The translations under genes and the position numbers were made by a program. This document shows, piece after piece, positions 1-64,000 of a stretch of 64,000 nucleotides of DNA. Source of the stretch: Flavobacterium sp. N1994 (GTDB lineage: Bacteria > Bacteroidota > Bacteroidia > Flavobacteriales > Flavobacteriaceae); contig NZ_CP109999.1 of NCBI RefSeq assembly GCF_025947145.1, positions 434,001 through 498,000 on the forward strand, given 5' to 3'. Every line of letters starts with the position of its first letter. Within the stretch, counting starts at the first letter, position 1. Below the pieces are notes generated by a model, which searched no databases, was not told the DNA's origin, and saw nothing but the letters and a program-made list of their open reading frames with translations.

Positions 1-1643
1 CTATTGAATAGGACAAATATTTTTTCAGCATATTCTTGTTCAAAACCAATTCCGTTATCTTCAAAAGTGATTTTGTAGAATTTATCCTTGGTGTTTTTGG
101 GTATTTTTTCTTCTTCAAAAGCTACTACTTTTTTAGATGAAATTTTGATTGTTGGTACCTCATTTTGTTTACTATACTTCAATGAATTACCAATGATGTT
201 GATAAACAATTGTTGAATCTGAAACGGAATAACCGTCATGGTAGGCAGCTCTTCATTTTTAATAATTGCATTTTTTTCTTCTATAGATTGTGCCAAATCA
301 AATTTAGCATTCTCCAATAAATCATTTAAGTTTACCTTTTCAAAAACCTTTTCAGTTTTATTGGCTCTCGAATACTGCAGTAAATCATCAATAAGAATGC
401 GCATTCTATTAACGGAAGCATTTATTCTATCTATAAACTCCTTTCCACTATCAGAAAGATTATGATACTCCTTATCGGATAATCTAGACACAAAGGTTTG
501 AATTTTACGTAAAGGTTCCTGTAAATCATGACTGGCAACATAAGTAAATGCCAAAAGCTCCTTATTACTAGCTTCCAATTCTATGTTTTGTTGCTCTAAG
601 GATAAAGAAGCTAAGACTTCATCGGTCACATCAGTGGTGGTGCCAATTAAAATTTTCTTTTCAGAACGATTGATAACCACTCTTCCTGTGTTTCTAAAAT
701 AACGTAGTTGTTTGTCTTTTCTAATAATTCGATAGGTGTAGGGAGTTAAATTGTCATTTTCAATTCGGTCAATAGACTTAATATCAAAAGACAACAAATC
801 TTCTGGATGCACATATTTAAGAAAGTTTTCTCTATTAGCTTTAAATGATTGTGGCTCGCAACCTAGTAATCTATAGATATTATCCGAAAAAACAACCTCA
901 TTTGTCTCTGGATTTATTTGCCAACTACCAAAATTACCAACCATTTCTGCCAAATTACTCGACTCGTTTAAAACGGTCAGTCGGTTGTAGGCCACCTGCA
1001 TTTTTTCTAAATCTTTAGTGATTCGGATATAGGATACCGAAATTAAAAGGAGCGTGATTAGTAAAGTAATGTAAATAAATATGGGGGTAACTTTGATGGT
1101 ATCCTTATAATTTAATTCCCTTTCTTTTAAGGTCTTTTTCTCTAAGACAATCATTTTATTTATCTGACTCCGAACGCTATCCATCGTTTGTTTCCCAATG
1201 ATGATTTTACTTTTTAGTTCTTTATCCGTTAAGGATTTTTTTAAAGATAAATGCAATGTAGCAGAAAGATAATTTTGTCTTTTATTGATATAAAACTGTA
1301 ATTTTCTAACATTGTTTTCTTGTTCGGGATCATTTTTGGTATATTTTTTAACCAAGGCAAAAGAATGAGCTATATTTTTTTTAGCCTTAAAATAAGGATC
1401 TAAAAAAGTGGAGTCTTTGGTAATCAAAAAACCACGCTGTCCCGTTTCGGAATCTTTTAAATAAGAGAATAAGCGCTCTAATTCTAAGTTAATATCATAG
1501 GAATGATTCACCCATTTAGACGAGTTATTCAGGATACTAATATGCTTATAAGTAATAGCCGAAATGAAAAATATAGCAAATATCGAAACGACAAAAACGC
1601 TCTTAAGAAAGGCAGGAGATTTATAAAACGTTTTTGGTGTCAT
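1..1643 (-). CDS. CHASE3/PAS sensor histidine kinase, C-terminus cut off by window edge
   Basis: Membrane sensor kinase, reading leftward and running off the window. I translated 547 codons from ATG at 1643. There is an N-terminal helix at about residues 12-32, an extracytoplasmic region of about 150 residues of CHASE3 type (it contains the GQRGF motif), a second helix near 185-206, a PAS domain at about 230-330, and a HisKA domain with SHDLQEPLRK. The phospho-accepting His is about residue 372. The HATPase domain has begun (DNGIGF is visible) but is truncated. It starts 8 bases after the stop of the single-domain response regulator, which itself follows an AraC gene, so the three look like one leftward operon. 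This layout resembles phytochrome/Rcp-like kinase and single-receiver pairs. The stimulus cannot be read from the sequence. Confidence 0.88.
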   Translation of the reverse strand, partial: MTPKTFYKSPAFLKSVFVVSIFAIFFISAITYKHISILNNSSKWVNHSYDINLELERLFSYLKDSETGQRGFLITKDSTFLDPYFKAKKNIAHSFALVKKYTKNDPEQENNVRKLQFYINKRQNYLSATLHLSLKKSLTDKELKSKIIIGKQTMDSVRSQINKMIVLEKKTLKERELNYKDTIKVTPIFIYITLLITLLLISVSYIRITKDLEKMQVAYNRLTVLNESSNLAEMVGNFGSWQINPETNEVVFSDNIYRLLGCEPQSFKANRENFLKYVHPEDLLSFDIKSIDRIENDNLTPYTYRIIRKDKQLRYFRNTGRVVINRSEKKILIGTTTDVTDEVLASLSLEQQNIELEASNKELLAFTYVASHDLQEPLRKIQTFVSRLSDKEYHNLSDSGKEFIDRINASVNRMRILIDDLLQYSRANKTEKVFEKVNLNDLLENAKFDLAQSIEEKNAIIKNEELPTMTVIPFQIQQLFINIIGNSLKYSKQNEVPTIKISSKKVVAFEEEKIPKNTKDKFYKITFEDNGIGFEQEYAEKIFVLFN

Positions 1644-1651
1644 AACTTAAT

Positions 1652-2098
1652 TTACATTCTTAATAAAAAATTGTCTTTGTTCAATCCAGAAGTATGATAC
1701 TGCCAGTTAATAGTCACGACATCCGACAATACTTTTTTAAGAGTATTAAAATCGCTAGGTTTTTTGATATAGATATTGGCACCACTGACAAAGGTCTCTT
1801 CTACATGTTCCTCTGAAGAAGAGGTTGAAAAAATAGCAATAGCAATGTCATTAAATCGTTCATTTTTTTTAATTTCATGAAGACATTCAATTCCATTTTT
1901 CTTTGGCATATTCAAATCCAAAAAAAGGACATTAGGTAAAACGGCATCAGTCTGATTTAAATAATCCATCAATTCCACACCGTCATTAAAAGTGCTCACT
2001 TTGGTATTAATTTTTAACTCTTCAAAGGCATCGGTAAAAAACAAACGATCATCTTCGTCGTCGTCAGCCAATATAATATGTATATATTCCTTCTCCAT
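1652..2098 (-). CDS. Single-domain response regulator (CheY/Rcp-like)
   Basis: A 148-residue receiver domain with no output domain. The acidic cluster DDDEDD lies at about residues 12-17, the phospho-accepting Asp is Asp61 in FLDLNMPKKNG, the switch Thr/Ser is in FSTSSS, and the conserved Lys precedes Pro in IKKPSDF. It lies between an AraC-type regulator (3 bases upstream) and the hybrid-sensor-like kinase (8 bases downstream), so it is probably phosphorylated by that kinase. With no DNA-binding domain it should act through a partner protein or in a phosphorelay. The AraC protein next door is a plausible output, but that is inference. Confidence 0.9.
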   Translation of the reverse strand: MEKEYIHIILADDDEDDRLFFTDAFEELKINTKVSTFNDGVELMDYLNQTDAVLPNVLFLDLNMPKKNGIECLHEIKKNERFNDIAIAIFSTSSSEEHVEETFVSGANIYIKKPSDFNTLKKVLSDVVTINWQYHTSGLNKDNFLLRM

Positions 2099-2101
2099 AA
2101 A

Positions 2102-2659
2102 TTATTTTTTAAGTGCTATTTCCCTTCTTTTTTTGATAATACGCAGAAAAGCAGAGGGTGTTATACCCGTTACATTTTTAAATTGAGTACTCAAATGCGC
2201 CACACTGGAATAATTAAGTTTAAAGGCAATTTCTGTTAAACTCAATTCACTGGTAACCATCAATTGTTTAGCATATTCTATTTTTTGCAATATGATATAA
2301 TTTTCTATCGAAGTATAGGTAACATCAGAAAACAAATTGGAGATATAACCATAACTATGCCCCAGTTTTTCGACTAAATAGGCAGAACTTTTAAGAGGTA
2401 CTAATTCTGGATTGTGAATCATCTCGATAATGGTATCTTTAATTTTTTGAACCAAAATACTTTTTTGATTCTCAATAATCTCGATACCATATTCTTTTAA
2501 CTCTTCTGTTAATTCTGAAAAAATATTTGTCTCAACTTTCTCTAGAATTTCTACTTCGCCAAACCCAATAATTTTGTGTTTTATTTGGTATTTGATAAGC
2601 TTTTCTTCTAATACTTTTCGGCAGACCGCATTAAAGTCAAATTTGATAAAGAGTTTCAT
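2102..2659 (-). CDS. AraC-family transcriptional regulator with small N-terminal alpha/beta domain
   Basis: A 185-residue regulator. The C-terminal ~100 residues form an AraC/XylS double helix-turn-helix (SLTEIAFKLNYSSVAHLSTQFK followed by a GITPSAFLR-type end). The N-terminal ~80 residues are too short for a cupin sensor domain. Their alternation of strands and helices suggests a compact ferredoxin/HMA-like fold, although I see no metal-binding CxxC. It is the first gene of a leftward run with a receiver protein and a histidine kinase, separated by 3 and 8 bases. Its leader carries an intrinsic-terminator hairpin at 2711-2738 (see that entry). Target genes are unknown. Confidence 0.85.
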   Translation of the reverse strand: MKLFIKFDFNAVCRKVLEEKLIKYQIKHKIIGFGEVEILEKVETNIFSELTEELKEYGIEIIENQKSILVQKIKDTIIEMIHNPELVPLKSSAYLVEKLGHSYGYISNLFSDVTYTSIENYIILQKIEYAKQLMVTSELSLTEIAFKLNYSSVAHLSTQFKNVTGITPSAFLRIIKKRREIALKK

Positions 2660-2710
2660 AAAAAATGGACTTGGGTTATTACTTGTAAATGTAACAAAAT
2701 ATTTCCTTCA

Positions 2711-2738
2711 AAAAAGCCGTAAATGATTACGGCTTTTT
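2711..2738 (-). terminator. Intrinsic terminator in a divergent spacer (attenuator or sRNA end)
   Basis: A perfect 12-bp stem, AAAAAGCCGTAA (2711-2722) and TTACGGCTTTTT (2727-2738), closes a 4-base loop. It has six A on the left, giving a six-T tail on the minus strand, and five T on the right. It lies between divergent genes, so no annotated gene ends here. A minus-strand TAnnTTTG box at 2803-2810 could start a transcript that ends at this hairpin about 87 nt later, or reads through into the AraC gene. Confidence 0.75.
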
Positions 2739-2802
2739 CTCTAACCCTAACTTTTTATTATTAGCCAAATGATATAGTAGTAGGTACTAATCGTTAGCAT
2801 TA

Positions 2803-2810
2803 CAAAGATA
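2803..2810 (-). promoter_or_regulatory. Minus-strand -7 box upstream of AraC/attenuator
   Basis: The minus strand reads TATCTTTG, an exact match to the Bacteroidetes -7 consensus TAnnTTTG. No clear -33 TTG was seen at the usual distance. Transcription from here would reach the terminator hairpin at 2711-2738 before the AraC gene. Confidence 0.4.
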
Positions 2811-2861
2811 TTTCACGACTATATTTAGGCCTTTACAGAATTTTCAAGGAAAGTTATAAAA

Positions 2862-2894
2862 TTTGCACTTTTCAGCTTCCAATTTGTAACTTTG
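2862..2894 (+). promoter_or_regulatory. Promoter of pyrF
   Basis: TTTG at 2862-2865 and TAACTTTG at 2887-2894 are separated by 21 bases, matching the -33/-7 form of primary sigma promoters in Bacteroidetes. The predicted transcript start falls after 2894, so the upstream TTG start at 2892 cannot be used and the ATG at 2913 is the start. Confidence 0.65.
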
Positions 2895-2912
2895 CCTCAC
2901 ACAACTACAAAA

Positions 2913-3722
2913 ATGACTACACAACAACTCGTACAACAAATTCAGCACAAGAAATCCTTTCTATGCATCGGCCTTGATGTGGATTTAACAAAAATCCCTC
3001 AACATCTTCTAGAAACAGAAGATCCTATTTTCGAATTCAACAAAGCCATAATTGATGCTACTCATGATTTATGTGTTGCGTTCAAACCCAATACGGCTTT
3101 CTATGAAGCTTACGGATTAAAAGGATGGATGTCATTACAAAAAACAATCAAGTATCTCAATGAAAAGCATCCTGAGATTTTTACAATTGCGGATGCCAAA
3201 CGAGGTGATATTGGCAATACTTCAACCATGTATGCCAAAGCTTTTTTAGAAGATTTAAATTTTGACAGTATCACGGTGGCTCCTTATATGGGGAAAGACT
3301 CTGTTGAACCTTTTTTAGCTTTTGAAAACAAGCACACGATTATGTTGGCGCTGACTTCTAATGAAGGTGCTTTTGATTTCCAAACTAAGAGAGTAGAAGG
3401 TGAGGAGTTATACAAAACCGTTATCAAGACTTCTTTAACTTGGAAGAACTCACAAAATCTAATGTATGTAGTAGGCGCTACGAAAGCAGAATACTTTACA
3501 GAAATTCGTAAAATAATACCTGATAGTTTTTTGCTTGTTCCCGGAGTGGGTGCTCAAGGCGGAAGTTTAGAAGAGGTTTGTAAATTCGGAATGAACGAAC
3601 AAGTTGGTTTGCTTATAAACGCTTCTCGAAGTATTATTTACGCTTCAAAAGATAAAGACTTTGCCCAAAAAGCAAGAGAAGAAGCCCAAAAAATGCAACA
3701 AGAAATGGAAGCTATACTATAA
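2913..3722 (+). CDS. pyrF: Orotidine 5'-phosphate decarboxylase (type 2)
   Basis: Cytoplasmic enzyme that decarboxylates OMP to UMP, the last step of de novo pyrimidine synthesis. The 269-residue protein belongs to the longer type 2 subfamily. The active-site block [11 protein letters not shown] is present, with Lys96 as the catalytic lysine, and the phosphate-binding end GVGAQGG is near residue 205. I chose ATG 2913 over an in-frame TTG at 2892 because the latter lies inside the -7 box, and the protein then begins MTTQQL as expected for flavobacterial homologues. The next gene follows after 14 bases and is probably cotranscribed. Confidence 0.95.
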
Positions 3723-3736
3723 AATAAATAATCGCT

Positions 3737-4537
3737 TTGAAAACATTGGTTGACCAACTCGGAACGCAACATACTTTTGAAAACGCACCCAAACGAATCA
3801 TTTCTTTAGTGCCCTCGCAAACTGAATTGCTATTTGATTTGGGTTTAGAAGAAAGTATTGTCGGAATTACCAAATTCTGCGTGCATCCTTTTCATTTTAA
3901 ATCTACCAAGAAAATTATCGGAGGAACCAAGAAAGTGCACTTCGAGAAAATCCCTTTATTGCAACCGGATATCATTATTGCTAACAAAGAAGAAAATACT
4001 ATTGAAATAGTTGAAGAATTGTCTAAAATTTGTCCAGTTTGGGTAACTGATATTATTACTTTAGAAGACAATTTGAAAATGATAACCGACTTTGGAAATC
4101 TCTTCAACAAAAGAACCGAAGCTCAGAAATGGATTGATAAAATCAATTTTGCGCACCATGAATTTCTAACTTTTATAAGCGATAAAGAAACTCAAAAAGT
4201 AGCCTATTTTATTTGGGCCAATCCCTATATGGTGGCAGGAGGGAATACTTTTATTAATGAAATGCTGAAAATCAATAAGTTTGCTAACATTTATGAAAAT
4301 AGAGAAGAACGCTATCCTGAAGTTATCATTCAAAAAATGCGCATTCAAGGCGATCCTGATGTAGTATTTCTTTCCTCAGAGCCTTTCCCATTTTCTGATG
4401 AACATGCCTTTGAATTAGGGAGATTTACCCATCATGCCAAAACGGTTTTTGTAGACGGGGAAATGTTTTCTTGGTACGGGAGCAGGGTAGTAAAAGCTTT
4501 TGCCTATTTCAAAAAACTTCATGAAAGTATAGCATAA
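3737..4537 (+). CDS. Periplasmic-binding-protein-like helical backbone metal receptor (BtuF/FepB-like) without signal peptide
   Basis: A 266-residue protein of the class III substrate-binding fold. PKRIISLVPSQTELLFDLGL at the start and the QPDIIIANKEEN segment are typical of BtuF-like cobalamin or siderophore receptors. The odd point is the N-terminus: it begins directly with the mature domain (TTG start at 3737) and shows no signal peptide or lipobox, and no in-frame upstream start was found. So it may be cytoplasmic, and no permease or ATPase is adjacent. It follows pyrF by 14 bases. Ligand unknown. Confidence 0.8.
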   Translation: MKTLVDQLGTQHTFENAPKRIISLVPSQTELLFDLGLEESIVGITKFCVHPFHFKSTKKIIGGTKKVHFEKIPLLQPDIIIANKEENTIEIVEELSKICPVWVTDIITLEDNLKMITDFGNLFNKRTEAQKWIDKINFAHHEFLTFISDKETQKVAYFIWANPYMVAGGNTFINEMLKINKFANIYENREERYPEVIIQKMRIQGDPDVVFLSSEPFPFSDEHAFELGRFTHHAKTVFVDGEMFSWYGSRVVKAFAYFKKLHESIA

Positions 4538-4540
4538 AAA

Positions 4541-4572
4541 AATCCGATGTTTTGGGAACAACGGATTCTTTA
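4541..4572 (+). terminator. Probable terminator after the substrate-binding-like gene
   Basis: AATCCG (4541-4546) pairs with CGGATT (4562-4567), extended by TGTT/AACA across one mismatch around a five-base loop. The T tail is weak (CTTT). It separates two convergent genes. The rest of the gap to 4692 is AT-rich with nothing else recognised. Confidence 0.45.
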
Positions 4573-4692
4573 ACTAACTAACCTCAAACCAAAATAATAA
4601 AAAACCAAATTTATTACACTACAAATGTACGTTGGGCTTTTAAGTTTTAATGTTAAGTTTTTGTTATTCTTATGTTATTGATTTCTAAAAAT

Positions 4693-6582
4693 TTAGAAAG
4701 AAACTTGCCTTAGTATGGTTTTGCCAAAAGGAGTAAGTGTCATTTCACTTATTTTATTAGTAACGCTGTTCTTTAAATTCACCTTTATCGTGTTTTTAGA
4801 ATATAGTGCCTTCTCATTGTCAATGAATGAAAACCGGACAGTATCCAAAGGTTCATAATGTAAATCATCAAATCCTTTAGCATATTCTTTTCCTTTAATT
4901 TGAATAGCTGAAATCGCTTTAGCATAGAACAAACTTCCATACGAAAAGTAATGTTCTCCTTTATCATCAGTAATCACTTTAACATCGGCTTTAAATTCAA
5001 GTTTGATATTGTCATTTTTAGTAAAGGTTCTTTCAATAACTATATACTCTTTCTCCATTTGATATTTTTCAGATGTTACAATAGAGGTAACCCAACTTGG
5101 CCTTCTGATTTTTAGTTTAAAAGCTATCGGTGTATCCATTTGAATTTTAAAATTAAAAGTATTTTCATTCGGATAGTTGGTTTGGTTTTCAATAGTTAAT
5201 TTTGAACCATTAATAACTGTTGCTAACACATTTGGCATTAATAGTGTAGCTACCAAAGTGGTTTCATTTTCTTTCATCCACGACGATTGAATAAAATAAG
5301 GAGATATTCTTCCTGCGTTTGGATTACAACAGACCGCCACATCTTGATGTGCTGGAGAATATTTATACCGAGTTTGCTTTCTGTCAGGTTCTACTTCTCC
5401 GTTTTTGGTCCCTAACATTTCATAACTATTATCTGTTTTTAAATAAGCAATACAGGAATAGTTTGGGTTTCGAGCACCTTGAGCTGCATTGTAAAATATA
5501 GTTTCTACTTGGTCAGCAACAGCTGCGTTCCCCGTTTTTTGAAGCAATACAGTATAACTATCTAATAACTCATGAATCGAACAATATTCATACCCTGTAT
5601 GGGTGGCATCAGCAGTTCGTTCTGCTATCCATTCATCTCCTATAGGCCCGCCAGTAGGCGTGGTGGTGTTTTTGATTCTTTCCAAATAAATAGACAATGC
5701 TTTTTGCAATGCTTCATTTTGATAAGCTGCAACTATCAAAGGTCTTAGATGTTCGTAGGTATGAACGCCATGCGATTTTAATTTGTAGTTTGGATTTAAA
5801 ATATTGGACAACTGCACATCACATTCCGATTGATAGGTTTTGGAAAAATCTTGATACAAAAACAAAGCGTATTTGGTATACTTTTCATCTCCTGTGATTT
5901 GGTACATGCTATCTAACACATCCGTAAAAGTCAATCCATGCGAAACTCCACCATTAAATTTATCTCCTGAACTAAACGGACTGGAAGTATTAATTGGATA
6001 ATTTTCCATCACATTAGCTACAGCTCTAACTAACGCTTGCCAAACCCTTTCATCTTTAGTATATTGATAGTAAGCTAATAAGCCACGATAAAAAGTTGTT
6101 TTCGACCATAATTCGCCATTTTCTGAACTAAAGTGATACCGAAGTTCTTTGTCATAAATGCCAAGATAACCATCGGCATCTTGTGTTGCCAAAATGCGCT
6201 CCACATAGCGATGAACTTTTTCAATGCCAGCTTGGTCATCAATCATAAACACATTTCTAATATAAGCATCCCACCAGTTGGATTGCGTTTCTGAATTCCA
6301 CCATTTGTATTGCTCACTTCCTTCAACATCTCCTGCTTTTAGATTGCCTAAATCTTTGACTTGACTATTTTTATGCAATCTTCCCGAACCATAAATAGGA
6401 TCATTAATCAAATCGGGAACTAATTGGTCTAAGTGGCCTAAATAACCCTTTATGTCTTTCTGCATTTGTTCTTTGAGCCAACCGGTTGGTTTTATAGTTC
6501 CAAAAGGAAGTCGTTGTAACTGCTCTTGTGCTGTTATCATAAGGAAAGGAAATTGGAAAAGTAATATCACTATTTTCTTCAT
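4693..6582 (-). CDS. GH127-like (DUF1680) secreted glycoside hydrolase
   Basis: A 629-residue protein with a signal peptide (hydrophobic core then AQE at about residue 19). It matches the beta-L-arabinofuranosidase family GH127/GH146 (DUF1680): an alpha/alpha barrel with repeated WWD/YLG segments, then beta domains. The characterised Bifidobacterium enzyme HypBA1 binds zinc through Glu338, Cys340, Cys417 and Cys418, with Cys417 as nucleophile. Here the same pattern is visible as Glu332-x-Cys334 and the pair Cys418-Cys419 (VCCNPNAGR), so the metal-thiolate active site is intact. Its start is 2 bases after the GH92 stop, so the two are translationally linked. The substrate may be arabinofuranoside or another sugar; family membership alone does not decide. 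Confidence 0.85.
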   Translation of the reverse strand: MKKIVILLFQFPFLMITAQEQLQRLPFGTIKPTGWLKEQMQKDIKGYLGHLDQLVPDLINDPIYGSGRLHKNSQVKDLGNLKAGDVEGSEQYKWWNSETQSNWWDAYIRNVFMIDDQAGIEKVHRYVERILATQDADGYLGIYDKELRYHFSSENGELWSKTTFYRGLLAYYQYTKDERVWQALVRAVANVMENYPINTSSPFSSGDKFNGGVSHGLTFTDVLDSMYQITGDEKYTKYALFLYQDFSKTYQSECDVQLSNILNPNYKLKSHGVHTYEHLRPLIVAAYQNEALQKALSIYLERIKNTTTPTGGPIGDEWIAERTADATHTGYEYCSIHELLDSYTVLLQKTGNAAVADQVETIFYNAAQGARNPNYSCIAYLKTDNSYEMLGTKNGEVEPDRKQTRYKYSPAHQDVAVCCNPNAGRISPYFIQSSWMKENETTLVATLLMPNVLATVINGSKLTIENQTNYPNENTFNFKIQMDTPIAFKLKIRRPSWVTSIVTSEKYQMEKEYIVIERTFTKNDNIKLEFKADVKVITDDKGEHYFSYGSLFYAKAISAIQIKGKEYAKGFDDLHYEPLDTVRFSFIDNEKALYSKNTIKVNLKNSVTNKISEMTLTPFGKTILRQVSF

Positions 6583-6584
6583 AA

Positions 6585-8756
6585 TTAGTTGTTTGTCATT
6601 TCAAAGGTAAGCGTTCCGCCTGCCATAATTTCTTTATAAGTAATGAATGATTTTGCTATTTTACTTCCATTCAGAAATCTATTTTCGTTTACACTATTTT
6701 CATTGGAATAATTATTAGCTTCAATTTTAAATTCTTTTCCATTCTTTAAATGGAGTATGGCTTTTTTTATTTGTGGACTCCCAAAAATAAATTCTCCATT
6801 AGCTGGATTTACCGGATAAAACCCTAAAGTAGAAAGAAGATACCAAGCACTCATTTGGCCGCAATCATCATTGCCAATCATACCATCTGGAGTATTGTTA
6901 TGAAATTCATTGATGACTTTGTGAATGTATTTTTGACCTGTTTTGGGTTCGTTAGTAAAAGCATACAAATACAAAATATGATGACTTGGTTCATTCCCAT
7001 GAGCATATTGCCCAATCATAGCCTCTTGTCCCAAAAATTTATTCGGATTTTCAGCTTCTGTGGTAAAAAAAGCATTTAATTTCTTAGTGAAGTTTGCTTT
7101 TCCTCCTAACAATTTAATGACTCCATTAACGTCATGTTGCGCTGGTGTCCAAAAATATTGCCAAGCATTAGCCTCAGTATAATCCCCGGGATTGTTAAGG
7201 GGAGAGGTGGCTTGCAGAGGATTAAAAGGACTACGCCAGTTGCCTTTAGTGTCTTTTCCTCTAAAGAAGGTGGTTTCGTTGTCAAAAATATTTTGGTAAT
7301 AAAGAGCTCTTTTAAAAAAAGTAGTGGCTATTTTCTTTGACCCTAATTTCCTTGCCATTTCCGCAACACACCAATCGTCATAACCACTTTCTAAAGTCCG
7401 AGAAACGGCTTCATTATCTAATTTGTCAAATGGATAATACCCATATTGAGTATACAATTCCCAATCCGAATTAATATGCGATTTGGTAGAAGTCTCGACC
7501 ATCGCTTTCAAAGCTTCGTTTTTATCAAAACCGGTAAAGCCATTTTGATAAGCGGATAGTAGCATCGGAATAGCATGATTGCCTATCATACAATAATTGT
7601 CTTGTCCCCAAGCCGTCCAAATAGGCAAGAACCCTTTGGCTTTATGATGAATGAGCATTGAATTGATAATCCCATTGACTTTTTCAGGGGCTACTATTTG
7701 TAACAACGGAAAAGCCCCACGATAAATATCCCAAATCGATAGGGTAGAGTAGTATTCCTTGTTGGGCGCTAATGCTATCTGGTCATTTACACCTCTGTAT
7801 TTTCCATCAACATCAGCTATATTAGAAGGTTGTAAAAACAAATGGTATAAGGAGGTATAAAAGATTTCTTTTTGTTTTTGTGGAGCTTCAATGTCAATGC
7901 GGTTCAAATAAGTATCCCAAGCTTTTTTGTTACGGATTACAACGGCATCAAAATCCCAATTTGGAATTTCAGTTTGCCTATTGAGTTTAGCTCCAGCAAC
8001 GGAAACTGATGATAAAGCTATTTTCACCTTTAATTCTTTGCTATCATTTAAATTAAAATCTAAAAAATACCTTGGTGCTTTTTCATTAGCTTTCTTCTCC
8101 AATAATTGACTAGAGACAAAAGGTTGGTCAAAAGTCAGAGTAAAAAAGTACTTTCGGTTAACCCAGTTTTGTGTAGCGCAATAGCCCGAAATAGTGGTGC
8201 TATTTTCAATTTTTACATCACTTTCAACTACCAATCCTTTGGGATTAGATTCATCAAAGACAAAATGCAAACCATGTTGTAAATCAAGAAGAACCTTCGC
8301 TTCTTTCTCTGGAAAGGTATACCGATGAAATGCCACTCTTTCAGAACAAGTCAGTTCTACTTTCACATCATCTTTTTTAGTCAATGTGTAATAACCCACT
8401 TTTCCAAACTCCGTATTTTTATAATACCCATTTTTTAAGTTTTCTTTTTTAGGGTTAATAGGAAGCAAAAGAACATCGCCCATTTCATTAATGCCAGTCC
8501 CACTAAAACGCGTCTGAGAAAAACCTAGAAGCAAAGTATCTTTATATTGATACCCACTAGTATGATTCCAACCATGATCTTTGTTATCAGGACCTGGTTG
8601 TACCATTCCAAAAGGCATCGACGGTCCAGGAAAAGTGTGACCAGTTCCTTCTGTTCCTATGAAGACGTTGACATATCTATAATTGTTTTGCGCAAAGCAA
8701 AAAGAAATAAAGAGAAGCAGAAAGAAAGATAAGAGGGGGTTTCTATTGAATACCAT
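6585..8756 (-). CDS. GH92 family secreted glycosidase (alpha-mannosidase family)
   Basis: A 723-residue protein with a signal peptide ending near FCFAQ. It has the GH92 N-terminal block (VNVFIGTEGTGHTFPGPSMPFG), the central TWGQDN-like region, GNEPSHH around residue 587, and the C-terminal hallmark GNDDCGQMSAWYLLS at about 628-642. GH92 enzymes are calcium-dependent inverting exo-alpha-mannosidases acting on N-glycan or fungal mannan linkages. It is the first gene of a two-gene operon with the GH127-like enzyme. A TAnnTTTG box and a palindrome lie just upstream, and an AraC regulator is divergent. No SusC/SusD pair is adjacent, so this is not a classical polysaccharide utilisation locus. Linkage specificity is not readable. 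Confidence 0.92.
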   Translation of the reverse strand: MVFNRNPLLSFFLLLFISFCFAQNNYRYVNVFIGTEGTGHTFPGPSMPFGMVQPGPDNKDHGWNHTSGYQYKDTLLLGFSQTRFSGTGINEMGDVLLLPINPKKENLKNGYYKNTEFGKVGYYTLTKKDDVKVELTCSERVAFHRYTFPEKEAKVLLDLQHGLHFVFDESNPKGLVVESDVKIENSTTISGYCATQNWVNRKYFFTLTFDQPFVSSQLLEKKANEKAPRYFLDFNLNDSKELKVKIALSSVSVAGAKLNRQTEIPNWDFDAVVIRNKKAWDTYLNRIDIEAPQKQKEIFYTSLYHLFLQPSNIADVDGKYRGVNDQIALAPNKEYYSTLSIWDIYRGAFPLLQIVAPEKVNGIINSMLIHHKAKGFLPIWTAWGQDNYCMIGNHAIPMLLSAYQNGFTGFDKNEALKAMVETSTKSHINSDWELYTQYGYYPFDKLDNEAVSRTLESGYDDWCVAEMARKLGSKKIATTFFKRALYYQNIFDNETTFFRGKDTKGNWRSPFNPLQATSPLNNPGDYTEANAWQYFWTPAQHDVNGVIKLLGGKANFTKKLNAFFTTEAENPNKFLGQEAMIGQYAHGNEPSHHILYLYAFTNEPKTGQKYIHKVINEFHNNTPDGMIGNDDCGQMSAWYLLSTLGFYPVNPANGEFIFGSPQIKKAILHLKNGKEFKIEANNYSNENSVNENRFLNGSKIAKSFITYKEIMAGGTLTFEMTNN

Positions 8757-8764
8757 AAGTAAAC

Positions 8765-8783
8765 TTGATTATAATCAAAAATA
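8765..8783 (-). promoter_or_regulatory. Promoter and 14-bp palindromic operator for the GH92-GH127 operon
   Basis: On the minus strand TATTTTTG (8776-8783) matches the -7 consensus. Immediately downstream, covering the expected start site, is the perfect palindrome TTGATTATAATCAA (8765-8778). Its position suggests a repressor or activator site, perhaps for the divergent AraC protein, although AraC sites are usually direct repeats. Confidence 0.5.
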
Positions 8784-8883
8784 AGTTTTTTAACCGCCAG
8801 TAAATAGTACAAAAAATGAAAATAATAATACTATATTGTTTAGTTTTGAGGTAATAATCCAATTTCACAACAAATAAGGTGCT

Positions 8884-9726
8884 ATGAAACCTATTTTAGA
8901 AACGATCACTATTGAAAATGCTATTCATGCCTTTGCGTTTGAAATGCCTTTTTTTGAATTCAAATGGCACTACCATCCCGAATATGAATTGACTTATATT
9001 GTCAAAGGAAAGGGTATGCGTTTAGTAGGAGATAGCTATCTACCTTTCCAATCGGGTGATTTAGTTTTGTTGGGCTCTGGAATACCCCATACTTGGGAAA
9101 GTGATTCCAATAATCAAGAGATGGTAGCCGCTGTAGTAATTCAGTTTTCAGAGAATTTCATAGAAAGTGTTATGAATAGTCAGGCTTTTTATCAAATTAA
9201 AAAACTGTTGCAATCTAGTGTTCGAGGGTTGTTTTTTCCAAATCCCCAAGCCAATGATATGGCATCACGAATGAAGCTAATTGCTAATGAAAAAGGAGTC
9301 AAACAAATTGCAGCGTTATTAAATGTATTTGACGATTTAACAAATATCAAGTGTGAAACGTTAGCCTCTTCTTTCTATGCTCCAAAGAATTCCAAAGAAA
9401 ACGAAACCCGAATAAACACCGTGTTTAATTATATAAAACAAAATGCAGCGACATCTATGTCATTAGAGCAAGCCGCGGCTTCTATTCACTTAACAACTGG
9501 CGCTTTTTGTAAATTTTTCAAGAAAATGACAGGAAAAACTTTCTCAGATTATGTGAATGAAATTAGAATTGGAAATGCCTGCACTCTTATTACTCAAACG
9601 GATAAAACAATTGCTCAAATTGCCATAGAATCGGGTTTTGAAAACCAAACCTATTTCAATAGGATATTTCTAAAAAAGAAAAATTGCACCCCAAAACAGT
9701 TCAGGATGCAATTAAATAAAGTGTAA
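8884..9726 (+). CDS. AraC-family regulator with N-terminal cupin domain
   Basis: A 280-residue regulator. The N-terminal ~100 residues form a cupin (HYHPEYELTYIVKGKG, then GDLVLLGSGIPHTW), the usual sugar-sensing half. The C-terminal ~100 residues hold two helix-turn-helix motifs (MSLEQAAASIHLTTGAFCKFFKK and TIAQIAIESGFENQTYFNRIFLKKK). It is transcribed away from the GH92-GH127 operon, with 127 bases between the two starts, so it most likely controls those hydrolases in response to a mono- or oligosaccharide. A weak TAGTTTTG -7 match lies near 8842. It ends 4 bases before a convergent gene. Confidence 0.9.
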   Translation: MKPILETITIENAIHAFAFEMPFFEFKWHYHPEYELTYIVKGKGMRLVGDSYLPFQSGDLVLLGSGIPHTWESDSNNQEMVAAVVIQFSENFIESVMNSQAFYQIKKLLQSSVRGLFFPNPQANDMASRMKLIANEKGVKQIAALLNVFDDLTNIKCETLASSFYAPKNSKENETRINTVFNYIKQNAATSMSLEQAAASIHLTTGAFCKFFKKMTGKTFSDYVNEIRIGNACTLITQTDKTIAQIAIESGFENQTYFNRIFLKKKNCTPKQFRMQLNKV

Positions 9727-9730
9727 AAAA

Positions 9731-10474
9731 TTACTTTTTATCTTGTAAAGCAAAAACTTGTTGCAATAAAGGTGAAGTTCTAGCATTGATATCGGAACGA
9801 ATGTTTTTTTCTTCAACGGCTATCATTTTAAAAACACCTTCCAAGGCTTTGTTGGTGGTATAATCTGTTAAATCTGGATTCACTTTTTTTACCAACGGTA
9901 AATTGTTGTATTTTTTAATAATGCTTGCCCAAACTTTATCGGCTCCGACTTTTGCAAAAGAACTTTTAATTACTGGATTAAATTTCGCATACAGTGGAGT
10001 AGTAGTATTGGTTTGTAAATAGGTGGTAGCCGCGCTTTCATTCCCCATCAAGATGTTTTTTGCATCGGTAAAACTCATGTTAGTTACCGCATCAACAAAG
10101 ATTGGAGTCGACTCTTTAACCGCATCTTCCGCAGCACGATTCAACAGCAACAAACCTTTATTGGCCAAAGAACTCATACCTAGTTTTCGGAGTGTTTTGT
10201 CTATGTTTTGTAATTCTTCTGGCAACAAGATTTTTACCTTGTCGTTTTTATAAAAACCATCAGTGGCCGTTAATTTAGTTACTTGTTTTTCAATCCCTTT
10301 ATTTAAGGCTTCTTTCAAGCCTCCTGCTATATCAACAGTACCTAATTTTCCATCCAATATGGATAAATCAACTGGAACTACTTTTTGGACTTCTTTTTTT
10401 AATTGATCTAATAGGCTTCCTTGAGAAAAACCCAAGGTAGGTAATAATAGGAGTAGCGTTAATTTAGTTTTCAT
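9731..10474 (-). CDS. DUF4197 domain protein, exported
   Basis: A 247-residue protein with a cleavable signal peptide (TLLLLLPTLGFSQG). The remainder matches DUF4197: a helical protein with GLKEALNKGIEK, a KILLPEEL segment, a TDAKNILMG segment and a YTTNKALEGVF block near the C-terminus. This is a widespread periplasmic family of unknown function. It has its own promoter (10500-10507), so it is independent of purU upstream. The stop is 4 bases from the convergent AraC stop. Confidence 0.85.
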   Translation of the reverse strand: MKTKLTLLLLLPTLGFSQGSLLDQLKKEVQKVVPVDLSILDGKLGTVDIAGGLKEALNKGIEKQVTKLTATDGFYKNDKVKILLPEELQNIDKTLRKLGMSSLANKGLLLLNRAAEDAVKESTPIFVDAVTNMSFTDAKNILMGNESAATTYLQTNTTTPLYAKFNPVIKSSFAKVGADKVWASIIKKYNNLPLVKKVNPDLTDYTTNKALEGVFKMIAVEEKNIRSDINARTSPLLQQVFALQDKK

Positions 10475-10499
10475 AAGTGTAATTTTTTTTAAGAAGTAG

Positions 10500-10507
10500 C
10501 AAAAATA
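10500..10507 (-). promoter_or_regulatory. -7 box for the DUF4197 gene
   Basis: Minus-strand TATTTTTG is an exact TAnnTTTG match, 26 bases before the start codon at 10474. No convincing -33 element was found. Confidence 0.45.
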
Positions 10508-10523
10508 AGGCCAAAAAATAATT

Positions 10524-11378
10524 TTAGGAAAAAACTACGGTCTTATTATTGTAAACCATCGTTTTTCTTTCAGCATGCAATTTGATGGCTCTAGCCAAAA
10601 CCATACGCTCCAAATCTTTCCCTTTCATGATAAAATCTTCAATAGAGTGACTATGGGTTACTCGGGTAATATCTTGCTCAATAATAGGGCCTTCATCCAA
10701 TTCTTCGGTAACATAATGACTAGTAGCGCCAATAATTTTAACGCCTCTGTTAAATGCCGAATGATAAGGTTTCGCCCCAGGAAATGCAGGAAGAAACGAA
10801 TGATGAATATTAATAATTTTATTTTGATACAAAGCAATCAAATTAGGGGTAATAATCTGCATGTACCGAGCCAGAACGATAAAGTCTATTTGGTATTTTT
10901 CTAAAACGGCTATCTGTTCCTTTTCACCACTTTCTTTAGTTTCTTTGGTAAAAGGAATATGATGAAACGGAATCGAAAATCGTGCAGCAACCGAACTCAA
11001 ATCATGGTGATTGCTAATGATAATCGGAATCTCGATAGGCAATTCTCCTGTGCTGTAGCGCGAAAGAATGTCATACAAACAATGATCGTATTTTGAAACA
11101 AAAATAGCCATCCGTGGTTTACGTTCTTGCAGTTGAATAGACCATGACATCGAAAAAGGATTCGCTAAATTTTTCGAAAAATTATCCTTGATGGTATCCA
11201 AATTAAAATGGTCTTTAGCAAACTCACATTCCAGTCGCATAAAGAAAACATCTTGGTCACTATCAACATGTTGGTCTAGGTAAATGATATTTCCTCCAAT
11301 AGAAGCAATATAATTAGTAACCGCGGCTATAATTCCCTTTTGATCACTACAATGGATGAGGATGACAATTTTATTCAT
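10524..11378 (-). CDS. purU: Formyltetrahydrofolate deformylase
   Basis: Hydrolyses 10-formyl-THF to formate and THF, balancing one-carbon pools and feeding formate to purine synthesis. The 284-residue protein has an N-terminal ACT regulatory domain (ILIHCSDQKGIIAAVTNYI) over about 80 residues, then a formyltransferase domain with YMQIITPNLIALYQNKIINIHHSFLPAF. The catalytic Asn-His-Asp set is recognisable: NIHHS, then GATSHYVTEELDEGPII. Length is normal for the family. A -7 box lies upstream at 11408-11415, and the next gene is divergent, so purU is probably monocistronic. Confidence 0.95.
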   Translation of the reverse strand: MNKIVILIHCSDQKGIIAAVTNYIASIGGNIIYLDQHVDSDQDVFFMRLECEFAKDHFNLDTIKDNFSKNLANPFSMSWSIQLQERKPRMAIFVSKYDHCLYDILSRYSTGELPIEIPIIISNHHDLSSVAARFSIPFHHIPFTKETKESGEKEQIAVLEKYQIDFIVLARYMQIITPNLIALYQNKIINIHHSFLPAFPGAKPYHSAFNRGVKIIGATSHYVTEELDEGPIIEQDITRVTHSHSIEDFIMKGKDLERMVLARAIKLHAERKTMVYNNKTVVFS

Positions 11379-11407
11379 TTGATAATAAAGTAGCTATTTC
11401 TTAAATT

Positions 11408-11415
11408 CAAATCTA
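11408..11415 (-). promoter_or_regulatory. -7 box for purU
   Basis: Minus-strand TAGATTTG matches TAnnTTTG, giving a 5' leader of roughly 25 nt before the purU ATG at 11378. Confidence 0.45.
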
Positions 11416-11530
11416 AACTTAATTTGATTAGTTTTTTAGTTAAAACTTATTTTTATGTTTTGTTTCATTTAATAGGCGTTTTTTTGAAAAATCCGTAAAT
11501 TGCGTCCTCAAAATACACACTTATTTAACA

Positions 11531-14500
11531 ATGGTTCAAGAACAACCCTATATTCCAAAAAACAAAGTAAGAATTGTTACCGCCGCTTCTCTTTTTGACG
11601 GACACGATGCAGCCATCAACATCATGCGTAGAATTATCCAGTCAACAGGTGTAGAAGTGATACATCTAGGTCATGATAGAAGCGTAGAAGAGGTAGTAAA
11701 TACTGCCATTCAAGAAGATGCTAATGCGATTGCCATGACTTCCTATCAAGGAGGACACAATGAGTATTTCAAATACATGTTCGATTTGTTAAAGGAAAAA
11801 GGCGCTGGTCACATCAAGATTTTTGGTGGTGGTGGGGGTGTAATTTTGCCAAGCGAAATAGCCGAATTACAAGCCTACGGAATTACCAGAATATATTCTC
11901 CTGATGATGGTCGAGCCATGGGATTACAAGGAATGATTAACGATTTAGTAAAACAATCGGATTATCCTATTGGAGACCAATTAAACGGAGAGTTAAAACA
12001 TATAGAAGATAAAAACCCAACAGCCATAGCAAGATTAATTTCGGCTGCCGAAAATTTCCCAGAAATTGCCAAACCTGTTTTTGACGATATTCATACTAGA
12101 AATGAAACCTCAAAAATACCAGTACTTGGAATTACAGGAACTGGTGGAGCGGGGAAGTCTTCCTTAGTAGATGAATTAGTACGTCGTTTTCTAATCGATT
12201 TCCCAGAAAAAACTATCGGATTAATTTCCGTAGACCCATCCAAACGTAAAACAGGAGGTGCTTTATTGGGAGATAGAATTCGTATGAACGCCATCAACAA
12301 TCCTAGAGTATACATGCGTTCTTTGGCTACACGTCAGTCTAATTTGGCTTTATCTAAATATGTTGCCGAAGCTATTCAAGTACTAAAGGCAGCCAAATAT
12401 GATATCATCATTCTGGAAACTTCTGGAATTGGTCAGAGTGATACTGAAATCATGGATCATTCGGATGTTTCACTTTACGTAATGACGCCTGAATTTGGGG
12501 CTGCCACTCAATTAGAAAAAATTGATATGCTTGACTTTGCCGACTTAGTAGCTATCAATAAATTCGACAAACGCGGCGCTTTAGATGCCATTCGCGATGT
12601 AAAAAAACAATACCAACGCAATCACAATCTATGGGATACTAACCCAGATGATATGCCGGTTATAGGAACCATCGCTTCACAATTCAATGATCCCGGAATG
12701 AACACGCTCTACAAAAGAGTCATGGATAAAATTGTGGAAAGAACGGGAGCCGATTTAAAATCGACTTTCACCATCACTCGTGAAATGAGTGAAAAGGTAT
12801 TTGTAATTCCACCACACAGAACAAGATATTTATCAGAGATTGCAGAGAATAATCGCAAGTACGATGAAACGGTTTTAACACAAGTAGAGGTAGCACAAAA
12901 GTTATACGGCATCTATAAAACCATCGAATCGGTAAACAAAAAAGCACCCGCTTTTGATAAAGCAAGTATTGATGCTAATACTTTGAATTTCAATGAAGAT
13001 AACAAAGACTTTCTAAACCTATTAGTTAAAGAGTTTGACCGAGTAAAAATGAATCTCGATCCCTTCAATTGGGAAATAATTCTAACTTGGAATGACAAGG
13101 TAAACAAATATAAAAATCCAGTTTATAGCTTTAAAGTTCGTGACAAGGAAATCAAAATCCAAACCCACACCGAAAGCTTATCGCACTCGCAAATCCCAAA
13201 AATAGCCTTGCCTAAATACCAAGCTTGGGGCGATATTTTAAAATGGAACTTACAAGAAAATGTGCCTGGAGAATTCCCTTTTGCCTCAGGATTATATCCG
13301 TTCAAACGAGAAGGGGAAGACCCATCAAGAATGTTTGCTGGAGAGGGTGGACCAGAACGTACCAACAAACGTTTCCATTACGTGAGCGCAGGATTGCCTG
13401 CCAAAAGGTTATCAACTGCTTTCGATAGTGTAACGTTATACGGCAACGATCCTGATTTACGTCCAGATATTTATGGTAAAATCGGAAATGCCGGCGTTTC
13501 TATTTGTTGCTTAGATGATGCTAAGAAATTATATTCTGGTTTCGATTTAAGTCATCCACTAACTTCAGTGAGTATGACTATTAACGGTCCGGCGCCGATG
13601 TTATTGGGATTCTTTATGAATGCGGCCATCGACCAAAACTGCGAAAAATACATAGTAGAAAATAATCTTCAAGTAGAAGTAGAAGAAAGAATCAATGAAA
13701 TCTACAAGAAAAAAGGACTCACAAGACCCAAATACAATGGCGAGTTACCAGAAGGAAATAACGGACTAGGATTAATGTTGCTAGGCGTTACAGGAGATCA
13801 AGTATTACCAAAAGAAGTCTATCAAGATATTAAAATTAAAACCTTATCCCAAGTTAGAGGTACCGTTCAAGCCGATATTTTAAAAGAAGACCAAGCCCAA
13901 AATACTTGTATCTTCTCTACCGAATTTGCTTTGCGTTTAATGGGTGACGTACAAGAATATTTTATTCAGAAGAACGTACGTAATTTCTATTCGGTTTCTA
14001 TTTCGGGATATCATATTGCCGAAGCTGGTGCTAATCCAATTACCCAGTTAGCATTTACTTTATCCAATGGTTTCACTTACGTGGAATATTATCTAAGTCG
14101 TGGCATGAACATCAACGATTTCGGACCCAACTTATCGTTCTTCTTCTCTAACGGAGTTGACCCAGAATACGCAGTAATCGGAAGAGTAGCACGTAAGATA
14201 TGGGCGAAAGCCATGAAAAATAAATACGGAGCCAACGAAAGAGCACAGATGTTGAAATACCACATCCAAACTTCTGGACGTTCGTTACACGCTCAGGAAA
14301 TCGATTTCAATGATATCCGTACGACTTTGCAAGCGTTATATGCTATTTATGACAACTGTAATTCATTGCACACTAACGCTTACGATGAAGCCATTACAAC
14401 CCCTACAGAAGAAAGTGTACGTCGTGCTATGGCCATCCAGTTAATCATCAACAAAGAGTTAGGATTAGCCAAAAACGAAAACCCAATCCAAGGCTCCTTC

Positions 14501-14956
14501 ATTATAGAAGAACTAACTGATTTAGTAGAAGACGCCGTATTACAAGAATTCGACCGCATCACAGAACGCGGTGGAGTGCTAGGCGCCATGGAAACCATGT
14601 ACCAAAGAAGTAAAATACAAGAAGAAAGTTTGTATTACGAAACCTTAAAACACACAGGGGAATTCCCAATCATTGGAGTAAACACTTTCCTAAGTTCTAA
14701 AGGCTCTCCAACGGTCTTACCAGCCGAAGTAATTCGTGCCACTGAAGAAGAGAAACAATTCCAAATCCAAACCTTACACAACCTCCACAAAGCCAATGGT
14801 GACAAAGAAAAGGAACAAATAGAACTGCTTCAAAACGCCGCCATCAAAAACGAAAACATTTTTGAACTCCTAATGGATGCTACTAAATATTGTTCGTTGG
14901 GGCAAATCACTGCTGGACTATTTGAAGTAGGAGGGCAGTATAGAAGAAATATGTAA
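11531..14956 (+). CDS. icmF: Fused B12-dependent acyl-CoA mutase with GTPase chaperone (IcmF, isobutyryl-CoA mutase type)
   Basis: A 1141-residue cytoplasmic enzyme that interconverts branched and linear acyl-CoAs using adenosylcobalamin. The domain order is that of IcmF. First is a B12-binding domain (about 1-150, with the DGH motif at 23-25 and His25 as cobalt ligand). Next is a G3E-type GTPase (Walker A near 200-211, NKFD near 350) acting as cofactor-loading chaperone, then a linker, then the mutase barrel (about 520-1141). Methylmalonyl-CoA mutase uses a Tyr and an Arg to hold the carboxylate, whereas IcmF has Phe and Gln. The motif equivalent to VRNT reads AQNT (Gln790), and Phe591 in YPFKRE fits the other site. 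I therefore reject methylmalonyl-CoA mutase. A segment of about 80 residues (roughly 705-785) is longer than in the canonical mutase. Confidence 0.9.
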
Positions 14957-15000
14957 GCAGGCACTGTTTTCCAACAAAGTTGGGGACTTAGTGTTCGCTT

Positions 15001-15058
15001 ATCCCGATGAATATCGGGATCTATAGAAAAAAACCTCACTGCTATGTGAGGTTTTTTT
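15001..15058 (+). terminator. Two hairpins, the second a strong terminator, after icmF
   Basis: ATCCCGAT and ATCGGGAT form a perfect hairpin at 15001-15020. It is followed by AACCTCAC and GTGAGGTT flanked by seven A and seven T at 15027-15058. The second is a classical intrinsic terminator that works in both directions between icmF and the convergent DUF4139 gene. Confidence 0.85.
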
Positions 15059-15060
15059 GT

Positions 15061-16917
15061 TTATAAATTTATGGTTTTATTCTTTGGATATTTAACCTGA
15101 TATCCCAATTGTTTTTTGACAGCTTGTTTTGATGGAATAGGTAACTGCCAATATAAAATCCCTGTTTTTTCATCATATGTAGCCCCATCAATATTTTCTT
15201 TTTCTACTTTGATTTCTTTATTTTCACTTATTGGAATGCGATCAAAGATTTTTACACTAATATCATTTGGTTTATTATTTCTTGTAGTGATTTCATAATT
15301 ACGGTCTATGATTCTTGTACCACCCAAAAATGATTTGTCTTTAGTGTTATTTAATTGTTTGCGTTCAATAATTAAATTGCTATCAACTCCCATTGAAATA
15401 ACTAATTCTTCCTCGGTTTGATAAGGATTAATATAAGTAGTTCCTGCATAACTTCCTTCTGTATATATACTGGCATCTCCAGGTAATAAATCGTATTTGT
15501 TCCAATCTTTTACTTTAGCTGTCAAGAATACATTTTCACTCAATACGGGTGCCGAATAATATTCAAACTCGGCTGGAATGATAAAATTATCAATTTCAAT
15601 TATAGAGGGGGTATCAAGTGAAGGAATAGAATAATTCTTTTTTATTTTAAAAGTTACACTATTCATAATAATTTCTTTTTCATCACCTGAACCAGTTGTT
15701 ATTACTTCTTTTTTAGCCTCAATTTCATCTGATTCGATGTCTGATTTTTTATATGCCATAACAACTACTTCTTGTAGTTTAGCTCCATCTTCTTTCAGAA
15801 CAACATTCATATTGCCACTATATATAGGGATGGTCTTAGTTTCCATACCAATAAAAGAAAACTCCAATTCTTTACCATTAGGTATCTTTAAAGAATATCT
15901 TCCATTGAAATCGGTTTGCGTTCCTATGTTAGTTCCTTTTATTAGTACATTTACTCCAGGTATAGGACCCGATTTGTCTGTGACAATTCCGGAAACTTCT
16001 TTAACCATAGGGTTGTAAACATAATTTTCTCGATCATTATCTTTACTTCTTTGGTAAGCATAAGGATTGATATAGTTTAAATATTGAGGTTCTAAATTAG
16101 GTTTATCATTATTGTAATTAGGATTACCCGTTGACAAGGTTAATTTGATATCATTCCAATCTTCTCCTGAATTCTGATATACTTGTGCTTTATAAGCAAA
16201 TTGCAAAGCATCTTTAGAATTCTTGGCTTTTATTTCATACGATGGAACCCAACCCGATCCAGTCACAATATATTTAAGTATTAAATTGAGTGCAATGGCT
16301 TCATTAGGATTGTCCAATTTCACAATGATTTCCCCTTTTTGTTCATAAGCATCTCCAGTCATTTTCTGAAAATCTTGTTGCATAGCTTTTACATCAGAGT
16401 TCAAAAGTTGTATTTTTTCATTAGTATCATAAATTTCCATTTTGATTATTGGAACTCTTTCTCTGTAATGCTTAGAATGAGATATTATTTTGTCGATTGT
16501 TGCTGCCTGTTGATTACTCCCTAAATTTTTATTTAGTGATAATATTGATTCTTCTTCTTCAAGCCCTTTGATATTATTTTGTAATATGGCTATTTCTCTA
16601 AGTTTAGCATTTATTTGATTTTTTAAATTTTTAATTTTATCAGTCAACTCTCTTTTAGGAAATGAATTTACTTCAAAACCTATAGAAAGAATAGAAACCT
16701 CTTTTAATCCGCTAATTTGTATAGTGTTTTGAGTAACAAACTGAGATACATCAGTGATTCTTAATACAGAACTTCCTTTTGGAATAGTAGCCGAAACATC
16801 AGAAGTTATTTGTGCTCCATTGGTATAAACAATTACCTCTCTTGGTGTGGCTTTAGTTTTAAGTTCAGTGGCAAAAGCAACAGATGAACATAAGAGGAAT
16901 ATAATGATTTTTTTCAT
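15061..16917 (-). CDS. DUF4139 / MuiA-like protein with inserted carboxypeptidase-regulatory-like domain
   Basis: A 618-residue exported protein. It has a signal peptide (IIIFLLCSSVAFATE), the DUF4140 N-terminal domain (REVIVYTNGAQITSDVSATIPKG), a coiled coil around 95-185, and a C-terminal DUF4139 domain ending in GYQVKYP. Between them, at roughly 300-395, lies a beta-sandwich of CarboxypepD_reg-like type: VSGIVTDKSGPIPGVNVLIKG, then TQTDFNGRYSL, ending in LQEVVVMAY. Such a domain and ending are normally found at the front of SusC/TonB-dependent receptors. I chose ATG 16917 because an upstream in-frame start at 16953 overlaps a -7 box. Family function is unknown (mucoidy inhibitor homologues). 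Monocistronic. Confidence 0.85.
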   Translation of the reverse strand: MKKIIIFLLCSSVAFATELKTKATPREVIVYTNGAQITSDVSATIPKGSSVLRITDVSQFVTQNTIQISGLKEVSILSIGFEVNSFPKRELTDKIKNLKNQINAKLREIAILQNNIKGLEEEESILSLNKNLGSNQQAATIDKIISHSKHYRERVPIIKMEIYDTNEKIQLLNSDVKAMQQDFQKMTGDAYEQKGEIIVKLDNPNEAIALNLILKYIVTGSGWVPSYEIKAKNSKDALQFAYKAQVYQNSGEDWNDIKLTLSTGNPNYNNDKPNLEPQYLNYINPYAYQRSKDNDRENYVYNPMVKEVSGIVTDKSGPIPGVNVLIKGTNIGTQTDFNGRYSLKIPNGKELEFSFIGMETKTIPIYSGNMNVVLKEDGAKLQEVVVMAYKKSDIESDEIEAKKEVITTGSGDEKEIIMNSVTFKIKKNYSIPSLDTPSIIEIDNFIIPAEFEYYSAPVLSENVFLTAKVKDWNKYDLLPGDASIYTEGSYAGTTYINPYQTEEELVISMGVDSNLIIERKQLNNTKDKSFLGGTRIIDRNYEITTRNNKPNDISVKIFDRIPISENKEIKVEKENIDGATYDEKTGILYWQLPIPSKQAVKKQLGYQVKYPKNKTINL

Positions 16918-16950
16918 CGGGAAATCGTGAATTAAGGTTCTCAGTAAAGT

Positions 16951-16958
16951 CAAAGATA
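16951..16958 (-). promoter_or_regulatory. -7 box for the DUF4139 gene
   Basis: Minus-strand TATCTTTG matches TAnnTTTG and lies 33 bases before ATG 16917. It supports that start over the upstream one. Confidence 0.5.
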
Positions 16959-17027
16959 TAAAACAATTAGTAATTTTTGATATACAGTAAATGACTATTT
17001 TTAAGAATAATCTCTAAAATAATTTCA

Positions 17028-17035
17028 TATGTTTG
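17028..17035 (+). promoter_or_regulatory. -7 box for the GyrI-like gene
   Basis: TATGTTTG is an exact TAnnTTTG match, 27 bases before ATG 17063. It overlaps the alternative TTG start at 17033, which is therefore unlikely to be translated. Confidence 0.5.
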
Positions 17036-17062
17036 TTACTGTTTTTTATAAAGGTTAACACT

Positions 17063-17533
17063 ATGCACCCCACCATAAAAACCCACCCCAAAACAACCCT
17101 CCTCGGTAACCGCCAAACCATGACCTTTGCCGAAGACAAAACCTTTTTGCTTTGGAACAGTTTCATGCCACGCCGCAACGAAATTCAAAATAGGTTAGGA
17201 GAGGAGTTATACAATGTAGTAATCTATCCAAAAGACTTTGACTTTAGCCCCAATACGCCTTTTGAAAAATGGGCAACAGCACCAGTAACAGAAGGAACTT
17301 CAATTCCACAAGGTATGGAAACGCTAACCATCCCAGAAGGACTCTACGCAGTATTCCTCTACAAAGGAAACAACACCGAAGCAACCGCTTTTTTCAAAGC
17401 CATTTTCACCGAATGGTTACCAGCCTCAGGGTATAAATTAGACAACCGTCCTCACTTCGAAATCTTAGGAGACAAATTCAAAAACAACGACCCCAACTCA
17501 CAAGAAGAAGTCTGGATTCCAATAAAACTCTGA
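17063..17533 (+). CDS. GyrI-like small-molecule-binding domain protein
   Basis: A 156-residue stand-alone protein of the GyrI-like/AraC effector-binding (SHS2) fold. TKTHPKTTLLG-like opening strand, then LWNSFMPRRNEIQNR, FEKWATAPV, IPEGLYAVFLYKG, WLPASGYKLDNRPHFEILG and a C-terminal EEVWIPIK follow the family order closely. The strictly placed Glu near the end (HFEILG) and the final IPI strand are present. Such proteins bind small ligands or cyclopropanoid/acyl compounds. Here there is no attached DNA-binding domain. The gene is alone, with its own -7 box, and faces a convergent membrane-protein gene across a repeat-bearing spacer. Confidence 0.8.
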   Translation: MHPTIKTHPKTTLLGNRQTMTFAEDKTFLLWNSFMPRRNEIQNRLGEELYNVVIYPKDFDFSPNTPFEKWATAPVTEGTSIPQGMETLTIPEGLYAVFLYKGNNTEATAFFKAIFTEWLPASGYKLDNRPHFEILGDKFKNNDPNSQEEVWIPIKL

Positions 17534-17581
17534 TCTTTTTCTTGTCTATTGTTTCTTTTCTCTAGATTGCTTCTTACTTGC

Positions 17582-17640
17582 CATCAAAGTGCTATCAAAG
17601 TGCTGTCAAAGTGCTGTCAAAGTGCTGCAAGGTGCCGCAA
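17582..17640 (+). repeat. Degenerate 11-bp intergenic tandem array
   Basis: Four near-identical 11-bp units built on TGTCAAAGTGC run from 17582 to 17625, followed by a diverged fifth unit (TGCAAGGTGCC). It sits between two convergent genes, 48 bases past the GyrI-like stop codon, and is followed at once by a separate hairpin at 17651-17673. The 11-bp unit is about one DNA helical turn. Confidence 0.85.
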
Positions 17641-17650
17641 CGAGAAATTA

Positions 17651-17673
17651 TATTGCCATAACTTGTGGCAATA
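17651..17673. other. Intergenic hairpin next to the 11-bp array
   Basis: TATTGCCA (17651-17658) and TGGCAATA (17666-17673) form a perfect 8-bp stem around a 7-base loop. There is no T-run on either side, so it is not a typical intrinsic terminator. It may still block or stabilise 3' ends between the two convergent genes. Confidence 0.55.
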
Positions 17674-17733
17674 AGGAAATAATCTAGAAAGATTTTGTAG
17701 TAGAAAAAACGATTTACTTAAAGAAGAACTTTA

Positions 17734-17952
17734 TTATTTTTTAGTAATACTATAAATCCCCGCACCAAAGGCTACAACTCCTATCGCTAAATAAAAATAA
17801 CCTTCGCGTTGCCCAGTTGGGTTAGAAGCATCTATACTTAGTCCTAATACTTTAACTTGGTTACTGTTTTCATTAACTTTAGTAAAGCCATAGTAACATA
17901 ATCCAACGCCTAAACCAATCAAAAGAATGCCAATAATTTGTGTTGTTTTCAT
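17734..17952 (-). CDS. Small two-helix membrane protein (DUF3185-like)
   Basis: A 72-residue protein with a hydrophobic helix at about 5-22 (IIGILLIGLGVGLCYYGF), a short polar loop with GQREGY, and a second glycine-rich helix at about 50-68 (YFYLAIGVVAFGAGIYSI). The pattern of helix, variable loop and glycine-rich helix resembles the DUF3185 family. Function unknown. It is transcribed leftward; the upstream neighbour in the same direction is a 47-residue gene about 64 bases away. Confidence 0.6.
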   Translation of the reverse strand: MKTTQIIGILLIGLGVGLCYYGFTKVNENSNQVKVLGLSIDASNPTGQREGYFYLAIGVVAFGAGIYSITKK

Positions 17953-18016
17953 CCCATAAAAGTAACCAATCCATTAGGGCTTGTCTTATACAACTCTATA
18001 TAATTATTGCAAAATT

Positions 18017-18160
18017 CTAGGAGTTTTTAGAATCGTTAAACTTTTTTACAATCGCTTTTAATTGCTCTGCACGAACTTGCTCTTTTGTTTTAGCCTTATC
18101 CTGAGCCTTATGAAGTTTGTCGTTATGTGCTTTTATGTTTTTAGCATTATTTCTTCCCAT
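18017..18160 (-). CDS. Small basic, lysine-rich hypothetical protein (47 aa)
   Basis: A short open frame from ATG 18160 to TAG 18017. The product starts MGRNNAKNIKAHNDKLHKAQ and continues with a highly charged, helix-prone stretch ending in KKFNDSKNS. It is rich in Lys, Asn and Ala and has no membrane segment or signal peptide. The composition is what one expects of a translated small protein rather than random AT-rich DNA, and proteins with this opening occur in flavobacteria as far as I recall. The role is unknown; RNA or DNA binding would fit the charge. It is in line with the small membrane protein gene downstream. Confidence 0.55.
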   Translation of the reverse strand: MGRNNAKNIKAHNDKLHKAQDKAKTKEQVRAEQLKAIVKKFNDSKNS

Positions 18161-18362
18161 ACGGTAAATGTATAAAATTTTGTTAAATTATAAACTATGG
18201 AAAATGGGATAGTAAACGAAAGAATAGCAGTATTTATGGGGTTTCAACTCGGTTCTTAATTCTCAAAAAGGACTATTTTATAATGGGCCACGATACTTTT
18301 CCAAAAAAATGGCACAACTATTGAAAGGTGATAATCAACATTAATCATTAAATTATAACATC

Positions 18363-18863
18363 ATGAAAAAAATTACTCTAGTGTTAGCGTTTATCGGGAT
18401 GATAACGTTACAAGGTTGCACCACAAACAATGATCACACTGATAATGATACCATCAGTGAAGTATTTGAATACTCTAACGTTAATTTCTTTCCAAACAGT
18501 TATAGCGTTGTATTAAACTTTCCTCACACGCTTTACACTTCAGATATGGTGTTAGTATACCGTTTATCAGGATTTGATCAAGGGGCTGATGTTTGGAAAT
18601 TATTACCTGAAACCTATTACTTTGATGACGGTACTTTAAGTTTTAGATACAACAACGACTTCAATCGTTACAACGCCGTAGTATATTTAGAAGGTTATGA
18701 TTTAGCTGGTTTGAATAATAACTTGAAATTAAATCAAGTACTAAGAGTAGTCGTAATTCCAGCTTATGTTAGTAACAAAATGAGCAAAGTAAACTTAAAC
18801 GATTATAATGCGGTGATAAAAGCATTTAATATCAACGAAAATAAGATGATCAAAGTACAATAA
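18363..18863 (+). CDS. Hypothetical lipoprotein (166 aa)
   Basis: Type II signal peptide with lipobox LQGC and lipidated Cys19, followed by an Asp/Asn/Thr-rich linker as commonly seen in surface or outer-membrane lipoproteins of Bacteroidetes. The rest is a beta-rich domain of about 130 residues with many aromatic residues (YSNVNFFPNSYSVVLNFPH, VYRLSGFDQG, VYLEGYDLAG). I do not recognise a named family. It is flanked by its own terminator and has no operon partners. Confidence 0.75.
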   Translation: MKKITLVLAFIGMITLQGCTTNNDHTDNDTISEVFEYSNVNFFPNSYSVVLNFPHTLYTSDMVLVYRLSGFDQGADVWKLLPETYYFDDGTLSFRYNNDFNRYNAVVYLEGYDLAGLNNNLKLNQVLRVVVIPAYVSNKMSKVNLNDYNAVIKAFNINENKMIKVQ

Positions 18864-18885
18864 TGTTTTCATAATGCTGTTTTTG

Positions 18886-18910
18886 AAGCGGACTCAGGTC
18901 CGCTTTTTTT
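18886..18910 (+). terminator. Terminator after the lipoprotein gene
   Basis: AAGCGGAC and GTCCGCTT pair perfectly around the TCAG loop and are followed by a run of T. Confidence 0.9.
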
Positions 18911-18993
18911 ATGCTCCAAATGATGGGATTCCACAAGTCATAAAAAAGAATTAAAACGATAAATAAATGCAATGTAAATCTATTTATTTACGT

Positions 18994-19001
18994 TATTTTT
19001 G
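18994..19001 (+). promoter_or_regulatory. -7 box for ccsBA
   Basis: TATTTTTG matches TAnnTTTG and lies 30 bases before the start codon at 19032. Confidence 0.45.
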
Positions 19002-19031
19002 TAGCACTTTTTTAAAAAATGATTCCACCTC

Positions 19032-22000
19032 ATGGAAAAAAAAATATACTCTATTTTATTCTCAACTCGTTTAATGGCAATTTTGTTTCTTGGCTTTGCA
19101 GTAGCGATGGCTTCAGGAACATTCATTGAAAGCAAATACAATACTGATACGGCTCGAATTTGGGTTTACAACTCCTGGTGGTTTGAAGCCATTATGCTGT
19201 TCTTTATGATTAATTTCATTGGAAACATTAAGCGTTACCAACTCTATAAAAAAGAGAAATGGGCAACTTTATTACTGCACTTATCTTTCATCTTTATCAT
19301 CTCTGGAGCTTTCATTACACGATACATAAGCTACGAAGGAGTAATGCCTATAAGAGAAGGAGCCGCTTCCAATCAGTTTTTCTCAGATAAAAATTATTTA
19401 ACCATCCTTGTTGACGGAATATACCAAGGCAAAATGATGAGAAGGGTTATCGAAAAGCCATTATTACTATCTCCGGTTGCCAATAACAATTTTAGCATTG
19501 AGGAGAAATTTGATGAGACGCCATTCGAGATTAATTATAAAAATTTTGTCCTAGATGCCAAAGAAACTGTAGTAGAATCTGAAACCGGAGATATATACTT
19601 AAAGTTAGTAGAATCAGGAGACGGTATGCGTCACGAGCATTTACTTAAAGAAGGAGAAATACAAGACATACACAATGTATTGTTTGCTATAAATAAACCT
19701 ACCAAAGGAGCTATTAATATTGATACCAAAACCAACACCATAACGTCTCCGTTTGAAGGACAATTCATGAGAATGGCTGACAAACTTCAAGGAAAGGTGG
19801 CTAAAGACTCGGTTCAACCTTTAATGTATCGTTCACTTTATAATGTGGGGGGGACTCAATTTGTAATTCCAGACCAACCTAAAAAGGGAGTAAAGTCCTT
19901 TAAACCAAGCGGAAATTTTAGAGCCAAAAATGGTAACGATGCCATCACTTTAGTTATCAAATCGGGTAACCAAGAAAAGGAAGTAACCCTTGTAGGTTCA
20001 AAAGGAAAACAAGGAGAACCTAAAGTTATAAAACTAGGAAAACTAGAATTTACTTTAAGTTACGGAAGCAAAGTATATACGTTACCTTTTAGCATAAAAC
20101 TAAACGATTTCGTAGCCATGAAATATCCCGGAACAGAAAAGAGCTTTTCTTCTTTTGAGAGCAAAGTGACAGTTCAAGATTCGGCTAAACCAAAGTTTGA
20201 TGCCCGTATCTACATGAACCACATTCTAGATCACAAAGGCTATCGTTTCTTCCAAGCTTCTTTTGACCCTGATGAAAAAGGAACAGTATTGTCGGTAAAC
20301 CATGACTTTTGGGGAACCACAATTACTTATATTGGGTACTTCCTATTGTTCTTTTGCATGATGGCCATATTGTTTGTGAAAAACACTCGTTTTGCCGACT
20401 TAAAAAGAAAATTAGAGAATGTAAAAAAGAAAAAAGAAAAACTAGCTGCTATCATAATCCTATTCATATCTTTCAATGGATTCGCTCAAAATCATGGCAG
20501 TCAAAACGGATTGCCTACCCAAAAGCAAATAGATTCTATCCTAAACAAATACAAAGTATCCGAAAGGCATGCGGAACAATTTGGTCGTCTAATCATTCAG
20601 GACGAAGGAGGAAGAATGAAGCCTATCAATACCTTCTCCTCTGAATTATTGCGTAAGGTTAGCCACAGTGATACTTACCACGGAATGAATTCCGATCAAG
20701 CTTTTATTTCGATGACACAGTTTCCAACGGTTTGGTTCGAAACACCTTTAATTTACATCAAGAGTGGTAATGACAGTATCCGTAAAATTCTTGGAATTCC
20801 ATCAGATGCTAAGTATGCCACATTTCGTTCTTGCTTTGATGAAAGAGGAAATTATAAATTATCTCCTTACTTAGATGATGCCTACAAAGCAGCCAATCCA
20901 AATCAGTTTGAGAAAGACTTTGTAGAAACTGATAAGAAAGTCAATCTCTTAAATTCAGCCTTAAGCGGAAAGATATTAAGGGTTTTTCCAATCCCAAAAG
21001 ATGCTAATAATAAATGGCTTTCTTTTTTAGAAATCAATCATCCAACTGGAACAGCCTTAGACACGATTAAAAATGCTTTGCCTTTATATTTAGACGCCTT
21101 AATGAAAGCTTCTAAGGATAATAACTATACCATGGCAAATACCTATTTGGTCGGAATGGAAAACTATCAAAAGAAGTTTGGTAAAGCAGTTCGTCCATCG
21201 GATAAAAAAATAGAGTACGAGCTATTATATAACAAATACGATGTCTTTCAAAAGCTGCCATATTGGTATTTAACTGTTGCCGCTTTAATGATGTTGTTTA
21301 CGATAATCCAAATCTTTAAAGAAAGGAAATGGCTGAAAGTAACAGTAAACTTATTGCATGTGATAGTCGGATTATTATTTGCTATACATACTTTGTCTTT
21401 AATTGCTCGTTGGTATATTTCAGGACATGCACCCTGGAGTAATGCCTATGAAGCAATTGTTTATGTAGCATGGTCCACCATGTTCTTCGGTTTAGCCTTT
21501 GACAGAAAATCAAAATTGACTGTGGCTTCTTGTGCCTTTGTAACGGCTATGATATTAACTGCGGCTTATGCCAATTGGATTGACCCAGAGATAGCCAATT
21601 TACAACCGGTATTAAATTCCTATTGGTTAATGATTCACGTAGCTGTAATTGTAGCAAGCTATGGTCCTTTTGCATTGGGAATGATTTTAGGTTTTGTTGC
21701 TTTAGTATTAATCTTCTTTACCACAGAAAAGAACAAAGCCAAAATGGAACTAAACATCAAAGAAATAACCTATATCAACGAGATGGCTTTAACCGTAGGT
21801 CTAGTAATGCTAACTATCGGAAACTTTTTAGGCGGACAATGGGCTAACGAGAGCTGGGGTAGGTATTGGGGATGGGACCCAAAAGAAACTTGGGCATTAA
21901 TCAGTATTATGGTTTATGCTTTTGTAATACATGCTCGTTTCGTTCCTGCTATGCGTAACAAATGGTTGTTTAACTTGATGGCGATGTATGCTTTTGTATC

Positions 22001-22163
22001 GATTTTGTTTACTTATTATGGAGTGAACTTTCACTTAGTAGGGTTGCATTCTTATGCAAGTGGAGAAGCCAAATCATTAAGTTGGATATGGATGACCTTA
22101 AGCGGAATGTCTTTAGTCGGACTATTAGCTTATCCAAAGTATAGAAAGTATTACAAGAAATAA
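19032..22163 (+). CDS. ccsBA: Fused cytochrome c biogenesis protein (ResB/CcsB-CcsA, system II)
   Basis: A 1043-residue membrane protein that moves heme across the inner membrane and attaches it to CxxCH motifs of c-type cytochromes. The N-terminal half is ResB-like: helices near 12-32, 45-63 and 72-92, a large periplasmic domain, and a further helix near 430. A second periplasmic region follows (AFAQNHG onward). The C-terminal ~330 residues form CcsA with about eight helices and the WWD heme-handling motif (WANESWGRYWGWDPKETW) near 938-955. Conserved His residues flank it. This fusion is common in Bacteroidetes. The MbnH-like diheme protein at 43.3-44.4 kb would be one client. It is monocistronic with its own terminator. 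Confidence 0.93.
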   Translation: MEKKIYSILFSTRLMAILFLGFAVAMASGTFIESKYNTDTARIWVYNSWWFEAIMLFFMINFIGNIKRYQLYKKEKWATLLLHLSFIFIISGAFITRYISYEGVMPIREGAASNQFFSDKNYLTILVDGIYQGKMMRRVIEKPLLLSPVANNNFSIEEKFDETPFEINYKNFVLDAKETVVESETGDIYLKLVESGDGMRHEHLLKEGEIQDIHNVLFAINKPTKGAINIDTKTNTITSPFEGQFMRMADKLQGKVAKDSVQPLMYRSLYNVGGTQFVIPDQPKKGVKSFKPSGNFRAKNGNDAITLVIKSGNQEKEVTLVGSKGKQGEPKVIKLGKLEFTLSYGSKVYTLPFSIKLNDFVAMKYPGTEKSFSSFESKVTVQDSAKPKFDARIYMNHILDHKGYRFFQASFDPDEKGTVLSVNHDFWGTTITYIGYFLLFFCMMAILFVKNTRFADLKRKLENVKKKKEKLAAIIILFISFNGFAQNHGSQNGLPTQKQIDSILNKYKVSERHAEQFGRLIIQDEGGRMKPINTFSSELLRKVSHSDTYHGMNSDQAFISMTQFPTVWFETPLIYIKSGNDSIRKILGIPSDAKYATFRSCFDERGNYKLSPYLDDAYKAANPNQFEKDFVETDKKVNLLNSALSGKILRVFPIPKDANNKWLSFLEINHPTGTALDTIKNALPLYLDALMKASKDNNYTMANTYLVGMENYQKKFGKAVRPSDKKIEYELLYNKYDVFQKLPYWYLTVAALMMLFTIIQIFKERKWLKVTVNLLHVIVGLLFAIHTLSLIARWYISGHAPWSNAYEAIVYVAWSTMFFGLAFDRKSKLTVASCAFVTAMILTAAYANWIDPEIANLQPVLNSYWLMIHVAVIVASYGPFALGMILGFVALVLIFFTTEKNKAKMELNIKEITYINEMALTVGLVMLTIGNFLGGQWANESWGRYWGWDPKETWALISIMVYAFVIHARFVPAMRNKWLFNLMAMYAFVSILFTYYGVNFHLVGLHSYASGEAKSLSWIWMTLSGMSLVGLLAYPKYRKYYKK

Positions 22164-22170
22164 ATATAAA

Positions 22171-22198
22171 AGCCCTGATTCTAATCAGGGCTTTTTTT
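22171..22198. terminator. Terminator between ccsBA and the anti-sigma gene
   Basis: AGCCCTGATT and AATCAGGGCT form a 10-bp stem with a two-base loop, followed by seven T on the plus strand and preceded by four A. It can serve both convergent genes. Confidence 0.88.
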
Positions 22199-22218
22199 GT
22201 ATTTGAAATTAGTGATTA

Positions 22219-23007
22219 TTATACTTTTCCTAAAGTATACAATTGCTCCATGGTTGGTGATTTACTTCCACCTGCTGGCTCAAGAGTAATCCCAAATGCT
22301 TCAGCTCCAGTAGTTTTATCCACAGCAAAGACTTTGCTTTGATTCGCTTGAAAATCAGATAAAAGTCCGATGCTGGTTGGTGTTAACTGAGGTAATAGTT
22401 TTAAAGACCAAATTTGGTATACTTTACCTTCTGGTGGTTCAGGCAATCCACTGGCATCAACATAAACCACTTGTGTTTGTTTGTTCCAATAGATTTTAGC
22501 TTTGGCGGTCGGAGCTGCGGCTTGACCTCCTAAACTAATCACCGTGTTATTTTCATCTCGAATAACATTTAAGGCTGATTCTGTAGCTTTACTTTTGCTT
22601 TCTACGGTTACTAATGTTTTTTCAAGATTTAATTTTTCATTTTCTTTTACTTTCAGCTGCTCGTTGCTCTGAGTCAACTTATTGTATTGAAAACCAATAC
22701 CAACTAATAACGCTAAAGATGCTGCCCAACCAAGATAGTTTAATCGATTGCTTCTCGACTTAAAGTCAACAACTTTACCATGTTTTAACTCCAGTTGAGC
22801 TTTAATTTTCTCAAATTGAGCATGAGAAATAAAAGGAGAGAAGCTACTGGATAAGTTGATAATGGCTTTCTCAATAGAGATAATCTCAGCTTTAATTTCT
22901 GGATTTTTTTGGGACATAGCCGTTACTTCATCATTCTCGGCCTCGCTTAACAAACCATAAACGTAGAGTTCCAATATTCCTGATTCTATATATTCTTTAT
23001 TTTCCAT
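22219..23007 (-). CDS. Anti-sigma factor (RskA-like), membrane-anchored
   Basis: A 262-residue protein from ATG 23007. It has an N-terminal cytoplasmic zinc-less anti-sigma domain (ESGILELYVYGLLSEAENDEV), one transmembrane helix near 95-112 (YLGWAASLALLVGIGF), a short coiled coil, and a C-terminal periplasmic anti-sigma-K domain (KIYWNKQTQVVYVDASGLPEPPEGKVYQIWSL, then a C-terminal EPAGGSKSPT). Its ATG shares a base with the TAA stop of the sigma gene (TAATG), which decides the start and indicates coupled translation. It should hold the neighbouring ECF sigma factor at the membrane until an envelope signal. Confidence 0.88.
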   Translation of the reverse strand: MENKEYIESGILELYVYGLLSEAENDEVTAMSQKNPEIKAEIISIEKAIINLSSSFSPFISHAQFEKIKAQLELKHGKVVDFKSRSNRLNYLGWAASLALLVGIGFQYNKLTQSNEQLKVKENEKLNLEKTLVTVESKSKATESALNVIRDENNTVISLGGQAAAPTAKAKIYWNKQTQVVYVDASGLPEPPEGKVYQIWSLKLLPQLTPTSIGLLSDFQANQSKVFAVDKTTGAEAFGITLEPAGGSKSPTMEQLYTLGKV

Positions 23008-23537
23008 TACACTTTTAAATAATTTCGTAGGTCGTTCATACACATTCGATTTTGGGTCTTAACAGTGCCCAAAGGAATTTCTAATTCTTCCGATGCTTCC
23101 TGTTGCGTAAAACCTTTGAAGAACAATAAATCAATTAACTGAATACACTTTGGCTTGAGTTTGTTTACAAATTCTCTTAGTCCAATACTATCAATTTTAT
23201 TCGTCAACTTATTACTGTCATCCAACAGATGTACGAAATTATCAGAGGACAGGTTTTTTTGACTGTTGTTAAAACCTTTTGAGCGTAGCTTGTCAATAGC
23301 CGTATTACGAGCAATGTTAAGCATCCAAGTATATAATCTGCCTTTACTTTGATTGTAGGTTTCAATGTTTTTCCAAATCTTAACAAAGACTTCCTGAAGT
23401 ACATCTTCCGCTTCTTCTCGGTCACTTATCAAATTTGTAATGATACTAAAAAGACTCTTGGAATACATATCATACAATTGGGTAAATGCCCTTTCTTCCT
23501 TCCTCAGAAGCAAGGGTAATAATTCTTCTTGTGTCAT
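23007..23537 (-). CDS. ECF-type RNA polymerase sigma factor
   Basis: A 176-residue protein with sigma-70 region 2 (AFTQLYDMYSKSLFSIITNLISD, then EEAEDVLQEVFVKIWKNI) and region 4 (FKGFTQQEASEELEIPLGTVKTQNRMCM). There is no extra C-terminal domain. It is paired with and overlaps the anti-sigma gene by one base. It follows the YlaC/SigK-type sigma plus RskA arrangement. Targets are unknown; possible envelope or oxidative stress functions. The spacer upstream (23538-23935) holds an inverted repeat and an orphan terminator. Confidence 0.92.
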   Translation of the reverse strand: MTQEELLPLLLRKEERAFTQLYDMYSKSLFSIITNLISDREEAEDVLQEVFVKIWKNIETYNQSKGRLYTWMLNIARNTAIDKLRSKGFNNSQKNLSSDNFVHLLDDSNKLTNKIDSIGLREFVNKLKPKCIQLIDLLFFKGFTQQEASEELEIPLGTVKTQNRMCMNDLRNYLKV

Positions 23538-23935
23538 ACCTAATGTTTTATTTATTGTAAAAATAAAGAAACTTCTTGGAAAGAATCTAATTATTTCAAC
23601 AGAAACTGCAATATTTTAAAACCACTTTTCACGTTTTTTCGTACTTGACTTTGTAGAAGTCAAAGTGCTGAAAATTAAAGTCTTTAAATAGAAAAATAAT
23701 TTGTTTTTAATTAAAAAAAACTAAAAACCATTACTGATATATTAACGTATGTAGGTTAGGGAAGAATACGCTATGAAATTATTTCTTTCGAGGTTTTGGT
23801 AATAGAAATTGGTTTTCTATTATGTTTTGTTAGGGCTCAGTGATACCAAAATCACTGAGCTTTTTTTATTAAAACTTTAGGAAATGTATAACAATGTCTT
23901 CTAAAATAATGTTTAATTTTATAAAAAATTAAGTT
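23538..23935. other. 398-bp divergent spacer with inverted repeats and a possible small transcript
   Basis: Between the sigma gene and the glutathione peroxidase gene there is no protein gene of normal size. It contains a perfect inverted repeat, TTGACTT and AAGTCAA (23645-23663). It also has a 9-codon frame starting MKLFLSRFW (23773-23802), a second inverted repeat, AATAGAA and TTCTATT (23801-23821), and a strong plus-strand terminator (23835-23867). Order and spacing suggest a short untranslated or leader RNA of about 100-200 nt, but I found no exact TAnnTTTG promoter for it. Confidence 0.4.
23835..23867 (+). terminator. Orphan intrinsic terminator upstream of glutathione peroxidase
   Basis: GCTCAGTGAT and ATCACTGAGC form a perfect 10-bp stem with a six-base loop, followed by seven T. 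On the minus strand there is no T-run. It lies 69 bases before the peroxidase start and no annotated plus-strand gene ends before it. Confidence 0.85.
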
Positions 23936-24520
23936 ATGAAAAAAACATTCTTATTGCTAACGATTTTAACCCTATTCAGTTGCCAAAATCAGGCACAAAA
24001 CAATAAAAAAACAATGGAAACACAAGCACCTGCTAAAGCAGAAACAATTTATCAATTTAAAGTTACCGATTTATACGGTAAACCATTTGACTTTGCGTCA
24101 CTCAAAGGAAAAAAAATATTAATAGTAAATACAGCCTCTGAATGTGGATTAACTCCTCAATACAAAGATTTAGAAGCTATTTATAAAAAATACAAAGATC
24201 TAAATTTTGTAATAGTTGGTTTTCCTGCTAATAATTTTGGCTCACAAGAACCTGGAAGTAATGAACAAATTGCTAAGTTTTGTGAAATGAATTACGGGGT
24301 TACTTTTCCAATGATGAGTAAAATATCTGTCAAAGGAAATGATATGGATAAAGTTTACCAATTCCTAACCCAAAAGAGCAAAAATGGTCTACAAGACAGT
24401 GAAGTAGAGTGGAACTTCCAAAAATACTTAATCAACGAACAAGGAGAATTAGTAAAAGTATTATCTCCAAGAGTGTTACCAACAGATGCAGCCATAGTAG
24501 GCTGGATTAACGGAAAATAA
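23936..24520 (+). CDS. Glutathione peroxidase-family lipoprotein (thiol peroxidase)
   Basis: A 194-residue envelope peroxidase. A lipoprotein signal peptide with lipobox LFSC (lipidated Cys16) and a linker precede a full GPx domain. The catalytic set is visible: Cys70 in NTASECG, Gln104 in NNFGSQEPG, Trp159 and Asn160 in EVEWNFQKYL. Cys replaces selenocysteine, as usual in bacteria, so thioredoxin-like reductants are more likely than glutathione. The lipid anchor places it on the outer side of a membrane, which is less common than the cytoplasmic form. It stands alone with its own terminator; the orphan terminator upstream could regulate it. Confidence 0.92.
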   Translation: MKKTFLLLTILTLFSCQNQAQNNKKTMETQAPAKAETIYQFKVTDLYGKPFDFASLKGKKILIVNTASECGLTPQYKDLEAIYKKYKDLNFVIVGFPANNFGSQEPGSNEQIAKFCEMNYGVTFPMMSKISVKGNDMDKVYQFLTQKSKNGLQDSEVEWNFQKYLINEQGELVKVLSPRVLPTDAAIVGWINGK

Positions 24521-24537
24521 GAGTTACATAGTAGATT

Positions 24538-24574
24538 TAAAGCCAGAAGATAATTGTTTTCTGGCTTTTTTATT
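24538..24574 (+). terminator. Terminator after the glutathione peroxidase gene
   Basis: AAAGCCAGAA (24538-24547) pairs with TTCTGGCTTT (24559-24568) and the T-run continues. The gap from here to 24719 is AT-rich with nothing else recognised. Confidence 0.85.
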
Positions 24575-24719
24575 TCCAAGTTAATGGGTCAAATATATCG
24601 ACGAACTCCTTTGGTATTGCGGTTCGAAGAGTTTTTTTTCCTTTAAACGATTTTAATATTTTTACTAAAATATAGTTATTACGTTTGAAATATATTTATC
24701 AATACCACATAACATCTAT

Positions 24720-25094
24720 ATGAATAATATATTCAACCCAGTTTACCGTAAGGACTATCTAAAAGGATACAAAAACGGTGTTAACCCTTATCTAAAATCA
24801 CTAGAAAATCAAAATGAAGCCTACAATATTGGTTTTGACCAAGGAAGATTAGATTATGAGAGGATGAATGGAAAAATTATTCATGGTATCCCTAAATTAA
24901 TTGTTACAAACAAAGTCCTAGAAGATTTTCTCTTAGCAGGTATGTTAGGAATTAGCATCAATGAAGATGGATATACCGCTTATCAAATAGATGTTATTTC
25001 TAAATGGTATCAAAGTGGAGTAGAGAAGTACGACCCCAATCAAAGTATATATCTTTTAGGAGTATTAGAAGATAATGGAATTGAAATACTATAG
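24720..25094 (+). CDS. Hypothetical protein (124 aa)
   Basis: A soluble 124-residue protein without signal peptide or membrane segment. The first 45 residues contain two similar segments, DYLKGYKNGVNPY and AYNIGFDQGRLDYERMNGK, which resemble a short duplicated helix of the YxxGYxxG type. The C-terminal half is helical with FLLAGMLGISI and SKWYQSGVEKYDPNQSIYLLGVLEDNGI. I do not recognise a family. It is a single gene with a strong bidirectional terminator behind it. Confidence 0.65.
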   Translation: MNNIFNPVYRKDYLKGYKNGVNPYLKSLENQNEAYNIGFDQGRLDYERMNGKIIHGIPKLIVTNKVLEDFLLAGMLGISINEDGYTAYQIDVISKWYQSGVEKYDPNQSIYLLGVLEDNGIEIL

Positions 25095-25109
25095 CTTACT
25101 TATAAAAAT

Positions 25110-25142
25110 AAAAGCCTGATGAATAAAACATCAGGCTTTTTT
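25110..25142. terminator. Bidirectional terminator
   Basis: AAAAGCCTGATG and CATCAGGCTTTT form a 12-bp stem with a seven-base loop, A-rich on the left and T-rich on the right. It serves both the 124-aa protein gene and the convergent amidase gene. Confidence 0.92.
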
Positions 25143-25143
25143 A

Positions 25144-26766
25144 TTAGTCCAAAAACGCTTTTTTAAACTCGGGTTTTATTCTGTTCTTAGAGGCTTGCTC
25201 ATATCCGTAGGCAAGACTTATTATTTTGCCTTCTTGATAAGCACCACTAAAAAAAGAAAGACCAATAGGTAAATCATATACTTTCCCGCAAGGAACACTG
25301 ATGTGAGGATAACCACTCATCGCTGCAGGGGCTGTTAGAAAAACATCTCCCCAACGATCACCATAAATGATATCAATGCTACATGAAGGTCCCATTGTCA
25401 ATCCCGAAATAGCGTCAAGGTTGTTTTCTTTCATCACATTATCAATAATTTTTTTTACTCCCGTATGACTTTCTGTTAAAGCTTTCAAATAGTCCCCGCT
25501 TTCTAATCCTTTTTTTTGCTGACACTTTTCAAGTGTTTCTTGTTTGAAAGTAGGCATGGCTTTGGCTTCATTATTTTTATTAAAAGCGATGACGTCTTCT
25601 AATGTTTTCACTTTAGCATTAGCAGTTGATAAATAGTTATTTACGCCATATTTAAATTCAAATTCTAACACTTCATTTTCAGATGCACCACAAGCATTCA
25701 CTTTATCCAGATATTCTATCTCAACAATTTCCGCACCTTGTTCTTTGATGATGCTAAATGCTTTCTCTAATAATTCATTAAGAAGCGGATTACTATATTT
25801 CTTTTTCTCTACCCCAATTCTTTTCCCTTTCAAACCATCTATTTTTAAATACTGAATATAATTCTTAGATGTTTTTCCTTTACTTTCTATAGTTACTGAA
25901 TCAGTAGCATCTACACCAACCATAGCTTCCAAAAGAATAGTAGCATCTTTTATGGTTCTAGCTAAAGGACCTGCAGTATCTTGTGTATGGGAAATAGGTA
26001 TAATACCAGAACGACTTAATAAACCAACGGTAGGTTTTATACCTACTGTCCCATTGACAGAAGCTGGGCAAACAATGGAACCATCTGTTTCTGTTCCAAC
26101 AGCTACAACGCACAGATTAGCCGCAACAGCAGCACCAGAACCAGCACTCGAACCACATGGAGAATGATCAATAATATAAGGGTTTTTAGTTTGTCCACCT
26201 CGACTACTCCAGCCCGAACAGGAGGAAGAAGATCTAAAGTTAGCCCATTCACTTAAATTTGTCTTTCCCAATAATACAGCTCCAGCTTCACGAAGTTTCT
26301 TTACAATAAAGGCATCGTTTGAAGCAATGTTTCCAAGTAATGCCAGCGAACCTGCTGTCGTCATCATTTTATCAGCTGTATCTATATTGTCTTTAATCAG
26401 TATGGGAATACCATGAAGATTCCCTCTTATTTTTCCATCTCTTCGCTCTTTATCCATGGCTTTGGCAATGGCTAATGCTTCTGGGTTAATTTCAATAATG
26501 GCATTTATTTTGGGACCGTTTTTATCGATAGCTTCAATTCTATCTAAGTATAGTTTGGTAATTTGTTCCGAAGAATATTTTCCGGATTGCATTTTTTCTT
26601 GAAGCTCAGCAATAGTGATTTCATTCAATTCAAAATCATCTTCTAGCTTATCATCAGTACTATCAGATTCTGACTTGTTTGATTTCGTCTCACATGATGA
26701 TGTCAAAACACTCGTAATTCCAATAGCTGCAAGCGCAGTAGTAGTTATAAAATTCCTTCTTTTCAT
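25144..26766 (-). CDS. Amidase signature family lipoprotein with Tat-like signal
   Basis: A 540-residue amidohydrolase of the amidase-signature (GatA-like) family. The N-terminus MKRRNFITTTALAAIG is a twin-arginine-type signal and leads to a lipobox (TSSC, lipidated Cys25), so the enzyme is probably exported folded and lipid-anchored. The Ser-cisSer-Lys triad is visible: Lys125 in LIKDNID, the serine pair in GSSAGSG (206-207) and the nucleophile Ser230 in TETDGSIVCP. Length and the C-terminal GYPHISVPCG block fit the family. Substrate unknown; peptide amides or other amides are possible. The acetyltransferase gene ends 35 bases upstream in the same direction. Confidence 0.9.
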   Translation of the reverse strand: MKRRNFITTTALAAIGITSVLTSSCETKSNKSESDSTDDKLEDDFELNEITIAELQEKMQSGKYSSEQITKLYLDRIEAIDKNGPKINAIIEINPEALAIAKAMDKERRDGKIRGNLHGIPILIKDNIDTADKMMTTAGSLALLGNIASNDAFIVKKLREAGAVLLGKTNLSEWANFRSSSSCSGWSSRGGQTKNPYIIDHSPCGSSAGSGAAVAANLCVVAVGTETDGSIVCPASVNGTVGIKPTVGLLSRSGIIPISHTQDTAGPLARTIKDATILLEAMVGVDATDSVTIESKGKTSKNYIQYLKIDGLKGKRIGVEKKKYSNPLLNELLEKAFSIIKEQGAEIVEIEYLDKVNACGASENEVLEFEFKYGVNNYLSTANAKVKTLEDVIAFNKNNEAKAMPTFKQETLEKCQQKKGLESGDYLKALTESHTGVKKIIDNVMKENNLDAISGLTMGPSCSIDIIYGDRWGDVFLTAPAAMSGYPHISVPCGKVYDLPIGLSFFSGAYQEGKIISLAYGYEQASKNRIKPEFKKAFLD

Positions 26767-26801
26767 TATTTATCTTGTAAAGAGATTAATTAATTCAATA
26801 T

Positions 26802-27299
26802 TTATTCTAACATCAATTGCATAATGACACTATGCAACCATCTTTCAAACTTATAACCACTTTCTTTAATTATCCCCACCGTGTTAAATCCAATTTGAGT
26901 ATGAAAAGCTATACTGCTTTCGTTTTCAGCATCTATGACTCCAATCATGGTATGTAATTTTTGTTTTTTAGCTAACTCAATTAAGTTGTCTATAATTTTT
27001 TTCCCAATTCCTTTTCCATGTTCATTAGGCAGAACATAAACAGAATGTTCAACAGTGTACTTATAGGCTTCTCGAAAACGAAACTCACTATAATATCCAA
27101 AACCAACTACTCTTTCCTCAATAGTGGCCACAATTATGGGAAAACCTTTGTTTAGTTTATCCTCAAAGATGCTTATTTGTTGTTCAAAAGTTCTTGGCTC
27201 ATAATCATATAAGGCAGTGGAATTGGCAATGTAGTAATTGAGAATTGCAACTATGGTTTCGACATCCTCTGTAATGTAAGGTCTAATAGTAATTTCCAT
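26802..27299 (-). CDS. GNAT-family N-acetyltransferase (PAT/Bar-like)
   Basis: A 165-residue acetyltransferase resembling phosphinothricin/methionine sulfone acetyltransferases: ITIRPYITEDVETIVAILNYYI, then FGYYSEFRFREAYKYTVEHSVYV, the acetyl-CoA loop NEHGKGIGKKI, and a C-terminal SIAFHTQIGFNTVGI. I chose ATG 27299 over an in-frame TTG at 27323 because the upstream codons contain a -7 box. That box lies so close that the transcript should have a very short or no leader. It acetylates an amine, probably of an amino acid analogue or toxic metabolite. It is followed by the amidase gene. Confidence 0.88.
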   Translation of the reverse strand: MEITIRPYITEDVETIVAILNYYIANSTALYDYEPRTFEQQISIFEDKLNKGFPIIVATIEERVVGFGYYSEFRFREAYKYTVEHSVYVLPNEHGKGIGKKIIDNLIELAKKQKLHTMIGVIDAENESSIAFHTQIGFNTVGIIKESGYKFERWLHSVIMQLMLE

Positions 27300-27304
27300 A
27301 GTAT

Positions 27305-27312
27305 CAAATGTA
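27305..27312 (-). promoter_or_regulatory. -7 box for the GNAT gene
   Basis: Minus-strand TACATTTG matches TAnnTTTG only 5 bases before ATG 27299, implying a leaderless or nearly leaderless mRNA if this is the real promoter. Confidence 0.35.
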
Positions 27313-27390
27313 TAAAAAATCAACTAAATTTTAAGTTATGTGGCATCCATTTGAAGAGTAAAAGGATAGTTTTTTAAACACATTTCTTTG

Positions 27391-27398
27391 TATCTTTG
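27391..27398 (+). promoter_or_regulatory. -7 box for menD
   Basis: TATCTTTG matches TAnnTTTG and overlaps an upstream in-frame start at 27396, so ATG 27420 is preferred. Confidence 0.5.
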
Positions 27399-27419
27399 TT
27401 TCCCTTTAAAAAATCAACA

Positions 27420-29081
27420 ATGATTTATCCTAAAATACCTTTGGCACAAAGTATTATTGAAATATGCCATGCCAAAGGAGTTCATGATATAATTATTTCG
27501 CCTGGTTCAAGAAACGCACCACTCACCATTGGATTTACTAACAATCCAAAATTTCGATGCTACAGTATTGTTGATGAACGTTGTGCTGCTTTTTTTGCTT
27601 TAGGTATAGCTCAGCAAACACAAAAACCAGTTGCTGTTGTTTGTACTTCGGGCTCAGCTTTACTAAATTATTATCCAGCATTAGCCGAGGCTTTCTATAG
27701 TCAAATTCCATTTGTCGTTATTTCGGCTGACCGACCTTTTGATAAGATTGACATTGGTGATGGACAAACGATTTGTCAGGAAAATGTTTTTATAAATCAT
27801 TCTTTATACAATGCTAATCTAACCGAAGCGGAGTCAGAAGCCAACGATGTTTTTATCAATGAAGCTATTAATGTGGCTATTGCCCGAAAAGGTCCAGTAC
27901 ATATCAACGTTCCATTTGAAGAACCATTGTATGAAACCACCAATAAACTTTCGGTAGATTTTAATGTAACAGGTTTGGTTTTACCACATCGTTTGGTCAA
28001 TGTAGATGATATTATTGCTTTTTCTACCTTGTGGAATCACAGTAAAAAGGTTTTGGTTTTGGTCGGAGAATGTAAACCTAACGCTGTTGAACAACAATGG
28101 TTGGATCAATTAGCCTCCATACCTTCAGTAGTGGTAATGACTGAAACCACTTCGAATCTACATCATCCAAGTTTTATTAATAATATTGATAATGTAATCA
28201 CCCCTTTTTCACAAGCAGAATTTTTGAAATTGCAACCAAGAATTCTGATTACGTTTGGTGGAATGATAGTTTCCAAAAGAATTAAAGCCTTCCTAAGAAA
28301 ATACAAACCAAGACACCATTGGCATATTGATGAATGGAGAGCTTACGATACATTTGGTATTTTAACTAAGCATTTTCAAGTCAATCCCAACCAGTTTTTT
28401 AAACAGTTTTTGCCTTTTGTAAAAAATAGTGAAAGTGATTATAAAGCCACTTTTCAAAATATTCACAACAATCGAAAAGCAAAACACACAGTTTATCTTT
28501 CAAATGTTCCATTTTCGGATTTGAAAGCCTTTGAAATAATACTTTCGAGTTTGCCCAAGAACATCCAATTGCAAATTAGTAATAGTTCGGCCATTCGCTA
28601 TGCCCAATTATTTGATATTGATCAAAGCATTGAGGTCTTTTGTAACAGAGGAACTAGCGGAATAGATGGTAGCACTTCAACGGCTATTGGAGCTGCTGTG
28701 GGAAGTAATAAACCAACCGTTTTGATTACGGGTGATATCGGATTTTTATACGACAGCAATGGGCTTTGGAACAATTATATTCCGAAGAACTTTAAAATTA
28801 TTTTAATTAATAATGGCGGTGGTGGTATTTTCAGAATATTGCCAGGTCATCAAGAATCAGAAACATTTAATACTTATTTTGAAACCTCACACTGTTTAAC
28901 CGCTGAACATTTGGCTAAAATGTATCGATTGGATTATGTTATTGCAAGTGATTCAAAATCTTTAACCAAAGGATTGAAACATTTATTCGAGCAAAACGAT
29001 CAACCAACGATTCTAGAAGTATTTACTCCAACTAGAGAAAACGACAAATTGTTGAAGCAATATTTCAAGGAGTTGGCATAA
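27420..29081 (+). CDS. menD: 2-succinyl-5-enolpyruvyl-6-hydroxy-3-cyclohexene-1-carboxylate synthase
   Basis: ThDP-dependent enzyme that adds the succinyl semialdehyde unit from 2-oxoglutarate to isochorismate in menaquinone synthesis. The 553-residue protein has the PYR domain at the start (HDIIISPGSRNAPLTI, then the catalytic-type Glu in YSIVDERCAAFFALG), a central domain, and the ThDP diphosphate-binding GDIGFLYDSNGLWNN near the C-terminal third. The residues binding isochorismate (SPGSRNAP, CTSGSALLNYYPA) are present. Length is normal. The HD-domain gene follows after 30 bases and may be cotranscribed. Menaquinone is the usual respiratory quinone of flavobacteria. Confidence 0.95.
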   Translation: MIYPKIPLAQSIIEICHAKGVHDIIISPGSRNAPLTIGFTNNPKFRCYSIVDERCAAFFALGIAQQTQKPVAVVCTSGSALLNYYPALAEAFYSQIPFVVISADRPFDKIDIGDGQTICQENVFINHSLYNANLTEAESEANDVFINEAINVAIARKGPVHINVPFEEPLYETTNKLSVDFNVTGLVLPHRLVNVDDIIAFSTLWNHSKKVLVLVGECKPNAVEQQWLDQLASIPSVVVMTETTSNLHHPSFINNIDNVITPFSQAEFLKLQPRILITFGGMIVSKRIKAFLRKYKPRHHWHIDEWRAYDTFGILTKHFQVNPNQFFKQFLPFVKNSESDYKATFQNIHNNRKAKHTVYLSNVPFSDLKAFEIILSSLPKNIQLQISNSSAIRYAQLFDIDQSIEVFCNRGTSGIDGSTSTAIGAAVGSNKPTVLITGDIGFLYDSNGLWNNYIPKNFKIILINNGGGGIFRILPGHQESETFNTYFETSHCLTAEHLAKMYRLDYVIASDSKSLTKGLKHLFEQNDQPTILEVFTPTRENDKLLKQYFKELA

Positions 29082-29111
29082 ATTCATACATTTACTAAAA
29101 CCGATTAAGTT

Positions 29112-30347
29112 TTGAGCAATACTAATAAACTAAAAATATTCAACGACCCGATTTATGGTTTTATTACCATTCCTAATACGCTGATTTATGATTTAATTCA
29201 GCATCCTTATTTTCAACGCTTGCGTAGGATTACCCAAATGGGATTGTCTTATTTGGTTTACCCTGGGGCTAATCATACTCGTTTCCACCACGCCATCGGA
29301 GCTATGCACATCATGCAAAAAGCAGTTGAAGTGCTCCGTTTTAAAGAAGTGGTAATTTCAAAAGAAGAAGAAAATGCGTTATACATTGCCATTTTACTTC
29401 ACGATATCGGGCATGGACCCTTTTCTCATGCCATGGAACACAGCATAGTGGAAGAAATAAATCATGAGCAAATTTCATTGTTGTTTATGAACAAATTAAA
29501 TGATGAATTTGAAGGCCAATTAAGTTTGGCTATACAGATTTTCAAAGGAGAATATCACAGAAAATTTATGCTACAATTAATATCTAGTCAACTAGATATG
29601 GATAGAATGGATTATTTAAAACGCGATAGTTTTTATTCGGGAGTAGCAGAAGGCAATATTAATTCGGACAGATTAATTCAAATGATCAATGTCGTAGATG
29701 ATGTATTAGTCATGGAAGAAAAAGGAATTTACTCCATCGAAAAATTCTTAATGGCAAGAAGGTTAATGTATTGGCAAGCCTATTTGCACAAAACAAGTTT
29801 GGTCGCCGAATTAACTTTAACCAAAACACTGCAAAGAGCTAAAGAACTCCTTCATAAAGGAATTGAAGTAGAGTGCAGTCGTCCATTAAAGTATTTTATG
29901 GAGCATAAAATCACACTTGAAAATTTCTCAAATGATAATTTAGATAAATTTGCTCAACTAGATGATTTTGATATTATTAGTGCTTTAAAGAGCTGGCAAT
30001 ACCACGATGATTTTATATTGAGTAGTTTGAGTAAAATGATTATCAATAGAGATTTATCAAAAATAAGACTCAACAGCGAGAAATTCCCAGTTGAAGTTTT
30101 GGAAGAAATGACTATTCGTTTTGCAAAGCAAAATAATATCACTCAACAAGAAGCTAAATATTTTATTTTTAAAGGAAAAATAAAAAATCAAGCGTATAGT
30201 AAAGAGGCTGAGCCTATAAGAATTTTAAAGAAAGACAAAACGATTGAAGATGTAGTAGAGGCTTCAGATCAATTGAATTTGAAAGCACTATCAAAACCTG
30301 TGACCAAATATTTTATTTGTTTTCCAAAACAACTTGAAGAATATTAA
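29112..30347 (+). CDS. HD-superfamily phosphohydrolase (dGTPase-like)
   Basis: A 411-residue protein with an HD metal-binding domain in the N-terminal half: RFHHAIGAMHIM gives the first His, ILLHDIGHGPFSHAMEH gives the HD pair and following His residues, and QLDMDRMDYLKRDS provides the closing Asp. This is the SpoT/dNTPase-type arrangement seen in YwfO-like proteins. The substrate is probably a nucleotide triphosphate or similar phosphate ester, but this is not proven by sequence. The start is TTG 29112; there is no earlier in-frame ATG. It follows menD by 30 bases. Confidence 0.88.
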   Translation: MSNTNKLKIFNDPIYGFITIPNTLIYDLIQHPYFQRLRRITQMGLSYLVYPGANHTRFHHAIGAMHIMQKAVEVLRFKEVVISKEEENALYIAILLHDIGHGPFSHAMEHSIVEEINHEQISLLFMNKLNDEFEGQLSLAIQIFKGEYHRKFMLQLISSQLDMDRMDYLKRDSFYSGVAEGNINSDRLIQMINVVDDVLVMEEKGIYSIEKFLMARRLMYWQAYLHKTSLVAELTLTKTLQRAKELLHKGIEVECSRPLKYFMEHKITLENFSNDNLDKFAQLDDFDIISALKSWQYHDDFILSSLSKMIINRDLSKIRLNSEKFPVEVLEEMTIRFAKQNNITQQEAKYFIFKGKIKNQAYSKEAEPIRILKKDKTIEDVVEASDQLNLKALSKPVTKYFICFPKQLEEY

Positions 30348-30367
30348 TATTAAAATTGATTTTTTTA

Positions 30368-30375
30368 TACTTTTG
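30368..30375 (+). promoter_or_regulatory. -7 box upstream of lpxD
   Basis: TACTTTTG matches TAnnTTTG. The transcript start would fall close to 30381, where a small ATG-initiated frame begins. Confidence 0.45.
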
Positions 30376-30380
30376 TGGCG

Positions 30381-30470
30381 ATGAAACGAGCTATAAACAT
30401 TTTGAAATATTCAAGCGAGACTTTATCTTGTGAGTTCCATCTTATTACGATGAAAAATAAATTAGTATAA
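30381..30470 (+). CDS. Possible 29-aa upstream ORF directly before lpxD
   Basis: ATG at 30381 opens a 29-codon frame ([20 protein letters not shown] then LITMKNKLV) whose TAA ends at 30470, one base before the lpxD ATG at 30472. The -7 box at 30368-30375 would put the transcript start at or next to this ATG, so it could be a leaderless peptide coupled to lpxD translation. It may equally be an accidental frame in the leader; there is no homology I recognise. Confidence 0.3.
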
Positions 30471-30471
30471 G

Positions 30472-31491
30472 ATGAAATTTACAGCAGCTCAAATAGCAGG
30501 AATTCTTGAAGGCGAAGTAGTTGGCAATCCAGATGCTGAAGTCTTTAAATTGGCTAAAATTGAAGAGGGAATTGAAGGTTCGCTAACATTTTTAGCTAAT
30601 CCAAAATATGCCAATTTCATTTACACTACCGAAGCGACAATAACCATTGTCAATAATACTTTTGAGCCAGAAGGTGAAATCAAAACTACTTTAATTAAAG
30701 TAGAAGATGCCTATCAATCTTTTTCTAAATTATTGGAATATTACAACCAAGTAAAATTAATGAAATCAGGAATCGAAGAACCTTCTGTGATTTCTGAAAA
30801 TGTTACTTATGGTGAACAATTGTATTTGGGAAGCTTCAGCTATATTGGGAAAAATGTAGTCATTGGAAATAACGTGAAAATATATCCCAACTGTTTCATA
30901 GGCGATAATGTAGTTATTGGTGATAATTGTATCTTTTTTGCAGGAGTAAGAATTTATTCCGAAACAGAAATTGGAAATAATTGTAACTTTCATTCTGGAG
31001 TAATTATTGGTTCTGATGGTTTTGGATTTGCTCCAACAGACGATGGAACATTCTCTAAAATCCCTCAAATTGGAAATGTGATTATTAAAGACAATGTTGA
31101 TGTTGGTGCTAATACTACAATTGACAGGGCTACATTAGGTTCTACCATAATCAAAAATGGAGTGAAGCTTGACAATCATATTCAAATAGCTCATAATGTT
31201 GAAATAGGCGAAAACACTGTAATTGCGGCACAAACAGGAATTGCAGGATCAACTAAAATTGGTAACAATTGCTTAATCGGTGGACAAGTGGGGATTGCTG
31301 GGCATTTAACAATAGGGAACAATGTTCGTGTACAAGCACAATCGGGCATTGGAAAAAATATAGCTGATGGGGAAACCATTCAAGGTTCACCGGCTTTTAA
31401 CTATGGAGATTACAGCAAATCATATGTGCATTTTAGAAATTTGCCTAAGATTGTTGCGGATATAGAAGAATTAAAAAAGAATACTAACTAA
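30472..31491 (+). CDS. lpxD: UDP-3-O-(3-hydroxyacyl)glucosamine N-acyltransferase
   Basis: Third step of lipid A synthesis: transfers a hydroxyacyl chain from ACP to the 2-amino group of UDP-3-O-acylglucosamine. The 339-residue protein has the LpxD N-terminal uridine-binding domain ([24 protein letters not shown]) and a left-handed beta-helix of many hexapeptide repeats ([20 protein letters not shown]). The catalytic His lies in [13 protein letters not shown], and the C-terminal helix is [19 protein letters not shown]. It heads the run lpxD-lpxC/fabZ-lpxA-efp, with gaps of 19, 3 and 44 bases, which ties outer-membrane lipid synthesis together. Confidence 0.95.
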
Positions 31492-31510
31492 ACTTAAAAT
31501 AGCTTACCCA

Positions 31511-32899
31511 ATGGTTAAACAAAAAACCATCCAAAACGAGATTTCACTAACTGGTGTTGGACTGCATACTGGAAAAGAAGTAAAAATGACGTTTAAACCA
31601 GCTCCAGTTAACAATGGTTATACTTTTGTCAGAGTAGATTTAGAAGGTTGTCCAGTTATTGAAGCAGATGCCAATTATGTGGTGAATACACAACGAGGGA
31701 CAAATCTTGAAAAATTAGGTGTCAAAATCCAAACTTCAGAACATGTATTAGCAGCCTTTGTGGGTTGTGATGTGGATAACGTAATTATTGAATTAAACGA
31801 ATCTGAGCCACCTATTATGGATGGTTCTTCTAAGTTTTTTGTAGAAGCAATAGAAAAAGCAGGTGTAATAGAACAAGAGGCTGAGCGTAATTACTATGTT
31901 GTTAAAGAAGTAATTTCTTTTACAGATGAAGCTACAGGAAGTGAAATTCTACTTATGCCATCAGATGAATATCAAGTAACGGCTATGGTTGATTTTGGGA
32001 CTAAAGTATTAGGAACACAAAACGCCACAATGAAAAACATTTCAGAATTTAAAACTGAAATTGCCGATGCTCGTACCTTTAGCTTCCTTCATGAGTTAGA
32101 AACACTTTTAGATAATGGTCTAATAAAAGGGGGCGACTTGAACAATGCCATCGTTTATGTAGATAAAGAAATTTCGCCAAAAACGATTGAAAACCTTAAA
32201 GTTGCTTTTGGTAAGGACTCTATTTCGGTCAAGCCAAATGGTATTCTAGACAACTTAACTTTACATTATCCAAACGAAGCAGCTCGTCATAAACTACTAG
32301 ATGTAGTTGGTGATCTAGCTTTGATTGGTACAAGAATCAAAGGAAAAGTTATTGCTAATAAACCAGGACATTTTGTAAACACACAGTTTGCTAAGAAGCT
32401 TTCTAAAATCATCAAAATAGAACAACGCAATCAAGTTCCAGTTTACGATTTGAATTTAGAACCCTTAATGGATATTCATAAAATCATGAGCATCCTACCG
32501 CATCGTCCACCATTCTTATTCATTGACCGAATTATTGAAATGTCAGACAGTCATGTCGTTGGGATGAAAAATGTTACTATGAACGAAGGTTTCTTCGTAG
32601 GGCATTTTCCTGAAGCTCCGGTTATGCCAGGGGTTATAATCGTTGAAGCTATGGCACAAACGGGAGGTATTCTAGTTTTAAGTACGGTTCCAGATCCAGA
32701 AAATTACTTGACATTTTTTATGAAAATAGATAATGTGAAGTTCAAACACAAAGTACTTCCAGGAGATACTTTAATATTTAAATGCGAATTGATTACCGCA
32801 ATAAGAAGAGGAATTTGTCATATGCAAGCTAAAGCTTACGCTAACGGGAAGTTAGTGGCTGAAGCAGAATTAATGGCTCAAATCGCTAAAAAACAATAA
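31511..32899 (+). CDS. lpxC/fabZ: Bifunctional UDP-3-O-acyl-GlcNAc deacetylase / 3-hydroxyacyl-ACP dehydratase
   Basis: A 462-residue natural fusion typical of Bacteroidetes. Residues ~1-305 are LpxC, the zinc deacetylase of lipid A synthesis: the metal ligands are in SEHVLAAF and in AARHKLLDVVGDLALIG (His and Asp). Residues ~318-462 are FabZ: ILPHRPPFLFIDRI contains the catalytic His and GHFPEAPVMPGVIIVEAMAQ the catalytic Glu region. The two activities share the hydroxyacyl-ACP pool, one using it for lipid A and the other for fatty acid elongation, so the fusion may balance the two. It lies between lpxD and lpxA. Confidence 0.96.
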   Translation: MVKQKTIQNEISLTGVGLHTGKEVKMTFKPAPVNNGYTFVRVDLEGCPVIEADANYVVNTQRGTNLEKLGVKIQTSEHVLAAFVGCDVDNVIIELNESEPPIMDGSSKFFVEAIEKAGVIEQEAERNYYVVKEVISFTDEATGSEILLMPSDEYQVTAMVDFGTKVLGTQNATMKNISEFKTEIADARTFSFLHELETLLDNGLIKGGDLNNAIVYVDKEISPKTIENLKVAFGKDSISVKPNGILDNLTLHYPNEAARHKLLDVVGDLALIGTRIKGKVIANKPGHFVNTQFAKKLSKIIKIEQRNQVPVYDLNLEPLMDIHKIMSILPHRPPFLFIDRIIEMSDSHVVGMKNVTMNEGFFVGHFPEAPVMPGVIIVEAMAQTGGILVLSTVPDPENYLTFFMKIDNVKFKHKVLPGDTLIFKCELITAIRRGICHMQAKAYANGKLVAEAELMAQIAKKQ

Positions 32900-32902
32900 A
32901 CT

Positions 32903-33688
32903 ATGAACCAACCTTTAGCCTACGTACATCCAGGTGCAAAAATTGCCAAAAATGTTGTAATAGAACCTTTCACCACCATCCATAACAATGTAGTTATTGG
33001 AGATGGTACTTGGATTGGTTCCAATGTTACCATCATGGAAGGCGCACGAATTGGTAAAAATTGCAATATATTTCCAGGAGCTGTAATAGCAGCTGTGCCT
33101 CAAGATTTAAAATTTGGAGGAGAAGAATCACTTGCGGTAATTGGAGACAATGTTACTATAAGAGAATGTGTTACCATCAACAGAGGTACTATAGCTTCTG
33201 GTCAAACTAAGATCGGAAACAACTGCTTAATCATGGCAACGGCTCACATAGCGCACGATTGTCATATTGGGGATAATGCTATCATCGTGAATGGTGTGGC
33301 TTTAGCAGGACACGTAATTGTAGGTAACTTTGCTATAATCGGAGGTTTAGCTGCGATTCATCAATTTATTCACATTGGAGATCATGCTATGATTTCTGGT
33401 GGTTCATTGGTTCGTAAAGATGTCCCTCCTTATACTAAAGCTGCAAAAGAACCTCTTTCTTATGTAGGTATAAATTCTGTTGGCCTTCGTCGAAGAGGAT
33501 TTACTTCTGAAAAAATTAGAGAGATTCAAGATATCTACAGAATTCTGTATCAAAAAAATTATAATACTTCTCAAGCAGTGGGAATTATTGAAGCCGAAAT
33601 GTCTGCTTCGCCTGAGCGTGATGAAATTTTAGATTTTATCAGAAACTCTTCAAGAGGTATTATGAAAGGGTACTCAGGTTCTTATTAA
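32903..33688 (+). CDS. lpxA: UDP-N-acetylglucosamine acyltransferase
   Basis: First step of lipid A synthesis: acylates UDP-GlcNAc at the 3-OH from hydroxyacyl-ACP. A 261-residue left-handed beta-helix of hexapeptide repeats with the LpxA block TAHIAHDCHIGDNAIIVNG containing the catalytic His. The C-terminal helical domain includes GINSVGLRRRGFTSEKI, a signature of LpxA. It starts 3 bases after lpxC/fabZ, so translation is likely coupled. Confidence 0.96.
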   Translation: MNQPLAYVHPGAKIAKNVVIEPFTTIHNNVVIGDGTWIGSNVTIMEGARIGKNCNIFPGAVIAAVPQDLKFGGEESLAVIGDNVTIRECVTINRGTIASGQTKIGNNCLIMATAHIAHDCHIGDNAIIVNGVALAGHVIVGNFAIIGGLAAIHQFIHIGDHAMISGGSLVRKDVPPYTKAAKEPLSYVGINSVGLRRRGFTSEKIREIQDIYRILYQKNYNTSQAVGIIEAEMSASPERDEILDFIRNSSRGIMKGYSGSY

Positions 33689-33732
33689 TGAAAAACAAAT
33701 AAACAAATTACCAATAATAAATAAATAATATA

Positions 33733-34299
33733 ATGGCATCTACATCAGATATTAGAAACGGATTATGCATTAAGTTCAATCACGATATTTATAAAATCAT
33801 CGAATTCCTTCACGTTAAACCAGGAAAAGGTCCTGCTTTCGTTAGAACTAAATTAAGAAGCTTAACTAACGGTAAGGTATTGGATAACACTTTTTCAGCT
33901 GGACATAAAATTGACGAAGTTCGTGTAGAAACGCAAAATTTCCAGTTTTTATATGCCGAAGGAGATCAGTTTCATTTTATGAATACCGAGTCTTATGAGC
34001 AAATCACTTTAGATAAAAAAGTCCTTGATGCTCCAGACTTGTTAAAAGAAGGAACTGTTGTAATGGTTCAAATCAATACCGAAACGGATTTACCGCTTTC
34101 TGTAGATATGCCAGCTTCTATTGTTTTAGAAGTTACTTATGCTGAACCAGGTGTTAAAGGAAACACTGCTACTAATGCTACTAAACCAGCTAAAGTAGAA
34201 ACAGGTGCTTCAGTAAATGTACCTTTATTCATCAATGAAGGGGACAAAATCAAAATTGATACCGCTACGGGTTCATACATGGAAAGAGTAAAAGAATAA
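33733..34299 (+). CDS. efp: Elongation factor P
   Basis: Ribosomal factor that relieves stalling at polyproline. The 188-residue protein has the three beta-barrel domains. The tip loop at the P-site is KPGKGPAF with Lys32 at the position modified by EpmA-type enzymes in other bacteria. The C-terminal NVPLFINEGDKIKIDTATGSYMERVKE matches the family. It sits inside the lipid A cluster, followed after 2 bases by a second lpxD-like gene. Confidence 0.97.
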   Translation: MASTSDIRNGLCIKFNHDIYKIIEFLHVKPGKGPAFVRTKLRSLTNGKVLDNTFSAGHKIDEVRVETQNFQFLYAEGDQFHFMNTESYEQITLDKKVLDAPDLLKEGTVVMVQINTETDLPLSVDMPASIVLEVTYAEPGVKGNTATNATKPAKVETGASVNVPLFINEGDKIKIDTATGSYMERVKE

Positions 34300-34301
34300 T
34301 T

Positions 34302-35242
34302 TTGAAATTTCCTAAAGCACATATTTTAAAAGAGATTGCTGAAATCATCGGTTGCCATTATGTGGGTGCTGATGATTTTCCTGTTGAAGGCATGAACGAA
34401 ATTCATGTCGTTACACCAGGTGATATAGTCTTTGTGGATCATCCTAAATATTATGACAAAGCCTTGCAATCGGCAGCCACTATTGTTTTAATAAACAAAG
34501 AAGTGGAATGTCCAAAAGGGAAAGCTTTATTGATTTCTGATGACCCTTTTAGAGATTTCAATACGCTTACCAAACACTTCCGACCTTTTACAGCAGCGAA
34601 CTTGAGTATATCACTTTCTGCAACTATCGGAGAAGGAACTAGTATTCAACCAAATTGTTTTATCGGACACAATGTAACTATCGGGAAAACTGTTTGTTGC
34701 ATGCTGGTGTGATTGTGTATGATAATACCGTGATTGGAGATAATGTCATTATTCACTCAGGAACAATACTTGGTGCTGATGCTTTTTATTATAAAAAACG
34801 TCCAGAAGGGTTTGACCAATTGCTTTCTTGTGGAAGAGTGGTTATTGAAGACAATGTAGGAATAGGTGCGTTGTGTACTATTGATAAAGGAGTTACAGGC
34901 GATACTACCATTGGGGCCGGAACTAAATTAGACAATCAAGTGCATATTGGTCACGATACTATTGTGGGTAAAAAATGTTTATTTGCCGGGCAAGTGGGTA
35001 TTGCAGGTTGTGTAGTTATTGAAGATGAAGTTACCATGTGGGGACAATCAGGTACTACTAGCGGAATTACCATAGGTGCCAAAGCAGTGATTATGGGACA
35101 AACCGGAGTTAGTAAATCAGTAGAAGGAGGTAAGACCTATTACGGAACTCCAATCGATGAAGCCCGTGAGAAAATGAAGCAGTTTGCCTACCTTAAAAAG
35201 ATACCTGAAATTTTAACCAAATTGAAACAAAATGAGCGCTAA
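34302..35242 (+). pseudogene. Second LpxD-like acyltransferase, broken by a 1-base frameshift
   Basis: An LpxD-type N-acyltransferase, distinct from the intact lpxD at 30.5 kb. The first 128 codons (TTG start 34302) give the uridine-binding domain (GADDFPVEGMNEIHVVTPGD) and the first hexapeptide repeats. Reading then jumps from frame 1 to frame -1 at 34686-34689, where GGGAAAACTG needs one more A to read IGKNCLLHAGV. Downstream, the frame ending at 35242 restores the beta-helix (IGDNVIIHSGTILGADAFYY onward to LKKIPEILTKLK). Only one base is missing in an A run, so this may be a recent mutation or a sequencing error rather than an old pseudogene. It probably acylates a different lipid A or sugar nucleotide. 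Confidence 0.85.
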
Positions 35243-35591
35243 AGAAATCGTTCAAGCCTTTTACAAATCCGATGTTTTATTAGAAACCGATAGTGTTTCT
35301 AAACTTTTACACAAAGATGTAATTTTAGAATGGCATAGTACCAAAGGTTTTCTGAAACTGAAACATCAGGAAATACTGGATTTAACTACTGAGCTAGGTA
35401 AAGCGTATGTTCGTTCTAAAGCCAGAATCACACATATCATTGAAGAAGGAAATACCGTTGCTGTACGGTATTCTCACTATGTAAAAACCATTGAGAACCC
35501 TAGAGAAGAAATGCTTTTGGCCAACTTTATGGTGATATGGGAATTAAAAAACAACAAATTATACAGAGGCTATCAAATGAGTCAACTATAG
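35232..35591 (+). CDS. NTF2/SnoaL-like fold protein
   Basis: A 119-residue protein of the cone-shaped NTF2-like fold: AKEIVQAFYKSDVLLETDSV, then LLHKDVILEWHSTKGF, and the C-terminal NFMVIWELKNNKLYRGYQMS. The pocket-lining residues are aromatic and basic. Members include small-molecule isomerases and binding proteins, so no reaction can be assigned. It overlaps the end of the lpxD-like gene by 11 bases and continues that operon, so it is probably translated from the same mRNA. Confidence 0.85.
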   Translation: MSAKEIVQAFYKSDVLLETDSVSKLLHKDVILEWHSTKGFLKLKHQEILDLTTELGKAYVRSKARITHIIEEGNTVAVRYSHYVKTIENPREEMLLANFMVIWELKNNKLYRGYQMSQL

Positions 35592-35643
35592 TAATTTTGC
35601 AAAAAAACTAATGACTAATTAGGGTTTACTAATTACTATTTTC

Positions 35644-35651
35644 TACTTTTG
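35644..35651 (+). promoter_or_regulatory. -7 box for sucD
   Basis: TACTTTTG matches TAnnTTTG, 37 bases before the sucD start at 35689. Confidence 0.5.
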
Positions 35652-35688
35652 CTACACAAAAAAATAAACACCAATAAACAAATCAAAC

Positions 35689-36561
35689 ATGAGCGTTTTA
35701 GTTAATAAAAATTCAAAAATAATAGTTCAAGGATTTACAGGAAGCGAAGGAACTTTCCATGCTTCTCAAATGATTGAGTATGGTACTAATGTCGTTGGTG
35801 GGGTAACTCCAGGAAAAGGTGGTTCTACACACTTAGACAGACCGGTATTCAACACGGTTAAAGATGCAGTTGAACAAGCTGGAGCCGATACTACTATTAT
35901 TTTTGTTCCACCAGCTTTTGCGGCTGATGCTATTATGGAAGCAGCTGATGCAGGGATCAAAGTAATTATCGCAATTACTGAAGGTATTCCTGTGGCGGAT
36001 ATGATTAAAGCGTATGAGTATATCAAAGAAAGAGATTGTCGATTAATTGGTCCAAACTGTCCAGGAGTAATCACTCCAGAAGAAGCAAAAGTGGGAATTA
36101 TGCCAGGTTTTGTATTCAAAAAAGGAACTGTAGGGATTGTTTCTAAATCAGGAACATTAACATACGAAGCAGCGGATCAAGTAGTAAAACAAGGTATGGG
36201 AATCACAACAGCTATCGGTATTGGTGGTGACCCAATTATTGGAACTACTACAAAAGAGGCAGTGGAGTTATTGATGAATGACCCTGAAACCAAATGTATC
36301 GTAATGATTGGTGAAATTGGTGGCCAATTAGAAGCAGATGCTGCTAAATGGATTAAAGCCGATGGAAACCGTAAACCAGTAGTTGGATTTATTGCTGGTG
36401 AAACAGCACCAAAAGGAAGAACCATGGGGCACGCAGGTGCTATCGTGGGAGGTGCCGATGATACTGCTGAAGCTAAGAAAAGAATCATGAGAGAAAACGG
36501 TATTCACGTAGTAGACTCTCCTGCTGAAATTGGTAAAAAAGTGAAAGAAGTAATGGGATAA
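35689..36561 (+). CDS. sucD: Succinyl-CoA ligase (ADP-forming) subunit alpha
   Basis: TCA-cycle enzyme subunit that, with SucC, makes ATP or GTP from succinyl-CoA. The 290-residue protein has the CoA-binding Rossmann domain ([22 protein letters not shown]) and the ligase domain. The active-site phospho-His is in [12 protein letters not shown]. The SucC partner is not in this window, which is usual in this group. It has its own -7 box and terminator, so it is transcribed alone after the lipid A cluster. Confidence 0.97.
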
Positions 36562-36590
36562 TATTTCTTAAAGAGATTATGTAATATGGA

Positions 36591-36616
36591 AAGCTTCGGG
36601 AAACCGAGGCTTTTTT
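36591..36616 (+). terminator. Terminator after sucD
   Basis: AAGCTTCGG and CCGAGGCTT, with one G-U pair, close a GAAA tetraloop and are followed by TTTT. It precedes the 21-bp repeat array. Confidence 0.85.
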
Positions 36617-36627
36617 ATTTAATTTAA

Positions 36628-36837
36628 GTAGGCACAAATGATTCTTAGGTCGGCGCAAACAATTCCTAGATCGGCGCAAATCATTCCCAGTTCGGCGCAA
36701 ATCATTTCCAGTTCAGCGCAAACAATTCCAAGGTCGGCACAAATGATTCAAAGGTCAGCGCAAATGATTTCCAGTTCGGCGCAAATGATTTTCAGTTCGG
36801 CGCAAATGATTTCAAGTACGGCGCAAATCATTCAAGT
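36628..36837 (-). repeat. Ten-copy 21-bp intergenic tandem array (array B)
   Basis: Exactly ten 21-bp units. The first part of each unit is TTCGGCGCAAAT (variants at 1-3 positions) and the rest is GATTTCCAG-like, with S at the first base. All units keep the same length, while bases 1, 2, 13-15 and 17-20 vary. The array fills the spacer between sucD (after its terminator) and the convergent sulfatase-activating gene, starting 19 bases past the latter's stop codon. 21 bp is two helical turns. A frame stays open through the array because 21 is a multiple of three, but it looks like a coincidence. Confidence 0.95.
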
Positions 36838-36856
36838 TAGCTTGTTATGGTGCTTT

Positions 36857-37882
36857 TTATTTATCAGAAACACATCGAAAACCTATATGCTCCATTCCAG
36901 TATCTGGAGTTTCTTTCATACGGCGTGCATTTCTATATCCAGAACAATAGCCATCATTACATAAAAATGAGCCACCACGAATGGTATGTTTTTGTGCTGA
37001 AGTATCATCGGGATCATATCCTTTAGTAGGACCTTTTGGGTTTTTAATCCCTCTGGAAACAGTTGTATAATAACTAGCATCATACCAATCTTCGCACCAT
37101 TCCCAAACATTGCCGGCCATATCATAAAGACCATAGCCATTAGGGGCAAATGATTCAACAGGAGCTAATTTCAAGAAAGTATCTTCGTTAGTATTCTTAA
37201 TTGGGAAATTGCCTTGCCAACTATTGGCTTTAGGCTTACCTTGATTAATAGGTTCATTTCCCCATGTATAGATTTTATTTTTGAGTTTACCTCGAGCAGC
37301 ATATTCCCATTCGGCTTCAGTAGGTAAACGTTTGTTTGCCCATTTACAATAAGCTTGAGTATCATCCCAAGAGATTTGCACTACAGGATAATTCTCTTTA
37401 CCTATGATTGTTGATTGTGGACCTTCGGGGTGTTTCCAATCGGCTCCAGGCACCATCTTCCACCAATAGTCATTATCATTGTCTGGAATTTGAAAAACCA
37501 AGGCAGCTGGTTGTAATTTACTCTCTGGTGGTTTAGCAGTATTGAGCGGCAGTTGTTTTTTTAGTTCTTCCCAATCTATATTTTTCTCAGCTGTAGTAAC
37601 ATAATGAGTAGCGTTAATAAATTCTGTAAATTGAGCATTTGTCACCTCCGTGCAGTCCATCCAAAAGCCATCTAAAGTTACTTTGTGTTTAGGAAATTCA
37701 TCTGGAAAAGCTTGCTTATTATCGCCACCCATTTCAAATTCACCCCCAGGAATAAAGACCATGTTTTGGTGAGAGGAGGAAGTTTTATGTTTTGTAGAAT
37801 TGTATACGTCAGTTTTGGTTGACTTGTTGAGTAAACCCATTAGAGATAAAACAGTAATAATTACTAGGGAGTAATGCTTCAT
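36857..37882 (-). CDS. Formylglycine-generating enzyme (sulfatase-modifying, SUMF1-type), exported
   Basis: Converts the active-site Cys of a sulfatase to formylglycine. The 341-residue protein has an N-terminal hydrophobic segment (LVIITVLSLMGLLN) that looks like a signal peptide or anchor. The FGE-sulfatase domain opens with MVFIPGGEFEMGGDN and continues through RLPTEAEWEYAARG and MAGNVWEWCEDWY. The two copper-binding catalytic cysteines of true FGE occur as Cys308-x4-Cys313 in GGSFLCNDGYCSGYRNAR. SUMF1-like proteins without this pair are not sulfatase activators, so this one probably is. It starts 8 bases after the sulfatase stop, so activator and client are adjacent. Copper dependence is known for the family. 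Confidence 0.93.
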   Translation of the reverse strand: MKHYSLVIITVLSLMGLLNKSTKTDVYNSTKHKTSSSHQNMVFIPGGEFEMGGDNKQAFPDEFPKHKVTLDGFWMDCTEVTNAQFTEFINATHYVTTAEKNIDWEELKKQLPLNTAKPPESKLQPAALVFQIPDNDNDYWWKMVPGADWKHPEGPQSTIIGKENYPVVQISWDDTQAYCKWANKRLPTEAEWEYAARGKLKNKIYTWGNEPINQGKPKANSWQGNFPIKNTNEDTFLKLAPVESFAPNGYGLYDMAGNVWEWCEDWYDASYYTTVSRGIKNPKGPTKGYDPDDTSAQKHTIRGGSFLCNDGYCSGYRNARRMKETPDTGMEHIGFRCVSDK

Positions 37883-37890
37883 ATTCTTAA

Positions 37891-39483
37891 TTATTCTTTA
37901 ATAATTTTGAAGACTTTGTTTTGGGTAATAAGTTTTACTAAATACGCTCCCGATGCTAAAGCAGAGAAGTCTTGATTAGATAAATCTTTACCCTCTTTGA
38001 TTTTTTCTCCTTTAATGCTATACAATTCATAAGTGTCTTCGTTGGAAATAGTATTTATAATTATGTTATTTTTAAATGGATTTTGAATTACAAATATTTC
38101 GTTTGTATTCAAAAAGGAATCAGTACTTAAAGCCGTACAAGTAATTCCGCTTCCTACTAAAGTAGCCATTTCATTGCATAAATAATTATAATTGGCAATA
38201 TCTGTTGCTGTCATACTAGTTACTAATAAATTATTAGTTTCGCTAGCATCGAGTGTCAGATTGAAGAACTTTTCTGTACCATTTGCCAATTTTAATAATT
38301 TATAATCAGCGTTACGAATAGCTTTTCCATCAGAAGCTAATGGAGTATTTCTGAATACTTCAGAGAATGCCCATGGTCTGGTAGTTGTAGCTGTATTAGT
38401 TATAATAGGCATCAAGCTATGGCTATCAACTGTAGTAGTTGGAATTTGGTTTTGCCAATTGGTATCTCCAAACATTTCTAAAACGGTAGCAAAAATATCA
38501 GCCGTATTTACCATGGCATCGCTAGTTCTATTTGGGTTAACTACATCAGGTCCAGAAACTATAAAAGGGACGGTTATTCCTCCTTGGTAAACACTCCCTT
38601 TCGCTGGATTGGATTGCGCTACATAAGAGTCATCACCATTATCACCAATAAAAATAAAATCGGTGTTATCCCATTTCCCTATACTGATTAAATAATCAAA
38701 AAAACGACCTATTTCGTTATCCATAGCTTCTACCATTGCTTGAAAATAAGGAGTGGGATTAGCTGTTATGTCTGCTTGAACTCCAGTTAATCCTGTATTC
38801 GTAATTAAACTAGCTGGAGGTAATTGATAAGGTGTATGTGGGGCATTAAAAGCAAGCCATATAAAAAATGGTTTTGTCGATGGTTGGTTATTAAGGTAAG
38901 CAATAGCATTATTTACATTTTCGGTAGTAGCATAGTTGGTACATGTAGAACTTACTCCGTTGGTAATTTTGGTCCAATTGTAGTATCCATTTGCTTGTTG
39001 ACCGGGTTGCCCTAAAGCTCCAGTAAGACTGCCTTCAAAATGATCAAACCCCATGGTATTTGGATAACTATATCCAACGGGTGCAAAAGAGGTTAGGTGC
39101 CATTTACCAAATAAGGCTTTGGAAATACCATTAGGGTTATAAATGTTTAATACTTTAGGGATTATGTTTTCTGATAAACTTAATTTGGTGTTACTTCCAT
39201 CAACGACATCTCCAACTCCAGTTCTAAAACTATAGCGTCCAGTTAACATTCCGGCACGAGTAGGGGAGCATAATGGATTGGCCCATGCGTTATTAAAAAG
39301 AATACCTTTATTAAGTAATCTTCTAACATTAGTAAGATGTACTGTATTGGTGGCATGATCTGGATAGATATCACAAAATTCTTTTCCTAAATCATCAGCA
39401 ATTATTACAACTACATTACGTTGTGCATTTATTTGAAGTGAAAGCAATAGTAAAAAAATAATTTTTATGCATTGATTTTTCAT
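37891..39483 (-). CDS. T9SS-secreted sulfatase (formylglycine type)
   Basis: A 530-residue alkaline-phosphatase-fold sulfatase. It has a signal peptide (LLLLSLQINAQ) and the first metal site IIADDLG. The sulfatase signature CSPTRAGMLTGR carries Cys72, the residue that becomes formylglycine. Further metal residues follow (FIGDNGDD, GKWHL). The C-terminal ~70 residues are a type IX sorting domain (IQNPFKNNIIIN to GAYLVKLITQNKVFKIIKE), so it should be secreted and perhaps attached to the cell surface. The formylglycine enzyme follows after 8 bases. A terminator hairpin lies just upstream, with only 15 bases between it and this ATG, so expression probably depends on read-through from the copper operon. 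Substrate is likely a sulfated glycan, unknown. Confidence 0.93.
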   Translation of the reverse strand: MKNQCIKIIFLLLLSLQINAQRNVVVIIADDLGKEFCDIYPDHATNTVHLTNVRRLLNKGILFNNAWANPLCSPTRAGMLTGRYSFRTGVGDVVDGSNTKLSLSENIIPKVLNIYNPNGISKALFGKWHLTSFAPVGYSYPNTMGFDHFEGSLTGALGQPGQQANGYYNWTKITNGVSSTCTNYATTENVNNAIAYLNNQPSTKPFFIWLAFNAPHTPYQLPPASLITNTGLTGVQADITANPTPYFQAMVEAMDNEIGRFFDYLISIGKWDNTDFIFIGDNGDDSYVAQSNPAKGSVYQGGITVPFIVSGPDVVNPNRTSDAMVNTADIFATVLEMFGDTNWQNQIPTTTVDSHSLMPIITNTATTTRPWAFSEVFRNTPLASDGKAIRNADYKLLKLANGTEKFFNLTLDASETNNLLVTSMTATDIANYNYLCNEMATLVGSGITCTALSTDSFLNTNEIFVIQNPFKNNIIINTISNEDTYELYSIKGEKIKEGKDLSNQDFSALASGAYLVKLITQNKVFKIIKE

Positions 39484-39498
39484 ATAGGTGAAATTAAT

Positions 39499-39532
39499 AA
39501 AAAAAGGTTTACTACTATGAATAAACCTTTTT
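39499..39532 (-). terminator. Internal terminator between the YHYH gene and the sulfatase gene
   Basis: AAAAAGGTTTA (39501-39511) and TAAACCTTTTT (39522-39532) pair around a 10-base loop, with more A to the left, giving a T-run on the minus strand. It ends transcription after the YHYH gene but lies only 15 bases before the sulfatase start, which leaves no room for a downstream promoter. Confidence 0.75.
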
Positions 39533-39556
39533 GTTGCTAACTAAAATTCTTAAAAA

Positions 39557-40896
39557 CTACTTATTAATTATGACTTTAACTGTTTTAACATTCTTTCCAT
39601 CAGTCACTTTTACAAAATAAATACCATTATAAACGGTATCAGTTTCGATAATAGACAATGTACTTCCTTGCAAAATTTTAGATGATTTTACTATCTGACC
39701 TAGCTCGTTTACCAGATAAACGTCCATATCATTTTCAGCCATTGGAGTTTGTATAGCAATAAAGTCTGATGCAGGATTTGGTGCAATTACCACTTTAAAA
39801 TCAGAATTTTGAACAGCATTAGTTGCTAAAGTTGTGGTTCCGCTAGGGACACTTGTTACAGTTGAAACCGTTATATTTCCATAAAACGTTGGTCCCACTA
39901 CATAAGGATAGGTTGATTTATGATTAGCATCAACGGTGGCAAAATAGCAGTAAATACCAGCAGGATATTCAGGAGTTACACAAAAACGACCATTGTGTGC
40001 ATCTAAATAGGTTGGGTCACTAGGATGTGCCACATATTCGTAGTCTTCTCTAAAATAACCATTAAAAAAAGTTTGAGTTCCAACAACTGCATTAATAGCT
40101 GGACCATTTGTTCTGGTTGTATTGGTTCGAAGTTGGTAACTAGATTTCATACGATCTATAGCTCCAGTTCCATCAGTATTGGTATATCCGTATGCACCAT
40201 AAATAGGAAAACCATCATAGGCAAAACCCAATAAAGGCGAATGTTGTGACGGATTAATCACATACAAACCATCTGATGGATATAAATCGCATACATTAGA
40301 GGATACTACTAAATCTAAATTGAATGCGCTTGGATTTTGGTGATGATGATAATTCCCCATAGCCGGATGCGCTTTAGCACAATCAAAACCAGCACGTTCT
40401 GCTGGAATTGCATCTCTATTCCAAGCTTGTGTAGCCGTTGGTCCCCGGGACAAGGAGAATTTCCAGGACCACCACATAAAGCACTTGTAGCATTGTTCCA
40501 AGCTACTCCATCTCTGTAATCAAATAATGCTACTCCGTTTTTAAAAACGCCTATATTTCCTCCTGTTGTAGCAACTGTTCCCGTGCCTTGTACTGGAGCT
40601 AATGGAATTCTAAATATTTTATTTTGGGCTGTGGCTAAGGAAGGATTACCATCTTGAAAAGGGCCTGTAATATAGGCTGGAATTCCAGTTGCCGAAATAT
40701 AAGCATAGGTTGTATTGTATTGTACTAATTGAACATTTGCCTGAACTGCATCTGTAATAGGAGTTGAGTTTCCTGCAACATAATGACGACCAGTAATTCC
40801 AGTGGTGTTAATCAACCAAGAAATTATAGCTGGATTAGTTTGTGCGGATAAAATTCCGTTTAACATTAATAAACTTAAGAGTACTACTTTTTTCAT
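39557..40896 (-). pseudogene. YHYH-domain T9SS protein, broken by a 1-base frameshift
   Basis: Two overlapping frames join to one protein. The first (from ATG 40896) has a signal peptide (LLMLNGILSAQ) and a beta-rich region ending near GGPGNSPCPG. The second continues from GPTATQAWNRDAIPAERAGFD. They meet at the minus-strand run CCCGGGGACC (plus 40443-40449), which needs one more G. The second part has HPAMGNYHHHQNP, a variant of the YHYH motif, then DLYPSD and GFAYDGFPIYGAYG, and a T9SS tail ending VKVTDGKNVKTVKVIINK. YHYH proteins are His-rich secreted proteins often near copper oxidases; function unknown. A homopolymer error in the sequence is a real possibility. Confidence 0.85.
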
Positions 40897-40902
40897 AACT
40901 AA

Positions 40903-41547
40903 TTATTTTAATAATTGGGGTTTCATTTTTTGTTGCTCACCTCTGTAAAATATTCTACAACCAAAAGATTCTGTTTTGGCGTTAGTAACTGATTTGTTCT
41001 GTAAAAGCTCGTTAACAGCTTCTGCTAAATAAGGTTTTGCATTACCAGCATCACCTGCATTATCATCGATTGCTCCCTCGTATTTGATATCGTAATTGCC
41101 AGATTTGTTTTTCCAAATGACAAAAGCTTGGGGAGTATGTGTAGCATTAAATTGTTTGGCCACTACTTGTAATTTATCCTGTAAATAAGGAAAATTGAGT
41201 TTGTCAGCCTTTGCTTTTTTCTGCATCAAAGCAAAAGATTCTTCTTTATAAGCTAAAGTATCCATAGCATCAATAGCTAATAAATAAACTCCCTTTGTTT
41301 TGTATTGTGCATTTAATTTGTTCAATCGATCTGAATAGAATTTGGCCATCGGGCATTTATTACAAGTAAATATAACCATAAACCCTTTGGCATTCCTGTA
41401 ACTTGACAGTGAGATGCTTTTATTATCTACATTTTTCAAGCTAAAGTTTTTGATGGATTTTGAATTTAAAGTATCACCAATAGTAGCAAAACTCAAGTAG
41501 AGTACTGCAAGCAAAATGGCAATTAATAAATATTCAATTCGATTCAT
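40903..41547 (-). CDS. Membrane-anchored redoxin (thioredoxin-fold, CxxC)
   Basis: A 214-residue protein with one N-terminal helix (EYLLIAILLAVLYLSFATI) and a periplasmic thioredoxin/AhpC-like domain. The redox motif is Cys62-Asn-Lys-Cys65 in FTCNKCPMAKFYSDR, followed by the cis-Pro segment THTPQAFVIW. A conserved GCRIFY sits near the C-terminus. This CxxCP form is known from redoxins near cytochrome c genes and resembles SCO-like proteins in placement, although I cannot assign metal binding. It lies 3 bases after the multicopper oxidase and 6 before the YHYH gene, so it is a core member of the operon, perhaps reducing cysteines or handing over copper. Confidence 0.85.
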   Translation of the reverse strand: MNRIEYLLIAILLAVLYLSFATIGDTLNSKSIKNFSLKNVDNKSISLSSYRNAKGFMVIFTCNKCPMAKFYSDRLNKLNAQYKTKGVYLLAIDAMDTLAYKEESFALMQKKAKADKLNFPYLQDKLQVVAKQFNATHTPQAFVIWKNKSGNYDIKYEGAIDDNAGDAGNAKPYLAEAVNELLQNKSVTNAKTESFGCRIFYRGEQQKMKPQLLK

Positions 41548-41550
41548 AAT

Positions 41551-43263
41551 TTACTTTTTAATGAATTTTTTAGTAGTAACCGATTTCGTTTGTTTGTCCA
41601 TCATTTGTACAATATAAATTCCAGAAGCCAATGACGAAATATCAATTCCGTTTTGCCATTGTGGCTGTGGTAACATCATAGCAGTCCTTCCTTCAATAGT
41701 AGTGATAGTCAAATAATAGATTTCAGTAGAAGCATCACTAAGATTAATATACAACTTGTATTGAGCTGGATTTGGGTACAAATTAAAATCGGTGTTTAAG
41801 GTATTCTGATTAGTCGCTAATGTGCTAGTAACAATGAATTGTCCCATCATTCCTCCATCTTCATGTCCAGCAAAATGACAGTGGTACATATAAGGATGCG
41901 TAACATCGGCATCAGCAAAATCATCAAACTTAGCAACAAAAGTTACCGATTCATTTCTTGGTAAATAGAAAGTATCTTTCCAACCATTTTCATGAGTTCC
42001 GACACTAGTAGCTAAACCATTTCGAGCTACAATTTTAAACTCGATGTCATGAATATGAAAGGAGTGACCGAAGATATTATTATTGGTAACGGTCCATTTT
42101 TCAATATCATTAAGGTTAACTGTTTTATCGATATAATCATAAACAAATGGGTGATTGTCCAAAGAAAATGGAGTAGGTCCTTGACCTCCTGTTACTGTTA
42201 AGGCTCTAGTAACCGTTGCATTAGCAGCAGTCCAGTAAGTATTGTTAATTAATGTTGAAGGTACAGCAGTAATTGGAGTTGTTGCAGTCGTTGTAGCGGC
42301 TACATTAATATGCAAAACAGTGAAATCAATATTGTTCAACAAACTTCCGAATTGTCCGCTTGTATTAGGTTCACCACCAGGAAAACCTAAAGTTTGTCCA
42401 GAATTATAGGCTTTTAAATCTACTGAAGAACCCACTGTATCGTTTCCTAAATTCACCATAATTTCAACACGCTCTCCCACCATAAGTTTAACTCGACTTA
42501 CAGCCACTGGGGCATTTAGTAAACCACCATCATTGGCAATGATATAGAAAGTTCTGTTATCACTGAAACCCAAATTATAACCACGTTCAATTTCACCATT
42601 TAAGATTCGCATACGAACATATTGTTTTGGTATACTGATTTGTCCGTTTGGAGTCCCATTGGTTAACATATAATCGCCATACACTCGGGTTGAAGTAGGA
42701 GGTGAGTCAAATTGATTAGCGGTGGTATAACTTCTGCTAGTTAGTGCTAAAACGATATCATCCACTCCGTAAGTTCTGGGTAACGCTAATGCGGCTTCTG
42801 CGGGATCTTTTACGATGATAAAACCTCCAACTCCTTTTGTGATTTGTTCTTGTGTGGTTTCATGTAAGTGAGGATGGTACCAAAGGGTTGAAGCTTGATT
42901 CATTACTGTCCAATAAGGTTGCCAAAGTGTACCAGCGGGAATAATTTGATGAGGACCACCATCCATTACTGCTGGAAGATGCATTCCATGCCAATGTAAT
43001 GTAGTGGATTCATTTAAATTATTGGTTACATTCATATGAACTTCATCTCCTTTATTGATGATTAAAGTTGGTCCCCAAAAACTTTCATTATTAATAGATC
43101 CTGTTACCGTCAAATTACCAGTACGTAGTTGTTTGGTTGATTCATGAATGTTTAAATTAAAAGTAGTTCCATATAAAGCCTCAGGCATTGCAATGGTATT
43201 GTATTGGGCATGAAGTAGCGATATACTACATATGGCAAATAAAGTAATGAAAGATTTTTTCAT
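41551..43263 (-). CDS. T9SS-secreted multicopper oxidase
   Basis: A 570-residue laccase/CueO-like oxidase. It has a signal peptide (FAICSISLLHAQ) and three cupredoxin domains. The trinuclear copper ligands are in LHWHGMHLP and WYHPHLHE. The HSFHIHDIEF and MYHCHFAGHEDGGMMG blocks supply the type 1 and type 3 sites (His-Cys-His, with Met as axial ligand). The C-terminal ~75 residues are a type IX sorting tail (FNLYPNPAQYKLYIN to GIYIVQMMDKQTKSVTTKKFIKK), so it is secreted through the outer membrane. It probably oxidises Cu(I), Fe(II) or phenols. It lies between the diheme protein (67 bases upstream) and the redoxin. Confidence 0.94.
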   Translation of the reverse strand: MKKSFITLFAICSISLLHAQYNTIAMPEALYGTTFNLNIHESTKQLRTGNLTVTGSINNESFWGPTLIINKGDEVHMNVTNNLNESTTLHWHGMHLPAVMDGGPHQIIPAGTLWQPYWTVMNQASTLWYHPHLHETTQEQITKGVGGFIIVKDPAEAALALPRTYGVDDIVLALTSRSYTTANQFDSPPTSTRVYGDYMLTNGTPNGQISIPKQYVRMRILNGEIERGYNLGFSDNRTFYIIANDGGLLNAPVAVSRVKLMVGERVEIMVNLGNDTVGSSVDLKAYNSGQTLGFPGGEPNTSGQFGSLLNNIDFTVLHINVAATTTATTPITAVPSTLINNTYWTAANATVTRALTVTGGQGPTPFSLDNHPFVYDYIDKTVNLNDIEKWTVTNNNIFGHSFHIHDIEFKIVARNGLATSVGTHENGWKDTFYLPRNESVTFVAKFDDFADADVTHPYMYHCHFAGHEDGGMMGQFIVTSTLATNQNTLNTDFNLYPNPAQYKLYINLSDASTEIYYLTITTIEGRTAMMLPQPQWQNGIDISSLASGIYIVQMMDKQTKSVTTKKFIKK

Positions 43264-43330
43264 ATTTTTTGGGTTGGTTATTCTTTGTTAGACGTACTTA
43301 CTTTTATATTCTTGCGTAGGGAATTAAAAT

Positions 43331-44353
43331 TTATTCTTTTGGGAAACCGAATCGTTTGTCAAAAAGAAATTCTTTATCGGTTAAGGTTTGTAAAAACGCT
43401 ACTAAATCTACTCTATCATTATCAGAAAGCATCATAGGTTCTGCTAATTCTTTGGGTAAACTTTTATCATGTCCTAAGGAATTGTAATGTTTAATCACTT
43501 CAGTTAAGGTTTTAAATCGTCCATCGTGCATGTAGGGAAATGTGAATTGGATGTTTCGCAATGTAGGTGTTCTAAAGCGCAAATAATCTTCGGGTTTGTT
43601 CGTGATTTTTATTCGTCCTAAATCATTTAAAGTTTCATCAATTACTAAACCATTTTTCTCAAACCTATCATCACTGAAAAGAGGTTCTTTATGACAGGAA
43701 GCACAATGGGTTTTGAATAAAGCATAACCCTGTTGTTCTTGTGAATTGAATTGTTCTTCTTTTCGGATCACTTTATCATACTTTGAATTAGACGATTTTA
43801 GCATCACCATGAATTGCGCTAATGCTTTAAGTATACGTTGGCTAGTAACTTTATCATCTCCAAAAGCTTTGGTAAACAAGATTCGGTATTTTTCACTTTT
43901 TTGCAATTTGTTTACAACGTGATCTAAACTTTCGTCCATTTCTAGAGGATTCGTTATTGGATTGATAGGCTGCACTTCTAAATTATTGACGCCTCCATCC
44001 CACATAAAGTCTTTATTCCAGGCTAAATTGATAAGTGCCATCGAATTTCGAGTACCAATTTTACCTTCTATCCCATGACTTAATTGATGGTCGACGTGCG
44101 TAAATCCGGTTTGTTGTAAATGACAACTTTGACACGAAATAGTACTATCTCTAGAAATAATAGGATCGTAAAATAAATGTCGGCCCAACTGAAATCCCTC
44201 TTCAGTTAATGGATTTCGATTAAAATCATATCTAGGTTTTGGCCAACCTTTTGGAACTTCTAAATATAAAGGTGTGGTGAATTGATTGGAAAATGCCAAG
44301 CAAAGTAGGAGTGTTATTCCTAATAATGAATAGTATTTCCAATGGATTCTCAT
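43331..44353 (-). CDS. Diheme cytochrome c peroxidase / MbnH (MauG-like)
   Basis: A 340-residue exported diheme protein. It has an N-terminal hydrophobic segment (YYSLLGITLLLCLAF), a first heme motif Cys74-Gln-Ser-Cys77-His78 and a second at Cys217-Ala-Ser-Cys220-His221. Those two sites and the overall length match the bacterial cytochrome c peroxidase/MauG family. The gene overlaps mbnP by the four bases ATGA. In the methanobactin systems MbnH partners MbnP and oxidises a tryptophan of it to kynurenine. The location makes MbnH the better reading here than ordinary hydrogen peroxide scavenging. Heme attachment would need the CcsBA system, encoded at 19.0-22.2 kb. Confidence 0.88.
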   Translation of the reverse strand: MRIHWKYYSLLGITLLLCLAFSNQFTTPLYLEVPKGWPKPRYDFNRNPLTEEGFQLGRHLFYDPIISRDSTISCQSCHLQQTGFTHVDHQLSHGIEGKIGTRNSMALINLAWNKDFMWDGGVNNLEVQPINPITNPLEMDESLDHVVNKLQKSEKYRILFTKAFGDDKVTSQRILKALAQFMVMLKSSNSKYDKVIRKEEQFNSQEQQGYALFKTHCASCHKEPLFSDDRFEKNGLVIDETLNDLGRIKITNKPEDYLRFRTPTLRNIQFTFPYMHDGRFKTLTEVIKHYNSLGHDKSLPKELAEPMMLSDNDRVDLVAFLQTLTDKEFLFDKRFGFPKE

Positions 44354-45045
44354 TCTATATAAAACATGTTAGTAGCGTAATTAGCCATCTGCATGGCTTG
44401 CTTACCGGGAATCATCACGCTATTGATTTCAGATAATTTTATGGTAGAAAAGAATTTCTCTAAATCTATGATAACATCAAGTTGCTCTACTTTTTTATTG
44501 TAAACCAATTCGATCTTTCGCATAGCATTATAAGGTTTCAAATAACCCCCAAGATGAAACTGAAAAGCATTCTTTCGTGTTTTACAGCTTGAGCTTTTTC
44601 CTTCAATTTTCATATTGATATAACCGCTTTGCCAAGCCCAATACATGCCTTTAGATGGATCTAATTCGCCACTCAAGGCTCCAGATGTATTCGTTAGACT
44701 GTCTATACCAATGGTAAAAATTACTTTGCTTATGGTTTTATCACTGTTAGTAGTTATTGGAAAAATCAATGAACTAGGATTTTCAAAATCAATCAAATGA
44801 TAACTATCTTTTTGTTTGTAAATTGATTGATCAGTGTAATGAATTTCGATATTGGAGATGTAACATTTGAAGGTTTCAAGTGTTATAGTATCATTATTAG
44901 TTGTGATATATTGTTGGTTTAAAGCTAAAGGGAATTGTTTGTATTTTACTTTGAAATTGAGATTCAATGAATCTGTTTTGCTTTGAGAATTACTCTTAAA
45001 ACAAAATAATAAAAGTAAAATAGAAAGAACTCCTTTTTTAATCAT
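44350..45045 (-). CDS. mbnP: MbnP-family copper-binding protein
   Basis: A 231-residue exported protein. It has a signal peptide (VLSILLLLFCFKSNSQS) and a beta-rich domain with the family hallmark GMYWAWQSGYINMKIEG at residues 133-149. It also has the QFHLGGY segment and a final VMIPGKQAMQMANYATNMF. In characterised MbnP, a tryptophan in this MxWxWxxGY block (candidates Trp136 and Trp138) is oxidised to kynurenine by MbnH and contributes to copper binding. That chemistry is from the literature; the sequence shows the motif and the adjacent MbnH gene. I chose ATG 45045 rather than 45072; it overlaps the sensor gene by 8 bases, so the two are coupled. Confidence 0.88.
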   Translation of the reverse strand: MIKKGVLSILLLLFCFKSNSQSKTDSLNLNFKVKYKQFPLALNQQYITTNNDTITLETFKCYISNIEIHYTDQSIYKQKDSYHLIDFENPSSLIFPITTNSDKTISKVIFTIGIDSLTNTSGALSGELDPSKGMYWAWQSGYINMKIEGKSSSCKTRKNAFQFHLGGYLKPYNAMRKIELVYNKKVEQLDVIIDLEKFFSTIKLSEINSVMIPGKQAMQMANYATNMFYIE

Positions 45046-45526
45046 GTCTTGGTTCGTGTGGCTTTGGTGCAAAAATTCTTGACAATTCTTCTGTCAAATC
45101 GTTGAAATCTTCCAATTGTTCTTTATGACATATTTTTTTAATGTCTTCGAAATGTTTGAAATGGGTTTGTTCAATTTGATTTTGATAGGAGTTTAAAACT
45201 GCAATTAAACTGTCTTTTGTTTTCACATTGACTTCAGAATTTGATAACTGAGAATACAATTCATTTTTAGTTTGTCGAATATTGCTATCTAGTCTTTCAA
45301 TTTCACTATGATGCCACTGAATAATTTTATCATATTCTTTTTGTTGATTGGCATCAAAATGTAATTTGTTGATTATGATTTCTTTTGGTTTATGACCTTC
45401 ACGAGGAGGCCCGTCAAAAGGAGGTTTATGACCTCTTGGTCCATTTAAAAATAGAAAACCTAAAGTTGCCAAATTAAGCAACAATAATCCGATGATACTG
45501 ATCGTTAAAAGTTTAGTTTTTTCCAT
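45038..45526 (-). CDS. Membrane-tethered periplasmic metal sensor (CnrX/Spy-like)
   Basis: A 162-residue protein with one N-terminal helix (LTISIIGLLLLNLATLGFLFL) followed by a helical periplasmic domain. It is His-rich: HKPPFDGPPREGHKP just after the helix, then WHHSEIE, HFKHFEDIKKICH and a final KPHEPRHD. The alpha-helical hairpin with FDANQQKEYDKII and EQLEDFNDLTEEL resembles the CpxP/Spy/CnrX group, in which CnrX binds metal and controls release of an ECF sigma factor by a small anti-sigma. The gene order sigma, anti-sigma, sensor here is that arrangement. Which metal it binds cannot be told; copper is the best guess because of the downstream genes. Confidence 0.78.
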   Translation of the reverse strand: MEKTKLLTISIIGLLLLNLATLGFLFLNGPRGHKPPFDGPPREGHKPKEIIINKLHFDANQQKEYDKIIQWHHSEIERLDSNIRQTKNELYSQLSNSEVNVKTKDSLIAVLNSYQNQIEQTHFKHFEDIKKICHKEQLEDFNDLTEELSRIFAPKPHEPRHD

Positions 45527-45531
45527 AGTTA

Positions 45532-45801
45532 TTAATATAACTGATTGCTTTGATTTAATGTTGATTCGAGATAGGAAGTGGAGGTTTGTGTTTTGTCTTT
45601 GGTTTTAGTTTTCAAAACGGTAATATTAATCATAACTAAAACGAGTATAGAGGCGGCTACTAGCCAAACTGTTTTTGGAGAAACTCTATTTTGCAGGTTT
45701 ATCCTCTGTTGGATTTTTGAAAATAAATCATCACTTGGAGAAACTTGAGTCATTCCGTTAGTGCTGTTTAGTATTTTTTCTATCCAATTATTTGTTTCCA
45801 T
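45532..45801 (-). CDS. Small one-helix anti-sigma-like membrane protein
   Basis: An 89-residue protein with a polar cytoplasmic N-terminus of about 45 residues (MTQVSPSDDLFSKIQQRINLQNRV), one transmembrane helix (VWLVAASILVLVMINITVL) and a short periplasmic tail. This is the size and layout of CnrY-like anti-sigma factors. It follows the ECF sigma gene by 23 bases and precedes the sensor gene by 5. There is no zinc-binding motif, so the sigma contact would be direct. Recognition is by context more than by sequence. Confidence 0.75.
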   Translation of the reverse strand: METNNWIEKILNSTNGMTQVSPSDDLFSKIQQRINLQNRVSPKTVWLVAASILVLVMINITVLKTKTKDKTQTSTSYLESTLNQSNQLY

Positions 45802-45824
45802 AGTTGCTTAGACGAATGTTAATT

Positions 45825-46367
45825 TTATTTCTTGCGATAATTTTTAAATTTTTCAGCTAATTTTTCTTGAAGAGCACCTTTTGCCCTGAAAATCAATGAT
45901 TCAACAGATGAAATACTGAGTTGCATAATCTCGGCAATTTCTGGATTACTTAATCCATCTAGCTTAGATAGGAGGAAAGCGGTTTTCTGATTTTCGGTTA
46001 ACGAATTAATTACTTCAAATAATATAGCGGCATCTTCTTTGTTTTCCATTAAAATCCCAGGATGTTCAAAAGTAGCGGTGTTTAAATACTCCTGTTCGTT
46101 TTGACTTTTCTTCCCAAAAATAAAAAAGCGCTTTTGACTGTTTTTCTTTTTGATAAAATCCAAACATTGATTGATAGTAATTCGGTAAATCCAAGTTTTA
46201 TAGGAAGATTTTTGATTGAAGTTTTCTAAGGAGTAATAGACTTTTACAAAAACATCTTGTGTAACTTCTTCAGCATCTTCAAGATTTTGCAAATAATTCA
46301 ACGCCACATTGAACACCAGTATACGATACTCATGGTATAATTTTTCAAAATGGGTTTGGTTAATCAT
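45825..46367 (-). CDS. ECF-type RNA polymerase sigma factor
   Basis: A 180-residue sigma factor with region 2 (HEYRILVFNVALNYLQNLEDAEEVTQDVFVKVYYSLENF) and region 4 (LSKLDGLSNPEIAEIMQLSISSVESLIFRAKGALQEKL). It is the first gene of a leftward run that continues with a small anti-sigma, a metal-sensor-like protein and copper-related proteins. In CnrH-type systems the sigma factor also drives its own operon, so this operon is probably self-activated by metal. A divergent fabG with its own promoter lies 119 bases away. Confidence 0.93.
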   Translation of the reverse strand: MINQTHFEKLYHEYRILVFNVALNYLQNLEDAEEVTQDVFVKVYYSLENFNQKSSYKTWIYRITINQCLDFIKKKNSQKRFFIFGKKSQNEQEYLNTATFEHPGILMENKEDAAILFEVINSLTENQKTAFLLSKLDGLSNPEIAEIMQLSISSVESLIFRAKGALQEKLAEKFKNYRKK

Positions 46368-46451
46368 CTTTTGGTTTAGTCAGTGTTTTTCAACATACAA
46401 TGATACTAAAGGTTTAAATATAAATGATTTTTTACTAAGTATAAATTATTC

Positions 46452-46459
46452 TATATTTG
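46452..46459 (+). promoter_or_regulatory. -7 box for fabG
   Basis: TATATTTG matches TAnnTTTG, 27 bases before ATG 46487. An in-frame upstream start at 46457 lies inside it and is not used. Confidence 0.5.
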
Positions 46460-46486
46460 GGCTATCAAATTAAACGCTATTATAAC

Positions 46487-47233
46487 ATGAAATTATTAGA
46501 AGGAAAAGTAGCCATTATAACTGGCGCAAGTAGAGGAATAGGAAGCGGAATTGCGAAAGTGTTTGCTCAACATGGAGCTAATGTAGCATTTACCTATAGT
46601 TCCTCTGCCGAATCAGCTTTAGCTTTAGAAAATGAATTGACGGCTATGGGAATCAAAGCCAAAGGATATAAATCAAATGCAGCTGATTTTAATGAAGCAC
46701 AAAAATTAGTTGATGATGTTTTGGCTGAGTTTGGAAATGTTGATGTGTTAATCAACAACGCTGGAATCACTAAAGACAATCTTCTAATGCGTATGAGTGA
46801 AGAGGATTTTGATAAAGTAATTGAAATCAATTTGAAATCTGTTTTCAATATGACAAAAGCCGTTCAGAAAATTATGTTGAAAAACCGTAAAGGTTCTATC
46901 GTCAATATGAGTTCGGTTGTTGGCGTTAAAGGAAATGCTGGTCAAGCCAATTATGCTGCTTCAAAAGCTGGAATGATTGGTTTTACCAAATCAGTAGCTT
47001 TAGAATTAGGATCAAGAAATATTCGTTGTAATGCCATTGCACCCGGATTTATTGAAACTGAAATGACGGCCAAATTAAACGAAGATGTGGTTCAAGGTTG
47101 GAGAGATTCTATTCCGTTAAAACGTGGCGGAACTCCAGAAGATGTGGCAAATGCCTGTCTTTTCTTTGCTTCCGATATGAGTGCCTATGTTTCTGGGCAA
47201 GTCTTGAATGTTTGCGGTGGAATGTTAACCTAA
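46487..47233 (+). CDS. fabG: 3-oxoacyl-ACP reductase
   Basis: Short-chain dehydrogenase that reduces 3-oxoacyl-ACP in fatty acid elongation. The 248-residue protein has the NADPH-binding GASRGIGSGIAKVF, NNAG, the catalytic Ser in NMSSVVG and the Tyr-x3-Lys pair in NYAASKAGM. The C-terminal SGQVLNVCGGM is typical of FabG. It is followed after 21 bases by a VWA-like membrane protein, an arrangement common in this group. Other SDR reductases look similar, but full-length agreement with FabG is good. Confidence 0.92.
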   Translation: MKLLEGKVAIITGASRGIGSGIAKVFAQHGANVAFTYSSSAESALALENELTAMGIKAKGYKSNAADFNEAQKLVDDVLAEFGNVDVLINNAGITKDNLLMRMSEEDFDKVIEINLKSVFNMTKAVQKIMLKNRKGSIVNMSSVVGVKGNAGQANYAASKAGMIGFTKSVALELGSRNIRCNAIAPGFIETEMTAKLNEDVVQGWRDSIPLKRGGTPEDVANACLFFASDMSAYVSGQVLNVCGGMLT

Positions 47234-47254
47234 TATTTTAAAAAATTTCATTTA

Positions 47255-49282
47255 ATGAATACCACAACAATCCTGTTATTACTTGTATCAATACTAATTG
47301 CTGCTGGTGTTTCATTTTACCACTATTTTTATAAAGTCAAAAGCAAATCCAAAGTGAATTTGTTTTTGGCTTTTTTGCGTTTCTTTAGTGTTTTTGGTTT
47401 GCTATTATTGTTAATCAATCCAGTCATTTCCAGAAAAACAATTGAAACGATCAAAACGCCTTTACCAATAGTTATTGATAATTCATCATCGATAAAAGAT
47501 TTGAAAGCTGACAAATCAGCCTTGGAAGTATTTGAGCAATTGAAAAACAACGCTGCCCTAGCCGATAAGTTTGACTTGCAGTCCTATCAATTTGATGCCG
47601 ACTTTTTACCTTCTGACACTATAAATTTTAAAGGAAAGCAAACTAGTATAGATGTTGTTGCCAAAAACTTAAAGAACATATATAAAAATCAACATTTTCC
47701 AACGGTTTTAATCTCAGATGGAAATCAGACATCAGGAGAAGATTATGTGTTTGGATTCAATCCAGACAATAAAGTTTATCCACTAGTAGTTGGTGATACA
47801 ACAACATATTTCGATTTAAAAGTGGCTCAGTTAAATGTCAACAAATATGCTTTTCATAAAAATAAATTTCCAGTAGAAGTATTTTTGAATTATTCTGGAA
47901 AAAAATCAATAAATGCTTCCTTTAAAATTACTCAAGGAAATACCGTTTTAAACGAACAAACTCTTGCATTTTCACCTACTAAAAAGTCAGCCACTATAAA
48001 TGTATTATTGCCGGCGGATAGAGTAGGGCTTCAAATTCTAAAAGCAAGTATAACTTCAAAAGAATCTGAGAAGAATACTTATAATAATGTCAAAAATTTT
48101 GCAGTAGAAGTAATTGATCAAAAAACAGAAGTCGCTTTAGTTTCTAGTTTTCCACATCCTGATTTAGGCGCTATCAAACGCAGTATTGAATCTAATGCAC
48201 AAAGAAAAGTAACTATCCTTAAACCTAATGAAATTAAATCTTTAAGCGATTATAATATTTTAATCTTATACCAACCCAACGGAACATTTAAATCTATATT
48301 TGATCAAAACGAAAATGCAAAAATCAATACTTGGATTATAACAGGGAATGATACCGATTTTAATTTCTTAAATCAAAATCAAAAGACTTTTGCTTTTAAA
48401 ATGACGGGGCAGAAAGAAGACTATTTGGCTTCTTTTGATTCGCAATTCAATCTCTTTGCTTTAGACAATATTGGATTTGAACAATTTCCACCAATAGAAA
48501 ATTCATTTGGGGCAATAACATCCTCAGGAAATGTAAACACTTTGTTAACATCAACGATTCGGAATATTGCCACTAATCAACCTTTGTTATCTTTTAGTGA
48601 GAATCGAGGCATAAGAAGCGCATTCTTATTTGGAGAAAATATTTGGAAATGGAGGGCAGAGAGTTATGTAAACAATAAAAGTTTTACAGATTTTGATATT
48701 TTCTTAGACAAAACCATTCAATATTTAGCCTCTAATAATGCTCGAAAGTCTTTGGTGGTTAATCATGAACGTTTTTATAATTCGGGAGAAGGAATTGAAA
48801 TAACGGCACAATACTTCAATAAAAATTATGAATTAGATGAAAAAGCACGTTTGACTATTTCTGCAACTAATTCTAAGACAAAACAAGTTAAAAATTACGA
48901 TTTACTTAGAGCTACAAATTCTTTTCAAGCTAATTTAGATGGACTATCAGCGGGAAATTATTCTTTTATGGTAAAAGAATTAAACTCTAATTCTTCTTAT
49001 AGCAGTAGTTTTGAAGTCTTGGATTTTGACATAGAAAAACAATTCGTAAATCCAGATTGGAATAAGCTGAATCAATTGGCTACTCAAACTCACGGAAAAG
49101 CTTTTCTACCTAATCAAGTGGATACTTTAGTGAAAGAACTTTTAGCAGATGACAGTTATAAAGCCATACAAAAAACAACAATCAAAAAATCACCTTTGAT
49201 CGATTGGATTTGGTTGCTAGTTTTGATATCGCTGTCCTTAGCAACTGAATGGTTTGTTAGAAAGTATAACGGATTATTATAG
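47255..49282 (+). CDS. VWA-like / BatA-type membrane protein
   Basis: A 675-residue inner-membrane protein. Two N-terminal helices (about 3-22 and 36-56) and one C-terminal helix (about 650-668, DWIWLLVLISLSLATEWFV) flank a long periplasmic region. That region has an opening PIVIDNSSSIKDLK (a VWA-like metal motif DxSxS), then TVLISDGNQTSGEDYVFG as in VWA domains, and two or three immunoglobulin-like parts rich in Asn and Lys. It may bind other envelope proteins. It follows fabG by 21 bases; the link to fatty acid synthesis is not obvious. Similar sequences are annotated as VWA domain proteins of unknown function. Confidence 0.8.
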   Translation: MNTTTILLLLVSILIAAGVSFYHYFYKVKSKSKVNLFLAFLRFFSVFGLLLLLINPVISRKTIETIKTPLPIVIDNSSSIKDLKADKSALEVFEQLKNNAALADKFDLQSYQFDADFLPSDTINFKGKQTSIDVVAKNLKNIYKNQHFPTVLISDGNQTSGEDYVFGFNPDNKVYPLVVGDTTTYFDLKVAQLNVNKYAFHKNKFPVEVFLNYSGKKSINASFKITQGNTVLNEQTLAFSPTKKSATINVLLPADRVGLQILKASITSKESEKNTYNNVKNFAVEVIDQKTEVALVSSFPHPDLGAIKRSIESNAQRKVTILKPNEIKSLSDYNILILYQPNGTFKSIFDQNENAKINTWIITGNDTDFNFLNQNQKTFAFKMTGQKEDYLASFDSQFNLFALDNIGFEQFPPIENSFGAITSSGNVNTLLTSTIRNIATNQPLLSFSENRGIRSAFLFGENIWKWRAESYVNNKSFTDFDIFLDKTIQYLASNNARKSLVVNHERFYNSGEGIEITAQYFNKNYELDEKARLTISATNSKTKQVKNYDLLRATNSFQANLDGLSAGNYSFMVKELNSNSSYSSSFEVLDFDIEKQFVNPDWNKLNQLATQTHGKAFLPNQVDTLVKELLADDSYKAIQKTTIKKSPLIDWIWLLVLISLSLATEWFVRKYNGLL

Positions 49283-49296
49283 TTGGTTTAAAGAAC

Positions 49297-50940
49297 TTAT
49301 TCTTTTATCAATTTATAACTCCAGCTTTTTCCATTGCTTTCAATTTTCACAAAATAAAGCCCGGTTGCTTGACTATTTAAAGAAACTCTCTCGTCAGTTA
49401 AAGAAGTATATTGATTGGTAAAAACACATTTGCCCAACATATCGTATACTTTGATAGTAGCATTTTCTAAGGCATCATTATTTTTAGTTCTTATAGTAAA
49501 ATCTGAATTAGTTGGATTTGGATAAACTGCAAATTCATTTGTTTCAAATTGAGGCGTGGCTAACATAGTACCACCAGCATCTAAATACATCCAAGCAAAA
49601 GCCTGATAGTATTGATTAGCAATATTTAAATCATGAACAATCAGTGTGTTTTCATCATTTGAATTTTCAGCAGCACTACTCCAATTGTGAGATCCCAATA
49701 AAACCAAAGGGTCAGAAGCAGCATTAAAATTATCAACTACCATAAACTTATGGTGCATTATTCCACTATTAGTAAACTTTACTACATGGCTAGGAAGTAA
49801 AGCAGCTTCTAAAACGGTAAATTTATTTCCGGTTGGATTTTGAGTATCCATCACAATATTGATATTGGTTAATCCTGCACTGTATTTATTCGTAATAGCA
49901 GTAGAAATATCGCTTCTAGTTAAAACCATGGTTGCGATTTCAATATCAGAATTAGCAGAGTTTATACACTGAATAATCTTAGAGGTTGCATTATCACTTG
50001 GGCTAAAATAACTGTTGATTGTTTTTCCTCCTATGATATAGTTGTGTGGCGTGTTATCAGTTTTGGTTGAACCAAATTTCGCCAAATTGGCATCGGGAAT
50101 CATGGTATTACTACCCCACATTTCTTCAAATTCTATTTTATATCCTAGTGCTAGTGCTTGATCTTGAATTACTATAGCACTGTTTTTATCTGGTCCATCA
50201 ATTTGAGCTGTAGTCCAATTAGTTGAACCTGTCCATACATAAGGTTTATTTGGGTCACTATTGTTAGCATCGAATATCACAAATTTATTATGCATGATCC
50301 CACCATTGGCAACATCGGGTCTTCCTAGAGTTGGTATATTAGAATTTAGTAATGATAACATGGAACTACTAGTACTAGCGTCATAAATTAATCTTACTTG
50401 AACTCCACGGGCATAAGCCGCATTGATAGCTCCAACAATTCCGGTAGTCGAACTTGGGGATGATGAATTGTATATAGCAATATCCATGGTACTTTGACAA
50501 GCATTAATATAGGTTATTAACATGTCATCTAAGGTATTAGATAAATTTACCGCTGGTTGTATTTGAGCATAACTAGTGTTCACTTCATGATTGAAATATA
50601 CGTTAATTGTACCTGAAGAAACAGAAGGAGTTGCTAAATAAGTTGTCTTTGCTGTTGCAGTCTTTTGATTAGTTGATTGATATTCGAGACGAATGATTTC
50701 AGATGGTTTTAAATCTTCTAAAATGAAATTGTTCCCTTCTTTTTTAATAGAAATTGGCAATTTACTAGTAACATCAATTGCATTAGTAACGAAATCGCTT
50801 TGCTGATTAAATTGTATAGTGATATCAGATTTAGTATAAACAACATTAAAATCATTTTCAACTACAGTTTGTTGACCATATGTCAACGTAAAAGATATAG
50901 CCATAAAAGCTATAGCAAGGAAAGATCTTTGCTTCATCAT
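49297..50940 (-). CDS. T9SS-secreted phospholipase D-like protein
   Basis: A 547-residue secreted protein with a signal peptide (AIAFMAISFTLTYGQ), a short beta domain, and two PLD-type HKD motifs. The first is IMHNKFVIFDANNSD followed by TGSTNWT, the second IMHHKFMVVDNFNAASD followed by LGSHNWS. Both His-x-Lys-x4-Asp sets are intact, so a phosphodiesterase is plausible. The substrate may be a phospholipid or nucleic acid; the non-catalytic repeats resemble the PLDc_2 family. The C-terminus is a type IX sorting tail (FAVYPNPTNSDFTIRTK to YFVKIESNGKSWSYKLIKE). It is convergent with the VWA-like gene and has its own -7 box. Confidence 0.92.
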   Translation of the reverse strand: MMKQRSFLAIAFMAISFTLTYGQQTVVENDFNVVYTKSDITIQFNQQSDFVTNAIDVTSKLPISIKKEGNNFILEDLKPSEIIRLEYQSTNQKTATAKTTYLATPSVSSGTINVYFNHEVNTSYAQIQPAVNLSNTLDDMLITYINACQSTMDIAIYNSSSPSSTTGIVGAINAAYARGVQVRLIYDASTSSSMLSLLNSNIPTLGRPDVANGGIMHNKFVIFDANNSDPNKPYVWTGSTNWTTAQIDGPDKNSAIVIQDQALALGYKIEFEEMWGSNTMIPDANLAKFGSTKTDNTPHNYIIGGKTINSYFSPSDNATSKIIQCINSANSDIEIATMVLTRSDISTAITNKYSAGLTNINIVMDTQNPTGNKFTVLEAALLPSHVVKFTNSGIMHHKFMVVDNFNAASDPLVLLGSHNWSSAAENSNDENTLIVHDLNIANQYYQAFAWMYLDAGGTMLATPQFETNEFAVYPNPTNSDFTIRTKNNDALENATIKVYDMLGKCVFTNQYTSLTDERVSLNSQATGLYFVKIESNGKSWSYKLIKE

Positions 50941-50956
50941 TAAGTGGTATTTAAGG

Positions 50957-50964
50957 CAAATGTA
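50957..50964 (-). promoter_or_regulatory. -7 box for the phospholipase D-like gene
   Basis: Minus-strand TACATTTG matches TAnnTTTG, 16 bases before the ATG at 50940. The rest of the gap to 51173 is AT-rich without a clear plus-strand TAnnTTTG for the response regulator. Confidence 0.45.
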
Positions 50965-51173
50965 AAGAAAAATACTTTTGCATTAAACTATGTTAACTTT
51001 TGAGCAATCAATGATTATTAGATTCATTAAAAGAAAGAGATGTGTTCTCTATTTAGAGTGTTCTCATAAACATTATATAAAATTTCAAAAATTAATTTTT
51101 CCTTAAAAAAGAGGGGAAGGTTGTCTATTACTTTTAATTTGATTTATCTTTATCAAAAAGAAATTAGACAAGC

Positions 51174-51839
51174 ATGCTGCATTTATTAATAGTAGAGGAC
51201 GAAGAAGGAATTGTAAATTTTTTAAAGCAAGGCCTAGAAGAAGAAGGGTATCAAGTTTCTTCGGCTAATAACGGTTTAGATGGTTTTGAGCTTTTTAAAG
51301 TTAAAAGATTTGATTTAGTCCTTTTAGATTGGATGTTGCCCAAAATGAATGGGATTGAAGTATGTAAGAGCATAAGAGAAATTGATTCCAAAATCCCAAT
51401 TATATTTTTAACTGCAAAAGATACTGTTCAAGAAACCGTTGAAGGTTTAAAAACAGGAGCCAATGACTATATAAAAAAACCTTTTAGTTTTGATGAGTTA
51501 GTGGAACGCATCAAAGTTCAACTTAGAGAAATAAGCGAACAAGAAATATTGACATTAGGACCAATTGAAATTAATTACCAAAAACATAAAGTTACAGTTA
51601 ATAAAAAGGATGTTATCTTAACACAAAAAGAGCTTGATTTTCTATATTATCTCATTAAAAATAAAGGCAGCGTTTGTTCAAGAAGCCAAATCATTCAAGA
51701 CGTTTGGAACATTCATTTTGAATATGAAACGGGAGTCATAGATGTTTTTATGAATTCCATTAGAAAAAAGCTGAACTTAAAAGTTGAACAGGATTATATC
51801 AGAACCATTCGTGGTGTAGGATATCTTGCCAAAGATTAA
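51174..51839 (+). CDS. OmpR-family response regulator
   Basis: A 221-residue regulator: receiver domain with phospho-Asp52 (VLLDWMLPKMNG), acidic Asp9-Glu10, and Lys102 in IKKPF; then a winged-helix DNA-binding domain ending in IRTIRGVGYLAKD. It is followed after 8 bases by its histidine kinase. The pair probably responds to an envelope signal. No specific targets are visible, but the DUF2231-like gene downstream might be one. Confidence 0.95.
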   Translation: MLHLLIVEDEEGIVNFLKQGLEEEGYQVSSANNGLDGFELFKVKRFDLVLLDWMLPKMNGIEVCKSIREIDSKIPIIFLTAKDTVQETVEGLKTGANDYIKKPFSFDELVERIKVQLREISEQEILTLGPIEINYQKHKVTVNKKDVILTQKELDFLYYLIKNKGSVCSRSQIIQDVWNIHFEYETGVIDVFMNSIRKKLNLKVEQDYIRTIRGVGYLAKD

Positions 51840-51847
51840 ATGTAACG

Positions 51848-53230
51848 ATGCAACAACTTTCCTTTAAAAATAGAATAGCTTCCAATTACCTAATTTCTAC
51901 AGCGCTATTGATTTTCGTAGTGTTTTGTGTTATTTATGCTATCGTGAGATTTAGTGTTTATGTTAAAGTTAATAATGATATTAAGACAGAAGTAACAAAG
52001 CATCTCAAAGAAATTGAAGTCAAAGAAAATTGTGTTCTTTTAATTAGAGAGAAGCAATGGAAGAAAATGCAATTCAATAAAGTAGACATTAGTCCAGCTT
52101 TTATTCAATTTGTAGATGAATTGGGGGCTTTAGTAAATAAATCCCCAAACCTTAAACAAAAAAAATTAAATTACTATCCCGAAGCCATTAACAATGTTTT
52201 GTTTGATGGTAGGTTAGAAAATACTTCTGTTAGACAGATACAAGTCCCTTTATATCAAAACACTAAAATTATTGGATATCTAATTGTCGCAATGTCTTTG
52301 GAAGATTCAGCTATGGTATTGCATAACCTTTTTATTATCCTCTTAGTATCCTATCCATTTATACTTATAGTACTCTTTCTTATTGCTAGATTTATTGCAG
52401 GTAGAAGCATTAAACCTATTAGTTCAATCATACAAACCTCAAATATTATTACTAAAGATAATTTAAAATCTAGGATTCCACTACCACAAAATAAGGACGA
52501 ACTTCATTTGCTTTCTAAAACTATAAACAATTTATTGGATCGAGTCGAGAATGCTATAGAACGTGAAAAACAATTTACCTCTGATGCTTCTCATGAACTC
52601 AGAACTCCCTTAGCAGTTATCAAAGGAACATTAGAAGTTTTGGTAAGAAAACCAAGAAATCCAGAAGAGTATAAAGAAAAAATAGATTTCTGTATCAATG
52701 AAGTCAACCGATTAAACTTCTTAGTAGACGAATTGCTTTTATTGGCTCGTTTTGAAGACCAAAAACAATCTTTAAAAATTGAAAAGGTATCCCTAAATGC
52801 TGTTTTTTTAGATATAATTTCAAGAAATTCTTCTATTATTAATGATAAAAAGCTTAATTGTGAAGCTCTGTTTTCAAAGGATTTTTATGTTCAAACTGAC
52901 CTCTATTTGTTTTCTATTATTGTTAATAATATTTTGACAAATGCTATAAAGTATTCCAATTCAAATGGTACAATTTCGTTTGATATTTCAGAACAAAACA
53001 ATAAAGTATTTTGTACAATTTCAGATTTTGGAATTGGAATTGCCTCTGAAGATTTGCAAAAAATATTTGATCAATTTTATCGCTCTAAATCAAATGAACA
53101 CCCTGAAATTAAAGGAACTGGTTTGGGATTGTCAATTGTTAAACGTTTGTGCATTTTACTTCAAATTGATTTAAAAATTGAAAGCACAGAAGGCAAAGGA
53201 ACTAAAGTAATATTAGGGTTTTCAAAATAA
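51848..53230 (+). CDS. HAMP-type sensor histidine kinase
   Basis: A 460-residue kinase. A helix at about 13-37, a periplasmic region of about 115 residues, a second helix at about 161-183, HAMP, HisKA with His249 in FTSDASHELRTP, and an HATPase domain with NAIKYSNSNG, DFGIGI and GTGLGLSI. The periplasmic part has no named domain that I recognise. It begins 8 bases after the response regulator. A 69-aa shadow frame inside it is not real. Confidence 0.95.
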   Translation: MQQLSFKNRIASNYLISTALLIFVVFCVIYAIVRFSVYVKVNNDIKTEVTKHLKEIEVKENCVLLIREKQWKKMQFNKVDISPAFIQFVDELGALVNKSPNLKQKKLNYYPEAINNVLFDGRLENTSVRQIQVPLYQNTKIIGYLIVAMSLEDSAMVLHNLFIILLVSYPFILIVLFLIARFIAGRSIKPISSIIQTSNIITKDNLKSRIPLPQNKDELHLLSKTINNLLDRVENAIEREKQFTSDASHELRTPLAVIKGTLEVLVRKPRNPEEYKEKIDFCINEVNRLNFLVDELLLLARFEDQKQSLKIEKVSLNAVFLDIISRNSSIINDKKLNCEALFSKDFYVQTDLYLFSIIVNNILTNAIKYSNSNGTISFDISEQNNKVFCTISDFGIGIASEDLQKIFDQFYRSKSNEHPEIKGTGLGLSIVKRLCILLQIDLKIESTEGKGTKVILGFSK

Positions 53231-53244
53231 ATGATAATAATCAT

Positions 53245-53274
53245 TTTGTTTTCGACTTTACAATAGTAACTTTG
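53245..53274 (+). promoter_or_regulatory. Promoter of the DUF2231-like gene
   Basis: TTTG (53245-53248), an 18-base spacer and TAACTTTG (53267-53274) match the Bacteroidetes -33/-7 pattern well. It overlaps an upstream in-frame start at 53272, so the ATG at 53299 is used. Confidence 0.65.
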
Positions 53275-53298
53275 ATTTCAACTTTAAATAAAAATAGT

Positions 53299-53787
53299 AT
53301 GACCGACGCACATTATCATTTAGTAGTCAATCATTTTCCAATCATTGGAACGATATTAGGGTTAGGTATTTTGATTGCAGGCTTATTATTAAAAAACAAT
53401 ACAGTAAAGAATGTTTCTTATGTTTTGTTTATAATAGCAGCTATTTTCGCGGCTTTTAGTATGGGAACTGGAGAAGGAGCTGAAGAAATGGTAGAAGACA
53501 TGCCTACTGTTGGCAAGCAAATTATTCACGAACACGAAGAAATGGCCGAAAAATTGGCTTTAGTTTTATATGTTTTAGGCGTAGTTTCATTATTAGGATT
53601 GTATACTAACATTAAAAATCATAGTAAAGCTAAGTTGGTTTCCTATTTGGTTTTAGTTATTGCTTTTGTGGGTGTATTTTTAGCACAACAAGTTGGCACT
53701 TCTGGTGGAGAAATCCGTCATACGGAAATCAGAAAAGACTATAAAGCATCAACTCCTGAAGCGCAGGAAAATAAAGACGAAGATTAA
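53299..53787 (+). CDS. DUF2231-like membrane protein
   Basis: A 162-residue protein with four predicted helices (at about 13-31, 38-56, 85-104 and 112-131). The opening DAHYHLVVNHFPIIG is the His-containing start typical of DUF2231. A conserved acidic-His loop (GEGAEEMVEDM, then IIHEHEEMAEKLA) joins helices 2 and 3. This could be a metal- or heme-binding membrane protein; function is unknown. It stands just behind the histidine kinase but has its own promoter and terminator. Confidence 0.72.
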   Translation: MTDAHYHLVVNHFPIIGTILGLGILIAGLLLKNNTVKNVSYVLFIIAAIFAAFSMGTGEGAEEMVEDMPTVGKQIIHEHEEMAEKLALVLYVLGVVSLLGLYTNIKNHSKAKLVSYLVLVIAFVGVFLAQQVGTSGGEIRHTEIRKDYKASTPEAQENKDED

Positions 53788-53810
53788 ATACTAATTACAT
53801 AAGTTTTGAG

Positions 53811-53845
53811 AAGACCTAATTGTTTCAACTGTTAGGTCTTTTTTT
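53811..53845 (+). terminator. Terminator after the DUF2231-like gene
   Basis: AAGACCTAA (53811-53819) pairs with TTAGGTCTT (53832-53840) and is followed by more T. Confidence 0.85.
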
Positions 53846-53993
53846 ATGCTATATTCTCAAAAAAATAGTTATTAAAATACATTTTTGTACTAACATTTCC
53901 CTTCAACTGAAATATCCATATATTTCGGTAAAAGACTTTGTTATCCAAATCCAAAAAGTTATTTTTACGCTTATTAGCATACTTCAATAAAAC

Positions 53994-55136
53994 ATGAATA
54001 AAGAACAAGAAATCGTGACAGACGAACAAGAAGTTAAAAAAATTATTGAGCCTCAACTCAATATTCTTTTGACAACTGATGAAGATGACGACCGTCCTGT
54101 ATACATTTCAGGGAATTTTAATAATTGGGTTACACAAGATAAACGTTTCGAAATGGAAAAAGTGGAGCATGGCTTGTACCATTTTAAATTTGCTCATGAC
54201 TTCGTTTATCCTGAAGAAATGCTATACAAATTCACACGAGGTGATTGGAGTGAAGTAGAGATTGATAAATATGGCAATCGAACTGAAAACCGTTCTTGTA
54301 AAAAGAAAAACGGTGTTCATAAAGAACATGTTGCAAAATGGAGACACAATTGGCTACCCTTTAAATCTAATTATCTACCTAAAGTACATTTGATTTCAGA
54401 AGAATTTGAAATCCCACAGTTAAATAAAACTAGAAGAGTTTGGGCTTTATTACCTCATGATTACGAAACATCAACTGAACAATATCCAGTTTTGTATTTA
54501 CAAGACGCTCAAAATTTATTTAACGAAAAAGCCAAATATGGCAATTGGGAAATAGATAAAAAGTTAGCCGTAATGGCGGAATATAAAATTGGTAAAATAA
54601 TAATTGTTGCCGTCGAACATGCAGAAAAAGAGCGAATTAAAGAATACAATGTGGGTAATACCGTTCTCGGAAATGGTCAAGGAAAAAAGTACATTCGATT
54701 TGTAACAGAAACGCTTAAGCCTTTTATCGACAGTAATTTTAGAACTAAATCTGATAGAACTAATACTGGAATAGGAGGAAGTTCTATGGGAGGATTAGTT
54801 AGTATCTTTTCTGGAATTATGTATCCCGAAGTATTTGGTAAACTGATGATATTTTCGCCATCGCTTTGGGTCGTGCCCAAAATCAAACTGTCGTTCTTAG
54901 ACATGGATGAACCTCAAAATACCCGAATCTATCTCTATGCAGGTGGTGATGAAAGTGCTACTATGATAGATCATGTGCAACATTTTAAGAAAAGATTATT
55001 AAAAAAAGAAGGATATGCCGATATGATGAAAGTTCGTTTAAGCATAAATATCGAAGGCAAACATAATGAGCGTTATTGGAGTGATGAATTCCCCAAAGCT
55101 ATTGAATGGCTTTACTTTAGCAACAAAGATGAATAA
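53994..55136 (+). CDS. Esterase D-type alpha/beta hydrolase with N-terminal glycogen-binding-like domain
   Basis: A 380-residue cytoplasmic-looking protein (no signal peptide). The N-terminal ~100 residues form a CBM48-like beta-sandwich (VYISGNFNNWVTQDKRFEME, YKFTRGDWSEVEIDKYGNR). The rest is a feruloyl-esterase/enterochelin-esterase type alpha/beta hydrolase with the Ser264 nucleophile in IGGSSMGGL and a C-terminal His in EGKHNERYW. It starts the cluster of peptide-ligase-type genes and is followed after 47 bases by an aminopeptidase. It probably cleaves an ester or amide of the cluster product. Confidence 0.86.
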   Translation: MNKEQEIVTDEQEVKKIIEPQLNILLTTDEDDDRPVYISGNFNNWVTQDKRFEMEKVEHGLYHFKFAHDFVYPEEMLYKFTRGDWSEVEIDKYGNRTENRSCKKKNGVHKEHVAKWRHNWLPFKSNYLPKVHLISEEFEIPQLNKTRRVWALLPHDYETSTEQYPVLYLQDAQNLFNEKAKYGNWEIDKKLAVMAEYKIGKIIIVAVEHAEKERIKEYNVGNTVLGNGQGKKYIRFVTETLKPFIDSNFRTKSDRTNTGIGGSSMGGLVSIFSGIMYPEVFGKLMIFSPSLWVVPKIKLSFLDMDEPQNTRIYLYAGGDESATMIDHVQHFKKRLLKKEGYADMMKVRLSINIEGKHNERYWSDEFPKAIEWLYFSNKDE

Positions 55137-55183
55137 CTTATGAAATCAAAGATTCATGAATACCCAAAAAGCAATATTAAAGC

Positions 55184-56608
55184 ATGAATAAAATTATAAA
55201 AAAACAAAACCTCGATAGTTTTAAAGGAACAATTTTAATTCCAGTATTTGAAACTACAGCCAAAAGCATCGTACCTATTGAATATCATGGAGTTTCAGTA
55301 TATTCTCAAGTGTTTTACGGAAAAAAAGATACCCATTATTTGGTTGAAAAATACGAATGCACTCATGTGTTTATTGGTTTAGGAAAAGAGTTAGATTATA
55401 AATCTTTAAAAACTATATTCAGAAGAATTGCTGCTAAACAAAAAGAAGTTTTCGGAAAAAATGTAGCTTTAGTTATTCCAGATAACTTCAATAAAACTCA
55501 AGTAGAGGCTGCATTTTCTGGTTTGTTATTAGGAACTTATAATTTAGGGCATTACAAAAAAACGGAAATCCATTCCTTTTTGAACTCGGATTTCGAATTG
55601 AATTATATTGCCAATACAGACTTTGGTGAAGTAATAGCTAAAGCGATTAAAATTGCAAATGCACAACTTGAAACCTATGCTTTAGTTGATTTGCCTCCTA
55701 ATAAAGTCACCCCCAAATATTTAGCTAATTGGGCCACCGAATCAGGAAAAAAACATGGTTTTGAAGTAACTGTTTTTGGCAAAGAAAAATCTACCGAAGT
55801 AGGGTTGCATTCTTTTCTTTCTGTTGGAAAAGGAAGCGCTCAAGAGCCTCAATTCATCATCATGGAATACAATCCGGCGAATGCTAAAAAGCACATAGGG
55901 TTAGTTGGCAAAGGAATTACATTTGATACAGGAGGTTTAAATATTAAAACAGCTGGGATGGTTCAAATGAAGTGCGATATGGCGGGAGGAGCTGCTGTTT
56001 TAGGAGCGATGCAATTGATTGCTGATTTGCAATTACCTGTCCGTGTGACGGCTATTGTTCCTGCGTGTGAGAATTCTGTTGATGCGCAATCCTTTTTACC
56101 AAGCGATGTTATACAAAGTTATGCTGGACATTCCATAGAAATCATTGACACTGATGCTGAAGGGAGATTGATTTTGGCCGATGGATTATCTTATTTGATA
56201 AAAAATTATAAACCAGAAACTGTGATTGATTTGGCCACATTAACAGGAAGCGTTATTGGGACTTTAGGCTATGAATGTGCTGGCTTGTTTACTAACAATG
56301 TGGAATTATCAATAAAATTGCAAGAAGCTGGTGATGCAATTGGTGAGCGTTTATGGCAATTACCATTATGGGATGCTTATAAACCTGATATTGACAGTGA
56401 AATTGCGGATGTAAAAAACTATTCTGGAAAACCTGTTGCTGGCGCTATTTCTGCTGCTAAGTTTTTAGAATTTTTTACTAATAATCACAGTGCATGGGCA
56501 CATCTTGATATTGCTGGAGTGGCTTTTGGTGATGATGAATTTGCCAAAACCAAACATGCCACGGCCTATGGAGTTCACTTAATCACAAACTTTATTGAAA
56601 ATCTGTAA
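55184..56608 (+). CDS. M17-family leucyl aminopeptidase
   Basis: A 474-residue two-metal aminopeptidase. The N-terminal domain is variable; the catalytic domain holds the M17 blocks KGITFDTGGLNIKTAGMVQMKCD (metal and catalytic Lys and Asp residues) and the signature IDTDAEGRLILADG, with the Arg of the bicarbonate site. The length fits. M17 enzymes release N-terminal residues and Cys-Gly type peptides. Here it begins 47 bases after the esterase and ends 4 before an ATP-grasp ligase, which hints at a role in trimming or recycling a peptide product rather than general proteolysis. Confidence 0.93.
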   Translation: MNKIIKKQNLDSFKGTILIPVFETTAKSIVPIEYHGVSVYSQVFYGKKDTHYLVEKYECTHVFIGLGKELDYKSLKTIFRRIAAKQKEVFGKNVALVIPDNFNKTQVEAAFSGLLLGTYNLGHYKKTEIHSFLNSDFELNYIANTDFGEVIAKAIKIANAQLETYALVDLPPNKVTPKYLANWATESGKKHGFEVTVFGKEKSTEVGLHSFLSVGKGSAQEPQFIIMEYNPANAKKHIGLVGKGITFDTGGLNIKTAGMVQMKCDMAGGAAVLGAMQLIADLQLPVRVTAIVPACENSVDAQSFLPSDVIQSYAGHSIEIIDTDAEGRLILADGLSYLIKNYKPETVIDLATLTGSVIGTLGYECAGLFTNNVELSIKLQEAGDAIGERLWQLPLWDAYKPDIDSEIADVKNYSGKPVAGAISAAKFLEFFTNNHSAWAHLDIAGVAFGDDEFAKTKHATAYGVHLITNFIENL

Positions 56609-56612
56609 TAGT

Positions 56613-57833
56613 ATGGAAAGTCCAATTAAAAATTTCATCTGTGTTTCCAATTATTTCAAAGGAAACGATTTCATGATTAATCTGAAAAAGCAAGGAAATA
56701 AAGTATACCTGATTACTTCCGAAAAACTTCGGGAAAAGCCATGGGCATTTGAGTATATTGATGATATTTTTTTCATGCCTGGACAAGATGTGGATTGGAA
56801 TTTAGAAGAATTATTAGCCGGGGTCGCTAGTGTGATGCGTCATAAAAAGATTCATGGCATTGTTGCTTTAGATGATTTTGATGTTGAAAAAGCAGCCTAT
56901 CTAAGAGAAAATCTTAGAATCGATGGAATGGGACAAACCACGGGAAGGTATTTCCGTGATAAATTGGCTATGAGAATGAAAGCTAAAGATGCTGGTATTC
57001 CTATTCCTGCGTTTAGTTCTTTGTTTAATGATGAAGAAATCAATCAATTTGCTGATACGGTTTCACCTCCTTGGGTTTTAAAGCCTCGTTCAGAAGCCTC
57101 TGCTTCGGGAATTATGAAAGTATATTCAAAAGAGGAATTATGGCAAAAAATACACGAGCTTGGGGATACCAATCGAATCAAATATTTAGTAGAACAATTC
57201 AAACCTGGTGCTGTTTTTCATTGTGATGGATTAAATTGGAGAGGAAAGACTTTATTTTCAATTACTTCACAATATTTGGCCACACCAATGGAAATTTCTC
57301 AAGGTGGGGGTATCTTCAGAAGTGCCAATATTCCATATGATACTAAAGATGATAAACAAATCAAGAAAGTAAATGAACAAGTATTAAAAGCTTTTGGAAT
57401 GCAACATGGTGCGAACCACACTGAGTTTATCAAATGCAATGATGACGGAAAAATTTATTTTCTAGAAACAGCTTCTCGTGTTGGGGGTGCTCACCTAGCT
57501 GAAATGGTTGAGGCTGCATCTGGAGTAAACTTGTGGGGAGAATGGGCAAAAATTGAAGATGCCTTAGTAAAAGGACAAGAATATAAATTGCCTAAAATTA
57601 AGCAAGAATTTGCAGGTATTGTATTGACACTTTCCAAGTTTGAACACCCTGATTTATCTGGCTTTAATGATGCAGAAGTTTGTTTTAGAGTTCCTTTAGA
57701 TTATCATGCTGGTTTGATTGTAAAAAGTGACAATCACACAAGAGTTAGGGCGTTACTTGACGATTATGCAGAACGATTAATCCGAGATTTTGCAACCGTT
57801 GCTCAACAAGAAGCAGTAAAGAAATTGCATTAA
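56613..57833 (+). CDS. ATP-grasp enzyme (carboxylate-amine ligase-like)
   Basis: A 406-residue ATP-grasp protein. The central PPWVLKPRSEASASGIMKVYS is the ATP-binding loop with its Lys, KYLVEQFKPGAVFHCDG holds the second ATP contact, and the magnesium residues are in HTEFIKCNDDGKIYFLETASRVGG (Glu, Asn/Glu and Arg). It has the N-terminal Rossmann-like half with FICVSNYFKGND. This resembles the carbamoyl-phosphate/biotin carboxylase-like branch that includes amino acid ligases. I chose ATG 56613 (5 bases after the aminopeptidase stop). Substrates are an acyl phosphate-forming carboxylate and an amine, unknown. Confidence 0.88.
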   Translation: MESPIKNFICVSNYFKGNDFMINLKKQGNKVYLITSEKLREKPWAFEYIDDIFFMPGQDVDWNLEELLAGVASVMRHKKIHGIVALDDFDVEKAAYLRENLRIDGMGQTTGRYFRDKLAMRMKAKDAGIPIPAFSSLFNDEEINQFADTVSPPWVLKPRSEASASGIMKVYSKEELWQKIHELGDTNRIKYLVEQFKPGAVFHCDGLNWRGKTLFSITSQYLATPMEISQGGGIFRSANIPYDTKDDKQIKKVNEQVLKAFGMQHGANHTEFIKCNDDGKIYFLETASRVGGAHLAEMVEAASGVNLWGEWAKIEDALVKGQEYKLPKIKQEFAGIVLTLSKFEHPDLSGFNDAEVCFRVPLDYHAGLIVKSDNHTRVRALLDDYAERLIRDFATVAQQEAVKKLH

Positions 57834-57838
57834 TAGTA

Positions 57839-58384
57839 GTGGCCAATAAAATCTATAGTAAACACAATTTTCACAAACACACTTTCTGTATTTGGAAGGA
57901 AGTTTTGTTTAAAGAAATAAGCGATTTAAAGATTAGTTATAAAAGTCAATCGGGTAGTCAATACATTTTTACTGACAAAGGCTTGTATCGTATTTCCAAT
58001 CATTGGGGAAGAGTGGCTAATTGCCATTGGCGTTTAGTTCCTTTAGCCGAGTTCAAAAGTCAACACAATATTGTTGGATATGCTAATTGGGCTGATTTTT
58101 ATTCTAATGATGATACTTCAAAACTTTTCTTTATTGAAGCCAATTTTGAAACACAAGAAGCCAATTTTTATCACAAACTAAGCTCCAATAATCAGCAGAA
58201 TTTGGTTTTTAGAAATGCTAAAGATACTGCCAAAACCATCAGAACTATCAAAGAAGTATTGACGGAAACTGATTGGGCTAAGTATTTAAAATATGACGAT
58301 TTTGAATCTTTAAGAAAGGAAGTTGTTAATGAATTAGTGAATTCAGAAAAGAGTTTTCTACAAATCAAAAAGAACTATTTGTAA
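57839..58384 (+). CDS. Hypothetical protein of the ATP-grasp cluster (181 aa)
   Basis: A 181-residue protein beginning with GTG 57839, 5 bases after the ATP-grasp stop, with no signal peptide. It has KHNFHKHTFCIWKEVLFKEIS, then SGSQYIFTDKGLYRISNHWGRVANCHWRL and a tail EVVNELVNSEKSFLQIKKNYL. The middle contains conserved-looking aromatic and His/Cys residues, but I do not recognise the family. It is convergent with and 1 base away from the next gene, so it closes the rightward part of the cluster. Confidence 0.6.
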   Translation: MANKIYSKHNFHKHTFCIWKEVLFKEISDLKISYKSQSGSQYIFTDKGLYRISNHWGRVANCHWRLVPLAEFKSQHNIVGYANWADFYSNDDTSKLFFIEANFETQEANFYHKLSSNNQQNLVFRNAKDTAKTIRTIKEVLTETDWAKYLKYDDFESLRKEVVNELVNSEKSFLQIKKNYL

Positions 58385-58385
58385 T

Positions 58386-59576
58386 TTATTTTTCAAACAT
58401 TCCAACCGTTCCACCCACCCAATCTTTGTCTTTATTGAATTTTACTCCAATCATTTCACCACGACTTAATCGAACTAAATTGGTAACTAGAGTAGGAGCA
58501 GGAGCGTCTTTTTTCCATACAGCTAGTAATCGAACTTCTGCTTTTACCTTACCATCTGGCGATTGAATGACAGGTTTATAATTTACTTTTTTCTGAAGGA
58601 TGTATAAATCTTTTTCTTTTACAGCTTCAATATCTTCTTTTTTTACATGGAAAATTACGCCACTTCCTGAGAAAGAAAACAATGGTTTTAAAACATAATT
58701 CTCTAAATCCGCAGGAATCTCTTTTAAATCCGAAAGCAAAGTAGTTTCTATAAAATATTTTCCTTTTAGGTAAGGCAAAATGAATTTGCTAATTCGGAAA
58801 AACCAATTCGGATGACCTGCCCATTCTACATCCATATCAGAAGAGAAATCAAAGTTTAGTTTCAAATCGGTGCGTAAATCCAATTCATCAAAAATGACAC
58901 GATTGTAGATTCGTTTTACCAAAATTTCTACTCCTTTTTCATTTTTATAGAAAAGTTGTTGTCCTTTTTGATACAATTCGGTTACACAAATAATTGGAAT
59001 CCCTAAATCTCTGTGACAGTAATAGAAATCTATCTTTGTGTTTTGTTTTTCTGGTTCAATTTCTAACAGGATAACATTTTCTTTTGGATAATTATTGCAA
59101 ATAACGTCTTCTATTAATTGCAAATAACTTTCCTGATTTAATCCGTTAAGAAAAGGGGTTAGTTCTGATAGGAAAGGGTAGTGGTCGACAAATTTTTGAG
59201 ACAAATGATTCTGAAAATTAAACAAAGACGGAAATCCTTGCACTTCAATTAGCTTAGGAACAATGGAACCTTCTTCTTCACAAATCCCGAAATCAATAGC
59301 TAAAAAGGTAGTATGATTATCTTCGTTAGGTACTTTTCGATTCAATTCTAATGCTCTATTAGTAAGTGCTTTAAAATCCTCTTTTTGAATAAAATCAATC
59401 ACTTGCTGACAACCTTCCAACAATTGTTCTTTCAAATCATTTGGGATAAAAAATGGCGTTTCACCAATACGAAAGGTAACTTTATAATCAAAATCAGAGG
59501 TAATGTCTTGAATTAAATCGTCGTATTTTTCAATAGTGAAATTTTGATTGAAAAGTGTTCTATAGTTAGAATTCAT
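58386..59576 (-). CDS. ATP-grasp-like protein (distant)
   Basis: A 396-residue soluble protein. The C-terminal half has a likely ATP-grasp core: YVLKPLFSFSGSGVIFH (Lys and glycine-rich loop), KDLYILQKKVNYKP (second ATP contact), and KAEVRLLAVW then LVTNLVRLSRGEM (metal-binding Glu/Asn/Arg). The N-terminal half (FDYKVTFRIGETPFFIP, IEVQGFPSLFNFQ) is unlike the adjacent ligase. Sequence divergence from classical members makes it a weaker call. It is the last gene of the leftward block GCS2-GATase-this. Its start codon lies at the end of a long inverted repeat (59576-59642). Confidence 0.62.
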   Translation of the reverse strand: MNSNYRTLFNQNFTIEKYDDLIQDITSDFDYKVTFRIGETPFFIPNDLKEQLLEGCQQVIDFIQKEDFKALTNRALELNRKVPNEDNHTTFLAIDFGICEEEGSIVPKLIEVQGFPSLFNFQNHLSQKFVDHYPFLSELTPFLNGLNQESYLQLIEDVICNNYPKENVILLEIEPEKQNTKIDFYYCHRDLGIPIICVTELYQKGQQLFYKNEKGVEILVKRIYNRVIFDELDLRTDLKLNFDFSSDMDVEWAGHPNWFFRISKFILPYLKGKYFIETTLLSDLKEIPADLENYVLKPLFSFSGSGVIFHVKKEDIEAVKEKDLYILQKKVNYKPVIQSPDGKVKAEVRLLAVWKKDAPAPTLVTNLVRLSRGEMIGVKFNKDKDWVGGTVGMFEK

Positions 59577-59642
59577 AGTGATTAGTAATTAGTGAATAGT
59601 GATTAGTCAAGTAATCAGTTCAAAGCTTGTTACTAATCACTA
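59576..59642 (-). other. 13-bp inverted repeat covering the start codon of the ATP-grasp-like gene
   Basis: TAGTGATTAGTAA (59576-59588) and TTACTAATCACTA (59630-59642) are perfect inverted arms. Between them is a second smaller hairpin (TAATCA with TGATTA). On the minus strand the right arm begins 5 bases after the GATase stop and the left arm ends in the A of the ATG. The structure would hide the ribosome-binding region of the ATP-grasp-like gene. Confidence 0.6.
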
Positions 59643-59647
59643 GTTAA

Positions 59648-60475
59648 TCAATTGGATAACGCTTTTTTGTGTTTCATTAAATCATTGATAGCAATGCGTA
59701 GGAAATTAGGAATAATGGTTTCGTTGGTTTTATAGATTTTATCTTCGTCTAGTAAATCTTCTAACATGTCACGGAACTTTTGTTTTCCTTTCATATCAAT
59801 AATTCTTTCTCTTTTTTCTTTGTTCTTCAAATTGGCAATAAAACTCAAAGCATCAGCTTCTGGATGGAATTGCAAACCAACAAACTCATCCGAAAAACGA
59901 ACGCCCATAATGGCTCGCTCATATTCTCTGTAAGTTCTTATTTTTTCCAATGCAATAATCATCGCGCCCTTTTTGCTAAATATACTTAGTTTAGGTTGTA
60001 CCACTTGATAATCCCGACTGTCAATAGCATAAAACGGGTTTTCTAAACCTTCTAAAATAGGATCATTCATTCCTGCTTCTGTTTTATGAATGGTCATTAC
60101 CCCAAAGGAGGTTGATTTTCTTTTAGTTATTTCGGCCAAGCCAAAGTGATGGCAAGCCATTTGAAACGAATGACAAATAAACAAAACGTGTTTTTTTACT
60201 TTTTGTTCCTTGTTCCAATTCCATAACTGATTGATGAAATCATACCATTTTAAATCCCAATTGCCATCGCCTTCTAATGGATTTCCTGGTCCACCAGTAG
60301 AGATATAGATGTCAAACTTTTCAATATTGGGAAATTCACTTTTACCGCGAACATCAAAAATTTGAAACGTAACTATTTGATTGAATCTATTCATGATATC
60401 AATAATACAGCGCATTCCCTGATTAGGTTCTCCGTTGTACATATCTAAAACTGCTATTCTTATTTGGTGGTTCAT
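59648..60475 (-). CDS. Class I glutamine amidotransferase-like protein
   Basis: A 275-residue protein of the GuaA/CarA-type GATase fold. The nucleophile Cys101 is in FICHSFQMACHHFGLAE, and the His204 and Glu206 pair is in FVGLQFHPEADAL. TGGPGNP forms the oxyanion region. This gives a full catalytic triad, so it can probably hydrolyse glutamine or a gamma-glutamyl amide. It has an extra C-terminal helix of about 50 residues. It lies 36 bases after the GCS2 ligase, so it may feed ammonia to it or cleave a gamma-glutamyl link. Confidence 0.88.
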   Translation of the reverse strand: MNHQIRIAVLDMYNGEPNQGMRCIIDIMNRFNQIVTFQIFDVRGKSEFPNIEKFDIYISTGGPGNPLEGDGNWDLKWYDFINQLWNWNKEQKVKKHVLFICHSFQMACHHFGLAEITKRKSTSFGVMTIHKTEAGMNDPILEGLENPFYAIDSRDYQVVQPKLSIFSKKGAMIIALEKIRTYREYERAIMGVRFSDEFVGLQFHPEADALSFIANLKNKEKRERIIDMKGKQKFRDMLEDLLDEDKIYKTNETIIPNFLRIAINDLMKHKKALSN

Positions 60476-60511
60476 GCTATTGATTTAATGGTGCAAATAT
60501 ACCTTTTTCAT

Positions 60512-61624
60512 TTACAATCCTCTAGTGAATTCGCTGGTAATCATATCCACCACTTTGGTCAAATCTTGTGTAGCTTCAAAAACTGCTAACTGTTTGTCGG
60601 CACCAGTTCCTTCATTTAAAATAGTATTAACATAATTGATATGCTCTCGACTACCCAATTCATCAACTACATCATCAATAAATTCAAGTAACTCATGAAT
60701 TAAGCATTTTGTATCCACTTCTTTTTGCAAACCAAAATCAATCATATTGCCTTCTATGCCATAACGTGCAGCACGGAATTTATTCTCTTTTATCAAAGCG
60801 ATTCTATAGATATTAAAACTGGTGTTCGCCATAGTAAGTTTATACAATTTAGCCACAATAGCCTGAATCACTGCTACAATGCACATGGCTTCATCAACCG
60901 TTAAACTCATATCCGTAATACGAAACTCAATGGTGTCATAAAACGGATGCAAACGTAAATCCCACCAAATTTTTTTCGGATTGTCGATACATTTGGTTTT
61001 TACCAAAGTCTCTAAATAGTTGTCATACGACTGAACACTATCAAAATATTCCGGCAAACCAGTACGTGGGAATTTATCAAAAACTTTGGTTCTAAAGGAT
61101 TTGTACCCTGTATTCCTTCCTTCCCAAAACGGAGAATTAGTGGATAACGCAAAAATATGAGGCAAGAAATAGCAAGCTTGATTCATTAATTGTAACCCAA
61201 TTTCGCGGTTCTCAATACCCACATGACAATGCATTCCGAAAATCAAATTAGAACGTGCAGCATCTTGCAATTCGTTTACAATATGATGGTACCTTGGGTC
61301 GTCTGTAATGGGTTGGTCTTGCCATCTTGAAAACGGATGGGTTCCAGCGCCTCCTACAACCAATCCTTGTTTGTCTGCCAGTTCCACAATTTTGCTACGC
61401 AGAAAACGAATTTCTTGTTTAGCTTCGCCTACATTTTTACAAATATTGGTTCCAACTTCTACCACAGACTGGTGCATTTCGGCTTTAACCTGTTCATTTA
61501 AAATGATTTTGGCGCCATCTACAATTTTGGATAAATGCGAACGCAAATCCCGAGTTTGTGGATCAATGATTTGATATTCTTCTTCTACACCAAGTGTAAA
61601 TATGGGTAATTTTTTAGTCATCAC
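60512..61624 (-). CDS. GCS2-family carboxylate-amine ligase (YbdK-like)
   Basis: A 370-residue glutamine-synthetase-fold ligase. It starts with TLGVEEEYQIIDP (metal Glu pair), followed by HQSVVEVGTNICK, FGMHCHVGIENRE, the SPFWEGRNTGYKSFR block and WDLRLHPFYDTIEFRITD. This is the GCS2/YbdK group, which joins a carboxylate to an amine (gamma-glutamylcysteine type). The actual amino acids joined are unknown. The gene starts 27 bases after an ATP-grasp stop, so two different types of peptide ligase stand side by side. Confidence 0.9.
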   Translation of the reverse strand: MMTKKLPIFTLGVEEEYQIIDPQTRDLRSHLSKIVDGAKIILNEQVKAEMHQSVVEVGTNICKNVGEAKQEIRFLRSKIVELADKQGLVVGGAGTHPFSRWQDQPITDDPRYHHIVNELQDAARSNLIFGMHCHVGIENREIGLQLMNQACYFLPHIFALSTNSPFWEGRNTGYKSFRTKVFDKFPRTGLPEYFDSVQSYDNYLETLVKTKCIDNPKKIWWDLRLHPFYDTIEFRITDMSLTVDEAMCIVAVIQAIVAKLYKLTMANTSFNIYRIALIKENKFRAARYGIEGNMIDFGLQKEVDTKCLIHELLEFIDDVVDELGSREHINYVNTILNEGTGADKQLAVFEATQDLTKVVDMITSEFTRGL

Positions 61625-61651
61625 TCTTTGTATTACTTAGCAAACACCATT

Positions 61652-62599
61652 TTATTTTTGGGCTGCTGATTCTTTAATAAAGGTTCCCCAAGTTAAATTG
61701 GTTTGTCCTGGTTTTTGTTTTTTGGCTGCAGCGATTGCCATTTTAGCAGAAGTCTCTACCACCCATTCAAAATTCTCAGCACCTACCGAAGTCAATTCAG
61801 CATCAGGAGCAGGGTTTCCAAAGTCGATAGCATAAGGAATTCCATCACGAACGGCAAACTCAACGGTATTGAAATCATAGCCTAACCCTTTGCAAAGACG
61901 TAAGGTGTAGTCTTTGATGGTAGCCATCAGTTTTTTATCTGTATTTGGATTTTCAACTACATATCTAAGATGATGCGGGTTTCTTGGTTCGTAGGGCATG
62001 ATGCGGACATCTTTGCAACCCAAACAATATACTCGGTAGTAATCCTCAAATACAATTTCTTCTTGTAAAAGCATAACTAATTGGCCTGTTTCCTGATGCT
62101 TTTGCCAAAACTCTTCCTTGTTTTCTAATCGGTATACATTTTTCCAACCACCACCAGCATAGGGTTTCATGTATGCTGGAAACCCGATGTAATCAAAAAT
62201 TCCATCCCAATCCATAGGATATTTTAAGTTTCTAAACGATTTAGAAGTAGTATCAGTAGGATGTTCTGCAGAAGGAAGAATCACTGTATTGGGTAACGGT
62301 ACACCTAAAGTATCGGCCAAACAGTTATTGAAAAATTTATCATCAGCACTCCACCAAAATGGGTTATTGATTACATTAGTTCCTGTTAAGGCTGCATTTT
62401 TTAGAAATGCCCTATAAAAAGGGACATCTTGAGAAATCCTATCAATAATTACGGCATATTCGCCACCTTTATTTTGCACTACTTTATCAATGGAAACGGC
62501 TTCAGCAATAATTCCTTTCTCGCCTTTTGAGTTTACTCTATCGATAAATGCCTGTGGGTAGGTATCTTCCATACCAAATAATATTCCAATCTTTTTCAT
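61652..62599 (-). CDS. ATP-grasp enzyme (RimK/GSH synthetase-like)
   Basis: A 315-residue ATP-grasp protein. FPAYMKPYAGGGWKNVYRL gives the Lys and glycine loop, LVMLLQEEIVFEDYYRVYCLG the second ATP contact with Glu, and YDFNTVEFAVRDGIPYAIDFGNPAPDAEL the metal-binding Glu/Asp/Asn end. It begins with KKIGILFGMEDTYPQAFI, the usual N-terminal domain. It is third in the leftward order esterase, ATP-grasp, GCS2, GATase, ATP-grasp-like. It may activate a carboxylate for addition of an amino acid. Array C lies just upstream. Confidence 0.88.
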   Translation of the reverse strand: MKKIGILFGMEDTYPQAFIDRVNSKGEKGIIAEAVSIDKVVQNKGGEYAVIIDRISQDVPFYRAFLKNAALTGTNVINNPFWWSADDKFFNNCLADTLGVPLPNTVILPSAEHPTDTTSKSFRNLKYPMDWDGIFDYIGFPAYMKPYAGGGWKNVYRLENKEEFWQKHQETGQLVMLLQEEIVFEDYYRVYCLGCKDVRIMPYEPRNPHHLRYVVENPNTDKKLMATIKDYTLRLCKGLGYDFNTVEFAVRDGIPYAIDFGNPAPDAELTSVGAENFEWVVETSAKMAIAAAKKQKPGQTNLTWGTFIKESAAQK

Positions 62600-62655
62600 G
62601 TTTACTATGTTTATCTGATTCTGTTATTGTCTAATACTTATTTAGTTTAATGTTT

Positions 62656-62865
62656 TACTAATTTAATTCACAGTTCTAGTAACTTAATTGAGAGTTCTGG
62701 TAATTTAATTCACAGTTCTAATAACTTAATTGAGAGTTCTAGTAATTTAATTCACAGTTCTAGTAATTTAATTCATAGTTCTAGTAATTTAATTGAGAGT
62801 TCTAGTAACTTAATTCACAGTTCTAGTAATTTAATTCATAGTTCTAGTAATTTAATTGTGAGAAC
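62656..62865 (-). repeat. Ten-copy 21-bp intergenic tandem array (array C)
   Basis: Exactly ten 21-bp units, each TAGTAATTTAATT followed by CACAGTTC, with the second half alternating among CACAG, GAGAG and CATAG. The sequence is unrelated to the array at 36.6 kb but the unit length and copy number are the same. It lies in the gap between two leftward genes, beginning 24 bases past the stop codon of the esterase gene and ending about 57 bases before the ATP-grasp start. The order of variants is partly periodic, suggesting duplication of unit pairs. Confidence 0.95.
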
Positions 62866-62889
62866 TAGTTTCTTTATATAGTGTTCTTT

Positions 62890-63603
62890 TTAAAAAAACT
62901 TAATCCGAGATAAATAATGCGGAAACATTTCACGCCATACAGGCCAATCATGTTCACGATCTTGTCGGATATCCAACCAATGTGGAATATCTCGTTGTGC
63001 TAAAATTTTGCTTAGTTTTAAATTGGCATCTAAACAAATATCCCAGTTAGAAGTTCCTAAAATAATATCCATATTCCATAATTCACCATCGTTTAATCCG
63101 TGAAGATAATCTTCAGGGGAATTGTAAAATACATCATCATCCCAATGGCCATCCATAAAACTCTTTATAGAAAAGGCTCCGCTCATGGAAAACATATGAC
63201 TTACATATCCGGGATGTTTGAAAGCAAAATTGGCCGCATGATAGCCCCCAAAGCTGCATCCAGCAACAGCAACTTTACCAGCACCGGTATTGTTTTTTAC
63301 ACGTTCAACAATTTCGTGACAAATCATTTTATCATACCAAGCATGATTTTGAATGCGATGAACGGGATGAATATGACGATTGTAAAAACTGTCTTTATCG
63401 ATGCTGTTGGGACAAAATATTTGTATTAAGCCTTGATCAATATACCAACTGGCACTTTCTATCAAACCTTGGTCTTTATTTTCATGAAAACTTCCCATAG
63501 AAGTAGGGAAGAGGATGACTGGATAACCAGCATGTCCAAAAACCAACATCTCAATTTCACGACTCAAATTCGGTGAATACCATTTAAAATATTCTTCTCT
63601 CAT
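62890..63603 (-). CDS. Alpha/beta hydrolase (esterase family)
   Basis: A 237-residue enzyme of the esterase/putative esterase group: PVILFPTSMGSFHENKDQG (oxyanion-type strand), Ser117 in VAGCSFGGYHAANF, an Asp region in FYNSPEDYLHG and the final His in DREHDWPVWREM. It has no signal peptide. It is the first of the leftward block, followed by array C and an ATP-grasp gene. It could hydrolyse an ester or thioester intermediate of the cluster. Confidence 0.85.
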   Translation of the reverse strand: MREEYFKWYSPNLSREIEMLVFGHAGYPVILFPTSMGSFHENKDQGLIESASWYIDQGLIQIFCPNSIDKDSFYNRHIHPVHRIQNHAWYDKMICHEIVERVKNNTGAGKVAVAGCSFGGYHAANFAFKHPGYVSHMFSMSGAFSIKSFMDGHWDDDVFYNSPEDYLHGLNDGELWNMDIILGTSNWDICLDANLKLSKILAQRDIPHWLDIRQDREHDWPVWREMFPHYLSRIKFF

Positions 63604-63772
63604 AAATTGTTATTAGTTAAACAATTATAATGAAAAATTCGTTGTAAAATTGATAAAAATAAAGAAATAGAGAACTATTGCGATATACTTTTTAAAGATA
63701 TTTAGTTTTTGAATTTTCTTTAATAAATACCCTGAAATCAAAAGATGATTTTAATATTTATCAGTTTTAAAA

Positions 63773-64000
63773 TCACTTTTCGATAAGTTGCACTTGGCTT
63801 TTTAAACGTTCTATGAGCATATTCATCATTCGTTTATTTAAGTTGGATGAGATTTGAATATATTCAGCGTATTCCTCTAAAGTAAAAAAGGCGATAATCA
63901 TTCCTTTTAAAGAGTTTCGAAACTTGATATCACGTTGGATAACATTTTCTATGTATGCCATTTTTTTATCAGGAGATAGCTCAAAAAAGGCACCTTTTTG
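63773..64000 (-). CDS. C-terminal part of an unrecognised protein, cut by window edge
   Basis: The frame is open to the window end: the last 13 codons before an internal Met (63961) continue in frame, reading QKGAFFELSPDKKMAYIENV. So the ATG at 63961 is probably internal and the gene extends to the right. The visible 75 residues are helical (FRNSLKGMIIAFFTLEEYAEYI, then NLNKRMMNMLIERLKSQVQLIEK) with no motif I can name. It reads leftward and ends 169 bases before the esterase start. Confidence 0.6.
   Translation of the reverse strand, partial: QKGAFFELSPDKKMAYIENVIQRDIKFRNSLKGMIIAFFTLEEYAEYIQISSNLNKRMMNMLIERLKSQVQLIEK

Follow-up and report, generated by a model that had tools for sequence, protein, structure and literature searches.

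A predicted ECF sigma factor regulon, most likely copper responsive, around an MbnP/MbnH pair in Flavobacterium

A row of eight genes on the minus strand of Flavobacterium sp. N1994 starts with an ECF sigma factor and ends with a YHYH protein. It raises the question of whether these genes form a single regulon and, if so, which metal it senses and what its products do. The window, that is, the whole stretch of DNA that was analyzed, comprises 64,000 nucleotides (contig NZ_CP109999.1, positions 434,001 to 498,000). An earlier note, made from the letters alone, had described the row as a copper module with CnrYXH-like regulation. Pfam matches and open reading frame (ORF) coordinates bore out the order of the genes, from the sigma factor to the YHYH protein, and most of their identities (Table 1).

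Table 1. Features of the locus, with positions given in the window
Feature	Position	Strand	Evidence and remarks
ECF sigma factor, 180 aa	45825..46367	-	PF04542, 65.7 bits; PF08281, 57.1 bits; place beside sensor conserved
P1 element, CGCAAG-N16-CGTCTA	45809..45836	-	Overlaps sigma gene end; CGTCTA stops 7 nt before anti-sigma ATG
Anti-sigma candidate, 89 aa	45532..45801	-	One membrane helix predicted by eye; conserved place
Tethered sensor, Metal_resist-like	45038..45526	-	PF13801, 25.5 bits, under cutoff of 29.2; His72, His125, Cys133
MbnP	44350..45045	-	PF20243, 170 bits, cutoff 27; W136, W138, H164
MbnH-like diheme protein	43331..44353	-	CCP_MauG, 193 bits; CxxCH at 74-78 and 217-221; W118, Y290
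P2, second CGCAAG-N16-CGTCTA copy	43289..43316	-	Noncoding gap, ~25 nt before oxidase ATG
Multicopper oxidase (MCO), CueO-like, T9SS tail	41551..43263	-	PF07732, PF07731, PF18962
Redoxin with CxxC	40903..41547	-	PF00578, 56.7 bits
YHYH protein, N-terminal piece ORF	40315..40896	-	PF14240 positions 2-44, 23 bits, cutoff 25; residues 1-151 homologous
YHYH protein, C-terminal piece ORF and T9SS tail	39557..40501	-	PF14240, 161 bits, cutoff 25; PF18962
Terminator-like 13-pair hairpin into U run	39501..39532	-	Between YHYH and sulfatase
T9SS-tailed sulfatase, accessory, rarely present	37891..39483	-	PF00884, 157 bits
Formylglycine-generating-enzyme (FGE) family protein, accessory	36857..37882	-	PF03781, 267 bits

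The ATGA overlap between the MbnP and MbnH genes is present as described, and the sensor gene overlaps that of MbnP by 8 nt. The T9SS tails (PF18962) claimed for the oxidase and the YHYH protein were found on the former and on the C-terminal piece of the latter. Taking YHYH as one gene, however, overlooked a change of frame near residue 151. The N-terminal piece corresponds to residues 1 to 151 of an intact relative, and residues 20 to 314 of the C-terminal piece to its residues 152 to 458; the frame change may be a sequencing error or a true break. In a culturable relative, Flavobacterium terrisoli (L008), our gene calls show every gene of the module in an unbroken frame. The curated PF14240 cutoff was passed by the C-terminal piece, the N-terminal piece scoring below it. 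Profile searches for solved relatives of YHYH gave only T9SS-tail or weak matches, and we know of no function for this family. Beyond the eight genes and past a hairpin, the minus strand continues with genes for a sulfatase and an FGE-sulfatase family protein. A sulfatase is also found downstream in loci L022, L077, L080, and L081, and an FGE family gene in L022. The hairpin region folded with a z score of -2.56 (3 of 200 shuffles were equally good). The hairpin was absent from the output of a G+C-based terminator scan, and scanning the region for sigma-70 promoters and for terminators gave no clear excess over shuffles.

For comparison between genomes, MbnP loci of the window's class were termed class A and other MbnP loci class B. 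The two tryptophans of the WxW motif that the earlier note had proposed as candidates for modification, W136 and W138, were invariant in 81 class A MbnP sequences, as was H164. Two CxxCH motifs and a Tyr residue were invariant in 78 class A diheme proteins; this Tyr occupies the position of the axial Met ligand of peroxidases. MbnP scored 40 bits against TIGR04052 and the diheme protein 230 bits against TIGR04039, below the equivalog cutoffs of 140 and 363 bits, respectively. A search by sequence for solved relatives of MbnP yielded none that were convincing. The occurrence of such a pair outside methanobactin loci was already known: passages of a 2013 paper (PMC3621798) present MbnP/MbnH pairs as widespread, under the heading "mysterious partners," and report FecIR-type regulators and TonB receptors in the neighborhood of pairs.

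The same gene set recurs in many relatives of this Flavobacterium-type bacterium. Class A was collected mainly by using the MbnP of the window as a query (80 loci). The other loci came from 299 family genomes, in which 80 stretches surrounding the highest-scoring PF20243 matches were taken, approximately the upper-scoring half of the matches listed; they comprise 6 class A loci, 73 class B loci, and L131, which has no MbnP call. The window itself (L001) was excluded from the synteny, junction, and post-MbnH element counts and included in the sets of 81 MbnP and 78 diheme proteins and in the element-to-ATG distances. Of the 87 class A loci, 75 had 2 kb or more of upstream sequence, and 46 of these carried sigma factor and sensor; 64 had 5.5 kb or more of downstream sequence, and 54 of these carried YHYH. 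The corresponding class B counts were 0/73 and 0/68. The counts are not all independent, since L015/L179, L026/L181, L045/L180, L053/L177, and L046/L199 represent the same genome or place twice. The conserved synteny that the earlier note had expected was thus observed. In the less biased family scan, all six class A loci harbor YHYH and one (L126) the trio of sigma factor, anti-sigma factor, and sensor. YHYH is a steadier partner of MbnP than the sigma trio. Within the genus sample, MbnP lies next to 33 of the 40 sensor genes. The trio is accompanied by SCO1 in L053, L165, L168, L187, L194, and L199, and it also precedes genes unconnected with copper, such as Bax1-I in L189 and L191. A FastTree phylogeny did not support class A MbnP as a single clade; the neighbor label requires 5 changes on it versus 51 in shuffles.

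A promoter-like element that the first reading overlooked, CGCAAG-N16-CGTCTA, is predicted to link MbnP/MbnH, the oxidase-redoxin pair, and YHYH to the sigma trio. It occurs exactly twice in the 3.35-Mb genome (P1 and P2), with 0 hits for the reversed control, and both copies lie in the window, 100 shuffles of which gave 0. The element was present at 53 of 69 sigma/anti-sigma junctions of trio loci, always with a spacer of 16 nt, and absent from the remaining 16 at the thresholds used. A matrix trained on these junctions detected it after MbnH in 60/92 class A loci (the other 32 stretches were without it at the thresholds used) and in 0/72 class B loci; shuffles for the junction matrix tests were our own first-order Markov resamplings. 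Junction and post-MbnH sites shared an identical -35 variant in 23 of 23 loci. One of the six family-scan class A loci has the element, the same one that has the trio. The distance from the element end to the anti-sigma ATG was exactly 7 nt for 35 of the 58 anti-sigma genes preceded by the element, the window being counted twice, once as L001. Upstream of the sigma gene itself, only 5 of 59 sequences passed the threshold, and the element was rejected for that position; RNA folding of neither the P1 nor the P2 site was better than that of shuffles.

The element also tracks the sensor between genomes. Across 150 genomes of the genus, the sensor was found in 26 of the 27 carrying the strict element versus 40 of 150 overall (Fisher P = 6e-18), and 14 of these 40 sensor-bearing genomes lack the strict element. 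The sensor gene lies within 3 kb of 33 of 40 element sites, and 2 of the other 7 sites precede an MCO-redoxin pair. At all nine loci that have the element and no local trio, the sensor is encoded elsewhere in the genome; the remote trios carry the element at 5 of 9 junctions, each with the -35 variant of the MbnP locus, and 4 junctions are without it. Where the examined locus had neither element nor trio, 7 of 15 genomes still hold a sensor match. The shared element and its linkage with the sensor therefore point to a dedicated ECF regulon that would join MbnP/MbnH with YHYH and, variably, with oxidase-redoxin, SCO1, or CotH.

A looser version of the pattern was matched by 93 of 198 phylum genomes, with the reversed control commoner by eye, and was discarded as being at chance. 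In that scan, looser sites near a sensor match were confined to the window's own genome and G476, and most sensor-profile matches were weak. Separately, AAACCTTT...GTCNAA sites were seen in 12 of 59 sigma gene upstream regions (shuffle mean, 0.04), perhaps representing another promoter.

CnrYXH is the nickel/cobalt system of Cupriavidus metallidurans, and its layout had been suggested for the first three genes. The three-part architecture held, whereas the gene order did not: it is sigma, anti-sigma, sensor here and cnrY-X-H on pMOL28. The sigma factor shares 25% identity with CnrH. PF13801 was matched at an E value of ≤0.01 by 32 of 47 sensor relatives, including that of the window, with CnrX itself scoring 91 bits. 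Comparison of the sensor profile with CnrX gave a probability of 2.8 and an E value of 0.016; BLASTP of the anti-sigma candidate against CnrY gave an E value of 2.5, and PF17524, the CnrY family, did not match the candidate (CnrY, 173 bits). Homology to CnrX and CnrY was dropped on these grounds, and the likeness is architectural. The anti-sigma candidate had zero Pfam or NCBIfam matches; it has 228 relatives at an E value of ≤0.001, and none of the 120 listed carries a Pfam domain. His72, His125, and Cys133 were invariant in the sensor alignment (47 sequences), and solved structures gave no convincing relative of the sensor, the top hit of its profile being Spy (3oeo; E value, 0.14).

The explanation that we consider probable is a one-locus regulon under its own ECF sigma factor, which would sense a soft metal, most likely copper. 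Copper was assigned because three copper families recur, namely, MbnP, the CueO-like MCO, and SCO1, and the exported proteins probably handle this metal. We infer the binding of the sigma factor to the element, the metal, the direction of the response, and all of the enzymology. The anti-sigma factor would hold the sigma factor at the membrane until the tethered sensor binds the metal in the periplasm, upon which the anti-sigma factor would let go. Freed sigma factor would then read the element at P1 and P2. P1, inside the sigma gene end, would drive the anti-sigma factor, sensor, MbnP, and MbnH, and the system would therefore make its own brake; P2, just past MbnH, would drive the oxidase, redoxin, and YHYH. 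MbnH may convert W136 or W138 of MbnP to kynurenine by oxidation, creating a copper site. The oxidase would oxidize Cu(I), the redoxin would keep copper-binding thiols reduced, and YHYH would be an extracellular, metal-dependent protein.

The CnrYXH-like architecture, the weak Metal_resist match, the identity to CnrH, and a paralogous trio elsewhere in the same genome that adjoins a HupE/UreJ-family protein would also suit a true nickel/cobalt (or zinc) system that runs copper-type genes by chance. We regard this as improbable given the differing gene order, the CnrX and CnrY comparisons, the lack of CBA efflux genes after the trio at this locus, and the recurrence of SCO1, MCO, and MbnP as partners. 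The PDB scores of the diheme protein, as high for the peroxidase 1iqc (148 bits) as for the MbnH structure 6e1c (144 bits), together with the Spy match, are in line with an oxidative or envelope stress response built on a peroxidase and a Spy/CpxP-like chaperone. However, the Tyr aligned with the Met position of peroxidases 1iqc and 3o5c, as in 6e1c, MbnP adjoins the diheme gene in nearly every case, and the sensor retains its invariant His/His/Cys set, which makes such a response very improbable.

If copper is sensed, we favor copper itself over copper shortage as the trigger. Copper excess is the usual condition for production of CueO-type oxidases, and tethered sensors like that of Cnr respond to the binding of metal. 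Both points argue against the same regulon being a copper acquisition program triggered by shortage, a reading that differs in direction only and that we consider somewhat unlikely. On its side, the gene set contains no copper exporter, SCO1 recurs, and passages of PMC3912023 describe copper repression of MopE and CorA, two copper proteins that contain kynurenine and have diheme partners. A missing exporter is odd for a copper-excess response.

The analysis places YHYH and MbnP/MbnH in one defined, putative regulon with a predicted promoter, so that two promoter fusions could reveal the inducer. A sensor subclass marked by invariant His/His/Cys is identified as well, together with a small anti-sigma candidate, in a phylum for which PMC7406223 finds a class I anti-sigma domain near only 6% of ECFs. 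More tentatively, as possible rather than probable, we propose a self-contained copper circuit of Bacteroidota. Using a promoter that lies within the 3' end of its gene, the sigma factor would drive a leaderless message for its own brake, and it would also switch on the kynurenine-copper pair MbnP/MbnH along with secreted YHYH proteins acting as extracellular copper carriers or metal-dependent enzymes. Such a regulon would be modular: the same promoter could be followed by MCO-redoxin, by SCO1 plus a short YHYH, by CotH, or by a second diheme protein, or these could be encoded elsewhere in the genome.

Among known systems, CnrYXH shares the arrangement of an ECF sigma factor, a small one-helix anti-sigma factor (a candidate here), and a tethered periplasmic sensor (of the Metal_resist type in CnrX, weakly similar to it here) but differs in gene order and in its efflux pump, the effectors here being MbnP/MbnH, MCO, and YHYH. 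CueO-type copper oxidases are the nearest solved relatives of the window MCO, which differs in its T9SS tail and in scoring 326 bits against the CueO model NF008205 (cutoff, 525). With the YHYH family PF14240, predicted in passages of PMC7824862 to be a metal-dependent hydrolase in phage tails, the Pfam match is shared, here within a metal-type regulon. The copper-dependent ECF sigma factor CorE of Myxococcus xanthus runs a multicopper oxidase gene (passages of PMC3107203 and PMC10141476), and the sigma factor studied here is likewise predicted to control one. Sensing by CorE relies on a Cys-rich tail of the sigma factor itself, and no anti-sigma factor was found for it, whereas the 180-aa sigma factor of the window ends without such a tail and is followed by a separate anti-sigma candidate and sensor. 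A further relative is the known MbnP/MbnH pair (TIGR04052/TIGR04039), to which MopE/SACCP and CorA/CorB are analogous and in which, as here, a WxW MbnP-like protein adjoins a diheme MauG-like protein; the pair of the window differs in falling under both equivalog cutoffs and in its company, which consists of YHYH, T9SS proteins, and a different type of ECF trio.

The genome that holds the window is a single contig of 3.35 Mb, of which the window covers positions 434001 to 498000. All eight genes of the row described in the earlier note were found on the minus strand, in the order ECF sigma factor, short one-helix anti-sigma candidate, tethered sensor, MbnP, diheme MbnH-like protein, multicopper oxidase (MCO), redoxin, and YHYH protein. 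The MbnP and sensor genes share 8 nt, with the MbnP start at 45045, and the ATGA overlap previously noticed between the MbnP and diheme genes was present. Type IX secretion (T9SS) tails are carried by the MCO and the YHYH protein. The latter had been listed as one T9SS gene; the tail was confirmed, but a frame change splits the gene into two pieces, N- and C-terminal, corresponding to residues 1 to 151 and 152 to 458 of an intact relative. Single-frame copies were found in relatives (alignment A3, 45 sequences). YHYH domains are predicted metal-dependent hydrolases, according to the accessible part of PMC7824862.

Downstream of the YHYH gene lies a hairpin of 13 base pairs accompanied by a U run (z of -2.56, folding versus shuffles), followed by a T9SS sulfatase and then an FGE-family protein. 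Among the gathered loci, sulfatase and FGE genes occur together in the window and L022 only, and a sulfatase without FGE in L077, L080, and L081. Divergently beside the module, window positions 46457 to 49282 hold two genes, one resembling a dehydrogenase (248 aa counted from its ATG, FabG by eye) and one of 675 aa. Because members of these two clusters adjoin the module in many of the other Flavobacterium loci gathered, it seems to occupy a fixed chromosomal place.

Side-by-side reading of sigma/anti-sigma junctions revealed a promoter-like element, CGCAAG and CGTCTA separated by 16 nt. It occurs twice in the window, before the anti-sigma gene (P1) and between the MbnH and oxidase genes (P2), and 0 times in 100 shuffles. 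Genome-wide, these two sites were the only matches, with 0 for the reversed control.

Positions of the promoter-like element in the window
Feature	Position	Strand	Basis
P1 element	45809-45836	minus	pattern match
P2 element	43289-43316	minus	pattern match

With a slightly wider pattern, 181 loci yielded 100 matches versus 5.85 per shuffled set: 52 before the anti-sigma gene, 26 before YHYH, 6 before MCO, 12 elsewhere, and 4 before a gene of 752 to 754 aa, three of these in a CotH-represented cluster. Junctions of the regulatory trio (sigma, anti-sigma, and sensor genes) contained the element in 53 of 69 cases, always with a 16-nt spacer. Of the 16 junctions lacking a match, 13 show an altered form by eye and two (L171 and L172) carry TGCCAG-N16-CGTCTAA, with another -35 box and the same -10 box; all were scored as misses. 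A weight matrix built solely from junction sites was applied to the stretch after MbnH. Scores above the 99% shuffle threshold were obtained for 60 of the 92 stretches from class A and none of the 72 from class B (classes by MbnP score, see below); 58 of the 92 outscored the best of 4920 shuffles. The -35 box is either CGCAAG or CGAAGG, and the two sites agree in all 23 loci where both match. Among 58 anti-sigma genes preceded by the element, the distance from the end of the -10 box to the ATG is exactly 7 nt in 35, so that the anti-sigma message is probably leaderless. RNA folding of P1 and P2 was in neither case better than shuffles. A different motif, AAACCTTT...GTCNAA, stands upstream of 12 of 59 sigma genes (shuffle mean, 0.04), e.g., in L042, L165, and L178, and may serve as the sigma gene promoter.

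To follow gene order, 80 named loci were gathered via the window's MbnP, whose closest named relatives in that search were mostly from Flavobacterium, together with 80 stretches surrounding the top-scoring PF20243 matches from 299 family genomes (139 with a match). Annotation of both sets used profiles derived from the named loci. MbnP splits into two score classes, A (87 loci, counting the window and excluding its duplicate, L001) and B (73 loci); the division was made by MbnP score, not neighbors, but the window's MbnP was the query that brought in 80 of the 87 loci in class A. Given at least 2 kb upstream, class A loci contained sigma and sensor genes in 46 of 75 cases and all three regulators in 42; given at least 5.5 kb downstream, MbnH was present in 63 of 64, YHYH in 54, and MCO with redoxin in 8. 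No class B locus had a sigma, anti-sigma, or sensor gene (0/73) or YHYH (0/68), although MbnH was found in 67 of 68. On a quick tree, the neighbor label changed 5 times versus 51 in shuffles. All six class A loci from the family scan (L120, L122, L125, L126, L127, and L136) have YHYH and solely L126 has the trio, so YHYH is a steady mark of class A MbnP and the trio a frequent addition. The synteny check proposed in the earlier note was thus borne out across much of class A, but in only one of these six.

Eight loci (L003, L005, L008, L018, L023, L024, L029, and L076) have a second, longer diheme protein (about 392 to 399 aa; CCP_MauG in L003) after YHYH and lack the MCO-redoxin pair. In L036 (Flavobacterium paronense, second contig, 31.7 kb), the module recurs inverted and largely broken; the whole copy is L012, and the additional one represents duplication or assembly noise. 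Loci closely resembling Flavobacterium ones bear Nitrotoga, Rhizobium, Bifidobacterium, Chitinophaga, and Bdellovibrio titles (L004, L011, L016, L032, L035, and L048), which may be wrong. In other Flavobacteriaceae, class B MbnP/MbnH genes adjoin SUF iron-sulfur genes (27 loci, SUF/c13, including L123, L128, L143, and L152); by Pfam, cluster representatives are Fe-S_biosyn, SufBD core, ABC ATPase, and class V aminotransferase.

Of 150 genomes from the genus, 40 matched the sensor profile, 95 matched MbnP, and 27 contained the strict element. The sensor was present in 26 of the 27 (Fisher P = 6e-18) and occurred without the strict element in 14 genomes. Thirty-three of 40 element sites lie <3 kb from a sensor gene; likewise, 33 of 40 sensor genes, and 33 of 109 MbnP matches, belong to sensor-MbnP neighborhoods. 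Two of the seven other sites (G312:C16 and G319:C160), on separate contigs, are 28 and 39 nt before an MCO gene followed by redoxin and YHYH; the five left over compare with 20 reversed-control hits in the same genomes. The element is present without an adjacent trio in nine class A loci, and in 9/9 of these genomes a sensor is encoded elsewhere, versus 7/15 for genomes of loci without element and trio. Five of the nine remote trios (L185, L187, L188, L189, and L190) carry the junction element, each with the same -35 variant as its own MbnP locus; it was not found at the other four with the pattern used. The regulon can therefore be distributed over the genome. At the phylum level, a looser pattern (CGMARG-N16-CGTCTA) was at chance and the sensor profile matched 70 of 198 genomes, five better than 1e-30; our claims are restricted to the gathered loci. 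A paralogous trio exists in the window's own genome (L171, C1:2339000-2356000, about 7370-15283), neighbored by T9SS metallophosphoesterase, T9SS YHYH, Lcl_C, and HupE/UreJ genes.

The window's MbnP scored above the PF20243 cutoff (170 versus 27 bits) and below that of the WxW equivalog (40 of 140 bits). For the diheme protein, MbnH was the top model at 230 bits, yet below its cutoff of 363; the MauG model gave 189 of 444 bits. Its PDB scores were close, at 148 and 145 bits for the peroxidases 1iqc and 3o5c and 144 for 6e1c ("Di-heme enzyme"), which we take to be MbnH; the aligned span was 31 to 338 for 6e1c versus 52 to 299 and 52 to 325 for the peroxidases. Both the window protein and 6e1c have a Tyr at the position of a Met in the two peroxidases. 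Across 78 class A diheme proteins, this Tyr (Tyr290) and the two CxxCH motifs do not vary, and W118 is present in 99%. All 81 class A MbnP sequences have W136, W138, and H164; among 74 sequences of class B, conservation is 99%, 86%, and 99%, respectively. In characterized pairs, a Trp of MbnP is converted to kynurenine. Analogous chemistry is described for MopE and CorA in the accessible part of PMC3912023.

We infer that copper is the metal of the regulon, because MbnP, a CueO-like oxidase, and SCO1, three separate copper families, stand beside the same trio. SCO1 does so in L053, L165, L168, L187, L194, and L199; MbnP is absent from the stretches of L165, L168, L187, and L194. Sensor residues His72, His125, and Cys133 are invariant in 47 sequences, and the Cys would suit Cu(I). 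Aerobic FGE is copper dependent in characterized cases, and such a gene downstream would fit copper, yet it is rare among the loci. Counting against copper, the gene row has no copper exporter, a HupE/UreJ-family gene lies near the paralogous trio, and a Bax1-I gene is downstream of the trio in L189 and L191. As to the direction of the response, induction by copper would be favored over induction by shortage, because in Cnr-type systems metal binding to the tethered sensor sets the sigma factor free.

According to the accessible part of PMC3621798, MbnP/MbnH pairs occur far beyond methanobactin producers, so their position outside a methanobactin gene set, remarked on in the earlier note, had already been stated. 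The same source places some isolated pairs near FecIR-type sigma/anti-sigma genes and a TonB receptor; none of the genes scanned here encodes such a receptor. No account of the regulon was found in the literature searched, which mostly excluded subscription papers and lacked the main post-2013 MbnP/MbnH papers. The CnrH-CnrY-CnrX layout claimed for the module holds as a set of sigma, anti-sigma, and sensor but not in order: pMOL28 has Y, X, H, and then efflux genes, whereas the window has sigma, anti-sigma, and sensor. The window sigma is 25% identical to CnrH, and its sensor and anti-sigma candidate showed no significant relation to CnrX and CnrY, respectively. Beside cnrY, pMOL28 also encodes a protein of 40 aa whose annotation names a YHYH domain (L162:12905-13027), with no Pfam match. 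The system would work like CnrYXH but, by the tests applied, is not a member of it. CorE of Myxococcus is an example of an ECF sigma factor that runs a copper oxidase, although by another sensing route, as far as the accessible parts of PMC3107203 and PMC10141476 describe it.
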